Positions 1 to 47,479 of a stretch of DNA of 47,479 nucleotides are shown here, one piece after another. The notes beneath the pieces are model-generated. The model was not told the DNA's origin and did not search any database. It saw only the letters and a list, made by a program, of their open reading frames with translations. The first letter of the stretch is position 1. The number at the start of each line of letters is the position of its first letter. Origin of the DNA: Lachnospiraceae bacterium (GTDB taxonomy: Bacteria; Bacillota; Clostridia; Lachnospirales; Lachnospiraceae); NCBI GenBank assembly GCA_014239155.1, contig JAAZZQ010000020.1, positions 1 through 47,479 of the forward strand, written 5' to 3'. A program made the position numbers and the translations under genes.

Positions 1-31
1 CTGTATGACTGCTACTTCTATAGTCTGCCAT
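1..31 (-). CDS. tnpA: IS200/IS605-family TnpA transposase, N-terminal fragment (runs off the window)
   Basis: An ATG at 31-29 on the minus strand is preceded by a strong GGGAGG ribosome binding site and opens MADYRSSSHT before the window ends. This N-terminus is typical of the small Y1 (HUH) transposases of IS200/IS605 elements, which move single-stranded DNA by a peel-and-paste mechanism. A TATACT-like -10 lies just upstream. Only ten residues are visible, so the catalytic HUH motif and tyrosine cannot be checked. The call rests on the N-terminus, the ribosome binding site and the adjacent subterminal hairpin. Confidence 0.65.
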   Translation of the reverse strand, partial: MADYRSSSHT

Positions 32-129
32 GTTCTCATCCTCCCGTATACAGTATATCACAATCCACCTTTTGATAAAAGACGGCTCAAGCCGTACCGC
101 CTAAAGGCGGTGGTTTTTACCCCGCGCTT
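1..129 (-). mobile_element. End of an IS200/IS605-type element inserted in a membrane-protein gene
   Basis: Between the tnpA start and about position 129 lies a hairpin-rich stretch. It contains the palindrome ACCGCCTAAAGGCGGT (about 97-112) next to a GGCTCAAGCC dyad (about 86-95). Subterminal imperfect hairpins just outside tnpA are typical of IS200/IS605 ends. The outer boundary is placed near 129/130, where the coding sequence of the interrupted gene stops looking like a membrane protein. This family makes no target duplication and has no terminal inverted repeats, so the boundary cannot be fixed from one end alone. Confidence 0.6.
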
Positions 130-771
130 GGAAAATAAAACGTCTTTTGTAATATTAAATGTTAGCACTTTCAATATTGGATAACATAAACACCACAACA
201 GAGAAATCACTGCTATCGGAAATGGAGTGTTGCGTCTTTTCATATAGATAAAAGAGTATGCAATGCTTGCCGACACAACCAATCCCTGAGAAATACAAAA
301 CAGTGCAATTCCACCATTATAATTTCCAAATATCATTTTCCCAGCATTTAGAAAAACACCAAGAACTATTGTGTGAAAAAACGGGTGATGGGCAGAGTAT
401 GGCTGATTCCCCACAATCTGTTCCAACTGAACTGGCGCATCATACCCAAAAATTCCAGGGAAGAATGCCAGATATGTTGGAAGCCATCCCACAATAAGAA
501 TCAGCCATACAGTCAGAAAAAAACGTCTATCTGTCCATCTGTGATAAATCCGTTTCTCCACTTTCGTACAGTGCAGTTTCGGAATCACAATGCAGGCTGT
601 CTTCCATAAAATAGGAAGAACCACCATAAATAAAATCCAAAAAACAACAAATCGGATTGCAACTTTTCCTATGGAGTCCACACCAATGTATGGTAGTGAA
701 TGATACAGCGAAAAGAATACTGCCACCAAAAAGATACCAATTCTTTTTCTGCGCGCTATCTTCTTGTCCAT
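58..771 (-). pseudogene. DUF6020-like polytopic membrane protein, C-terminally truncated by an IS element
   Basis: The reading frame starts at an ATG (771) with an AAAAGGAGGAA ribosome binding site. It encodes several hydrophobic segments (about residues 10-27, 38-58, 85-108, 130-150, 155-175 and 185-200). The stretch FPGIFGYDAPVQLEQ and the later NITKDVLFS resemble DUF6020-type membrane proteins found with surface-polysaccharide genes, which are usually much longer (more than 500 residues). After NITKDVLFS the frame runs into the IS end (KRGVKTTAFRRYGL and on) and stops at 58. Only about 214 native residues remain. The product is probably non-functional unless an N-terminal fragment has a role. 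The gene is last in a run of minus-strand surface genes. The family call is moderate; the interruption is clear. Confidence 0.65.
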
Positions 772-803
772 ACTTATGTATTTCCTCCTTTTAGAAAATC
801 TGC

Positions 804-845
804 ATCATGCGGCCAAACCACAAGGGTTCGCGGCTGCATGATTTT
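804..845 (-). terminator. Hairpin downstream of the DUF5722 gene, candidate terminator
   Basis: ATCATGC at 804-810 pairs exactly with GCATGAT at 836-842, with further GGCC/GGC and ACC/GGT pairing inside. AAAATC (795-800) and GATTTT (840-845) form an outer repeat. It lies between the stop of the DUF5722 gene (855) and the start of the next gene (771). The U-tract is short, so it may act only weakly or be a structured spacer. Confidence 0.4.
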
Positions 846-854
846 CATAAGAAC

Positions 855-2444
855 TTATTGTAATCCAAGCTGTGCCCAACTAGAAGCACCAATGAGTGGA
901 AGGGCAAAATCTGTATATGCTGTGTTTCCTGTATCCATAAATTTAAACACATCATATGCATACCGTTTTCTGTCTCCTACACGAAGTCCATAAGATACTG
1001 GCGATGCAGCCTCTGCCGCATCATCATGCTGTTTATGAACAATAAAAGCTTCTATCTCTGGCAATGACATTGCTTTCTTGTAAGCATAGACAAGTGCCGC
1101 TGCCTGATACTGCTCATTGCTGCCATAAGGACTTGCTTCCGATGCATTAAAGCCAAGCTCTGTTATCATCATATGGCGAACTGTTCCATTTGGACTAAGC
1201 AATGCTGGCTGTTTCATATGATTTGTAAATACTTCCATGTTCTGCACTGTTGCAAATTTAGAGTCATCTGAATGTTTTACCAGGTTCATTGCAGCATATG
1301 CCCCAGGAAGATCCCAGAAACGGCAATTATCCATTGGCACTGGATGTGGGTGAATGGTTAATCCCCAACCAATATTTCCGGTCTCTGTGATTGCCGCTGC
1401 AAACTTGTCCAAAAATGTTCTGGAAGGATATTGTAATGGCGAACTTGTATCAACCCAATTCCAGCGCTGGTCAATATCTGTATAAACTCTTGCATCTTTG
1501 TTATGGCTCTTAATTGCGTTGTAGCAAACACGGAACTGTTTTGCATAATCTGTAGCAAACTCATCTGCTGAAATATTTCCCTGATAATGTGCTGGATAGT
1601 TATTGTTCACTTCGTTTCCAATAATCCATGAGTGAATCACTCCATGTCCGCTGCCATCATAGCGCTCTGCTAAAAAGCTCATCAGCGCTTCTAATTTTTC
1701 TGTTGGCGCCTGTTCTTGAACATTAAATGCATAGGTTGTCATTCCTGGTGTTCTACCCATTGGAGGAATCATATCCACTGTTGCAGGATTATAGTAATTT
1801 GCAACCACCATCACAACATTACAGCCCTGCTCTGCAAAAATAGAACATGCCGCGTCATACTCTGCCACAGCAGTGCTACTAAAACTATAATTTTTGCCAT
1901 TATAAGTATAATTCGTTCCGCCACTCTGAACGAATTTGCTAATATCCAATACATAGATTGCATATCCTGCATTCAAGTCTGTCAGGTCACTCGCATAACG
2001 CCAGTCTGCAATCACACCTTTTTTGGATCTTGCAGGATAACCAGTTGACACAGTAGCTACCGCCTCTGGATTTGTAAGGTACATCTCATTGCTAATTGGA
2101 ACATAAACTCCACCGCGAAGCGCTGTCACTACAAATCTGCTATATAATTTAGAGGACGCATTATTCAAGTTAAGGTCTGTTGTAAACATTACATTGTCAG
2201 AGGCTGGAACAGCAGCACAATAGTCTGTTCTCGCGCCTACACTGGTCTCGTATGGCTCTAGTGCAAACAAATAATACTGTCCAGAATCACTTGGCTGTAC
2301 TGCACCTGCCGCTGCCACCTGTACCTGGTCGCCTGTGATTACACATGCGACTATCGACACAGGCTCTGCTGCAAAAGCGGTCAACTGTAATGAAAAAATC
2401 AGCGTTAACACCGCTACAAAACATAGTTTTATTTTTTTCTTCAT
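855..2444 (-). CDS. Secreted DUF5722-family glycoside-hydrolase-like protein
   Basis: The protein has 529 residues and starts at ATG 2444 behind a GAAAGGAAAAG site. Residues 1-25 form a signal peptide ending AFA-A, with no membrane anchor after it. The rest looks like the DUF5722 family, a (beta/alpha)8 glycosidase-like fold. The motif SWIIGNEVNN contains Glu278 as candidate acid/base, and MMITELGF contains Glu429 as candidate nucleophile, spaced as in clan GH-A enzymes. An N-terminal beta-rich part (about residues 26-130) precedes the barrel. It would act outside the cell on an unknown glycan. It sits between a GtrII-like membrane protein and a DUF6020-like protein, so cell-surface or exopolysaccharide trimming is a reasonable guess. 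The substrate cannot be told from sequence. Confidence 0.75.
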   Translation of the reverse strand: MKKKIKLCFVAVLTLIFSLQLTAFAAEPVSIVACVITGDQVQVAAAGAVQPSDSGQYYLFALEPYETSVGARTDYCAAVPASDNVMFTTDLNLNNASSKLYSRFVVTALRGGVYVPISNEMYLTNPEAVATVSTGYPARSKKGVIADWRYASDLTDLNAGYAIYVLDISKFVQSGGTNYTYNGKNYSFSSTAVAEYDAACSIFAEQGCNVVMVVANYYNPATVDMIPPMGRTPGMTTYAFNVQEQAPTEKLEALMSFLAERYDGSGHGVIHSWIIGNEVNNNYPAHYQGNISADEFATDYAKQFRVCYNAIKSHNKDARVYTDIDQRWNWVDTSSPLQYPSRTFLDKFAAAITETGNIGWGLTIHPHPVPMDNCRFWDLPGAYAAMNLVKHSDDSKFATVQNMEVFTNHMKQPALLSPNGTVRHMMITELGFNASEASPYGSNEQYQAAALVYAYKKAMSLPEIEAFIVHKQHDDAAEAASPVSYGLRVGDRKRYAYDVFKFMDTGNTAYTDFALPLIGASSWAQLGLQ

Positions 2445-2567
2445 GATTTCTTTTCCTTTCTTTTTGCATACTCACAGCAAGAACCTCCCCCTCCTGTCTG
2501 TCTCCCCCCTTCCTGTGGGCTGCTGTACAATCAAAATGGTATCTATTAAAAGCAGAAGCTTCTGCAT

Positions 2568-4304
2568 TTAATCACTTAGCTTAACAATAATACAGTCATC
2601 ATGCAGCACAATACTGCCCTCCATCGGCCAACTGTTCATACTCTTGCTATACTCTGCTGTCTTCAACGCCTGTGCCTCATTTCCGCGATGATAGTCTCCT
2701 CCCAGCACATGAAAAAAGTGGATAATCCTGCGCGTGTTATAAAATCCTTGCGGCGCAACATCTGTATCCCACTCAAAAAAGGAATATCCAATGGTATCCC
2801 CCATAACGCAGGAATTGTTTAATTCTGCAGCACGCTTTCCTACAAAAATAATAGGATATGCATGTGCGTCATCACCCAGTTTGTCCAAATCCTCCATAAT
2901 GGCCTGTGCTGTGCGCACATCACTTTCATATCGCACACTATCTGTATAATTCAACCGCATTGTGCCCGACAATTGCACATACCCTGTAGTCACACATAAT
3001 ACTAACAACACAATATATCTTATCTTTCCCATGCTCGCCGTGCGACTCGTGCGTGGCATATCTCCTATGCATGGGTCTGTGTAATCGAGCAGAGAAGTCT
3101 CATCTTCTCTACTCGCTGCGCGACCCATACGCCACGTCAGTGGCATAGTTCCTATGCACGGGTCTGTGTAATCGAGTAGAGAAGCCTTATCTTCTCTACT
3201 CGCTGCGCGACCCGTGCGCCACGCCAGTGGCATATCTCCTATGCACGGGTCTGTGCATAAAATAAGAACATAGGCAACAAACGCAAGGGCAAACGGCATT
3301 ACCAATTGAGATCGCCGTACTGGCTCCACCGCACAGAGAATTGTCATATAAAAAGGGGAGGCGATTGTCATCAATAGGCTAATCACAGTCCCAATAAACG
3401 CCGCTTTTCTCTTCTTGTCCCTACCGTTATAAAGCACAATACCTATTAAAAATAGACATCCTACTGGATAAAATTTTGAATAATACATTCCCTGTCCCAG
3501 CAAGACAGCTTTCACATGCCAATAGATATTGATAAGGCAATCCTTAAAAGACTGTGTGAACCATCGAACCTGCCCTGTCAGATAATCAGCTCCTGCACTA
3601 AAACAAACCATAGTAAGTATTTGATTGCATATAAAACCAATCAAAAATACTGCCAGATACAAAATTCCCAACTTTTTCATTTCCCTAACAGATGCATCTT
3701 TTCGGAAAAAGCAATACAGAAAAAAACAGGCTGATGCTCCGAAAAGGAATAGTGGAACCATTACCTGATACAAACTAAATAAAACGACATTAAAAAGTAC
3801 AGAGCCACAAAAAAATAGATACTTTTGTTTGTGATTCTTTGTTGTAGTGCTCCAGTACACCAAAAGCAGGCTGACCGCCATCAAGCAAAATCCAAATGCC
3901 ACCTCCATAGACTGAAGCTTAAAATACATCTGTTCCGTGATAAGCGGGGAGACAAGAAGCAGCCCTGAAAAAACAAATACGGCCGCTTGGCTGTCTTTTC
4001 CCGATACACAGGAAAAAAGGCTTGTCCAAAGCATACACGCTACTACCAGAAATAATAGCGTCATCACCCCCGCAAGCTGCGGATTAAAAATACCTGTCCC
4101 AAACAATAATTTTAAAAGGACCAATCCCTGCCTTCCCATAGAAAGCCATTCTCCGTAGAATGCCTCTTGCAGTGCGATAAGATCCTCTGTATCAATCCCA
4201 ATGCTTCTGCCCAAAAGCATGGTTCCATGACTTAAAACCGCAAGCAAAAACACAACAATCCACAAACCACTTTTTTCTCGAACATCATTATAAAATGATC
4301 GCAT
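2568..4304 (-). CDS. GtrII-like multi-pass membrane protein (putative glucosyltransferase) with an in-frame repeat insertion
   Basis: The protein is about 578 residues with roughly ten hydrophobic segments. The N-terminus (GRSIGIDTEDLI and WLSMGRQGL) matches the pattern of GtrII-type glucosyltransferase membrane proteins, which modify surface polysaccharide using a lipid-linked sugar donor. ATG 4304 is preferred over ATG 4316 because GAGGG lies five bases before it. Between two transmembrane helices (after FVAYVLIL and before IVLLVLC) sits a hydrophilic insert of about 75 residues made of a 29-residue unit beginning TDPCIG, repeated about 2.5 times. At DNA level this is an 87-bp tandem repeat that keeps the frame. 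Whether the protein stays active is unknown. The soluble C-terminus after LSGTMRLNY is probably extracytoplasmic. Confidence 0.7.
   Translation of the reverse strand: MRSFYNDVREKSGLWIVVFLLAVLSHGTMLLGRSIGIDTEDLIALQEAFYGEWLSMGRQGLVLLKLLFGTGIFNPQLAGVMTLLFLVVACMLWTSLFSCVSGKDSQAAVFVFSGLLLVSPLITEQMYFKLQSMEVAFGFCLMAVSLLLVYWSTTTKNHKQKYLFFCGSVLFNVVLFSLYQVMVPLFLFGASACFFLYCFFRKDASVREMKKLGILYLAVFLIGFICNQILTMVCFSAGADYLTGQVRWFTQSFKDCLINIYWHVKAVLLGQGMYYSKFYPVGCLFLIGIVLYNGRDKKRKAAFIGTVISLLMTIASPFYMTILCAVEPVRRSQLVMPFALAFVAYVLILCTDPCIGDMPLAWRTGRAASREDKASLLDYTDPCIGTMPLTWRMGRAASREDETSLLDYTDPCIGDMPRTSRTASMGKIRYIVLLVLCVTTGYVQLSGTMRLNYTDSVRYESDVRTAQAIMEDLDKLGDDAHAYPIIFVGKRAAELNNSCVMGDTIGYSFFEWDTDVAPQGFYNTRRIIHFFHVLGGDYHRGNEAQALKTAEYSKSMNSWPMEGSIVLHDDCIIVKLSD
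3034..3261. repeat. 87-bp tandem repeat (about 2.5 units) inside the GtrII-like gene
   Basis: The units share CTACTCGCTGCGCGACCC, GTGGCATA and CACGGGTCTGTG. The same sequence recurs at 3114 and 3201, giving a period of 87 bp (29 codons). Each full unit carries a strong hairpin (GAGTAGAGAAG, a short loop, then CTTCTCTACTC) plus smaller dyads (GCCACgccaGTGGC and TGCAcgggtctgTGCA). A related but diverged copy lies outside genes at 7281-7398, so this is a dispersed palindromic element that also occurs within a coding sequence. Confidence 0.85.
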
Positions 4305-4330
4305 TATATCCCTCATAAAATCAGATTTTT

Positions 4331-5419
4331 CTACGGCAATGGCGTTAATCCAGCTCCTGCCACATAAGATTCAGCGCCATCTGCACTTACACAAATACGG
4401 AAAAATCCATTGCTTGTAATTCCTGTTACCTGAATTGGAAGACCTACCTCACACGATGCTAAAATAACATTGCTGTCCAAAGAGGGTTGTGCATAGATTA
4501 CAGTCTGCTCATTTGTAGCAAATACTGCCTGTACCTCTGTCACAGTAAACTCAACTGGAATTTCTGGTGTCTCCTCTGGTTGTGTCTCTTCTGGAATTTC
4601 TGGTTGTTCTGCAGCCTGACGCATCTGCGTAATTTTCACAATAACGTCCATAAATAACTCTGCATACGTAGCATGGTCAAAATGAATGGTATCAATCATT
4701 CTTTTTGAAGTTCTCGCTGCATAAAAATCTGTATAGTCCAGAAATTGATCGGGAAACGCTGCCTTTATTGTATTGTTAAACACGTTTCTATCTGGCGTGC
4801 TCTTATAATACTTGGTCATCGTAGATACAGAAAGGAAATAACAATCCGCCTCAGGAAACTCATAGTTTATCCAATTGCGATAGGAATTGACATAAAAATC
4901 AGCAACTTGTTTCGAGCCCTTTGACGCGGATACTGCCCCATGAAATGAAATAATATTCCAGTGTGCAATATTGGGATTGGTATTGATAATCTCGTGAATC
5001 TTCTGCACACCGCGCCCCTGTTTTCCTTTTCCATCACTGTAAATATACTGCTGGCTTGTCTGGCGCACATCATCCACACCAGCATTATTTCCCTCAAAAA
5101 CAAAAAATAGATTTCCCTTCATCGTAAAGGTGTTGGGTTGTCCATTATTTGTTTTCTCCCTGCTGCTATCCCAGCGGTATTCATAATAAATATCATTGTT
5201 TTCTCCTAGAGAAATAACACTATTTGTCTCTGTCGCCCTCATGCTAAGCGCATGTGCTGCAAGGACATTGTGACTCTCTCCTATAACAATATATCCTTCC
5301 TCATGATAAAGACCATCACTCTCAAACACGGTCATCGCATTTACTGTAAGCGGCTGCATTACAGTGACAAGCACAATAATCCATGCCAAGATGATTGTTC
5401 TTAATTTTCTTTTAGACAT
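4331..5419 (-). CDS. Secreted SGNH-hydrolase-like protein with C-terminal SH3-like domain (copy 1)
   Basis: The protein has 362 residues from ATG 5419, which has an AAAGGAG site 11 bases upstream exactly as in the paralogue. A TTG eight codons earlier is less likely. A signal peptide or anchor spans residues 1-30. The central domain starts with IVIGESHN (possible GDS-like nucleophile block) and ends with DTIHFDHATY (possible D-x-x-H block), which suggests an SGNH/GDSL-type esterase or lipase fold. A Pro/Glu-rich linker follows (IPEETQPEETPEIP), then a C-terminal SH3-like domain (NEQTVIYAQPSLDSNV and on) that could bind the cell wall. It lies next to glycan genes, so removing or adding acyl groups on a surface polymer is possible. 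The function is inferred and the catalytic residues are unproven. Confidence 0.65.
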   Translation of the reverse strand: MSKRKLRTIILAWIIVLVTVMQPLTVNAMTVFESDGLYHEEGYIVIGESHNVLAAHALSMRATETNSVISLGENNDIYYEYRWDSSREKTNNGQPNTFTMKGNLFFVFEGNNAGVDDVRQTSQQYIYSDGKGKQGRGVQKIHEIINTNPNIAHWNIISFHGAVSASKGSKQVADFYVNSYRNWINYEFPEADCYFLSVSTMTKYYKSTPDRNVFNNTIKAAFPDQFLDYTDFYAARTSKRMIDTIHFDHATYAELFMDVIVKITQMRQAAEQPEIPEETQPEETPEIPVEFTVTEVQAVFATNEQTVIYAQPSLDSNVILASCEVGLPIQVTGITSNGFFRICVSADGAESYVAGAGLTPLP

Positions 5420-5454
5420 TTTAAAGCAATCTCCTTTTCTCAATCTCGTTTATT

Positions 5455-5488
5455 TCTCCTAAAGAGATTTTTGCTTCTCTTTAAGAGA
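5455..5488. promoter_or_regulatory. Paired operator palindromes downstream of the SGNH copy-1 promoter
   Basis: Two 13-bp near-palindromes, TCTCCTAAAGAGA (5455-5467) and TCTCTTTAAGAGA (5476-5488), lie 21 bp apart, about two helical turns. They sit over the expected transcription start and early leader of the gene at 4331-5419. The same pair occurs upstream of the paralogue and a single copy lies in the promoter of the XRE gene at 6932. The position suits repression. Confidence 0.65.
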
Positions 5489-5489
5489 T

Positions 5490-5518
5490 AATATATTTCC
5501 TTTTTAGAAAAAAAGCAA
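5490..5518 (-). promoter_or_regulatory. Sigma-A-type promoter for SGNH copy 1
   Basis: On the minus strand, -35 TTGCTT (5518-5513), a 17-bp spacer and -10 TATATT (5495-5490). The spacer CTAAAAAGGAAA is identical to that of the promoter upstream of copy 2. The two operator palindromes follow directly. Confidence 0.7.
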
Positions 5519-5558
5519 CCCTTTTTTCACTTTGGAAAGTATTTTCGTTGTTTCCACA

Positions 5559-6635
5559 TTATTTCAATAACGGAGTTAATCCATCACCTGCTACATAGGA
5601 TTCTGATCCATCTGGACTTACACAGATACGGAAAAATCCATTGCTTGTAATTCCTGTTACCTGAATTGGAAGACCAATCTCACACGACGCGAAAAGAACA
5701 TTGCTGTCCAAAGAGGGTTGTGCATAGATCACAGTCTGTTCATTTGTGCCAAGCACTGCCTGCACCTCTGTCACAGTAAACTCAACTGGAACTTTGGGTG
5801 CTTCTTCTGGCGTCTGTGATTGCTCCTCCTTCTGTCGCATCTGCGAGATTCTTAAAATAACATCTGTAAATAATTCCACATAGGTAGCATGGTCAAAGTG
5901 GATGGTATCAACCATCCTTTTTGAAGTTCTTGCCGCATAAAAGTCTGTATAATCCAAAAATTGATTGGGAAATGCTGCCTTTATTGTATTGTTAAACACT
6001 TTTCTATCTGGAGTGCTTCTATAATATTTGGTCATTGTAGATACAGAAAGAAAATAACAATCCGCTTCTGGAAACTCATAATTTATCCAATTGCGATAGG
6101 AATTGACATAAAAGTCAGCAATCTGTTTTGATCCCTTTGATGCAGATACCGCACCATGAAATGAGATAATATTCCAGTGCGCAATATTGGGATTGGTGTT
6201 GAGAATCTCATGAATCTTCTGTACACCCTTTCCACGACCTCCTTTTCCATCACTGTAAATATACTGTTGACTTGTCTGACATACATCATCTACACCTGCA
6301 TTAATTCCCTCAAAAACAAAAAACATGTTTCCCTTCATTATAAAAGTATTCGCTTTTCCATCATTTGTGACTTCCCTGCTGCTGTCCCAGCGAAATTCAT
6401 AGTAAATGTCATTGTTCTCTCCGAGAGAAATAACATTATTTGTCTCTTGCGCCTTCATACCAAGCGCATGTGCTGCAAGACCATTGTGACTTTCTCCTAT
6501 AACGATATATCCTTCCTCATGATGCATACCATCACTCTCAAATACAGTCATAGCACTCACTGTAAACGACTGCGTTACAGTAACAAACACGATAATCCAT
6601 GCCAAGACCGTTGTTCCTAATTTTGTTTTAGACAT
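5559..6635 (-). CDS. Secreted SGNH-hydrolase-like protein with C-terminal SH3-like domain (copy 2)
   Basis: A 358-residue paralogue of the downstream gene. Nearly every block is shared: the signal peptide, IVIGESHN, the FHGAVSASKGSKQ segment, RNWINYEFPEADC, DTIHFDHATY and the SH3-like tail. The main difference is a shorter Pro/Glu linker (QSQTPEEAPKVP). ATG 6635 has AAAGGAG 11 bases upstream. The 139-bp gap to copy 1 holds that gene's own promoter and operators, so the gene and its control region were duplicated together. The possible role is the same as for copy 1. Keeping two expressed copies may reflect dosage or slightly different substrates. Confidence 0.65.
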   Translation of the reverse strand: MSKTKLGTTVLAWIIVFVTVTQSFTVSAMTVFESDGMHHEEGYIVIGESHNGLAAHALGMKAQETNNVISLGENNDIYYEFRWDSSREVTNDGKANTFIMKGNMFFVFEGINAGVDDVCQTSQQYIYSDGKGGRGKGVQKIHEILNTNPNIAHWNIISFHGAVSASKGSKQIADFYVNSYRNWINYEFPEADCYFLSVSTMTKYYRSTPDRKVFNNTIKAAFPNQFLDYTDFYAARTSKRMVDTIHFDHATYVELFTDVILRISQMRQKEEQSQTPEEAPKVPVEFTVTEVQAVLGTNEQTVIYAQPSLDSNVLFASCEIGLPIQVTGITSNGFFRICVSPDGSESYVAGDGLTPLLK

Positions 6636-6664
6636 TGAAAAGCAATCTCCTTTTTATCTTATTT

Positions 6665-6699
6665 TCTCTTTAAGAGATGGTTTGTTTCTCTTCAAGAGA
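6665..6699. promoter_or_regulatory. Paired operator palindromes downstream of the SGNH copy-2 promoter
   Basis: TCTCTTTAAGAGA (6665-6677) and TCTCTTCAAGAGA (6687-6699) lie 22 bp apart. The first is identical to one site of copy 1. They cover the start region of the copy-2 transcript. Confidence 0.65.
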
Positions 6700-6700
6700 T

Positions 6701-6729
6701 AGTATATTTCCTTTTTAGAGAAATTGCAA
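6701..6729 (-). promoter_or_regulatory. Sigma-A-type promoter for SGNH copy 2
   Basis: On the minus strand, -35 TTGCAA (6729-6724), a 17-bp spacer and -10 TATACT (6706-6701). This is the strongest-looking promoter of the surface region. The operator pair lies directly downstream. Confidence 0.75.
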
Positions 6730-6794
6730 CCTTTTTTTAATTTTAGGGACTATTTCCAGTATTTTCTTAGATATATAATGCGACTTTTTGCAAT

Positions 6795-6823
6795 TTGACG
6801 TCTCTTATTGAGACTTTTATTTC
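6795..6823 (+). promoter_or_regulatory. Promoter of the XRE gene with an operator in its spacer
   Basis: TTGACG (6795-6800), a 17-bp spacer and TATTTC (6818-6823). The spacer begins with TCTCTTATTGAGA (6801-6813), a copy of the TCTC-N5-GAGA palindrome found at both SGNH promoters, which would allow autorepression. An alternative -10 (TATAAT, 6774-6779) lies upstream but lacks a good -35. Confidence 0.5.
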
Positions 6824-6859
6824 TCTGTATGTTTGTTTTCATCAAATTCCATTCTCTAT

Positions 6860-6888
6860 ATGCTTAATAAAGCATGTTCCGAACATGC
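6860..6888 (+). promoter_or_regulatory. Overlapping dyads in the leader of the XRE gene
   Basis: ATGCTT-aata-AAGCAT (6860-6875) overlaps a perfect 17-bp palindrome GCATGTTCCGAACATGC (6872-6888). They share GCAT, so as RNA hairpins they exclude each other. As DNA, the second is a good binding-site palindrome distinct from the TCTC/GAGA sites. No open frame lies within. Confidence 0.45.
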
Positions 6889-6931
6889 AGAAAACCACAG
6901 TAAATTCATATAAGAGAAAGGAGTATATGCA

Positions 6932-7270
6932 ATGGAAAAAGGAGTTCTTGGAACTGCAATACGCACAGCACGCATTAAAATGAATCTGACACAGGAACAG
7001 GTCGCAGAGATGGTGGACATCTCTCCAGTTCACTATATGCACCTAGAAAGTGAACATCGTATGCCATCGATCAAAGTGCTTTTTAAACTGTGTGACATTT
7101 TAAATCTGTCTCTGGACAGTCTTATGTTTCTGTCTACAAATGACAGTCCTCTTATCCAGGAAATCAACAACTATGCGCACAAGTGTACGGATCGTCAACT
7201 ACAAGTTATTTTAGCGGCAATGCAGGTTATGGTTGCGCAGAATATGACAGATACGAAAACTACCGAGTAG
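6932..7270 (+). CDS. XRE-family (Cro/CI-type) small transcriptional regulator
   Basis: A 112-residue cytoplasmic protein with ATG 6932 behind AGAAAGGAG. Residues about 7-62 are a classical HTH_XRE domain (IKMNLTQEQVAEMVDISPVH, with YMHLESEHRMPSIKVLFKL following), with the recognition helix around SPVHYMHLE. The C-terminal 40 residues are helical (QLQVILAAMQVMVAQ) and may dimerise. The gene is transcribed away from the SGNH genes. The TCTC-N5-GAGA palindrome occurs in its own promoter and at both SGNH promoters, so it probably represses all three. No phage genes are nearby, which argues for a local regulator rather than a prophage repressor. The target sites are inferred from position only. 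Confidence 0.85.
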   Translation: MEKGVLGTAIRTARIKMNLTQEQVAEMVDISPVHYMHLESEHRMPSIKVLFKLCDILNLSLDSLMFLSTNDSPLIQEINNYAHKCTDRQLQVILAAMQVMVAQNMTDTKTTE

Positions 7271-7280
7271 AAAAGAACAA

Positions 7281-7398
7281 TCTCTCCTACTCACTGCACC
7301 GAACGCAGGCAGGTTTCGCAGCATAGTTTCTCTTTGCATTCGTATGCAACCGAGCGCGCCACTTTAGTGGCATATTTCCTTTGCGCAGGTCTGCGCAT
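7281..7398. repeat. Intergenic copy of the dispersed palindromic repeat
   Basis: The stretch carries CTCCTACTCACTGCACCG, GCGCCACTTTAGTGGCATAT and GCGCAGGTCTGCGCATAA. These parallel the units within the gene at 3034-3261 in the same order and orientation. Internal dyads GCCACtttaGTGGC and TGCGCAggtcTGCGCA are preserved while loops differ, which suggests selection on structure or a palindromic mobile repeat. The 7271-7594 interval holds no gene. Confidence 0.7.
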
Positions 7399-7442
7399 AA
7401 AAATAAGGCGTAAAGTCATATCAGACTTCACACCTTATTTTT
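7399..7442. terminator. Bidirectional terminator after the XRE gene and toward the eCIS operon end
   Basis: AAAAATAAGG (7399-7408) pairs exactly with CCTTATTTTT (7433-7442), and AAGTC (7413-7417) with GACTT (7424-7428). The result is a stem of about 19 bp with two mismatches, flanked by A and T runs that can serve both strands. The XRE gene ends at 7270 on the plus strand and the eCIS operon ends at 7595 on the minus strand. A second hairpin, GCGGTCA/TGACCGC (7450-7470), follows. Confidence 0.7.
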
Positions 7443-7536
7443 GATATTGGCGGTCAAAAAGACTGACCGCTCAAATATAAAGTAATATACACTGCCGCAT
7501 GAGGAAATATGCCGCTTTGCGGCTGCGGTTGACGCA

Positions 7537-7569
7537 ATACTCACGGCAAACTTCACTTACCGTGAGTAT
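7537..7569. terminator. Perfect 10-bp inverted repeat just after the eCIS operon
   Basis: ATACTCACGG (7537-7546) and CCGTGAGTAT (7560-7569) are perfect complements around a 13-base loop, 26 bases past the last stop of the operon. There is no T-run, so it may be an RNA 3'-end stabiliser or regulatory dyad rather than an intrinsic terminator. Confidence 0.4.
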
Positions 7570-7594
7570 AATATATACACATCCCCATAATGGA

Positions 7595-8296
7595 TCAGCC
7601 AAAAAGCGACACCTCCACTATCTCACCCTCACTCCAAAATAAGACTTCATCCTTTTCTTGTGTCTCTTTTTGAAATCCCATAAAAAATTCTCCATTACAA
7701 TCTATTTGTACTTTTGCAGCTTTGTACAGTTTTGCTTTTCCTCTGTGAAATACTTGTTGTATAACTGTTTTTGTGTGATAAGTGTGTATTCCCTGTTCCA
7801 CCTGCCCTACAAGAGTGACAAGCTCCATTTTGTCCTCACGAAGAACAAACATTCGTCCCTCAATACTTCCGTCAATCCCCCAAATAGAAATGCAATTACT
7901 TCCCACAATTGTTGTCTCTAGCAACTTATATTTTGTATTGTCTGCCGGCCATAAAATATAGAACTCTTTTTTCAGACAGCGCCCGCGCAGTATGGTCATA
8001 TTTTCCAGAAATGGATAATATTCTGAAGGGGAAAGCCATATTGTGTGCACTTGTGGTGCATTGTCTGACCGCAGCTCTATCTGCATATGAACTTCTTGAT
8101 AAAATTTCCCCAAAATTACAATATCCATCTTACAAATATTTTTCTGTGCCAAAATTACGGCACAGTCCATATCTTTCCAAACCACTTTGCTCGGGGGATT
8201 CGTGCGTATCTGCAATCCCCGATATCTTACTCGCCTCTCCGCCACAGCATCCACAAACATCAATACTGCCGCCACTTTAGTATGAACAACTCCCAT
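7595..8296 (-). CDS. Last gene of the eCIS operon; unknown beta-rich protein
   Basis: A 233-residue protein from ATG 8296 (AGGAG, eight-base spacing), 11 bases after the Pvc16-like gene. There is no signal peptide or membrane segment. The N-terminal 100 residues (VAERRVRYRGLQIRTN followed by short beta-type segments) recall the small transthyretin-like or carboxypeptidase-regulatory-like domains often encoded next to Pvc16-like proteins. The rest is predicted beta-rich (MFVLREDKMELVTLVGQVEQ). I do not recognise the full protein. Its place directly after the tail terminator suggests a structural or assembly role, such as a cap accessory or surface decoration. Confidence 0.6.
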   Translation of the reverse strand: MGVVHTKVAAVLMFVDAVAERRVRYRGLQIRTNPPSKVVWKDMDCAVILAQKNICKMDIVILGKFYQEVHMQIELRSDNAPQVHTIWLSPSEYYPFLENMTILRGRCLKKEFYILWPADNTKYKLLETTIVGSNCISIWGIDGSIEGRMFVLREDKMELVTLVGQVEQGIHTYHTKTVIQQVFHRGKAKLYKAAKVQIDCNGEFFMGFQKETQEKDEVLFWSEGEIVEVSLFG

Positions 8297-8307
8297 TCCA
8301 CAATCTC

Positions 8308-8883
8308 CTATTTCTCTGGTTTAGGACCAACATGAATATCAACCTCTGTGACACGCGAGAATTTCCGGCTAACTGCTGAGTCAATTGCAATCGGTGATAC
8401 TTTGTAAAACAGGGACAGACGATTGCTTACATTTGGAAAACTCCAAATCTTTGACTTTTCATCAATATCGGGATTCATCATCTGAATATGCAAATCAAAG
8501 TCGCCTGTTGTCTGCGAGTCAATCCGCTCGATTGGTATAATAGAATTATCATAAAAAATCTGAATAACTCGCCCTAAAATTTGTTCTTCCTGTATTAACC
8601 TGTACATCGCATCCCCTTTGCCGTAGGCAGTGATCATATAGCAAATGCTTAGATAAAGTGGTGGTTTAGAAATCCGCTCCTTTGCCACAGTGCGCAGTTG
8701 CTGAAAAACCTCCTCGCTCTGTCTTACATCATACAAAAAAACGCCAAGAACAATGTCTCCCTTCTCCTCAGGACTTCTAAGACCAATTTCGCTGACGTCT
8801 GATATTAATTCAGGAACTAACGCTTTCTGTAACAGTTCAATCAAATATGCACTGGTATCTGCAATTATTGTATAATTCCCCAT
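8308..8883 (-). CDS. eCIS tail terminator/cap protein, Pvc16/Afp16-like (DUF4255)
   Basis: A 191-residue protein from ATG 8883 (AGAGGAGAAG site). The start TIIADTSAYLIELLQKAL, the middle LGVFLYDVRQSEE and PPLYLSICYMITAYGKGD are hallmarks of the DUF4255/Pvc16 N-terminal family. Members cap the distal end of the tube and sheath in antifeeding prophage and PVC particles and fix particle length. About 190 residues is the usual size. It sits at the 3' end of the structural operon, as in known eCIS loci. This is one of the clearest signs that the cluster is an eCIS and not a phage. Confidence 0.9.
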   Translation of the reverse strand: MGNYTIIADTSAYLIELLQKALVPELISDVSEIGLRSPEEKGDIVLGVFLYDVRQSEEVFQQLRTVAKERISKPPLYLSICYMITAYGKGDAMYRLIQEEQILGRVIQIFYDNSIIPIERIDSQTTGDFDLHIQMMNPDIDEKSKIWSFPNVSNRLSLFYKVSPIAIDSAVSRKFSRVTEVDIHVGPKPEK

Positions 8884-8894
8884 AGACTTCTCCT

Positions 8895-10004
8895 CTATTT
8901 TAGAACCGATGTTCCATTCATTCGGATGCCGTCATCCATACTGCCCTCTCCTTTTACAGAAAGAACCGCATTGTAATCCAAATAACAGTATGTATCTAAA
9001 CTGCTTCTACTTGGACAGAATACTAGCCTGATATGGCTTCTGGCAGGTTTAAACTGATTTAATAGATATATCATTTGTGCTTGTAACCTCTCACTTCCTG
9101 ATCGTTTTAAAAGAATTGTTACATCCTGTATGGAAGTACCATACAATCTCTGATAAGTCTCCCTTGTCTCCTCTGAAAAACATCCCTCTAGCCTGTTTCG
9201 CTCCACAATAACAGCCTCCTCGCCAAGTGCCAGCTTTATTAGCTTGCGGATCACTTCCTTTGTCCCTTTTATACGATTGAGTGCATAAATTTCCTTAATA
9301 AGACTGCGCAGCATAAACTCGTCAAGAAAGTCTCTCTCCACCGCAAAGCCAAGCCACCCCGCAAGTTCCAAAAGAACCTCTATTGGGGTTGTATCCAAAT
9401 CAAAAGCCTTTTCCATATTTGCAATTTGATCGCTCATATCTTGATACATAGATGAAAAAATGGACATATATCGGTGGAAAAATCCACCCTCGCTCTGATA
9501 AATTTCAGGAAATGTCCACATAAAATTATCCCCTTGACTGTCCAGAAATATCTCTTTAATCCATTCCACACTTCCCTTATTAATCTCGCCATCATCAATT
9601 TCCACCGCAATCCACAAGTATTCACCTACAAGCGTGTAGAGCAACACATCTTCATGATTTACATACTGTATTCCATTTTGTTCAAAGTAGGTACGTTTTT
9701 CCGCCCATGATACACCGCTATCGTGAAAATAGCAATTCCACTCCTCTGCTTCCGTCTCCTTTGCATCAACTGCAAATGCATATATTTTAAGCATACTACT
9801 TACAAAAAGCTGGCTTCGACAATGAAAACGTCCCCATTTGGTGCCCCTTTCATAACTGCGAAAACGATTGAAAATCACAAAATGTCTGCCCTCATCATTC
9901 GCATTGCAAACGGCAAATAAGGTGTCCCCACTCTGGGTAAAACCTTCATAATACGCCATTGCAAGTTTTGATTCGCACAATGTGTATCTTCTTTTTCTCT
10001 GCAT
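8895..10004 (-). CDS. gpI-like baseplate/tail protein
   Basis: A 369-residue protein from ATG 10004 (GGAGAG, seven-base spacing). The C-terminal half contains the signature of phage-tail P2 gpI-like proteins: DTTPIEVLLELAGWLGFAVE, then LRSLIKEIYALNRIKGTKE and QFKPARSHIRLVF. In eCIS this protein joins the baseplate wedge next to the J-like proteins. The N-terminal 170 residues are beta-rich (GDTLFAVCNANDEGRHFVIF) and not part of the core family. They resemble the beta-propeller-like extension found on eCIS members. It follows the second J-like gene by 17 bases. Confidence 0.85.
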   Translation of the reverse strand: MQRKRRYTLCESKLAMAYYEGFTQSGDTLFAVCNANDEGRHFVIFNRFRSYERGTKWGRFHCRSQLFVSSMLKIYAFAVDAKETEAEEWNCYFHDSGVSWAEKRTYFEQNGIQYVNHEDVLLYTLVGEYLWIAVEIDDGEINKGSVEWIKEIFLDSQGDNFMWTFPEIYQSEGGFFHRYMSIFSSMYQDMSDQIANMEKAFDLDTTPIEVLLELAGWLGFAVERDFLDEFMLRSLIKEIYALNRIKGTKEVIRKLIKLALGEEAVIVERNRLEGCFSEETRETYQRLYGTSIQDVTILLKRSGSERLQAQMIYLLNQFKPARSHIRLVFCPSRSSLDTYCYLDYNAVLSVKGEGSMDDGIRMNGTSVLK

Positions 10005-10021
10005 GTACTATCTCTCCATTT

Positions 10022-12181
10022 TTATCCAATACTCTCAATTTGTAGATCACCAGGAAAACACAGTGCGTTCGGTTTAAGCTGAATATCCAATCCATCTCTC
10101 TGTGCCCATTGGGAATGTTCGGGAACTACAGACAACTCAATTATTTCCTCCACACAACCCATATTTTCTAAACAATGATACAGCTCATAAAACACAATCC
10201 TGCTGCCGAATGGCATCTTTGAGTGAACACCATCTAACAATTTTATAAGTGTTTGTTTTATCATTTCTGCAACTTGTTCCTTATTATAGACAGAGTGCTT
10301 TCTAACCAGAACGACTCCCTTCACATGAATTGCTACATAGACTGGCTGTTCCAACACAATTTTTGTCGTCAACATACGATAGCACTCCAAGTAACGATTA
10401 ATCTCTCTTTGGTAAACCGTTGATAACCGTGGAAATGCCACAGTGCTGTTTGGCATCACTGCAATATGGATTTCATTCCGTTCGGGAACTGGACAGACAC
10501 CAATCTTACTAATAGACAGTCCGGGAATTCTTCTAAATATCTGGTCACAATCCGCCTCTGTCACCATAGTAACTGATTTTGTCAAATCCTCCACAAACCG
10601 CCTTCTAACCTGCTCAAAGCACTCTGCAAAGCTTCCAGATGTATTCCAAGTCTTGTCTATATCTGTATTGTTGAGAAATTCCAGTTGAGAATTATTGTCT
10701 GTACGTGATGCTATAAGTCTTGTCTCTGCACGTATATTTCCCCCATCACCTTTATAAAATGAAAAATTTCCAAGATAAAGTTCTGCGCCTTCATACTGAC
10801 CACAATCATGCACAATCAACTTGTGTTCTTGCTCACAAACACTATAGTAAACTTCTGCCGCTGTATGATTACCGGGCTTAACCACATGACAAAATTCGTC
10901 TCCATCAAAGTTCCTTTCCACTACCAAAACGGAAAAATCTTGTATTGATACAACACCGAAATCAGGAAGTGGAAACTCCTGTTCATCATAGCCATAAAGT
11001 TTTCCAAGATTGCTGTGTTCCATCAAGGTATTATCCCTGCACACTACGAATGCCTCTCTCCCAAGCCGTAAACCATCACACTCCACTAAAGTCAAAACGA
11101 CAATGTCACCATCGTCGTATTCCAACTCGAAAAGTCGTTTTGACATAGTTCCTTCTTGGTTTGCAGGAACGTATCTGTGATAAACACCATCTATTTCCTT
11201 TGCATAGACCATAAAAGATCCATTTCCACCATAATCTTTTTGTAAGAGACTATTTCTAATACAAACCTTTCCGTTTTCCACAGGCAACACCATCACATCC
11301 GAACGTGTATCTCGTTGCACTGCTGGAATTAAAAGACCACAAATCCGCTGGATTCTAGGAATAATATCGTAATCTGCGCGCAGGAGCGTCACCTGAATTT
11401 GATATTCATTCTCCACAAAGTCTTTTGCCAAATTACGATAAAGCTTTTCTTCTATAGTAAAAGCAACATATCCACTCTGCAAAAAACCATACGTTCCATC
11501 CTCGACAGGAAGTGGTACATTGCCCTTTTGTGTTCTAATTGTCCACTGAACCTCCGCAAAAGGATTCTCATAAAATTTCCCGTTCAAAGATTCCACTGGA
11601 TTGCGCGCAAATTGCTGTGCAAGTTCTATATAAAATGCTACCTTCTGCCCTGCCTGCGGAATATCGCTTAACGTGAGTAAAACCGTTTCGCCGCCTGTTG
11701 GCTGCTCACCAAACAAAGGAACACCACCCTTTACACCATAACGGCTCAAAAGCGCTGTCTGATAATTCGTTTGATTTAATATCAAATTATTATCGCCTAC
11801 ACAGACTGATAAAAGGCGCATTTCTTTAATGACTGCGCATTGTTCCAACTCAAAACAGATATCCTGTGTATGCAGTTTCATGCACGCTGGCGGCAAATAG
11901 GGTGTTTCTATATGCTCTGGCAACAAATATGCTCTGGCACACCTTCCTTCCTTTGGTGTAAAACCTGCAAGCGCTAGAAGACGCAGTTTTATTTTCTCGG
12001 GTATCTCATTGATTTCACTCTGTTGTAATGCCATAAATGCCGAAAAATTTTCTAGTATTGTAATTCCCGGATCAGAGATATTGTAGTTTGTCCACTCTTT
12101 GCTATAGAGTGATATACGCGCAATAGCCTCCTCCCGAATTCGGTCATATCCCTTGTCGTCCAGATTAATATCGCTCAGCAT
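10022..12181 (-). CDS. Baseplate wedge protein, J-like, Afp12/Pvc12 type
   Basis: A 719-residue protein whose ATG (12181) lies inside the end of the preceding gene (17-bp overlap) with GGGGGAATCCT before it. The start NLDDKGYDRIREEAIARI and SKEWTNYNISDPGITILENF is the standard N-terminus of eCIS baseplate J-like wedge proteins. The C-terminal third has the J-type segment PGLSISKIGVCPVPERNEIH and on. In Afp/PVC, two such proteins of different length form the wedge heterodimer around the hub, and this is the second. No membrane segments. It is probably translationally coupled to the 976-residue partner. Confidence 0.9.
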   Translation of the reverse strand: MLSDINLDDKGYDRIREEAIARISLYSKEWTNYNISDPGITILENFSAFMALQQSEINEIPEKIKLRLLALAGFTPKEGRCARAYLLPEHIETPYLPPACMKLHTQDICFELEQCAVIKEMRLLSVCVGDNNLILNQTNYQTALLSRYGVKGGVPLFGEQPTGGETVLLTLSDIPQAGQKVAFYIELAQQFARNPVESLNGKFYENPFAEVQWTIRTQKGNVPLPVEDGTYGFLQSGYVAFTIEEKLYRNLAKDFVENEYQIQVTLLRADYDIIPRIQRICGLLIPAVQRDTRSDVMVLPVENGKVCIRNSLLQKDYGGNGSFMVYAKEIDGVYHRYVPANQEGTMSKRLFELEYDDGDIVVLTLVECDGLRLGREAFVVCRDNTLMEHSNLGKLYGYDEQEFPLPDFGVVSIQDFSVLVVERNFDGDEFCHVVKPGNHTAAEVYYSVCEQEHKLIVHDCGQYEGAELYLGNFSFYKGDGGNIRAETRLIASRTDNNSQLEFLNNTDIDKTWNTSGSFAECFEQVRRRFVEDLTKSVTMVTEADCDQIFRRIPGLSISKIGVCPVPERNEIHIAVMPNSTVAFPRLSTVYQREINRYLECYRMLTTKIVLEQPVYVAIHVKGVVLVRKHSVYNKEQVAEMIKQTLIKLLDGVHSKMPFGSRIVFYELYHCLENMGCVEEIIELSVVPEHSQWAQRDGLDIQLKPNALCFPGDLQIESIG

Positions 12182-15095
12182 AGGATTCCCCCACTATAAA
12201 AATCTGATGTGTTCCATTTGTACAAATCATAAGTGGATTGACCACCACTTCATCCAATTCCTTCACAAAGGTATGAGAATCTTCTACATACTCTGCCTGT
12301 ATACTCATATGTACAATCTGCGCAGAATCTGTCAATGTATTGAGCATCAGCCGAATCTGCCCTGTCCTTGGAAGCTTGCCAAACCTCCACTGAATTTCTC
12401 CCTGCGCATTGACTGGATCAAGAAATGCCATAATTCGTTCCAGCCAGCGCTGTCTAATTTCAATACTTTTGGATAATTCTGACAAGTTAAGCCAGAGTTG
12501 AACAGATATCCTTACAAAAACAGGTGGGCAGACCTGTATCCAATCTCTTCCACAAACCGCCTCACAATATTTAGTCAAATATTCTTTTAACGGCTCTTGT
12601 ATTCTCCGAAAAGAATATGCTCCCTTTTGATAGTCTCGCATTAACAAAACAAGCCTAATCACACCATCCTGCGCCATGACACACATCGCTTGTACCACCA
12701 TATCCGAAAAAGCTAACGCTTCTCGAATATAATCTTGCTCTGTCACCATCCGCCTTTGAGATGAAAGATTATCACATCCTCTTTTCAGAGCATGCTGCAA
12801 TCTTTCCAGATCTGTCCCACCATAAGCATCAATTGGGTTGGCTACTTGCTCTACTGAAATCACAGTGCTTCGGAAACGGTCAATTTTCCCTGCCTTAACG
12901 TTGGCCTTCTTACCATCACAGCACAAAACTTTTGTTTTAAATGCAATACTGGTGGTATTCTGTGGAATCCTCACAGATATCCCATCTCCAAAAATCAGTT
13001 CGTTACTGTCTCTATCCACACAATAGCAGCGGTCCATAGATGGGGCAAATGCAAAATTTTCCACTTCATGCCACAGCACATAAAAGTCTTCCACTTCCCC
13101 AAGAAAATTGTACTCTATTCTAGTCTCCATAGACGCTTCTAACTGTATCATCTCGTCCTTTGTAAGCTGTTCTTTCTCATTCACCCACACCTGAACGGAC
13201 AAAATATTTTCCGCGTATAATGGAAAGCGCATATCAGCTCTTACAATATCAATATAATAATCCTGCTCCTCTCTTGCAATAATATTTTCTGCAGCCACAG
13301 CATTCGTATAAATCTTTTTTATCATAGGTGTATCGCCTTGATGTTGCACTTGCACGCGGATCCAGTATCGCCTAACGCCATCTACCTCGCTCTCCACCAT
13401 ATCAGCAGGAGGCACAAATACGAGAAATCCAGAATTTTGCAATCCATTGGTATCATCCACAACTTTTAGCGGCTGAAACCCATCCGCGTTCGGATAGGCA
13501 AAGGACAGCGTTACTCCCACTGAAATTTCCCGTTTCTCCAACTCCACAAACAACGAGACTGGACCTTTGCCAAAAGGGCGGTCAAATCCTAGGTACATAT
13601 AATCTCCTTGATACTGCGACTGCAAAAAAGCACAAAATCTGGTGTTTTCCCTTAGTCTATTCTGCACCTCCACAGCCTCTGTCCCCTGTATGGCAACCGT
13701 AAAAGTTGGCGCGATCCCTTTTTCCTGTTCTTTCATACACAGCGTAACCTCTGACAACACAGGATAGATGTACTCCACATCTTGCAAATAGCAGTTCTCT
13801 GCCCGGACAACCTGCATGCGGATACATTTTCCTTCATACCCGTCCTGCATTGTACTCTCCCAGTCATCAGGAACCACAAAATCTATCTGATACTCCCCCG
13901 AATTTTCCTCCCGCGCAAAAAGAGTTGCGATTTCTATATTTGTTTCCAGTCGTCTCCAACCCTTTCCATTAAAATATCCTAATGACACCTCTTCCACACG
14001 ACACTCATACTGTATTCTTTGCTCATACCTTCGCGGTTTTCTGCGAACAATTCGCAAGTCCTGTGGAATATTGACTGGCTTATGTGGGCAATATCTACCA
14101 AATTCCAAACGAAAACGCAAAGTAGCAATTGCGCCCTGTCGGTCAAACAAAAAATTCTGTCCAATAAAACATTCGTCGTACAGCGCAGGCTGTTCTGTAA
14201 ACGGTAAAAAGCGCTCTACAGTAACTTCTTCTTTTCCATTTCGGATAAAATCTGGGCGGACAGACTGACGGGCGGCAAACAATTCAATTGTGTCAATGAA
14301 AAGATCTTGATACTGAATTTTCTCTGCAGGTGGTTTTATCATCTCCAGAACAAGCACCATCATCTCTTCCCCATTTACAGTTGCTGAAGCGGTTGAAAGC
14401 ATTTCATCACACGCAATCTCAATCCAACCATCATGCCCCTTTCTGCCATTTAAGGCAATTGTCTGCATCCTTTCCAGATAAAAGTCAACTGGGCCAATAG
14501 CAGCAGACAGCGCAAAATACTCTTTGTCCGTAAATAGCTCTGCCATAAAATCTGCCTCAAAAGTTCCCCCAAGTCGAAACATTATCTGTCGCTTTCTCAA
14601 ATCCATATACGGAAACTTTTGAAAACACATCGCAACTGCCTGTCTACGAAATGGTCTTTTCATTTTAGGAAACAAAGAAAAGCAATCTGATGTCTCAAAG
14701 ACATCTGTCAGTTCTGTATTTGTAGCATAAATATCCCTAGCAAAAGAAAATAAAACCTCCTCGCCTGAATCTGTTGTGCCAATTACCTGTGTTCCCCTAG
14801 GCAACTCTACGCCACCCTGAACGCTTTCGCGGACCTTGAGTGTACAGATTGTCTTTGCAGGGACAGCAGGTTTGCGTGACACTCCATACATATTGCCAAA
14901 CGCAATGCGATATTTTTCCCACACCTGATTTAGTTTTATGACATTCTCCATCATCTGGTGCGAAAAAATCAACCCAATCACAGACGCTGCATCTGGCTGT
15001 ATTGTATCAAACTTCCACTCTGGTGTGTAAGCACACGCCAGACTTTGTAGCTCTTCCAAAATATCGTCACGATCTCTATTGTCAATCTTTATCAT
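12165..15095 (-). CDS. Baseplate wedge protein, large J-like, Afp11/Pvc11 type
   Basis: A 976-residue protein with its ATG overlapping the stop of the gp25-like gene as ATGA, a sign of coupled translation. The N-terminus DDILEELQSLACAYTPEWKF has the same Y-T-P-E-W pattern seen in eCIS J-like proteins. The region around AYGGTDLERLQHALKRGCDN and MVTEQDYIREALAFSDMVVQ is the recognisable baseplate J core. The 300-700 region is beta-rich and long, as in Afp11, and probably forms the peripheral wedge arms. It has no signal peptide. With the gp25-like and 719-residue proteins it should build the baseplate. Confidence 0.9.
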   Translation of the reverse strand: MIKIDNRDRDDILEELQSLACAYTPEWKFDTIQPDAASVIGLIFSHQMMENVIKLNQVWEKYRIAFGNMYGVSRKPAVPAKTICTLKVRESVQGGVELPRGTQVIGTTDSGEEVLFSFARDIYATNTELTDVFETSDCFSLFPKMKRPFRRQAVAMCFQKFPYMDLRKRQIMFRLGGTFEADFMAELFTDKEYFALSAAIGPVDFYLERMQTIALNGRKGHDGWIEIACDEMLSTASATVNGEEMMVLVLEMIKPPAEKIQYQDLFIDTIELFAARQSVRPDFIRNGKEEVTVERFLPFTEQPALYDECFIGQNFLFDRQGAIATLRFRLEFGRYCPHKPVNIPQDLRIVRRKPRRYEQRIQYECRVEEVSLGYFNGKGWRRLETNIEIATLFAREENSGEYQIDFVVPDDWESTMQDGYEGKCIRMQVVRAENCYLQDVEYIYPVLSEVTLCMKEQEKGIAPTFTVAIQGTEAVEVQNRLRENTRFCAFLQSQYQGDYMYLGFDRPFGKGPVSLFVELEKREISVGVTLSFAYPNADGFQPLKVVDDTNGLQNSGFLVFVPPADMVESEVDGVRRYWIRVQVQHQGDTPMIKKIYTNAVAAENIIAREEQDYYIDIVRADMRFPLYAENILSVQVWVNEKEQLTKDEMIQLEASMETRIEYNFLGEVEDFYVLWHEVENFAFAPSMDRCYCVDRDSNELIFGDGISVRIPQNTTSIAFKTKVLCCDGKKANVKAGKIDRFRSTVISVEQVANPIDAYGGTDLERLQHALKRGCDNLSSQRRMVTEQDYIREALAFSDMVVQAMCVMAQDGVIRLVLLMRDYQKGAYSFRRIQEPLKEYLTKYCEAVCGRDWIQVCPPVFVRISVQLWLNLSELSKSIEIRQRWLERIMAFLDPVNAQGEIQWRFGKLPRTGQIRLMLNTLTDSAQIVHMSIQAEYVEDSHTFVKELDEVVVNPLMICTNGTHQIFIVGESYAERY

Positions 15096-15499
15096 TGCAA
15101 TTCCCCTTCTGCATTTAGATAAAAAGGAAAAACAAGGCTGTCCTCTGTATAATTCTGTGTAATGGTATAACGGATATCCACAATTAGGCAGCCTCTATCA
15201 AGCTCTGGTTTTATAGTTACTTCCACATTAGAAATTCTAGGTTCCTGTTCCAAAAGTGTCTGTTCTATTTCATTTGCCATGATATTCATACGTGTAATAG
15301 AAGTGTCCATAAAAGTATATGACAATAATTTGCTGCCAAAATTTTCTCGCGTAAAGCGCTCTCCTTTTTGCGTCATCAATATCATATACACAGATTCTCG
15401 CACACTTTGTATTCCGTCCACCATCACAATCCGCCCTGTCGCGGGGTTTACCTGCAATGGAAACTTAAATCCACTTCCAAGAAATGTATTGTTTTCCAT
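15092..15499 (-). CDS. gp25-like baseplate wedge protein (Afp9/Pvc9 type)
   Basis: A 135-residue protein from ATG 15499 (GAAAGGAAAGC site). FLGSGFKFPLQVNPATGRIV, then SVRESVYMILMTQKGERF and TRENFGSKLLSYTF, form the gp25/lysozyme-like family signature. The E-R-x-x-x-x-x-F-G segment is the conserved sheath-contact motif. Despite the family name it has no lysozyme activity in contractile tails. It links the wedge to the first sheath ring. Size and position before the J-like gene are typical. Confidence 0.93.
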   Translation of the reverse strand: MENNTFLGSGFKFPLQVNPATGRIVMVDGIQSVRESVYMILMTQKGERFTRENFGSKLLSYTFMDTSITRMNIMANEIEQTLLEQEPRISNVEVTIKPELDRGCLIVDIRYTITQNYTEDSLVFPFYLNAEGELQ

Positions 15500-15524
15500 C
15501 TCTGCTTTCCTTTCACAATCCTTA

Positions 15525-16337
15525 TTATCCCAATTTTATAGGTTTCCCATTTAGCGTCAACATTCCACTACTCTCATTCTTTAAAAGTGATGTCGCTTCT
15601 GTGCTCACCTGTCTACCCGAAATTTTTACATTGCCATCCGCTTCTATCTTTATGTTTGCAGATGCACCTACAGAAAGTTTTTTCGACTCAATGCCTATGC
15701 TGCCACTCTCGCCATTCAATATAATGTGAATGGTATCTCCAACCGTAATTTCAAGTTTCTGATCCGCATGGATTTTTATGTTTCCCTTGTGTGTCCCCAT
15801 CTCCACAAGACAGTGTTTTTCCCTGTCATACACTGCGATTTTGTCTGTCTCGTTGTCAATATCAATATGATGCTCATCCTGTGCTGTTGCAATTGTGATT
15901 TTATCCTTTGCACCATCTTCATTTTTGTCGTCCCAGAAGGAAATTTTACTGCCATTTCGTGTCTGTATTTGCTTGGTCTGATTGTGTTCCTCTGCCGCCT
16001 TCTTTAAGAACTTGTCGTTATCTTTTGGAATACAGCCAATAACATAGGGTTTCTCTATATTACCATCCTCAAAGATTAAAAGTACCTGATCTCCTTTTTC
16101 TGGTAAAAAATAAAATCCCCATCCTGAACCAATATAGGGCATTGCCATCTTTGCCCATTTAAGTTGATTGGCATCTGTATCCCGCACTGGAATCGTAACG
16201 CACAATCTCCCTGGCATTTCTTGTGTATAATTTTCTGCCACAATTCCAACCACAGTTCCATAAATCCGCTCATCCCCATATTCAGTCTTTGTCACCTGCT
16301 TCTCGGAAATAGAGTCAAATACATCAAAAAGCGCCAT
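15525..16337 (-). CDS. Central spike protein with OB-fold and beta-helix (gpV / VgrG C-half type)
   Basis: A 270-residue protein. ATG 16337 is chosen because AAAGGAG precedes it by six bases; an upstream in-frame start at 16388 has no such site. Residues about 20-100 are an OB-fold (YGTVVGIVAENYTQEMPGRL, then MPYIGSGWGFYFLPEKGDQV). Residues about 130-265 are a gp5-type beta-helix with regular short repeats (KIHADQKLEITVGDTIHI, ANIKIEADGNVKISG). It forms the trimeric spike shaft that carries the PAAR-like tip. In Afp8 and VgrG this part is fused to the gpD-like hub, but here hub and spike are separate genes, as in phage P2. Confidence 0.92.
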   Translation of the reverse strand: MALFDVFDSISEKQVTKTEYGDERIYGTVVGIVAENYTQEMPGRLCVTIPVRDTDANQLKWAKMAMPYIGSGWGFYFLPEKGDQVLLIFEDGNIEKPYVIGCIPKDNDKFLKKAAEEHNQTKQIQTRNGSKISFWDDKNEDGAKDKITIATAQDEHHIDIDNETDKIAVYDREKHCLVEMGTHKGNIKIHADQKLEITVGDTIHIILNGESGSIGIESKKLSVGASANIKIEADGNVKISGRQVSTEATSLLKNESSGMLTLNGKPIKLG

Positions 16338-16472
16338 GATCTTCTCCTTTCTGCGATAGATTCGTAATCGTTGAGCCCTGCCATTCATAAATCACCAGAA
16401 TGTATATTTTATCAACGATATTAAGTCTTTTCTGGCGGTCTATTTCATGATAGGGTTGCACTGTTACACAAA

Positions 16473-17630
16473 TTATTCCAGCGCAGCCGCCACTGCTGTA
16501 AGATATGTATGATATCCGTCCTCCGAAGACATTCTGTGCTGCACCTGCGTAATATAAAAGCGGTTGTCGCAGGGACCGCCAAGATTTGTCAACCGGATAA
16601 AGTGCCCGGGCTTTAACTCCGGTATTCCAACACAGTGACACACAAGCGTTCCAAACCGATATGAAATATCTTCCATCAAAGAATCTGCGCGATATTGCGC
16701 CTGCTCCTTGGACACTGCATTCGCGTCGATCACCACTCGTTGTGTCTGTCCAATCAATGCCTTCGCTCTGTTTCCAGTAGATATTTTGTTAGAAACCTTT
16801 TTCACTGCAGCAACCATTGTCGCCTTGGCAGTATCCATTCCTCTGACTTCCACACTCTTTACTAAACCTGTGATATCATAAGTTAAATCATAATCAAGAA
16901 CACCTTGCTCCATTCCAATCTCCAACAGACATTCCTCCACAGATTGCTTTGCCTTCCGAAAAAGAATTACACCTGTATCCACAAAGAACTCATAGCGAAA
17001 ACGCTTTGCCGCACGCACTATAAATTCATAATCGCTCTCCGAAACCATCTCCACTGTATAGGAAGTCGTTTTATTGCCTGTTGTACTATTGTTTTGTGTA
17101 CTGTTTCTATCTGGGGTATCCTCTATTTGAATAGACCTGTAGATTCCTTCTGCGTTCATTTTTTGATACAACGGTTGATTAAAGATTTCTCTAACTGCAT
17201 CTCCATAATTATTCGCTGTCATCTGTCTTGCATAGCTGCCTGACATCATCAGTCCTTTAGCATCCATAGCAATAACTTCCACATGATGAATATCCTTCTC
17301 GCTGCACACAAAGCGCGTCTGTGCCACAAAACCAACAAAAATTTCTTCCTCCGCCCCATTGTATCCAATAGAAACTGTGACAACACTCCCCAACTGCACA
17401 TAGTCCTTAAAATTAGAAAACTCATAGCATCCTTTTTCCAAATTATATACATTATAAATCGAATACGTAACAGCAGATGCTTCCAGACCACAACTCAATT
17501 CCACCTCAATACTGCTAAGCACCAATTGATATTTGTTCTCGGAAAACAGCTTATCGCCAACTTGCAGCTTGACGACCGGATAGGTGAATGCAGCATATTT
17601 TTTTCTAAGATCAGAATACCGTTTTTCCAT
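16473..17630 (-). CDS. gpD-type hub protein (late control D / VgrG N-half)
   Basis: A 385-residue protein from ATG 17630, with an AGAGAGGG site about 11 bases upstream. The fold signature of phage late-control gene D (hub) is visible in FVGFVAQTRFVCSEKDIHHV, the ESDYEFIVRAAKRFRYEFFV segment and LKPGHFIRLTNLGGPCDNRF. A trimer of this protein converts six-fold tube symmetry to the three-fold spike. The next gene, 135 bases on, is the separate spike, so the VgrG-like unit is split. There is no LysM domain in it. A Ser/Thr/Asn-rich loop (NSTQNNSTTGNKTTS) interrupts the middle. Confidence 0.88.
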   Translation of the reverse strand: MEKRYSDLRKKYAAFTYPVVKLQVGDKLFSENKYQLVLSSIEVELSCGLEASAVTYSIYNVYNLEKGCYEFSNFKDYVQLGSVVTVSIGYNGAEEEIFVGFVAQTRFVCSEKDIHHVEVIAMDAKGLMMSGSYARQMTANNYGDAVREIFNQPLYQKMNAEGIYRSIQIEDTPDRNSTQNNSTTGNKTTSYTVEMVSESDYEFIVRAAKRFRYEFFVDTGVILFRKAKQSVEECLLEIGMEQGVLDYDLTYDITGLVKSVEVRGMDTAKATMVAAVKKVSNKISTGNRAKALIGQTQRVVIDANAVSKEQAQYRADSLMEDISYRFGTLVCHCVGIPELKPGHFIRLTNLGGPCDNRFYITQVQHRMSSEDGYHTYLTAVAAALE

Positions 17631-17679
17631 GCGCTCACTTACCCTCTCTTATCTCAAAATCTAAGACCCTAACAATTCC

Positions 17680-18252
17680 TTACAATTTATTTGTCTTTTC
17701 CACTTTTGTCGCATTCTCAATTGTCATATCCATATGTCCGCTAATAGGTATTCCCGCTGTGTCAAACATGTCGTATTCTCCTGAAAAAGAGACCAATCTT
17801 CCTTCCATATGTATCTTTGCCCACTGAAATTCTACATGTCTAGTTGGGCTTTGGCGTATCATTTCAAAAATACATTCCATCTGTTCCTGCACAGAAGTAT
17901 CCCCTGAAAAGCGACTGTGAAATACTAAGGTAAATGACATCTCAACAGAATTTTCACCTGTGGCAGACGCAATCTGATAACTTTTATCCCCTTGATTTTC
18001 ATATTTGATATTATTGTTCTCAGTCACGCTAGCGCGGTATTTGATGGTGGCAGGATTATACTGCACTGTGATTTCAGCTCCATTATGCAACTCCTTCTGT
18101 GCTGCAATATTATTCCCTCCCTGTTCCAAGGCTCTTTTTGCAGACTGATTGCATGATTTCTTTTGATTGTCTGTTACATTGGACACTGTGTTTTTCCCTT
18201 TTTTTGCACAGTCAATTGTCAAGACTGCCTTTTGTAACATTTCCTGACTCAT
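17680..18252 (-). CDS. Tube-initiator/adaptor protein, CIS-tube-like (second of two)
   Basis: A 190-residue protein from ATG 18252 with AAGGAG 11 bases upstream. The segments ITVQYNPATIKYRASV, VEMSFTLVFHSRFSGDTSV and VEFQWAKIHMEGRLVSFSGE, ending in GIPISGHMDMTIE, match the CIS tube/Afp7-type family that joins the hub to the first tube ring. The usual C-terminal LysM is absent. The N-terminal 50 residues are Lys/Asn-rich and probably flexible. It is a paralogue of the gene just upstream (NPATIKY against NPSTLSF). The pair may form successive adaptor rings. Confidence 0.82.
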   Translation of the reverse strand: MSQEMLQKAVLTIDCAKKGKNTVSNVTDNQKKSCNQSAKRALEQGGNNIAAQKELHNGAEITVQYNPATIKYRASVTENNNIKYENQGDKSYQIASATGENSVEMSFTLVFHSRFSGDTSVQEQMECIFEMIRQSPTRHVEFQWAKIHMEGRLVSFSGEYDMFDTAGIPISGHMDMTIENATKVEKTNKL

Positions 18253-18258
18253 CTTGTA

Positions 18259-18840
18259 TCAGACTCCTTCCAAAGTCAGATTTATTGTAGCTCTCGTAGG
18301 TGTTCCAAGCGCACTAAATAGCACATATTCTGCCTCTACATTTTTTAATAGCCCCTTGTATGACAAATCTCCCCAACAAAAAGCTACCTGTCGCACATAA
18401 GGGTCCTGAATCAATACAAGAAATTGCTGTACATCTGGCTGTACATCTGTAGTTTTTTCCGTTGTTTTATCAAATATTAACTGAAAACTTACACTAATGG
18501 ACGAATCTAGATTATCTGCAAAGGAAAACGCCACTTCCTCCTGACCACTCTGAAGCAAAGACGTTTTCTTTTTTCGGTTTGCTTCTTTTGACGACCACAC
18601 TCTGTCATACGCTGAGAAGGACAGCGTGGATGGATTAAACTGAACCTTTATAATATCTGTCTCCTGTTCTTTATTTTGATGAATGTCACTGTCAACTTTG
18701 CCGGACAATTTATTTTTGACCACATCAAGATTTAGTTTATTACCACTCAACGCTGGTTTTTCATTGTGAAATATTTGTATATACGCAGTTTCTATTTGCT
18801 CATTTTTTATCTGTCCAGTCTCTATCTGTTCGCTTTCCAT
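18259..18840 (-). CDS. Tube-initiator/adaptor protein, CIS-tube-like (first of two)
   Basis: A 193-residue protein. ATG 18840 is preferred, with GAGGAA seven bases before it, over a GTG at 18861 with a poor site. Residues about 65-190 carry the CIS-tube/Afp7 pattern: VQFNPSTLSFSAYDRVWSSK, ISVSFQLIFDKTTE, VRQVAFCWGDLSYKG and LGTPTRATINLTLEGV. It has no LysM domain. The N-terminus is a short Glu/Gln-rich low-complexity run (EQIETGQIKNEQIETAYIQ). Six bases separate its stop from the paralogue's start. Confidence 0.82.
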   Translation of the reverse strand: MESEQIETGQIKNEQIETAYIQIFHNEKPALSGNKLNLDVVKNKLSGKVDSDIHQNKEQETDIIKVQFNPSTLSFSAYDRVWSSKEANRKKKTSLLQSGQEEVAFSFADNLDSSISVSFQLIFDKTTEKTTDVQPDVQQFLVLIQDPYVRQVAFCWGDLSYKGLLKNVEAEYVLFSALGTPTRATINLTLEGV

Positions 18841-18884
18841 ATGCCGTTTCCTCTTTAACACACTTTCTGTTCAAATGCAAAATA

Positions 18885-21869
18885 TTAATAGCCCCTTCTG
18901 CGCTGTTCATTCTTTAGTTTTCTCTCCAACTCATGATAGACAATATCCGAAATGGTATGTACCTGTGTTTTTAGGCTATAATTTATTATCTGCGCAAACT
19001 GTTCTTCACTCTCCCGAAGCAATTTTTGCCGAATGTCTTGCAGTTGCTGTTGTATAAGCTGGCGTTGCTCTATTTGCTGTTGCTTTAGCTGTTCCAATTG
19101 CTTCTGCAAATCTGAATGGAGCTCTTTTCTTTGTTGGGTATAGTCTGATGTTTCAAAGAATCTATTTTCAAGGGGTTCCAAGTGCTCTGTCATTTGCTGT
19201 TCTTGCCTATAAGCAAAATCAATCCCTTTCCATTCCCCATTTTCTATAAATACTTTATTTTCCAGTGATTCTATAAATGTCTTGTTTTCCATTATTGTCC
19301 GGTTCTCTGACAAATTTCGATTTTCCAGCAATTTTATTATTGTCTGGTTGTCTATTGTTGTCTGATTTTCTGACAAATTTCGATTTTTCACCGATTCTAT
19401 TATTGTCTGGTTATCTGCTATTATCTGATTTTCTGACAAGTTCCTATTTTCTAGAAACACTTTATCTGCAAAAAATGTAGCGTCTATATGCTGTTGCAAG
19501 ATTTGCTCCTGATAAATACTGCGTTCACATTCCACAATCTGCCTTAACATCGTTTCAATTTCACTTGCTGAATACTTGATATTGATAGTATTCTCTTTAA
19601 CATTATATGTGTCAAATGATTTTTCCGCAGATAAATCAGCACGTACATGCCCAATAGCCGATTCTTTCTTTGTGAGATGTTGCGTTTTTGTCTTTATACT
19701 GTCTATGTTAAATATCTTGTTTTCTTGTATGCTATTTTGTTCCCTTGGCAAACCGATGCTTTGATATCCTAAAAGCTGTCTATAAAATAGTTGTGTATTC
19801 TCATCTGTAACACGAAATATTTTCGCTATTTCTGGTGGCAAATCCTCCTCAATGGCAGTTGCATACGCATAGATTTCACAAAGCGCTTCCTGTGGGTTTT
19901 CCAGAGCGTGCAGCGCACTCTGTCTCGCTCTTTTATGGTCAATAATCACACGCTTTAAAGTATCCCTATTTGCAGAAGCGGCGTCCGCACTGTCTAACAA
20001 ATGTTTCATCTGCAAATTGTGCTCATTAACCTCATCTAACAATCTTTTATTCTCTGAAAATGGTATTTCCTGCTCTGAAATCAATTGCTCATACTTGTAC
20101 AAAAACTCATCCATATAATTATAAGAACTCTCCCGCTTATTTTGCAAGTAATCCAGTGTCGTATACGACTGTTGTTCGTGTACTCCCTTCTCTTGTAGAA
20201 TATCTTTTATTTCGTATTGTTGTGTTTCCTGCCTTTGTAGAATATCAATATCGTTTTGCATCTCTTGGCTTGTTGGAATATTGATATTGTTTTGCATTGC
20301 TTCCTTTAGTAGCACATCAATATCCTGTTGTATTTCCTGCGATTGTATTGTCTGCGATTGCAGCATATCTAAATAATGTTGTGTTTCCTGTGGCTGTATG
20401 TTGCTCTGTTGTCCGTGCACTTCTTGTTTGTCTACGGGCAAAACATGTTCTAATTTTTGCCTCTGAAACGGATTTTCATTATTTTGCTCCAATTGGACTA
20501 AATGTTCTATACTATTAACACGATCACTCTGAAATATATTTTCATTATTCTTCCAACGCCCAATGAAACGATTTTTTAACTGAATCCACTGATTTTTAGT
20601 CTCCTGAAATTTATTGAGTTCCGACAGATATTCCTGTTGTTCCTCTAAATGCATATCCCATAAATAATTCTGTGCTGCCAATCGCTCCTCAAGCTGGATT
20701 CTGCCCGAAAGCTGCTTTTGTAGATTTTGGTTCTCCCACATAGAAAGTACAACCTCACTTGCTCCTTCCTCCCAGTCTATATGGTTATGAACAATTGTAA
20801 AATCCTTCAAGACCTGCGTTAATTTCCATTCATCTTGAGCAAGAACAAACATTCCCTTAATATAAGACTCATATCTATGCATTTCAATCGTCTGCTTACT
20901 TTGATAATACCAAAACCGTTCAAGCACATCTGACGCACTTTGGCAAAAAGTCTGTGTGTAATCTCTCCATTGAATCTTGCTAATAATATTTTTCTCACGC
21001 TGTTGGCATACTCCATGCAACTTTTGAATCATATTTTCCAAGATTGCAGCCACAATGCGCTGTACTACCATTTCCTCGGTCAAAGCCCCATGTGCAAAGT
21101 GCTTTCTCTCATAGTAGATATCGTTCTGCCAGACTGTTGGGTTGGTCTGCCAAAACATCATCTCACGAAACTTTGAAAGCTCAAGCACATCTGCCTGTTC
21201 CGTCCACACAGCTTCTCGAACACCTTGCACAGTTGTTTTTCCTTTATCGAGCTGACAATAATAAGAATCAATAATTCTATTGCACTCTGTTGTCATTAGA
21301 CGACGAAAAATTTGATTGTGCAAGTAGTAGGCAAACTGATATTCCTTATTCCAAGTATTTTTCAGCCCTGTTTCATAAAATCTTTGATCACACTGCTGCA
21401 AGTTTGTCTGAATAAAATGAACTGTCTCTTGAATTTGCTTTTTGTGGGAAAAATAAAAATTAAAAAGTTTTGTCAACAGCATGTTGTGATCCATATGATG
21501 ATGAATTTGCTGCATAAACTCTTTTATGTCAAAAATGCCAATTTTCTGCAATACCGATACAACAAAAACTTCATCTTGATAAGTGAAGTCTGACGAAAAA
21601 CACAACATTAACCGATTTACTAACTGATTGATAAGTTCCAGTTTTATCTGATTATTGGCATGTATGGGATTCTCTACTGTCAAAACTCCGTAATATGCTG
21701 TATTTAAAAATTGTTCTGGCGCCTGCGCCATCATATGAAGGAAGTCCGCACTCGTAATCTCCATACCAATCAGCTGGTAGTTTGCAATTATTTTTTCTCC
21801 TAGCTTGTCTGAATACATTGTGATTCCCGAAACGCTCTGTAATTGCATTGGTCTTTTGAGTATTAACAT
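18885..21869 (-). CDS. Large Gln/Asn-rich coiled-coil protein; tape-measure candidate
   Basis: A 994-residue protein from ATG 21869 (CAGGAG, eight-base spacing). There is no signal peptide or membrane segment. Residues 1-430 look like a globular helical domain (QLIGMEITSADFLHMMAQAP and on). Residues about 430-960 are coiled coil and low complexity. A Gln-rich stretch with recurring Q-x-D-I-D-x-L lies near 490-570. Three 21-residue repeats starting NRNLSENQ lie near 806-870. A Gln-rich C-terminal coil (LEQLKQQQIEQRQLIQQQLQ) follows. It sits after the assembly-chaperone-like genes and second tube gene and before the adaptors and hub, which is the tape-measure slot in contractile tails, and the operon has no other candidate. 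The family is not recognised. A cargo or scaffold role is the alternative. Confidence 0.65.
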   Translation of the reverse strand: MLILKRPMQLQSVSGITMYSDKLGEKIIANYQLIGMEITSADFLHMMAQAPEQFLNTAYYGVLTVENPIHANNQIKLELINQLVNRLMLCFSSDFTYQDEVFVVSVLQKIGIFDIKEFMQQIHHHMDHNMLLTKLFNFYFSHKKQIQETVHFIQTNLQQCDQRFYETGLKNTWNKEYQFAYYLHNQIFRRLMTTECNRIIDSYYCQLDKGKTTVQGVREAVWTEQADVLELSKFREMMFWQTNPTVWQNDIYYERKHFAHGALTEEMVVQRIVAAILENMIQKLHGVCQQREKNIISKIQWRDYTQTFCQSASDVLERFWYYQSKQTIEMHRYESYIKGMFVLAQDEWKLTQVLKDFTIVHNHIDWEEGASEVVLSMWENQNLQKQLSGRIQLEERLAAQNYLWDMHLEEQQEYLSELNKFQETKNQWIQLKNRFIGRWKNNENIFQSDRVNSIEHLVQLEQNNENPFQRQKLEHVLPVDKQEVHGQQSNIQPQETQHYLDMLQSQTIQSQEIQQDIDVLLKEAMQNNINIPTSQEMQNDIDILQRQETQQYEIKDILQEKGVHEQQSYTTLDYLQNKRESSYNYMDEFLYKYEQLISEQEIPFSENKRLLDEVNEHNLQMKHLLDSADAASANRDTLKRVIIDHKRARQSALHALENPQEALCEIYAYATAIEEDLPPEIAKIFRVTDENTQLFYRQLLGYQSIGLPREQNSIQENKIFNIDSIKTKTQHLTKKESAIGHVRADLSAEKSFDTYNVKENTINIKYSASEIETMLRQIVECERSIYQEQILQQHIDATFFADKVFLENRNLSENQIIADNQTIIESVKNRNLSENQTTIDNQTIIKLLENRNLSENRTIMENKTFIESLENKVFIENGEWKGIDFAYRQEQQMTEHLEPLENRFFETSDYTQQRKELHSDLQKQLEQLKQQQIEQRQLIQQQLQDIRQKLLRESEEQFAQIINYSLKTQVHTISDIVYHELERKLKNEQRRRGY
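19261..19452. repeat. 63-bp tandem repeat (three units) encoding 21-residue heptad repeats
   Basis: TCTGACAAATTTCGATTTT recurs every 63 bp with small changes. Each unit encodes 21 residues (three heptads) beginning NRNLSENQ. This period is expected for a coiled coil lengthened by unit duplication and could allow length changes by slippage. Confidence 0.8.
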
Positions 21870-21966
21870 GTGAGTTTCTCCTGTTTATTAATTGCCAAAA
21901 ACTTTCTGCCATTATAATTTAACTGCTATCGCTCCTCGATTCATACATAGCAAATGCTGTACTAGC

Positions 21967-22422
21967 CTATGCATTCTCGACCGTAACCTGCTGATAGGCA
22001 ATCTCTGTTGTCACGGACATAAGTCCGCCTTTCTCCGCATCCAATTCTCCATACTTTTTGCTGATAACCGTTGCGCCAGAAAAAGTAAATGTTATAACGG
22101 CGCGGTTAAAATCACGCACATAACGCCCCACATAGAGAACTAGCGGCATTGTACATTGATATCCCACTGGAAGCGGGTCGAAATAGTTCTCACCAATATA
22201 GCGTTCAATTTGCAAGGTATTAGGCTTAGAAACAGGCTTTTCCCGCAACTGCACATAATCGTTCACGCCGCCTTCCATAATATTCTCATATTCTTTTTCC
22301 TGTGTAATTCCACTCACTTTGGTACACGGCAGGTCATAAAGCGCATCCACCCTGAGCAGAAAAATATAATTTGGCATTGGATTTTTTACAAATTCTTCTA
22401 TTGGCTGTGGAATTGATCTCAC
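21967..22422 (-). CDS. Second tail-tube protein (gp19/Hcp-like, Afp5-type)
   Basis: About 150 residues. It has the tube-protein layout: PMPNYIFLLRVDALYDLPCT, then VSGITQEKEYENIMEGGVND, and a final YGELDAEKGGLMSVTTEIAY beta hairpin. The start is uncertain. The first in-frame GTG (22422) lies within the strong GGAGGTGA Shine-Dalgarno itself, so the ribosome may use the ATT at 22413 or the ATG at 22377. It differs from the main tube (164 residues). In Afp/PVC such a second tube paralogue forms rings near the baseplate. It lies between the small chaperone-like genes and the coiled-coil gene. Confidence 0.85.
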   Translation of the reverse strand: MRSIPQPIEEFVKNPMPNYIFLLRVDALYDLPCTKVSGITQEKEYENIMEGGVNDYVQLREKPVSKPNTLQIERYIGENYFDPLPVGYQCTMPLVLYVGRYVRDFNRAVITFTFSGATVISKKYGELDAEKGGLMSVTTEIAYQQVTVENA

Positions 22423-22454
22423 CTCCTCTCTAACTGGATCTATCTCTTTGTTTT

Positions 22455-22673
22455 TTATCGCAGCCTATTTGTTGGTTTCATATCCAAAATACTAATCTCT
22501 CGTGAATTTTCTTTTTTACTTTCAGAGGGAGTTAAGCTTCTGTTAATATCGGAAATTTCACTGCACCATTTTCGCCTTATTGTGTGTTCCATAGCTAGAA
22601 CAGACTCCTCACTCCAGTGGAAATAGTAGGAGATAAAGGACATTTCTCGATACAACTCCTCAATTGGATACAA
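22455..22673 (-). CDS. Small DUF6760-like tail assembly protein
   Basis: A 72-residue protein that probably starts at TTG 22673, behind GAGGGATAAAG, two bases after the previous stop. YPIEELYREMSFISYYFHWS followed by ESVLAMEHTIRRKWCSEI is the pattern of the short DUF6760 proteins. These follow the tail-assembly chaperone gene in many eCIS and tail loci, in the place of phage gpE/gpG-type chaperones. The family core is the first 45 residues. The Ser/Lys-rich tail (TPSESKKENSRE) is probably disordered. Position and the YPIEELYxE motif give the call. Confidence 0.75.
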   Translation of the reverse strand: MYPIEELYREMSFISYYFHWSEESVLAMEHTIRRKWCSEISDINRSLTPSESKKENSREISILDMKPTNRLR

Positions 22674-22675
22674 CT

Positions 22676-23038
22676 TTATCCCTCTCGCGTAAAATTTAAA
22701 GGTACCTCATGTGTGTGTCCACACGAAGGGCAGACTACCTTAAACATAATAGGCTCCACATTATTAATTTTCTGATACATATCCTGCAAAAAAGCCATGT
22801 CTGCAGTGAAAAGCTTTTCAATTAAAGTCGGCGTGACCATCTCCACTCCCTCCAATTCAGTAATAACCTTAGACAATACCACAACGCTAAGATAAGAGGG
22901 ATTGTTTAGCACACGTGGATCTCTTGTTGCGCTGATCTCATCTCCTGCTGTCGCCAAGCGCATTCTTCCGTGCCGATGAATCTCACCGCTACTGTCCACA
23001 TACCCTTTGGGCAAGTCAAATTCATATATCGTCTGCAT
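22676..23038 (-). CDS. eCIS tail assembly chaperone-like protein with zinc-ribbon-like end
   Basis: A 120-residue protein from ATG 23038 (AGAAGGAAAA site). FDLPKGYVDSSGEIHRHGRM followed by RLATAGDEI is the start typical of the phage tail assembly protein family found in eCIS clusters. The C-terminus holds CPSCGHTHEVPL, a C-x-x-C-x-H pattern that may bind zinc. It is followed at two bases by the DUF6760-like gene. It is thought to act with the tape measure during tube assembly. That role comes from position and analogy. Confidence 0.78.
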   Translation of the reverse strand: MQTIYEFDLPKGYVDSSGEIHRHGRMRLATAGDEISATRDPRVLNNPSYLSVVVLSKVITELEGVEMVTPTLIEKLFTADMAFLQDMYQKINNVEPIMFKVVCPSCGHTHEVPLNFTREG

Positions 23039-23136
23039 TTTTCCTTCTCCCTTAGGAAACTCCCATTTTACGATGATTAAGATCTGTAAGAAATAATTGA
23101 TACAAATCCCTATCTGTCAAATCTCAAAGCAATCTT

Positions 23137-23631
23137 TTAATTTGGTATCACCAATTCCTCATAGGCAAGTTCCACAGATTCAATCGCCACTTCATTTGCT
23201 GTCGCATTTAAGTCTGGTGCACTATATTTTGCCACCCATGCATTGGTTAAAACCCAAACTCTGGTGCCTTGAATCGTCGTCACTGCTGTGGAGGGCGCAC
23301 CTTTATTGATGTCAATCAATTCGATAGACACCTTATAACGGGGCATTTCTCCTCTCGTCTCACTAACACACTGCTGTATCCATTTCTTAAAAGCGCTGTC
23401 CAGTGTATATCCCATTTTTAGCGTGACATTCCCATGTTTTACCAATCCTGGAATCTTAACAGGCGCCAGACTGTGAGCATTTCCCTGACGAAATTCTATC
23501 ACATCCACAGAAGCTTCCACTCCGCTCACCTCACTAAATGCTGCTGTACCATTCACTGTATCTACTGTGACAAGAAAATTCATTTTGGTTAACGGATATG
23601 CAAGACCCGAACCGTTATCGTATGTTGCCAT
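23137..23631 (-). CDS. Main tail-tube protein (gp19/Hcp-like, Afp1-type)
   Basis: A 164-residue protein from ATG 23631 with a near-perfect AAGGAGGAAAAAAT site, consistent with high expression. AYPLTKMNFLVTVDTVNGTA, FSEVSGVEASVDVIEFRQGN and VKIPGLVKHGNVTLKMGYTL, and then WIQQCVSETRGEMPRYKVSI, are diagnostic of T4 gp19-like tube proteins of eCIS. Hexameric rings of it stack to form the inner tube. It lies 13 bases after the sheath gene. No large insertions. Confidence 0.95.
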   Translation of the reverse strand: MATYDNGSGLAYPLTKMNFLVTVDTVNGTAAFSEVSGVEASVDVIEFRQGNAHSLAPVKIPGLVKHGNVTLKMGYTLDSAFKKWIQQCVSETRGEMPRYKVSIELIDINKGAPSTAVTTIQGTRVWVLTNAWVAKYSAPDLNATANEVAIESVELAYEELVIPN

Positions 23632-23643
23632 ATTTTTTCCTCC

Positions 23644-25332
23644 TTACTTTGCATCCGCTGTAAATTGTGTTACCCGGAAAATCACAAACTCTGCTGGACG
23701 CGACGGCGCAATTCCAACATTGCAAATTAGACGTCCATTCTTAATATCATCCGCTGTCATAGTAACAGTGCCAATCTCAACAAAATAGCTCTCTTCAGGG
23801 CTTGCCCCTGCCAACATTCCACTCCGCCATAAAGTATCGAGAAAAGAAGATATTGTAATACGAACTCTTGTCCACAGTGTTGTGTCATTTGGTTCAAATA
23901 CCACCCAGTTGGTGTTTGCCCGAATACTTTCCTCCACATAAATAAATAATCTTCTAATATTGACATACTTAAAGGCACTATTGCTGCTCGCAGTTCTTGC
24001 TCCCCATACTCGGATTCCCTGTCCTGGAATCCGACGAATTAAGTTTATGCCCGCCGGATTTAAAATATCCTGCTCTCCTTTGTTGTAGTTTACACTGAGA
24101 TCGGAGCACATCACTGTCTCATTTGCAGGTGCTTTATGAACCCCGCGTGTAATATCCGTCCGCGCATAGATTCCCATCACCGCACCAGATGGAGGGAAAA
24201 AACCCGCTTTCTGGGTAGCGCGGTCAAAGCATTGTATCCACGGGTGGTACATCGCTGCATAAGTGCTGTCTATCATTTCACGATACTCCAGTAATTCTTT
24301 GGTATTGGTGTACTCTTGTGGCATATCTAACACAGCAAAACGATTCCCCAAATTCTCACAGTGCGCCACCAGAGAGACGACTACATCTGGCATTGTAATC
24401 CCTGGAACTGCAAGCATACTCACTTGATCATTTTCTACAAATGCCTGAATGCCACTGCGATTTCCCGGTCCATTATCTTCCCCAATAAAAGTTCCCGCTG
24501 TGACTGCATTCATACTGCCATCACTGCCGCCTGTCAATACAATCTCTCCTGCAAGCTGATCTGTTCCCAAAATCTGCATAACGGGATTTTCAAGTCTGTC
24601 TGATGTGTCCAATCGGACACACACCAGCTCACTTTTCTGCATTCGATGTTCCAGATAATCCGGGGACGCCACATTTAAGCTAAGCCCTGTATACACCTCT
24701 GTCTCTGCCTCATACCGAACTTGAATTTCCGTCTCCACCAAGTATAACAGCTTCTTTGGGACAAGTCCCGCATCTACAGGTTCGCTCACAAACGGCGTCT
24801 CAAAAGTAACAATATTGTCAAAGATAGAGACAATGCGGTTGTACGATGCCTCAAATACCACCAAATCGCCCTCTAACAGCCCATCAACACTTTTTGCCTT
24901 GTAGGTTGTTTCCTCCATTTTTTCTATCAGTTGAATTTTCTTCTTCGTCACAGATGAAACGCGCATCTGAATGCGATTTCCCCATGCCCCCTCATTTGCA
25001 GCACATACATGTAAAATTCCCCTATCTGCTGTTGCCACACAGGCATCTGGCGCCGTCACCCGCACAATATAACAGCGTGTACCTCCATTTGCAAAAAACT
25101 GTTCTACGCTACTCGCCAGATATCGATAATCCCTATGCGTAAACATACTCAGATATCCACCAAACTCCCGCTGAAACTCTGCAAAATTTGTGATAAGTGA
25201 AGGCGCGCCTTTCGTTGTCCCCTTCACAGCCATTCCCACAAAACCAGCAGTGCTTGTACCAACGCCTTCAATGGACCGCGGGGAATTATCATACTCTTCC
25301 ACATACACCCCCGGTGATAAATATTCTGCCAT
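23644..25332 (-). CDS. Contractile tail sheath protein
   Basis: A 562-residue protein. ATG 25332 is chosen because AAAGGAG lies seven bases before it and the product then begins MAEYLSPGVYVEEYDNSPRS, the canonical sheath start. The C-terminal sheath domain is clear: INLIRRIPGQGIRVWGARTA, RRLFIYVEESIRANTNWVVF, then TRVRITISSFLDTLWRSGML. An insert domain (about 130-290) decorates the outside. A single sheath gene serves the whole particle, unlike Afp, which has three. Contraction of the sheath drives the tube out. Confidence 0.96.
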   Translation of the reverse strand: MAEYLSPGVYVEEYDNSPRSIEGVGTSTAGFVGMAVKGTTKGAPSLITNFAEFQREFGGYLSMFTHRDYRYLASSVEQFFANGGTRCYIVRVTAPDACVATADRGILHVCAANEGAWGNRIQMRVSSVTKKKIQLIEKMEETTYKAKSVDGLLEGDLVVFEASYNRIVSIFDNIVTFETPFVSEPVDAGLVPKKLLYLVETEIQVRYEAETEVYTGLSLNVASPDYLEHRMQKSELVCVRLDTSDRLENPVMQILGTDQLAGEIVLTGGSDGSMNAVTAGTFIGEDNGPGNRSGIQAFVENDQVSMLAVPGITMPDVVVSLVAHCENLGNRFAVLDMPQEYTNTKELLEYREMIDSTYAAMYHPWIQCFDRATQKAGFFPPSGAVMGIYARTDITRGVHKAPANETVMCSDLSVNYNKGEQDILNPAGINLIRRIPGQGIRVWGARTASSNSAFKYVNIRRLFIYVEESIRANTNWVVFEPNDTTLWTRVRITISSFLDTLWRSGMLAGASPEESYFVEIGTVTMTADDIKNGRLICNVGIAPSRPAEFVIFRVTQFTADAK

Positions 25333-25397
25333 TTTTATTCTCCTTTCTTTTTCACAGAAAATTAATATTATATAGTTCTCCATAAAATATCATAAAG

Positions 25398-25787
25398 TTA
25401 TGAAACCACCACTGTCTTCTGTCCTGAATCAATAATATTCAGTGTGCCACCATAGCTACACACAGAAACGGCATCACCAGTTAGACAAGGCTTTCCTTCT
25501 GCTAAACAAATTGTCTGTGTTGGTATCCATGTCCCTGCCACCGCTGGAACACAAGGCTGTGGTGTCAGCACCCCCAACGCTGCTGCTGTCGCCGACGCCA
25601 CCTGTGGATTTGCTAGAGAAGAACACATGCCAAAGCTAGAAATATTGACATTTGGCGCACAATCCTGTATTGTCGCCACAGGTTTTCCCTCCGCTAACAC
25701 AGTTGTCTGTGATGTGACAGTAAGATTTGCGGGGGCTGTGCCAAATGGACACAATATCTTTGCCCCTGTAACTACAATCACATGCAT
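25398..25787 (-). CDS. PAAR-like spike tip protein (DUF4280)
   Basis: A 129-residue protein whose ATG overlaps the previous stop (TAATG) and has AAGGAGGATATTA before it. The sequence VVTGAKILCPFGTAPANLTV, with later MCSSLANPQVASATAAALG and GDAVSVCSYGGTLNI, is the DUF4280 PAAR-like family. Members cap the spike with a sharp, metal-stabilised cone. Several conserved cysteines (C-P-F-G, D-C-A-P, C-S-S-L) are in place. It is coupled to the envelope-module gene upstream and lies 65 bases before the sheath, so it bridges the two halves of the operon. Confidence 0.92.
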   Translation of the reverse strand: MHVIVVTGAKILCPFGTAPANLTVTSQTTVLAEGKPVATIQDCAPNVNISSFGMCSSLANPQVASATAAALGVLTPQPCVPAVAGTWIPTQTICLAEGKPCLTGDAVSVCSYGGTLNIIDSGQKTVVVS

Positions 25788-28540
25788 TAATATCCTCCTT
25801 CCCTAGAGCGTATTTGCCGCAATTCCAATAGTATTTCCTGCGATTTTTCGACTGCATCATCATTGACAAGCACTGTATAATCAGTACCAGAAATCTCAAA
25901 ACAATAACAGTCAAACTGCTCCTGAACAAAAGAATCTGGAAGATACAACACTCCAAAAAATTCCGCAGGACGTTTCATTTTTATTGTCTCACCTGTCTCA
26001 GTCTCCACTGTGTCAAGATATGCTGTAAACCGGAAAAACTGTCTGCCTTTTGACAATACAGTGCTCTTTTTTGTATCATTCCACACATATCGATATCCTA
26101 GATATGCCGCAAGTGTTTCTGCTGAAATATAAGAGTTTCCTCCCTGCTGTTCCACCGGAAAAACCATATTGAAATCAGACTGATTGAGTGCTGTCGCCAA
26201 TCCCCGCGCAAGCACTTGAATCGATTCTGTATCTGTTTCCTGCCCAAAACGCTCAAGCGCAATCAAAGCAGCCGCCAAATCCCCCTGATTTGATTCTGCC
26301 TGCGTCGTTGATATACTATTTTTAAACGACTCATCTCCCTGTAATTCGTCTTTACTTAATTCTGGCTGCGTTGTTGATAAACCATATAGCGCTACTAGTT
26401 CCTTTGATAAATTCCCTTCCATATCAAACAAAACATCAATCCCCAATATATCTGTAATAACTTGTTCTGCTCTGGAAGCGGATAACTCACCGGATAAACT
26501 TGCATTAATTGTGCTTTCAGAGAGGGCAGTTTCCATCTGATTCTGCAAATCTTCGTAGACTTTTATTCCCTCAAGTTCTGACTTCGCAAGAAGTTTTTGA
26601 TACACTTCCTTCGACGCCTCCTGCGCAAGCATAGACCCCTCGTTCATCATTTGGGTCAATAATTTCACATCGCTCTCTAACAGTTCTTGTGCTGTATCAC
26701 TTATATCTCCCTTTGCAATCAAGCGTAAAATCTCACTTTTACATGCCATAATATTTGCAGTCTGACTGTCCGAAGGCAAATTGGACTGGCAATCTGCAAT
26801 CGCCGCTTCCAGTCCGCTCAACTCTGCCTGTAAGTCTGCATTCTGTGTATTTTGAGGATTGTTCGCAAGTTTTTTCTCCAATGTTGCCTTCTTCTGAGTC
26901 AATTCTTGTAATTGCTCTGAAAACGCCGCCTGCGAGACATTAATTTTGTCATTAATTTCCGCAATTTTTGCATCAATCCTTTTGGCAGTGTCCAAATCTA
27001 AGTTATCAAGTGCTTGCAGCTTCTGCTCCTGCAAGTCTGCCCTCTGTTCATACAACAGTTCTTCTTTGCTCTGGCTGCCACTCTCCTCCTTCACATTCAA
27101 TAAAAGATTATTTAACCAGTCAATATAAGCTGTTACACTATTTTGATACTCCTGCTTGTAATCATCTATCTTAATGACTGTTTTAAACACAGATGCATCT
27201 TGTATTCTTGAGAACACATAATTTTGCGCTGCATCATTCTCCTGCCGTTCTACCTTTGCCTGTAACAAAAACTGTAATTCGCTTCGCGCTGCATCTGCCT
27301 CCGCCATATCTTCCCGCATCTTATTTTGCAAAGCGGCGTGGGATACATTCTGTGCAGATAGTGTGATATACTGCTGTGTTACGCCACTCGCCAATCTCTC
27401 ACTGTACCTTTTATCTGCTAAATCAATTAACGTGTTTAACAGGGTCAACTCCTCTTGTCTTTGTACAATTCTTCCACTGTTTATATTGTCAAGGTATTGC
27501 AGTTTTTGATTCTGCTCATCACATAGAAAATAATTTTTTCCCTCCGCATTCAATATCATCTCCATTGACAGTTCATACTCTGCTTCGGAAATAATTGTAT
27601 TTCCCTTTACAAGCATATTTCCTTGTGCCTCAGTCATACTCTCCCCAACTGCATATTGACTCTCCCCGACTGCTGCAAGAAGGTTGTCATCCAATTCCAA
27701 CTCTTCTTCCTCATCTTCCACATTTGCAACTGCGTCTTGTAAAGAGACAATCCCGCTGTTAATCATACTCAGCACAGCCGCCCTTCTTGCATTGTCTATC
27801 TTTTTCATCACGTTTAATACCATCTGCGTTTCTCGGTTGTCTGCACCACTTTCTGCCAATTCATTATAATACCCTTGCAATGCTTGTATCTGTGCATCAC
27901 ACTGGTCTGTCGCGTCTGACCGCACTTGCATTTTCCAAAAATTCTCCACAAGTTTTTGATTGCGCACCGCCGTCTTTGTGCTGCTTTTGGATTCCTGCAT
28001 AATGTCATACTGTAGTTTCAAAGCTTCCAGTTCTGGCATTAACTCCAGTTCGTACACACCCCTAATATCAAATATACAAACTTGTGCATTGGTCTTTAAA
28101 TCATAAGTAATTTTATCCGACTTTGTATGATGTGTAAAATAAAGTGCCTCTATCTCACTATCATCCACAATCTTTCCCGCTGCCGTAATATCTTTTATTG
28201 AGCCCGCATCACTGATATCCAACCACATTCCTCCCGCAAGTTCAGATTTGTAATACCACTTGTCTTGCCCAGAATCTGACGCAGACTCCAGTGCAATTGC
28301 ATAGATTTCCTCATTTAATGAATGCAGATAAATTAAGTGCGTTCCTATGGCAAGTGTCGCATTTTCTATTGTGCTCGGATCGATATGTACAGCCTCCTCC
28401 TTGCGAAAAAGCCCCGCGGAGGCTGTTCTTAATTGCAGCGCGGCAACCACTGACAACAAGATTACACACATAACAATTCTTGTATACTTTCTTTTGCGTT
28501 CGCTCTCGAAACACATTCTTAATTTTGCCAGATTTCTCAC
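25787..28540 (-). CDS. Membrane-anchored long coiled-coil protein with stalk domain
   Basis: A 917-residue protein starting at GTG 28540 (GGAAGG before it); ATG 28516 is an alternative. A hydrophobic signal or anchor (about 22-45, IVMCVILLSVVAALQLRTAS) suggests export. Residues about 180-700 are mostly coiled coil rich in Glu/Gln/Lys/Ala (ELTQKKATLEKKLANNPQNT, LYEQRADLQEQKLQALDNLD). Residues about 790-850 resemble a stalk domain (copper amine oxidase N-terminal-like): SYISAETLAAYLGYRYVWND then STVLSKGRQFFRF. Such domains are common on Clostridia surface proteins. It is translationally coupled to the PAAR-like gene. A long rod outside the membrane would suit a docking or guide structure for the particle, which is inference. 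Confidence 0.7.
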   Translation of the reverse strand: MRNLAKLRMCFESERKRKYTRIVMCVILLSVVAALQLRTASAGLFRKEEAVHIDPSTIENATLAIGTHLIYLHSLNEEIYAIALESASDSGQDKWYYKSELAGGMWLDISDAGSIKDITAAGKIVDDSEIEALYFTHHTKSDKITYDLKTNAQVCIFDIRGVYELELMPELEALKLQYDIMQESKSSTKTAVRNQKLVENFWKMQVRSDATDQCDAQIQALQGYYNELAESGADNRETQMVLNVMKKIDNARRAAVLSMINSGIVSLQDAVANVEDEEEELELDDNLLAAVGESQYAVGESMTEAQGNMLVKGNTIISEAEYELSMEMILNAEGKNYFLCDEQNQKLQYLDNINSGRIVQRQEELTLLNTLIDLADKRYSERLASGVTQQYITLSAQNVSHAALQNKMREDMAEADAARSELQFLLQAKVERQENDAAQNYVFSRIQDASVFKTVIKIDDYKQEYQNSVTAYIDWLNNLLLNVKEESGSQSKEELLYEQRADLQEQKLQALDNLDLDTAKRIDAKIAEINDKINVSQAAFSEQLQELTQKKATLEKKLANNPQNTQNADLQAELSGLEAAIADCQSNLPSDSQTANIMACKSEILRLIAKGDISDTAQELLESDVKLLTQMMNEGSMLAQEASKEVYQKLLAKSELEGIKVYEDLQNQMETALSESTINASLSGELSASRAEQVITDILGIDVLFDMEGNLSKELVALYGLSTTQPELSKDELQGDESFKNSISTTQAESNQGDLAAALIALERFGQETDTESIQVLARGLATALNQSDFNMVFPVEQQGGNSYISAETLAAYLGYRYVWNDTKKSTVLSKGRQFFRFTAYLDTVETETGETIKMKRPAEFFGVLYLPDSFVQEQFDCYCFEISGTDYTVLVNDDAVEKSQEILLELRQIRSREGGY

Positions 28541-28554
28541 CTGCCTTCCACCAC

Positions 28555-30612
28555 TTATTCCTCTTCTACTGTTATCGAAGCCGTAGCCGCCACAAAACTT
28601 CCGCAGTATAACAGTTGTTCTGCTGTATTATAAAACACTACTCGCAGTTGGGATACATCGCCAACCAAAAGAGAAAGATATCGAAATTCCTCGTGAATTG
28701 GTATCAATGCATCTCCAAAAATGTTACCCCCATCTCTATTTTCCAAACGATAATACGCAATCGGTTCCCCGCTTTTGGGATATAGAGAAAGAGTGACCAA
28801 ACCAGTACTATCCTCCAAATGATAGGTGTATGTAGCAACTGTTTGCGCTGTCTTTTCTTGTATCAGTGTATATCCACCCTTAATGTCCAACACATCTTGA
28901 TACACTGATGCATCAATCTCACAGACGTCTATTAGTTCTTGTTCATTGTACAGATAAAGTTTTACATTTTGTGTCTTGTCAAGATTGAGCGCCAAGTGTT
29001 CTAGTACTTGCTTCACTTGTGTTTTATCGCCAATCTGTTCTTCATTTACATACAATGCAAAATGCGTAATTTCCATAGTATTATCCGCAAAATAATTTTC
29101 TGGAATGCTGACGCCCAATCGAAACAGATTATCCTCCACCGCATATTCAATATAGTAATATGCCTTGCCTTTCACTTCCTCTGCCAAAAAGCTGTTTCCT
29201 CCCTGAGCAACTTTCATATTAATATCTGTGCCCTCCAGAAACGCTGTGATGCCCCCACAAGTCAATCTATCATAGGCATACAAAAGTTTACTGTACTCTC
29301 CCAAAAGTTCTAGCGTTGCCAACTCCTGTTCTTCATACTCCTGCTGCATACCTGAGAGTTCCTCATAATCAAAACTTCCAAGCCTATTTAACTCTGTACT
29401 TTTTCCCAAATCCTCTTCCAGTTCATCACATGTTTGTATTGCGTCCATATATACAAGTTGTGCCGTTTTTAATGTCTCAAAATCATTTCGTACTGTCTGC
29501 GTAAGCTCCTCTTTTGCAGACTGTTGTTCTCGCACTGCATCTGCATATTCCAATGCGCCAGAATACAACGCATATGGGTCATCTTCCACATAACGAGAAC
29601 CCGCTACAGCCCCTTTAAACCACTCCTTATTGATTCGGATAAACAAAATTCGGATACTCCCATTCCACGGCGCGTCAATATCTTCCAACATCTGATTGTA
29701 TGCTTTCTTAAAGATAGAACTGTCAATTGTCTCTCCGTTTAGTGCCTGTTGAAGATATGGTTCTATACCATTCATCTTATCTCCATACTGATTGCGCATC
29801 ATACGCTTCATCATATTTAAACTTTCAAGAGATAGTGCTGTCTCAAGCTTTGTCTCGTAATACTTCTGGTCATTATTTAAAGTATATGTCACAAGCGAAT
29901 CCAACACGCTGCGCGGAATATCAGCCTCCACAAAAGGATTGAGAAATGTATATCCAGAACTGACATCGAGATGAATCAGTTTTGAAAGCTGACCTTTCTT
30001 ATTTTCAAAAGTTCGCATTTGCAGTGATATATCAGTGGTCAACCTGCTTACCTTTTTCTCCAATCGCTCTACATCAGCCTTTGATGCCTCCCCGGAAATT
30101 AGTCTAATTTGATTTCGTTTTAAAGCCTCCTTTGCCGCCTCCAAACTTCGTTCATAAAATTGAATCTTTTCCTGACAAATATAAACCTCTGTAAAAAGAA
30201 TAGATACTTTCTCCTTTCCAGCAAGCAATTCATCTTGCAGTTGGTGTTTTAATTCATTTATTACACATGTAATCTGTAGTGGCTTGTACTGCCACTCATA
30301 CTCGTTAGCCAATGTTGGCTTTTGTGGAAACTTAAATGAGAGCAATGGTGTCCAGCGAAAAGTTGCCATATTTTTCTTTTTCATTTTAATCGACTTAACT
30401 GCGGTGGCGTACTTTATCTCCTGAATCTCAATTTTATTCTGAATTTTCCTTAGATTTACTGAATTGGCAGCAGCCAAACTCTGCGCTTTTGTCAAAGATA
30501 ATTTTTGGACCGCCTCAACGCGTATAGGGCAAACACACAAGACAGACTGTACCAGCAGCACAAAAAACAGAATCCAAAATACTTTTTTTCTGATTTTATC
30601 CTGAAAACGCAT
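28555..30612 (-). CDS. Secreted TolC-like coiled-coil protein
   Basis: A 685-residue protein. ATG 30612 is preferred, with GGAGG ten bases upstream; a GTG at 30621 falls on the site itself. Residues 1-33 are a signal peptide (VFWILFFVLLVQSVLCV). KLSLTKAQSLAAANSVNLRK followed by alternating helices up to residue about 470 recalls the outer-membrane-efflux/TolC fold, a family also found in Clostridia that have no outer membrane. The C-terminal 200 residues are beta-rich (VAQGGNSFLAEEVKGKAYYY and on). The start overlaps the end of the MORN gene. The function in a Gram-positive is unknown. It may build a hollow or rod-like periplasm-level structure with the 917-residue partner. Confidence 0.65.
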   Translation of the reverse strand: MRFQDKIRKKVFWILFFVLLVQSVLCVCPIRVEAVQKLSLTKAQSLAAANSVNLRKIQNKIEIQEIKYATAVKSIKMKKKNMATFRWTPLLSFKFPQKPTLANEYEWQYKPLQITCVINELKHQLQDELLAGKEKVSILFTEVYICQEKIQFYERSLEAAKEALKRNQIRLISGEASKADVERLEKKVSRLTTDISLQMRTFENKKGQLSKLIHLDVSSGYTFLNPFVEADIPRSVLDSLVTYTLNNDQKYYETKLETALSLESLNMMKRMMRNQYGDKMNGIEPYLQQALNGETIDSSIFKKAYNQMLEDIDAPWNGSIRILFIRINKEWFKGAVAGSRYVEDDPYALYSGALEYADAVREQQSAKEELTQTVRNDFETLKTAQLVYMDAIQTCDELEEDLGKSTELNRLGSFDYEELSGMQQEYEEQELATLELLGEYSKLLYAYDRLTCGGITAFLEGTDINMKVAQGGNSFLAEEVKGKAYYYIEYAVEDNLFRLGVSIPENYFADNTMEITHFALYVNEEQIGDKTQVKQVLEHLALNLDKTQNVKLYLYNEQELIDVCEIDASVYQDVLDIKGGYTLIQEKTAQTVATYTYHLEDSTGLVTLSLYPKSGEPIAYYRLENRDGGNIFGDALIPIHEEFRYLSLLVGDVSQLRVVFYNTAEQLLYCGSFVAATASITVEEE

Positions 30613-30617
30613 GCACT

Positions 30618-31718
30618 TCACTCCTCCATCCGATAAAAGTCAAAACCTGCATCCTTGTCCTTACAAAAAAACGTATACAAAATTCCTTCCTTGTCATACA
30701 CATAAATATATGCTTGATAGCTCTTATCAAAATCTCTAACCTCTGTCACATCAGAAAATATTTTTTTGCTCTCAAAATCTGCCTTTCCATAAAGCACAGT
30801 ATCTCCTAACATCTCACAACATATATTTAGAACAATCTTATCTTCTGGGGATAAATAAGTATTTCCCTGATAGACAGGCGCACCCAATTCCTGCGTAAGC
30901 TGCGAAATTTGATTTAACATGTTTCCTTCTAGGCAGATTTGCGGTTTTAGCACATACAATCCAGAAATCCGAAATACTTCCTCTAACGCATCACGTCTGT
31001 CCGTGCCAAAGTACACCGCGTCGATTTCTTTCATATGGACACAAGCTATCTGATCTCCTGTGTAAACTTCTCGCTCTCCCAAATAAATTTCAGTAGTCTC
31101 CGCCGCACTTTTTCCAAGAAACTCCTGATAAAAAATTGTGCCCTCCTGAAAAAAACCTTGATATATTTTGTCTTGTGTTGTATTGTATAGTATCCCTTTT
31201 CCTTGCATAAAACCCTTTTCAAAACTTCCCTCATACCAGAGCGTGCCATCTACATGATATAGTTTTCCTAAACCATTGTATAAATTATCCTGAAACATTC
31301 CTTCATACACAAGTTGCGCATTCTCGTTATAATACTTTCCTGTACCGTTGTATGCATTGGCATCAAAGTCTCCCTCATACACTCTATTTCCCTGTGCATC
31401 ATACAAAGTTCCTTTTCCCTTTACCATACCATTTTCTACATCACCAATATATGCTGTATAACCAGATTTTCCAAGAATCTTCACCTTTCCTGTAACAAAT
31501 TTAAGGGAGAGTGCATTATAGCGATATGTTCTATATATTGTATCCTTTTGAAAAAGTTTTGCAGGTTTTATACTCCACAGCAGCCATACACAACATACAA
31601 TCATAAGAATCTCTAGCGCCATAGCAAGTTTTCTGCTAATCTCCCAGAAGAAAAAAGTACAATAATCTTTGTCGTCTTTGGGTCTCATGTCAAAAAAGCG
31701 CACCAGAAATTCTTTCAT
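30618..31718 (-). CDS. Membrane-anchored MORN-repeat protein
   Basis: A 366-residue protein from ATG 31718 (GGAGG, nine-base spacing). One transmembrane helix at about 35-52 (MALEILMIVCCVWLLW). From about 88 to 200 there are five MORN-type repeats: YIGDVENGMVKGKGTLYD, YEGDFDANAYNGTGKYYN, YEGMFQDNLYNGLGKLYH, YEGSFEKGFMQGKGILYN and a partial YQGFFQEG. MORN repeats form extended beta-hairpin arrays that bind proteins or lipids. The C-terminal 160 residues (IACVHMKEIDAVYFGTDRRD and on) are an unrecognised domain. With a single anchor, the repeat part is probably outside the cytoplasmic membrane. It could be a platform that contacts the TolC-like and coiled-coil proteins. Confidence 0.8.
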   Translation of the reverse strand: MKEFLVRFFDMRPKDDKDYCTFFFWEISRKLAMALEILMIVCCVWLLWSIKPAKLFQKDTIYRTYRYNALSLKFVTGKVKILGKSGYTAYIGDVENGMVKGKGTLYDAQGNRVYEGDFDANAYNGTGKYYNENAQLVYEGMFQDNLYNGLGKLYHVDGTLWYEGSFEKGFMQGKGILYNTTQDKIYQGFFQEGTIFYQEFLGKSAAETTEIYLGEREVYTGDQIACVHMKEIDAVYFGTDRRDALEEVFRISGLYVLKPQICLEGNMLNQISQLTQELGAPVYQGNTYLSPEDKIVLNICCEMLGDTVLYGKADFESKKIFSDVTEVRDFDKSYQAYIYVYDKEGILYTFFCKDKDAGFDFYRMEE

Positions 31719-31744
31719 GTTCGCTTTCCTCCCTCACATATACA

Positions 31745-34393
31745 CTATCTACAGAACAATTCATAATGACTATCCTTGTCCTCTCCTTTATTTAGCCGCT
31801 TGTCACAGGCAAACACATACCATTTGGCAATACCATCATCGGGGCATTCTCGAACAATGTTCGTAAAAGCGTTTCTCGCGGAATATAAGTCGTCGCTATA
31901 ATACAGTTCCAGCGCATGTTCAAAACACTGTTTATTTTTCAATTTTCCAAGTTTCTGCATCTGCGAGCACGCATCCAAAATTTCATATAGCCAGAATCGG
32001 CTCTTTTCATCAGCGGAAGTCACATAGCCAATACGTCGTCCTTTCACTTGTGTGCATACCTGCTGCCAAGTCTGTTCTGTCACAACAACCCGCGCGCCAC
32101 TATACTTGAGTTCATCAATATAACGGCTCAATATATCCATCTCTATTGATGTCACATAGGGATACACCTGTTTACTGCCGCCTGCAAGCCCACAGCGAAA
32201 CTGATCAGTATGTAACAAAATAAAAGGATTGGTATCATAAGCATCCTCAATCTGTTGCAGCAATTCCTCCATACAGTCAATACTGTATCGAACTGCGGTC
32301 AATGCACTTTGCTCCTCCCCTTGAAAAATCACTTTAACATTTTCCAGATTGCTTCCATTCTGCAAAAAAACTGCCTGATTGGATTCTTTTTGTGAGAACA
32401 ACAGTTCCATTAGTTGATTTACATACTGGACATATTGTCTTTGCAATTTTCCAGTAAGCAATGTGTCTTTATCAATTACTGAAATCATACCTAAAGTCGC
32501 CGCCATTTGTACTGTCTCGCCAATTTGAATATCCTGTAGTTTCTCTTTGCCAAACAACTGTTCAAAATTCTGTGGCGCATACTGGTCAAGATATTCAATT
32601 GTCTCTTCTGTCTTGTACTTTTGCCGCTGCAAGTTCCTGCACATGCGTTCTAGCCCCAGCCACATTAATCCAAACTCATTATTTGGTGCCTTTCTGCTGT
32701 CAACAGCATACTCTCCGCGGGATACCCGCTCCATTGCAGCGCACAACATCCCAATATTTCTCCACTTCCATCGCAGGAAAAACGCCAATACAAGCATAAT
32801 TAGCAGCCAGCCAACAACTGCCACAATATAAAAAATATCTTCTACTTCCTGATGTGTACTCATCCCATATAACGGCACGCGCGACAGCAAACAGACCTGC
32901 TGTTTTTTATCCCCAACCTTTGAGACTGCCATCGCATAAGAAATTCCATTTACCTTGTCAATAAACTTATGTGTATCCTTTGGAAGCATCTCCATCGTAA
33001 TACAATCTCGAATCCTTTCAAGTGTTAACGCATCATAAAATGTATCCGCCCGTCTGCCATAGGATGCTTCCTCCGCATAGAGAAAGACAAGATGGTCCTG
33101 ATTCATACAGATAAGCTCCTCCCTCATATAAAAGGGCTGACTTTCATTTCCCATCACATTTCCCGAAAAAATTTCTTCTACCGATTTTTGCTGCCCTGAG
33201 GCCTCGTAATCCTCATACTCAAGTGTCCCTCTTACCGATTTTATCGCCGCAATCAACTTTTCTTTCTGAATATTCATACAAGTGTCTGCCAGAAATTTTT
33301 GTTGCTCTTGCTGCTCCGCAACCTCATGCAGCCAAATACCTGCAATTGTCACCGCTAACCAAATTCCCGTAAATCCTGCCAACGCTGCCATTGTCTGATA
33401 CAAAAGTCTTCGTCTCCTCCACACCAGACGCCGAAACAGTTCCAATAAAATCCAGACAATCAAATAAATCAAGGTATATAAAAGCAACGGAAACCACAAA
33501 CACTTTACCTTTTCCCGAATGCCAAGTGCCATACAGTTAAGCACACGCATGGTCTCCTCACCCAATCCCACAAGTAAAAGTTCATCTTTATTGTTCTGGG
33601 ACACTTTTAATATGGCACTATTTTGTGCGCTCTCAGAATATTGAATATTCCATACAGCTCCCATTTTCTCAAACGTATAACTATTAAGACCATTTTCAAA
33701 TAAATAAATAATATCCTCGCTGCCCTTTATCTGATAATACAATCCATTTTTATCAGCGAGGAAAAAGACAACGTCTTCTATCTCGCGCCGCTGCATTATA
33801 CCATTTTCAGTAATAAAATAAATGTGGTTGTCCTGAGACAATGTGTACATGCCATTTTTTCCCCAACAGATAGTAGTTGGTATAAAATCTGTTTCAAGGC
33901 GCACCTGCCTCTCCATATCACCCTCACCAATGTACAACAAAATATTCTCTGTCTGTTGGTCAACGCCTGTCACATAGAGAATACCTTCCCGTACCTGAAA
34001 ATCTGTCAAGGTCACATCCTCTGCAATAGATTTTTTCCAGATACGTTGAAAATGGTTTTTTCCTTCTGCTTTCTCCCATATGCTAAACCACTGTATTCCA
34101 TCTTGATACCACATCTGTGCAAGGTAGAGTGTCTTCTTTTCATATTGGCAAAAAAGTTGCATCTCCCTTGCCTCACTCCTGCACCGAAACATCTGCTGCG
34201 GCGTCCCATTAGAGTCCAAGCGATAGATATAAACGCCTGTTCTATTTTCTCCTGCTGCATAAATATTTCCTTCGGAATCCCTTGTAATATCCTCCACAAT
34301 AAAATTATTGGAAGGCAGATACAACCGGACCACCAAGGCACCAATACCCATATAAATAATAATTGTAATCAATATTTTGATTTTGCCCTTCAA
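31745..34393 (-). CDS. Multi-pass receptor: extracellular sensor, HAMP and degenerate cyclase domain
   Basis: An 882-residue protein starting at TTG 34393 behind AGGAGAGG. Transmembrane segments lie at about 7-25, 290-312, 325-347 and 505-527. Residues 30-280 are beta-propeller-like (EDITRDSEGNIYAAGENRTG). Residues 350-500 form a second extracellular, Cache-like, part. A HAMP-type linker follows (ERVSRGEYAVDS). The cytoplasmic C-terminus resembles class III nucleotide cyclases (ETVQMAATLGMISVIDKDTL, LHTDQFRCGLAGGSKQVYPY, SGARVVVTEQTWQQV). The metal-binding Asp expected after the ATLGMISV strand is absent, so it is probably a pseudo-cyclase. The end has TPR-like helices. In this operon it may relay an outside signal to the particle or to the kinase-like neighbour. 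Confidence 0.7.
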   Translation of the reverse strand: MKGKIKILITIIIYMGIGALVVRLYLPSNNFIVEDITRDSEGNIYAAGENRTGVYIYRLDSNGTPQQMFRCRSEAREMQLFCQYEKKTLYLAQMWYQDGIQWFSIWEKAEGKNHFQRIWKKSIAEDVTLTDFQVREGILYVTGVDQQTENILLYIGEGDMERQVRLETDFIPTTICWGKNGMYTLSQDNHIYFITENGIMQRREIEDVVFFLADKNGLYYQIKGSEDIIYLFENGLNSYTFEKMGAVWNIQYSESAQNSAILKVSQNNKDELLLVGLGEETMRVLNCMALGIREKVKCLWFPLLLYTLIYLIVWILLELFRRLVWRRRRLLYQTMAALAGFTGIWLAVTIAGIWLHEVAEQQEQQKFLADTCMNIQKEKLIAAIKSVRGTLEYEDYEASGQQKSVEEIFSGNVMGNESQPFYMREELICMNQDHLVFLYAEEASYGRRADTFYDALTLERIRDCITMEMLPKDTHKFIDKVNGISYAMAVSKVGDKKQQVCLLSRVPLYGMSTHQEVEDIFYIVAVVGWLLIMLVLAFFLRWKWRNIGMLCAAMERVSRGEYAVDSRKAPNNEFGLMWLGLERMCRNLQRQKYKTEETIEYLDQYAPQNFEQLFGKEKLQDIQIGETVQMAATLGMISVIDKDTLLTGKLQRQYVQYVNQLMELLFSQKESNQAVFLQNGSNLENVKVIFQGEEQSALTAVRYSIDCMEELLQQIEDAYDTNPFILLHTDQFRCGLAGGSKQVYPYVTSIEMDILSRYIDELKYSGARVVVTEQTWQQVCTQVKGRRIGYVTSADEKSRFWLYEILDACSQMQKLGKLKNKQCFEHALELYYSDDLYSARNAFTNIVRECPDDGIAKWYVFACDKRLNKGEDKDSHYELFCR

Positions 34394-34411
34394 TAATCCT
34401 CTCCTATCATT

Positions 34412-35251
34412 TTATTGCAGCAGTGTTTCTGTTCCAATGGTATCTAATGGACCACCAAACAGTTTCCAGAAAAAATCCTCTCCCAAGAAAACATTGCCTA
34501 AGATCACAACCAACACAACACAAATCAGCACAACACAGATACATGACAGCAGGCGATAAATCCATTTCAACTCAGATTCGCCAATACTCCAACGCCTCCG
34601 TTTTCCAGAGTTGTCTGCTCTGACAAACAGCTTGATATCTTGGTACAACTGCATAAACTCCTGATATTCTTCCCGCTCTAATTTTCGTTCCAATAATGTC
34701 ATTACTTGCTTTTTAATTTGATTGTTCTTTCTCTCCAAATCCTCTAATTGTATCAGACGAATAATCTCCTCTGTACAGGCAACGACATTATCCCGCTCAC
34801 CTATGGTGCTATCATAGTCTGACAAATCCACCAAAAATCCAAGCGTAACTGTTCCATCTAGCGCAATCTGTGCCTGTCCCTGACACAAAATAAGATGCAG
34901 AACTGCGGGCGGCAGCTTGGATAAAATACATTGTTCTACCAGCGCAAGCCACACTTGCTGACAGGTACAGTATCCCTTTTTGATACTGCCCAAGTAAAAT
35001 TTATGCAATGGTCTCTCCTGAAAATAAGGAAACACCAATCCCGCATATGTATTCTGCATAAAAACTTCCGCACAATAGTTCTTTGCATCTTTCAACAGTT
35101 CTTTCACAATTTGGTGGTCTTTTACAATCCACACTGTCTTATACGGCGCTTCTGATTTTCCTGTTTCACGGCAGATATACACATTATTTGATTTCCCTTT
35201 CAGAACTTCTTGGATAATCTGATATATCTTCTTCCCTGTATTCAGAACCAT
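34412..35251 (-). CDS. Membrane-anchored degenerate protein-kinase-like protein
   Basis: A 279-residue protein from ATG 35251 (GAGGGAAAA site). Residues 1-200 suggest a protein-kinase fold: NVYICRETGKSEAPYKTVWI-type beta strands with a VK lysine, a hinge-like LVFPYFQERPLHKF, and a region LHLILCQGQAQIALDGTVTL ending in FLVDLS at the place of the catalytic and metal loops. The HRD and DFG aspartates are not conserved, so it would be a pseudokinase. One transmembrane helix at about 230-252 (LLSCICVVLICVVLVVIL) is followed by a short extracellular tail. T6SS-type systems are known to be tuned by kinases, but no catalysis is claimed here. The fold call is tentative. Confidence 0.55.
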   Translation of the reverse strand: MVLNTGKKIYQIIQEVLKGKSNNVYICRETGKSEAPYKTVWIVKDHQIVKELLKDAKNYCAEVFMQNTYAGLVFPYFQERPLHKFYLGSIKKGYCTCQQVWLALVEQCILSKLPPAVLHLILCQGQAQIALDGTVTLGFLVDLSDYDSTIGERDNVVACTEEIIRLIQLEDLERKNNQIKKQVMTLLERKLEREEYQEFMQLYQDIKLFVRADNSGKRRRWSIGESELKWIYRLLSCICVVLICVVLVVILGNVFLGEDFFWKLFGGPLDTIGTETLLQ

Positions 35252-35362
35252 TTTTCCCTCGCCTACTCTTTATTTTTCAATTGCTCTTTCGCAACAATTC
35301 CTTATAGTAATTCTCTGTTAACAGAACTGGCAGAAAGCCTGAATAAGTATAAAATTATTTTC

Positions 35363-37150
35363 TTATAATAATTCCCTGCTGACTACTGCATATACATAAG
35401 TAGAAATCTTTGGCATGTCTGTACAGTAAATATAAATTTCGTAGACGCCTTCTTTCGCCGGCGCCGTATACATACCATCCGCCGTAATCTCGCCGCTTCC
35501 CTGTTCCGTTAGTTCATAGCTTAACCGGCATGGTTGTAGATTCTGAAAACTTACATTAAAGTAATAGCTCTCTTTTGCCCGCAGTCGTACCGTTGGCGTC
35601 TCCGGTATGATAGAACGATTTTCCTCCTCCTGCATCTCGTCAGAATCTTTTCCAGAGCCAAACTTGATCGCAACCCAGCTCAATTGTAAAACAATACTCT
35701 TCTGTTCTCCCAACAATTTTGCCGCCACCTGAAAACTGCCTTTGTCATTTAACACACGAACAGCAGTCTCTACCTGCATACACTCCTGAAAACCAAACAA
35801 TTCCGCATTTCCAAAAATAGTATTTCTGCGGCTTCCTCTGTTGTAAGGTTCATTGTCTATATACTCTGTCCCCACTTCAATATACACATTTCCCTTGCCC
35901 AGACCATGCATAATTTCCTCAGACAAACACACATCACCTTTTTTCATATTGACATCAAGTGGTATCTCAAGCCTGCCGCTCGCCATAGGTAATTGCAGTT
36001 CTTCTCGACCTGTTACAGCTTCTGTATATTGTTCGCCTATATTCTGCTCAATTTTATTCCCATTGTCCCCGTCAAAATATGACAGGAATGTATCTCTCTG
36101 CCCAGCCTTCGCAGGTGTGATAATATAGTGTTTTACCCCCTGCTCAATTATCTTACTGACTAGACAGCTAACATCAGTGCGCAACAAATCCAGTACTGCA
36201 ATACATACATCTTGACTTGTGTTGGATTTTAGATTGCTTTCCAGATTTGTTTTGCCAACCGTATCCACAGCCAATGCAAAAGGCGGCAAATCTGATAAAC
36301 ACAATCGAAATTGTATTTCGGCTCCTGCTTCTATCTCACGTCCTCCAATCTGAAATTGCATATCCTCCTTTCGACACAAAACTGTTGTCTCTTTTGTCTC
36401 TGTAGGTTCAACACAAAACCAATAATTTTTTCTTAAAATTTGCCCCTTTGGAAGCTGTATTCCCTCAATATTGACTTCCAGCTCATGATTTCCAGTCATA
36501 TCTGTAAAGGAAGGCGTCTGCATCTTTATACGAAAAGACAACTCTTTTGTCTTCTCTGAATTTTTACGAACTACTACCATCAGTTTTACCGTATGTCCCT
36601 TTGAGGCAATATATGGCATTTGAATCCATACTGTGTAATCTACATTGTCCAATATTATTTTCTTTAAAATTAAATCTGTTGCTGTATCCTCTGCATCAAT
36701 CACGCAGGCATCATAATAGTCTCTAACATACAATTCATACCCTTCATCAATACGATTGCTTTCATACTCTTTTCCTTCTGTCCCAATATCACCGCAGTAT
36801 ACATTATGGACTGCCTCCTCTCGATAGCGAATATATAGCCCTGCGTACTCGCTGTGAAGTGTATCAAAGCCAGCTAGCCCCGAAAGCTTTTTCACTACAG
36901 AAGTATCCACTACAATCTCTCGTCCAGCCCCGTCAATTGCCACGCCACTCTCCACCAAAATCGACAAATCATCTAAATTTATGACATTGAGCCCGCAGAC
37001 AATGCCACTTCCGAACAAAATGCGGTTTAGAAAGCGTCGTTTATTGTTCATATAGAGTTGTTCCGCACTAAAATCCGCAGCGGTCAGCAGCTTGCCTGCG
37101 TAATAGCGGTTTCTTTCAAAAGGAAATAATTGGTTATTTTTCACATACAT
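35363..37150 (-). CDS. First operon gene: large beta-rich protein with C-terminal Ig-like domain
   Basis: A 595-residue protein. ATG 37150 lies directly against GGAGGA, so GTG 37144 two codons on may be the real start. There is no signal peptide or membrane segment. The N-terminus FPFERNRYYAGKLLTAADFS followed by AEQLYMNNKRRFLNRILFGS is a motif I associate with proteins encoded in eCIS loci. It continues VCGLNVINLDDLSILVESGV. The middle is beta-rich. The last 70 residues (LTEQGSGEITADGMYTAPAK then GVYEIYIYCTD) are a bacterial Ig-like domain. Possible roles are a fibre- or baseplate-associated protein or the link between particle and envelope module. The operon promoter lies 57 bases upstream. 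Confidence 0.65.
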   Translation of the reverse strand: MYVKNNQLFPFERNRYYAGKLLTAADFSAEQLYMNNKRRFLNRILFGSGIVCGLNVINLDDLSILVESGVAIDGAGREIVVDTSVVKKLSGLAGFDTLHSEYAGLYIRYREEAVHNVYCGDIGTEGKEYESNRIDEGYELYVRDYYDACVIDAEDTATDLILKKIILDNVDYTVWIQMPYIASKGHTVKLMVVVRKNSEKTKELSFRIKMQTPSFTDMTGNHELEVNIEGIQLPKGQILRKNYWFCVEPTETKETTVLCRKEDMQFQIGGREIEAGAEIQFRLCLSDLPPFALAVDTVGKTNLESNLKSNTSQDVCIAVLDLLRTDVSCLVSKIIEQGVKHYIITPAKAGQRDTFLSYFDGDNGNKIEQNIGEQYTEAVTGREELQLPMASGRLEIPLDVNMKKGDVCLSEEIMHGLGKGNVYIEVGTEYIDNEPYNRGSRRNTIFGNAELFGFQECMQVETAVRVLNDKGSFQVAAKLLGEQKSIVLQLSWVAIKFGSGKDSDEMQEEENRSIIPETPTVRLRAKESYYFNVSFQNLQPCRLSYELTEQGSGEITADGMYTAPAKEGVYEIYIYCTDMPKISTYVYAVVSRELL

Positions 37151-37206
37151 TCCTCCATTACTTCCAAATTCTTCCTTTTATCTCTTATTGTATATAATAT
37201 ATAAAA

Positions 37207-37235
37207 ATAATACTAAAATCAATCTTTTTCGTCAA
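37207..37235 (-). promoter_or_regulatory. Promoter of the 29.6-kb eCIS operon
   Basis: On the minus strand, -35 TTGACG (37235-37230), a 17-bp spacer and -10 TATTAT (37212-37207), upstream of the first gene. The genes downstream overlap or lie within about 140 bases of each other down to 7595, and I found no internal terminator, so this is the likely main promoter. Confidence 0.75.
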
Positions 37236-37244
37236 AATTTACTA

Positions 37245-37274
37245 TTCAACTCTTTCTTTTTTTGGTATGATAAT
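37245..37274 (+). promoter_or_regulatory. Weak candidate promoter of the divergent signalling/AAA+ operon
   Basis: TTCAAC (37245-37250), an 18-bp spacer and GATAAT (37269-37274), 32 bases before the ATG at 37306. The -35 is poor, so an activator may be needed. It is back to back with the eCIS promoter within 70 bp, which would allow shared control. Confidence 0.35.
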
Positions 37275-37305
37275 TTTATTACAAACTTTAGAAAGGATCT
37301 GTCAT

Positions 37306-38154
37306 ATGCGCAAAACAATTCCACTCCTACTAAATAGCGTTCTATTTATCTGTGGTGTTAGTCTTCTTTTTCTCCAACACACTGTTTTATGTGCAGTGTG
37401 TTACTTGCTAATCTCCATTCTATTTATATGGACATTTAAAACAGAACACACTTCTATCGATCTTCCTTCTGAGGAAAACTTATCCGAAGATACAGAAGCA
37501 CAATATGCGAAACTATCCCTTCAGGTTGAGGAACTTACTGCCGCCAATGAACTATTTGCCAAAGAAAATAAACAGCTTATGGACGAATTAAATTTATCCA
37601 AAAATGCACAGACCAATACAAGATATAATGGTGTCCTTTATACTTGCCCGCTGACTTCTTCTCTTCCAATGTGCTTAGATAATTTTTTTACGGACTATTT
37701 AAACCATCACGCAGACTTCATAAAACGTCAGAAAATTACTTTAAATTACAGTTGTTCCTCACCGGAAGCTGTCACTTATCTATCGTCAGCCGCACTGACC
37801 CTAATCTGTGGCAATATCATTGACAATATGATAAAATTCAGCCCTTTATCAGAGTCCGCCTACATCCGGATTACAGCATATGAAGGAGGCAGTCTTATCA
37901 TCTTTAAAAATGAAGGCAACGGACCAGCTGAATCCGAACTGGACAAACTGTTTGACCTAAACTATCAGGGCATCAACAAAAAGGGAGGACTTGGACTCGG
38001 GCTATCTCAAGTAAAGGTACTGATTGATGACTATGGTGGTGAAGTCTGGGCTAAAAGTACCAAAAACACAGGATTTACGCTGTATATAAAACTGCCAGAA
38101 CAACCTGTGACAACCGCCGACGAAAAAATATCCTTAATAAATTGGGAGAAGTGA
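37306..38154 (+). CDS. Membrane histidine-kinase-type ATPase lacking a visible phospho-acceptor domain
   Basis: A 282-residue protein. ATG 37306 has AGAAAGGA upstream; the upstream in-frame ATG at 37267 has no site. Two transmembrane helices (about 5-24 and 26-44) precede a coiled coil (about 65-105, LSLQVEELTAANELFAKENK). Residues about 145-270 are a HATPase_c domain with an N-box (TLICGNIIDNMIKFSPLSES), G1 (IIFKNEGNGPAES) and G2 (KGGLGLGLSQVKVLIDDYGG). Between the coil and the ATPase I see no H-box histidine of a DHp domain. It either uses another residue or partner or works as an ATP-sensing switch. It is two bases from the SH3 gene and divergent from the eCIS operon. Confidence 0.8.
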   Translation: MRKTIPLLLNSVLFICGVSLLFLQHTVLCAVCYLLISILFIWTFKTEHTSIDLPSEENLSEDTEAQYAKLSLQVEELTAANELFAKENKQLMDELNLSKNAQTNTRYNGVLYTCPLTSSLPMCLDNFFTDYLNHHADFIKRQKITLNYSCSSPEAVTYLSSAALTLICGNIIDNMIKFSPLSESAYIRITAYEGGSLIIFKNEGNGPAESELDKLFDLNYQGINKKGGLGLGLSQVKVLIDDYGGEVWAKSTKNTGFTLYIKLPEQPVTTADEKISLINWEK

Positions 38155-38156
38155 TT

Positions 38157-38732
38157 ATGAAGAAAAAAACGATACTTATTCTTATCAGTTTATTGCATAT
38201 CTGTGTCTTTTGTGTTGGAATCTTAATCTTTTTTCAAACGAAACAAACATCGCGCGAAAACAGTAATCTTATATCAGACGCTGCTGTCCGAATCACAGAG
38301 ACGGAATCGGATACCCTTATAGAACTTTCTTCTACAGAATCTTTTTCTACAGAGCCGCCCGAATCAGAACAAATGTTTTCTACTATAGAAGAATTTTTAC
38401 CGGAATCTACTTTTGTTGAAGATATCTCAGAACCTTTTATGGAAGAATCTTTCTCGGAAATATCCTCCGTCGAAGATATCTCAGAACCTATTACAGAAAA
38501 TATATCTGTACCAAAATCGTCCTATACTTTTAAGTATATTCCACATAACAATCTGAAGCTCAACATTCGGAATGCACCTTCCATGCAGGGAAAAATTATA
38601 GGAAAAGTTCCTCCCAACAAGGGTGGAACAATCCTTGAGTTTACAAACAAAGACTGGGCACTAATTGAATATAATGGCACAACTGGATACAGTAACTTAC
38701 ATTGTATTATATTGCACCCGCAAAAAAATTGA
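38157..38732 (+). CDS. Membrane-anchored SH3-domain protein
   Basis: A 191-residue protein from ATG 38157 (GGGAGAAG before it), two bases after the previous stop. Residues 4-26 are a signal anchor (TILILISLLHICVFCVGILI). Residues 30-120 are a Ser/Thr/Glu-rich, probably extended linker with a repeated VEDISEP motif. Residues about 125-188 form an SH3b domain (NNLKLNIRNAPSMQGKIIGK then GTTGYSNLHCI), a fold that often binds peptidoglycan or protein partners. It would reach from the membrane into the wall. Placed between the ATPase and the AAA+ gene, it may sense or anchor at the wall for the injection system. Confidence 0.75.
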   Translation: MKKKTILILISLLHICVFCVGILIFFQTKQTSRENSNLISDAAVRITETESDTLIELSSTESFSTEPPESEQMFSTIEEFLPESTFVEDISEPFMEESFSEISSVEDISEPITENISVPKSSYTFKYIPHNNLKLNIRNAPSMQGKIIGKVPPNKGGTILEFTNKDWALIEYNGTTGYSNLHCIILHPQKN

Positions 38733-38773
38733 TTGTTTTATTCTACCGCTTATAGAAAGGATTATTTTATTCA

Positions 38774-40819
38774 ATGAACTTTCTGGAAATTACTATATAC
38801 AGAATTATATTAAAAACATATTTGTTTTTTGAGGAGACAGGACGCCAGAACAGTTTTGAGCGCTTTTCTTATTTGCGTGTGCTCACAGAACGCCTAACAA
38901 AAGAATGTCTTGATGTTTGGCAACGTGATACTGGATTAGAGGCTTCGCGTTACAATAACCTTCTATCCCGCATCTGTGGAAAAGACGAAGCTGACAACAA
39001 TATCTTATGCAATGCGCTTGACCTCTGTATTGCTGTTGCATATGTGCCAGAATTTTCTGTCTATCTCAATTATTATACTGGAAATATTGCGACCATACAG
39101 ATTGCCTTGGAATTGGACGGTATAACACATTGCAGCTACAATGACACTCTGCGTTTACTACAAAAACTGCAAAAAGTTTGCTCTGTAGACTGGAACAAAA
39201 ATCCGCTTCCTTATGCGGCTCTTGCAATTGATAATGCCTTGCTCTCCTATCTGACTGGGGCAGACAGCCTATCCCCTAAATTATTTTCTGACAGGATAAC
39301 ATATTTTAAACATAACACTTTGTTACACCCTATGTTTATTAATCAACACCTTGCTTTAGAAGGAGCTGCATGGCTTCAAAACACTTGCGTAAATATCTCC
39401 TACGAAACGAATTCGCAAACACATATTCTGCATCTAAAGGGAACTGGAGGAAGACGATTTCTTGCCAAGCAGATTGCGCATTTAATGAAAAGGGACCTGC
39501 TTCTTGTCGATATTAGAAAATGTAAAAATGTATTGGAAATGAACTTGGAAAACACACCATTCTGGAACGAACTACTCCATGCCGCTTTCCTAAAAAATGC
39601 CATTGTGTGTCTCTATAACATCACCACTTCTCTGCTCTCCCTAACTCAGATTGACCCGGCGGACTTTGCTGCAACGATTGTCACTCCCTTTATTTCAGCG
39701 GATATCCCCGTTATTTTGTGCACAGATATTGATGTTTCTTTTTCTGCCGTTAAAGACTTCTATCTATATATACATCAAATTACGCTAAATTATTTAACCC
39801 GCAAGGAACGAGAATGTGTATTTCGCGGTTTTGCCGAACTCTATCAAATTCCAGTTGACTGTGCCTTCTATTCTGTGCGCTATCAGCTCTCCGCAAGTGA
39901 AATTGCCTATGCCGCAATACAATGGCATCATTTAAGCCAACCCAAACCAGAAGATTTCTCAACGATTTGCAACGCTCTTCTTTACAACCAGCAAGAAACC
40001 GCACTAGGGCAATTGTTTTATCCGTCAGTGAGATTTCAAGACTTAATTTTGCCTGTCTCTATCAAAAAGACATTGGAACAGATTTGCTGTGGTGCATCTG
40101 AAAACTATCAAATTTTTGAAGAATGGAATCTAAAAAACTGCTATCCCTATGGACGCGCTGTGACTGTATTACTCTATGGTCCTCCGGGAACAGGAAAGAC
40201 TATGACTGCCCATGCTATAGCGAAAGAGCTTGGTGCGCCTTTATATCAGATTGATTTGTCCCATGTGCTCGACAAATACATTGGCGAGACAGAAAAGCAT
40301 TTGGAACAAATTTTTTCCTTTGCCCAAAAAGCAAAACCAATTCTTTTCTTTGATGAAGCGGATTCTCTCTTTGGCAAGCGCGGAGAAATAACAGACGGAA
40401 AGGACCGTTATGCAAATATGGAAGTCTCCTATATTTTGCAGCGCATTGAACAATTTGATGGTATTGTAATACTGGCTACAAATTTATATAGTAGTATTGA
40501 CAAGGCATTCCTGCGCCGTATGAAATATGTAGTAAAATATCAGTCTCCTGACGCTGCAATGCGGCGCCATATTTGGGAAAACTGTCTACCATCAGAGCTT
40601 TTTTGTGAAAATTTAGACTTGGATTACTTGGCAAAACAGTTTGATTTCACGGGTGGTATTATCAAAAATATCATCTATGTTGCATGTGTCATGGCAGTCC
40701 ACGACAATAAAAAACTCTGCATGGAACACATATTGTATGCTGTCCGTGCAGAGTATGAAAAGCTAGAACGCCCCATCGTCAAAGATATGTGGGGAGAATA
40801 TGGAGAGATTATCCAGTGA
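38774..40819 (+). CDS. eCIS AAA+ ATPase (Afp15/Pvc15-like)
   Basis: A 681-residue protein from ATG 38774. The C-terminal AAA+ module has Walker A GPPGTGKT (469-476), Walker B ILFFDEAD with Asp527 and Glu528, sensor-1 ILATN and an arginine-finger-type KAFLRRMKYVV. The N-terminal 400 residues hold a second, degenerate nucleotide-binding-like part (HILHLKGTGGRRFLAKQIAH and on), as in other eCIS AAA+ proteins. In Afp/PVC, this ATPase is needed for particle assembly or cargo loading. Here it lies outside the structural operon, on the opposite strand in the signalling operon. Its end overlaps the convergent DUF4157 gene by 11 bases. Confidence 0.92.
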   Translation: MNFLEITIYRIILKTYLFFEETGRQNSFERFSYLRVLTERLTKECLDVWQRDTGLEASRYNNLLSRICGKDEADNNILCNALDLCIAVAYVPEFSVYLNYYTGNIATIQIALELDGITHCSYNDTLRLLQKLQKVCSVDWNKNPLPYAALAIDNALLSYLTGADSLSPKLFSDRITYFKHNTLLHPMFINQHLALEGAAWLQNTCVNISYETNSQTHILHLKGTGGRRFLAKQIAHLMKRDLLLVDIRKCKNVLEMNLENTPFWNELLHAAFLKNAIVCLYNITTSLLSLTQIDPADFAATIVTPFISADIPVILCTDIDVSFSAVKDFYLYIHQITLNYLTRKERECVFRGFAELYQIPVDCAFYSVRYQLSASEIAYAAIQWHHLSQPKPEDFSTICNALLYNQQETALGQLFYPSVRFQDLILPVSIKKTLEQICCGASENYQIFEEWNLKNCYPYGRAVTVLLYGPPGTGKTMTAHAIAKELGAPLYQIDLSHVLDKYIGETEKHLEQIFSFAQKAKPILFFDEADSLFGKRGEITDGKDRYANMEVSYILQRIEQFDGIVILATNLYSSIDKAFLRRMKYVVKYQSPDAAMRRHIWENCLPSELFCENLDLDYLAKQFDFTGGIIKNIIYVACVMAVHDNKKLCMEHILYAVRAEYEKLERPIVKDMWGEYGEIIQ

Positions 40820-41180
40820 TTGACATTACTCGTGTAGCCATCACATCCGCTTCATGCTCCAACACAGGACTATCATTGAGTGCTTGTCCATTCAAATTGG
40901 CTGTAGCGCGCACCTGCCCACGGCTTTGCTGAACAATATGTCCCAACTCATGTGCCAGATGTCGCTCCTGCCCTGGGGCAATATATACTTGATTTGCCTG
41001 CGTATATGCAAGTGCCTGCATTTGTGCGGGTTTCCCAGAATTGTAATGCACTTGCACTCCATCAAAAGAAATGCCAGAATAGGATTCAAATTGTTGTTTT
41101 AGTTTGTCTGGAATACCAGTTGTATTCTTCGATGAACGTTTACGAACAATGGGTTCTTTTTTTATCGATTGATGCTCCAT
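40809..41180 (-). CDS. Stand-alone DUF4157 protein (eCIS cargo-leader domain, HExxH)
   Basis: A 123-residue protein from ATG 41180 (GGAGGGATGTT site). Residues about 24-122 are a complete DUF4157: PDKLKQQFESYSGISFDGVQ, VHYNSGKPAQMQALAYTQAN and HLAHELGHIVQQ with His77, Glu78 and His81, then VLEHEADVMATRV near the end. DUF4157 is a zinc-peptidase-like domain usually found at the N-terminus of long eCIS cargo and toxin proteins. Here nothing follows it: the frame stops 19 residues after the third-ligand region. The basic N-terminus (IKKEPIVRKRSSKN) may be a loading signal. It could be a small cargo, a processing protease or the trimmed remnant of a toxin. It has its own promoter. Confidence 0.88.
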   Translation of the reverse strand: MEHQSIKKEPIVRKRSSKNTTGIPDKLKQQFESYSGISFDGVQVHYNSGKPAQMQALAYTQANQVYIAPGQERHLAHELGHIVQQSRGQVRATANLNGQALNDSPVLEHEADVMATRVMSITG

Positions 41181-41216
41181 AACATCCCTCCAATAAGAAT
41201 AACTAATATTTTATAT

Positions 41217-41245
41217 AGTATAACATACTTTTAGTGTCTACACAA
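41217..41245 (-). promoter_or_regulatory. Promoter of the DUF4157 gene
   Basis: On the minus strand, -35 TTGTGT (41245-41240), a 17-bp spacer and a consensus-like -10 TATACT (41222-41217), 36 bases before the start codon. The gene can therefore be expressed apart from the lac and eCIS operons. The rest of the 41181-41351 gap shows nothing else. Confidence 0.7.
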
Positions 41246-41351
41246 CTAGTACAACGTTTTCTCGCAATTTGTTACTATTTACAGCCTAGAAAACCACTCA
41301 TAGCAACAATTTGGGGCGATATCTTAAATTTCGCTGCGCAAAAATCGTCCC

Positions 41352-42755
41352 TCACCTCTCAATCATGTCCTCACAGAATGTACATTTCTCCCCGTGAACA
41401 GGTAACCGCAATTTTGCGTTTGCTTGTTCTACATTCATTTTGGAAAGAACAAAAGTTATAATAAGACTGATAATCATCGGAAGCCAGAGATACATAAAAT
41501 ATAGCATTTGAATACAGGAATCTGGCTGTGTCAGTGCAGTCCCATCAAATCCACTTGCTGCAAGAAGCCATCCTGCAATTGCTGTTCCAAGACCACCTCC
41601 TAACTTTACTCCAAGCGATGTACAGGAATACATTGTTCCATCTACCCGCTTGTGTTTTGTTAAATAGGTATACTCAGAGCAGGAAGCGATAACCGCGTTC
41701 ATATCTCCCTGCCACGGTCCCTGTCCGGCTGCTGCCATCGCCGTAAAGAGTAACATTAAAGGAACGCTTTGCAGATATCCTGCCACAATCACCAATGCCC
41801 TGCCAAGGGTTCCAAGCATATAGCCTCTAAGATTTAATTTGTACATGCCATTCCATCTCGCTACTAGTGTTGGCGTAAATACAAGCGCTATAATCAGTGG
41901 AATATTGACTGCCCATGAAAATATTCCATATAGATTTTCATTTTGTAAGACATAAGTCATATAATAAATGCCCATATTAATCATGGCAGTATATACTTGC
42001 TGTAAAATATAGACACCGCAAATCATTAGATAATATTTATTAGAAATTAAAAGCTTTGCCGCATCAATCAGACCATATTTTTCTGATAGTTCTGTCTTGT
42101 CTGGTGTTGCATCAATCAGCTCCTCCTCTGGAAGTTCTTTGACAGACAAAACAGATATTGTGTTGACAACTAGACCAATAATGGCATAAATAATAGCGAT
42201 TGTACGCCAACCTGTTGCCCCGCCGCCAAAAGCTGCCACAGCGCCCACTGTAATAGATTGTATCAAAAGACTTGTCGCAAAGGCAAAGATAAACCGACAA
42301 GACCCCATCTGCACTCGTTCCTTACTGTTTTTCGTCACCAGCGCAGTAAGTGCAGAATATGCAATATTATTTGCTGTATAAAATACTGCATTTAACAATG
42401 TATATGCGATAAAAAACCAAACATATTGTGAGGTTTTTCCCATATCAACTGGAATCGCAAAAATTGCGACCAGCGTCACCGCACAGCCAATATAGGCGTA
42501 GAGCATCCACGGTCTTGCCTTGCCAAGTCTAGTCTTTGTCTTATCAATCATTGCCCCGAAAAAAATATCTGTCACACCATCAAAAAATTTTGAAGCCGCA
42601 ATGAGCGAACCGACAATACCCGGATTTAGCCCCACTGTATTTGTCAGGTAAATCATAATGAAAGAAGATAGAAACGCATATACCACATTACCTGCAATAT
42701 CCCCAGAACCATATCCCACCTTGTTATACCACTTTAAATATGTTTTATCCTGCAT
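41352..42755 (-). CDS. GPH-family sugar:cation symporter, probably for beta-galactosides
   Basis: A 467-residue protein from ATG 42755 (AAAGGAGGAATTT site). About 12 transmembrane helices and the glycoside-pentoside-hexuronide (GPH/MelB-like) signature: KVGYGSGDIAGNVVYAFLSS near the start and FFDGVTDIFFGAMIDKTKTR with the following LGKARPWM. It would import a galactoside with sodium or protons. It lies 29 bases downstream of the beta-galactosidase gene and is in the same transcript. The length is normal for the family, and the C-terminus has a short Cys-containing tail (GEKCTFCEDMI). Lactose or a lacto-type oligosaccharide is the likely substrate. Confidence 0.88.
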   Translation of the reverse strand: MQDKTYLKWYNKVGYGSGDIAGNVVYAFLSSFIMIYLTNTVGLNPGIVGSLIAASKFFDGVTDIFFGAMIDKTKTRLGKARPWMLYAYIGCAVTLVAIFAIPVDMGKTSQYVWFFIAYTLLNAVFYTANNIAYSALTALVTKNSKERVQMGSCRFIFAFATSLLIQSITVGAVAAFGGGATGWRTIAIIYAIIGLVVNTISVLSVKELPEEELIDATPDKTELSEKYGLIDAAKLLISNKYYLMICGVYILQQVYTAMINMGIYYMTYVLQNENLYGIFSWAVNIPLIIALVFTPTLVARWNGMYKLNLRGYMLGTLGRALVIVAGYLQSVPLMLLFTAMAAAGQGPWQGDMNAVIASCSEYTYLTKHKRVDGTMYSCTSLGVKLGGGLGTAIAGWLLAASGFDGTALTQPDSCIQMLYFMYLWLPMIISLIITFVLSKMNVEQANAKLRLPVHGEKCTFCEDMIER

Positions 42756-42784
42756 AAATAAAATTCCTCCTTTCAGTATATGTT

Positions 42785-45883
<3,099 letters not shown>

Positions 45884-45967
45884 CTATAAATTTTGCATCT
45901 GCCCTTTTGACACCTCTACACAAAGCGTCTTTCGACTGTTTAAAGCATATCCAAATCCACTTAGCAT

Positions 45968-45996
45968 ATTGTATCGTCTAGGTTAATGCTGTTTTA
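45968..45996 (-). promoter_or_regulatory. Candidate activator-dependent promoter of the lac operon
   Basis: On the minus strand, -10 TACAAT (45973-45968) has only a poor -35 (TAAAAC, 45996-45991) at 17 bp, leaving a leader of about 95 bases before lacZ. A weak -35 fits dependence on the divergent AraC-type activator. Confidence 0.35.
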
Positions 45997-46046
45997 AGTT
46001 TGATTTTATTATAATTTCTTATTATTTAAACTTCCATAAACTACAT

Positions 46047-46075
46047 TAGACAAAACATGCACATAATGATACAAT
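46047..46075 (+). promoter_or_regulatory. Promoter of the AraC-type regulator
   Basis: TAGACA (46047-46052), a 17-bp spacer and TACAAT (46070-46075), 34 bases before the start codon at 46110. The 238-bp divergent region holds this, the lac promoter candidate and AT-rich sequence in between; I see no further gene. Confidence 0.55.
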
Positions 46076-46109
46076 GAAATCACACACTTTCCGCGAAAGG
46101 AGTATGCTA

Positions 46110-46994
46110 ATGTACATTAACTCAGCGTATCTAAACAATTCACTGATAGACTTTATGGATAAAAGCAAACCGCTTATTGTTGGCAGTTGCGGGACCTACC
46201 ATTTATTTACCCACCCTCGCCTGCCAACCTACCGCCCCAAAGGGCGGCTGGACTTTCAAATTTTATATGTAGCATCCGGGAAAGCGCACTTTTACTTCAA
46301 TAATGATGGTACAGATACTGTGGTAAACGCTGGAAATATGGTGATCTACCGTCCCAAAGAACCACAGAAATATGAATATTTTGGTATTGATCAGACAGAA
46401 GTGTATTGGGTCCACTTTACAGGAAGTGATATCAAGAATATGCTCCGCAAATATGGTATCTCAGATGATATGCATGTTATCAACACGGGAACTTCATTAG
46501 AATATACTCGAATTTTTAAACAGATGATTTTAGAACTACAGCGCCATCAGTCCGACTATCCAGAGATGTTAACTCTGTTGCTGCGTCAACTTTTAATATT
46601 GATACATCGTCAATTGACCACAGAAAATAAGATTAAGAATGTATTTCTAGACACAGAGATGGAAAAGGCAATTGCGTACTTTAATGACAATTATAATACA
46701 GAAATTAATATTGAAGAATACGCTGCATCAAGAGGTATGAGCGTGAGCTGGTTTATCCGTTGCTTCAAGCAGTACGCTAGTACAACACCTATGAGATACA
46801 TTGTTTCTATACGCATCACCAACGCGCAAGTACTCCTTGAAACAACAGATTATAATGTGACAGAAATTGGAAATATTGTTGGATATGATAATCCTCTATA
46901 TTTTAGTAGAATATTTAAGAAACAGCGAGGCGTGTCGCCGTCGGAATATCGGGCACAGTTAAAGACAGGAAACTCACATACTATTTTAGTCTGA
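46110..46994 (+). CDS. AraC-family transcriptional regulator of the lac operon
   Basis: A 294-residue protein. ATG 46110 is preferred because GAAAGGAG lies seven bases before it; ATGs at 46074 and 46104 have worse spacing. The N-terminal cupin-type sugar-binding domain includes GRLDFQILYVASGKAHFYFN and NAGNMVIYRPKEPQKYEYFG. The C-terminal AraC domain (about 195-290) has both helix-turn-helix motifs: IEEYAASRGMSVSWFIRCFK and TEIGNIVGYDNPLYFSRIFK, then QRGVSPSEYR. It probably senses a galactoside and activates the divergent lacZ/GPH operon. The last 14 bases overlap the convergent cytidylyltransferase gene. Confidence 0.9.
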   Translation: MYINSAYLNNSLIDFMDKSKPLIVGSCGTYHLFTHPRLPTYRPKGRLDFQILYVASGKAHFYFNNDGTDTVVNAGNMVIYRPKEPQKYEYFGIDQTEVYWVHFTGSDIKNMLRKYGISDDMHVINTGTSLEYTRIFKQMILELQRHQSDYPEMLTLLLRQLLILIHRQLTTENKIKNVFLDTEMEKAIAYFNDNYNTEINIEEYAASRGMSVSWFIRCFKQYASTTPMRYIVSIRITNAQVLLETTDYNVTEIGNIVGYDNPLYFSRIFKKQRGVSPSEYRAQLKTGNSHTILV

Positions 46995-47479
46995 GTACTT
47001 CACAAAAACGTGTTAAATCTTCCTTTGTTGTTATCTTAAAATTTTGCGCGTCCCCACGAATCATTACAATATCTAGCCCTGCTAGTACCGCTGGCTCTGT
47101 GGAACCTTTTATTTCCCATATTCGGTCTGGCAGGAGACTCTCATTCGCCTTAAAGTATGTTCCTATCCGAAACGTTTCTGGCGCCTGTCCTGCATAAATT
47201 TCACTTCGATCCAATAGCGAACTAATATTCTTTCCATTTTCGCTTCTGTAGACAGTATCCTTCATAGAAAGTACAGGAATTACACCATCATGTCCGTTTA
47301 TTGCCTTTAAACTATCTGTTATTATTTGCTCAGAAACCAAAGGTCTCGCCGCATCATGAATCATTACAATATCCGATTCTTCTGCATAAGAACAAATATC
47401 CTGCAATCCATAGTATATTGAAAGCTGCCTGTTTTCTCCCGGTCTGGAAAAACCACGAAACTTTCTATCACAATAATTC
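46981..47479 (-). CDS. IspD/TarI-family nucleotidyltransferase, C-terminal part (runs off the window)
   Basis: The frame is open to the right edge, so the N-terminus with the nucleotide-binding GxGxR loop is outside. The visible 165 or so residues include RQLSIYYGLQDI, SDIVMIHDAARPLVSEQIIT, the AGQAPETFR block and IRGDAQNFKITTKEDLTRF. These are the hallmarks of 2-C-methyl-erythritol-4-phosphate cytidylyltransferase and the related ribitol-phosphate and other sugar cytidylyltransferases (TarI type). I cannot separate IspD from TarI-like members without the N-terminus and neighbours. The TTG at 47406 is internal, not a start. The gene converges on the AraC gene. Confidence 0.8.
   Translation of the reverse strand, partial: NYCDRKFRGFSRPGENRQLSIYYGLQDICSYAEESDIVMIHDAARPLVSEQIITDSLKAINGHDGVIPVLSMKDTVYRSENGKNISSLLDRSEIYAGQAPETFRIGTYFKANESLLPDRIWEIKGSTEPAVLAGLDIVMIRGDAQNFKITTKEDLTRFCEVLRLK

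Follow-up and report, generated by a model that had tools for sequence, protein, structure and literature searches.

The window analyzed here, a stretch of 47,479 nucleotides of Lachnospiraceae DNA, carries a contractile injection system (CIS) on its minus strand, which spans approximately from position 37150 down to 7600 and in which six envelope-module genes lie between a promoter-like site and the gene for the tip (Table 1). The original prediction had placed six genes ahead of the PAAR-like tip, and its coordinates, count and strand were correct: all six open reading frames are real, and their products are referred to here as A595, B279, C882, D366, E688 and F917 (A to F for short).

Table 1. 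Features of the CIS locus and its surroundings, with positions in the window
Feature	Position	Strand	Description
Two proteins (370 and 358 aa)	4331..6635		N-terminal hydrophobic segment; no known family; 3′ of CIS genes, adjoining a divergent HTH gene
Particle remainder	8308..22422	-	Second tube, CIS_tube proteins, hub, spike, gp25, Baseplate_J, second wedge, Tail_P2_I, Pvc16
994-aa protein	18885..21869		Between second tube and CIS_tube genes
Tube protein	23137..23631	-	PF06841, E 4.5e-32
Contractile sheath	23644..25383	-	PF04984, PF17482
PAAR-like tip (DUF4280)	25398..25787	-	PF14107, E 6.9e-31; start overlaps F917 stop
F917	25787..28540	-	917 aa; exported; Cu_amine_oxidN1 domain (PF07833)
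E688	28555..30621	-	688 aa; exported; TolC fold without barrel strands, plus C-terminal beta domains
D366	30618..31718	-	366 aa; N-terminal membrane segment and MORN repeats (PF02493, E 5.9e-9)
C882	31745..34393	-	882 aa
B279	34412..35251	-	279 aa
B279 tail end	34412..34500		IGTESLLQ-like; nearly invariant
A595	35363..37150	-	595 aa; first module gene; soluble
Promoter-like site	37207..37235	-	5′ of first module gene; consensus scan only
Divergent histidine-kinase-like (HATPase_c) and SH3_3 proteins	37267..38732	+	Pfam
AAA+ ATPase	38774..40819	+	PF00004, E 5.4e-32; beyond 5′ end of CIS
eCIS_core protein	40809..41180	-	PF13699, E 8.5e-12; beyond 5′ end of CIS
MFS_2 transporter, GH2 beta-galactosidase, AraC-type regulator	41352..46994		Outside the CIS locus

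Of the 71 open reading frames listed for the window, 36 were scanned against Pfam, every gene of the cluster included, and together they provide an eCIS-type gene set (sheath, tube, spike, gp25, Baseplate_J, Pvc16, CIS_tube, AAA+ and eCIS_core). No membrane segment was detected in the baseplate proteins encoded between 8895 and 15095, and no separate tail-fiber gene was recognised at the locus. Proteins occupying the position of the 994-aa protein are between 732 and 1268 aa long; they share 33-40% identity within the clade of the window and show no match between clades. The 994-aa protein is possibly a tape measure or related to cargo, and PHROGs returned nothing for either it or A595. The divergent HATPase_c/SH3_3-like genes recur at the equivalent position in three other loci (L027, L029 and L032).

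The tight spacing and TAATG coupling initially reported are borne out by intergenic distances of 111, 18, 26, -4 and 14 nt among the six module genes and by an AAGGAGG motif preceding the overlap at 25787. Just 5′ of the A595 gene lies a promoter-like TTGACG-17-TATTAT with 10 of 12 consensus matches, identified in a scan of positions 22000-38800 that scores consensus matches only, in an AT-rich stretch holding 68 such sites against 43.7 in shuffles. Because the scan of the same interval revealed no terminator-like site on the same strand between the six genes, and a promoter-like site precedes them, it is likely that they share a single transcript.

Of 98 related genomes, 25 have a sheath match, one of them weak (25% identity) and 24 at ≥50% identity, and a tree of 24 sheaths resolves two clades with 100/100 support; one genome bin (G034; L006 and L026) contains sheaths of both. 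We read 19 upstream stretches, nine from the window’s clade and ten from the other. The six families occur in the same order in seven of the nine (A595 being cut by the contig end in L028), and the remaining two, truncated by contig ends, show the surviving families, whereas in the other clade none of the ten stretches has any of the six families upstream of the particle genes. Scanning GTDB contigs with two E688 peptide patterns yielded 75 loci, whose titles name mostly Lachnospiraceae or its genera and otherwise Clostridia, Eubacteriales, Eubacterium, Ruminococcus, Bacillota or simply bacterium. A595 is seen in 55 of these loci, B279 in 58, C882 in 55, D366 in 66, F917 in 68 and the sheath in 43, counts that did not change with larger profiles, and 45 loci display all six families. 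Best-match order and strand are unbroken in all 75 for whichever genes can be seen. Where the visible sequence ahead of E688 amounts to 1.5 kb or more (66 loci), D366 is present in 63. C882 is missing from eight window-clade loci in which B279 and D366 are in view (L057-L059, L063, L067, L089, L091 and L099), among them that of the cultured Extibacter muris DSM 28560 (L057), where A, B, D, E and F are present.

The sheath is not in view in 32 of the 75 loci. The genomes of 15 of these were searched and the sheath was found in 13, with none for L108 and L097. In six loci (L092, L095, L098, L102, L111 and L120) a longer stretch shows the sheath on the same contig, after a doubled F917, which brings the count to 49; besides these, and apart from L065 and L114, the contig ends short of the expected sheath in the other 24. 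Across the 98 genomes, E688 is detected at E <1e-100 in 13 of the 24 with a ≥50%-identity sheath and in none of the other 74, so the concern that these families might occur mostly without eCIS genes is not sustained. E688 matches of any strength number 15 and comprise 12 of the 13 genomes of the window’s clade, G095 and two weak partial matches in genomes where the sheath has no match. B279 matches 22 genomes, namely 21 of the 24 sheath genomes (one as a 31-residue fragment) and G028, whose contig starts inside a CIS, and local scans add G017 and G020; A595 matches 27, namely 23 of the 24 sheath genomes, G028 and three genomes without sheath match in which the A595 match is weak or partial. 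Farther afield, B279 occurs in at least seven of the 391 genomes scanned from the class, five of which have a sheath, the other two giving weak matches and having no sheath match (best six candidates per genome), and full-length E688 in at least two of 398 genomes of the phylum, with weak partial matches in 66 others, mostly to shorter OEP-type frames (best two candidates per genome). The weak B279 matches in G472 and G406 and the weak E688 matches in G063 and G069, where the sheath has no match, were set aside as unrelated or distant.

Pairwise distances for A595, B279, D366, E688 and F917 correlate with those of the sheath at 0.89, 0.87, 0.86, 0.76 and 0.73, respectively, compared with 0.72 for the tube and 0.60 for PAAR (30 loci), values that are also expected from vertical descent alone. 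By this sequence measure the module is tied to the sheath no more loosely than the tube is. Against the tube, module distances correlate at only 0.51-0.62 (30 loci, eight complete genes).

In the sister clade, A595, B279 and a MORN protein lie downstream of Tail_P2_I, followed by Pvc16, a partner, PAAR and a C882 homologue. With this block found on the opposite side of the particle genes, the A595, B279, C882 and D366 families are common to both clades. E688 was not found in whole genomes of the sister clade other than G095, nor in G034, which has both clades, and among the stretches read F917 appears in the sister clade only in G095. This genome branches first within the sister clade when the tree is midpoint-rooted; in it C, D, E and F are consecutive, B adjoins them on the opposite strand, and A is found on that contig too. 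Since G095 retains both, E688 and F917 were probably present in the common ancestor of the two clades and later lost, a reconstruction that depends on the rooting. Whether homologous loci lack the module, as the original prediction asked, thus receives a divided answer: the sister clade has A, B and D together with C and mostly lacks E and F, and G095 has all six. Several exceptions were also observed. L108, L114 and L115, three of the 66 loci with sufficient upstream sequence, have E688 without A-D although 6-9.7 kb are in view; in L108 and L114 the E688 protein measures 1298-1403 aa and no F or sheath is in view either. In L114, AAA-type genes flank E688, and the next 8 kb contain neither F917 nor the sheath; in L065 the whole module and the sheath are on different contigs. 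A 565-aa A595-like protein (L154, G072:C11) has no CIS gene around it and no sheath match in its genome, and C-terminal fragments of A595 were found in G066 and G087, again with no sheath match in either genome.

The claim that at least five of the six proteins carry a signal peptide or membrane anchor agrees with our hydropathy scan, used here in place of a trained predictor, in which A595 is the only one without. In A595, an N-terminal hydrophobic core is absent from all 49 members, and a single weak hydrophobic stretch occurs in 14, in 12 of these at residue 46, within the attachment domain. This N-terminal domain (approximately residues 1-110) weakly resembles the attachment type of the tCIS crown and eBAP3 proteins: its best PDB match is All3314/Cis19 (residues 15-83, E 0.016, the best of three PDB rows), which whole-protein profiles recover only at E 1.5-1.9. 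It also weakly matches PDB 9wt0 chain a (E 0.25), a solved PKD-domain protein of 1443 aa that may be another CIS crown. A595 is conserved right to its C-terminal end, which appears Ig-like by eye, and its PDB profile search includes weak complement C3 rows. No TssK match was obtained in Pfam, and PDB sequence searches with the A595 gene alone, with A2 and with A5 (eight members) yielded nothing useful.

B279 consists of an N-terminal domain, a C-terminal membrane segment and a tail of ~26 aa ending in IGTE(S/T)LLQ. The last membrane segment lies 22-36 residues before the C-terminus in all 51 members, and a second hydrophobic window occurs in 18 of them; from the distribution of charge, the N-terminal domain would face the cytosol. 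Kinase-like blocks can be discerned by eye, but the hhalign comparisons with kinases (E 0.11, inside the range of unrelated pairings) and with one EssB (E 0.4) were not significant, and B279 was not retained as a pseudokinase or EssB relative. Pfam scans of B279 members, like those of C882 members, gave scattered and unconvincing families.

C882 is a receptor-like membrane protein with a propeller-like outside part and a C-terminal degenerate class III cyclase homology domain, with four or five membrane segments in 39 of 40 members and three in the other. The cyclase homology was established by hhalign over residues 575-882 (91.8%, E 7.2e-7) and 615-815 (74%, E 2.8e-5), the other eight pairings of the same comparison falling at E 0.11-0.53; it comes from profile-profile comparison only and is absent from sequence-profile searches, including one with the 40-member profile. 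A conserved Asp is present at neither of the metal-binding places as aligned across the 40 members, in what is a weak alignment. The propeller match (3hxj, E 0.00045) was obtained with a seven-member profile and did not recur with the 40-member profile. D366 has one membrane segment in each of seven members.

E688 adopts a two-repeat, long-helix TolC fold over residues 40-466, with a Pfam OEP match as well. In the predicted model the only strands of the helical part are three residues long (89-91, 95-97 and 224-226), leaving no outer-membrane barrel. An N-terminal hydrophobic core with nothing past residue 70 characterizes all 53 members of E688 and all 42 of F917, and PF07833 was found in 27 of the latter. 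The lengths of E688 and F917 covary (rho 0.75 in 45 loci; 0.58 in the 37 loci with E688 <1000 aa), which is suggestive only, the sequences being related. In a subgroup (L189-L193, L198 and L204) F917 is doubled, and E688 measures ~1250-1300 aa in six of the seven stretches; in L092 the surplus length of E688 is a ~560-aa stretch after the E688 domain. Omp85 was not found in any of 12 genomes (that of the window and its relatives), in a search whose control matched seven of 14 named genomes, and this fits a monoderm; a TolC fold has been retained in cells showing no sign of an outer membrane. The tunnel of a TolC-type trimer is narrower than a CIS tube, which makes it more likely that E688 is a wall-side scaffold or gate than a pipe for the tube.

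We propose that the products of the six genes form, on the producer’s side, an envelope complex for an anchored CIS that fires outward, an interpretation that we put forward tentatively and that falls somewhat short of being probable. A595 would be seated on the baseplate by its crown-like N-terminus, and its conserved C-terminal end would be bound by the cytosolic domain of the tail-anchored B279. C882 and D366 would stand beside B279 in the membrane, exposing propeller and MORN parts, and C882 could pass a signal through its degenerate cyclase-type domain, so that the particle would be kept in place and discharged when signaled. Where it fires, E688, as a TolC-like helical barrel, probably trimeric, would make up a scaffold or gate on the wall side together with F917; it is the wall-side placement of these two proteins that favors outward, T6SS-like firing by a monoderm. 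The docking, sensing or firing role at the producer’s own envelope that was first suggested is supported in part, by the weakly crown-like A595, by the likening of eBAP3 proteins to TssK (PMC12923769) and by the TssL-like layout of B279, with the caution that a TolC-type tunnel is too narrow for the tube. The docking model is further weakened by the lack of E688 in most sister-clade genomes; by the loci with E688 and no A-D, of which L114 also lacks F917 and the sheath, and by the L108 and L097 genomes, in which no sheath was found; by the separate contigs of module and sheath in L065; by module distances that follow the tube less well; by A595-like sequences in G072, G066 and G087; and by the description of eBAP3 proteins as target-binding fibers in loci largely without Afp12, a second wedge protein being present here.

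The same complex could instead dock and trigger the particle to puncture the producer’s own membrane, in a form of regulated cell death, with E688 and F917 acting as envelope-stress sensors or wall parts. CISSc with CisA, the nearest counterpart known from a Gram-positive host, has been described in this way (PMC12237407), the parts of C882 and D366 suit outside sensing, and the sister clade, mostly without E688, indicates that the wall-side part is not essential; yet inward killing needs no pair of exported proteins, one with a TolC fold, kept through most of the window’s clade, and we judge this explanation unlikely. We are similarly skeptical of an ordinary released eCIS in which A595 is the target-binding fiber, while B to F serve in sensing, protection or at the surface and share its regulation without contacting the particle. 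The resemblance of A595 to eBAP3 fibers, among which a C3b/BIG fiber is given for isolate An92 (PMC12923769), is in line with it, as are the weak complement C3 rows and the absence of a separate recognised tail-fiber gene, but the conservation of A595 extends to its end, the order of A, B and D is shared by the two clades despite the different position of the block, and module-sheath distances correlate like those of sheath and tube.

The loss of E688 from most sister-clade genomes while A-D remain, its presence without upstream A-D in L108, L114 and L115, and the shorter OEP-type proteins of other Bacillota (the 66 weak partial matches noted above) would all suit a TolC-like duct made of E688 and F917, working on its own for export or as part of the surface, that joined a locus in which only A-D serve the particle. 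No transporter gene is seen with E688 and F917 in the window, however, and both are probably ancestral given G095, if the rooting holds, so we consider such an origin quite improbable. That the block (L065) or E688 (L114) can stand apart might even suggest chance neighbors with no functional tie to the particle; the co-occurrence with the sheath, the distance correlations and the order and strand preserved across 75 loci, as far as genes are visible, make this so improbable that we rejected it.

The anchored, outward-firing complex that we favor invites comparison with several known systems. The type VI secretion system (T6SS) is a diderm machine that combines a baseplate adaptor (TssK), the tail-anchored TssL and a trans-envelope part. 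The arrangement of A595, B279 and the remaining membrane module parallels TssK, TssL and TssM without homology by the tests made: Pfam scans of the 36 window reading frames contain no TssJ, TssL, TssM or other family of the T6SS membrane complex, and Omp85 is lacking. E688 shares with the TolC family its helical repeat fold and OEP match, and differs from it in the missing barrel strands of the model, in the added C-terminal beta domains and in a genomic setting without Omp85 (12 of 12 genomes). The hosts of T6SS subtype iv and of the Bacteroidales BIS are also diderms. In those systems (Amoebophilus and Bacteroidales, respectively) an eCIS-like particle is reported or proposed to be anchored in the producer’s membrane (PMC12210884), the anchor protein being of the Aasi_0556 type. 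A Lachnospiraceae CIS or comparable envelope module was not found in the literature searched, a body of work that covers few subscription journals.

The eBAP3-type eCIS of Bacillota and Actinobacteriota share with this locus Tail_P2_I and, probably, a shoulder-like N-terminal domain. Their eBAP3 proteins are likened to TssK and treated as target-binding fibers, with no membrane module mentioned there (PMC12923769). In Streptomyces, where CIS action has been proposed to bring about regulated cell death, as perhaps in Anabaena, the membrane protein CisA is encoded beside the baseplate genes and needed for firing (PMC12237407). The setting is alike, a Gram-positive host with a membrane protein gene by the particle genes, but CisA is one bitopic protein with a solute-binding-like outside domain, and four to six proteins of other description occur here. 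CIS that are anchored to or triggered at membranes are already known (tCIS, CisA and T6SS iv), while how CIS act from Gram-positive cells is an open question in which CisA of Streptomyces is a known membrane partner. To that question our locus contributes a concrete parts list, conserved in many Lachnospiraceae of the gut and found in cultured strains as well. The most ambitious version of our proposal, an independently arisen, trans-envelope, T6SS-like apparatus in monoderm gut bacteria, built from a crown/TssK-like adaptor, a tail-anchored protein, a receptor gate with a dead cyclase and a repurposed barrel-less TolC fold, is possible and somewhat less likely than the outward-firing complex that we favor; if docking is true, the locus would represent a further type of anchored CIS, in which the T6SS way of working was invented independently. 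Another precedent is the tCIS of Anabaena, in which an eCIS-like particle is tied to the producer’s thylakoid membrane with a Cis19 crown and Cis12/Cis13 anchors (PMC8894136). The N-terminus of that crown is the one weakly matched by A595, but the tCIS anchor is a membrane segment in the fiber-like Cis13 together with an extension of Cis12, whereas in the module described here the membrane proteins are distinct from the particle’s own, a TolC fold is exported as well, and the genomes showed no Omp85.
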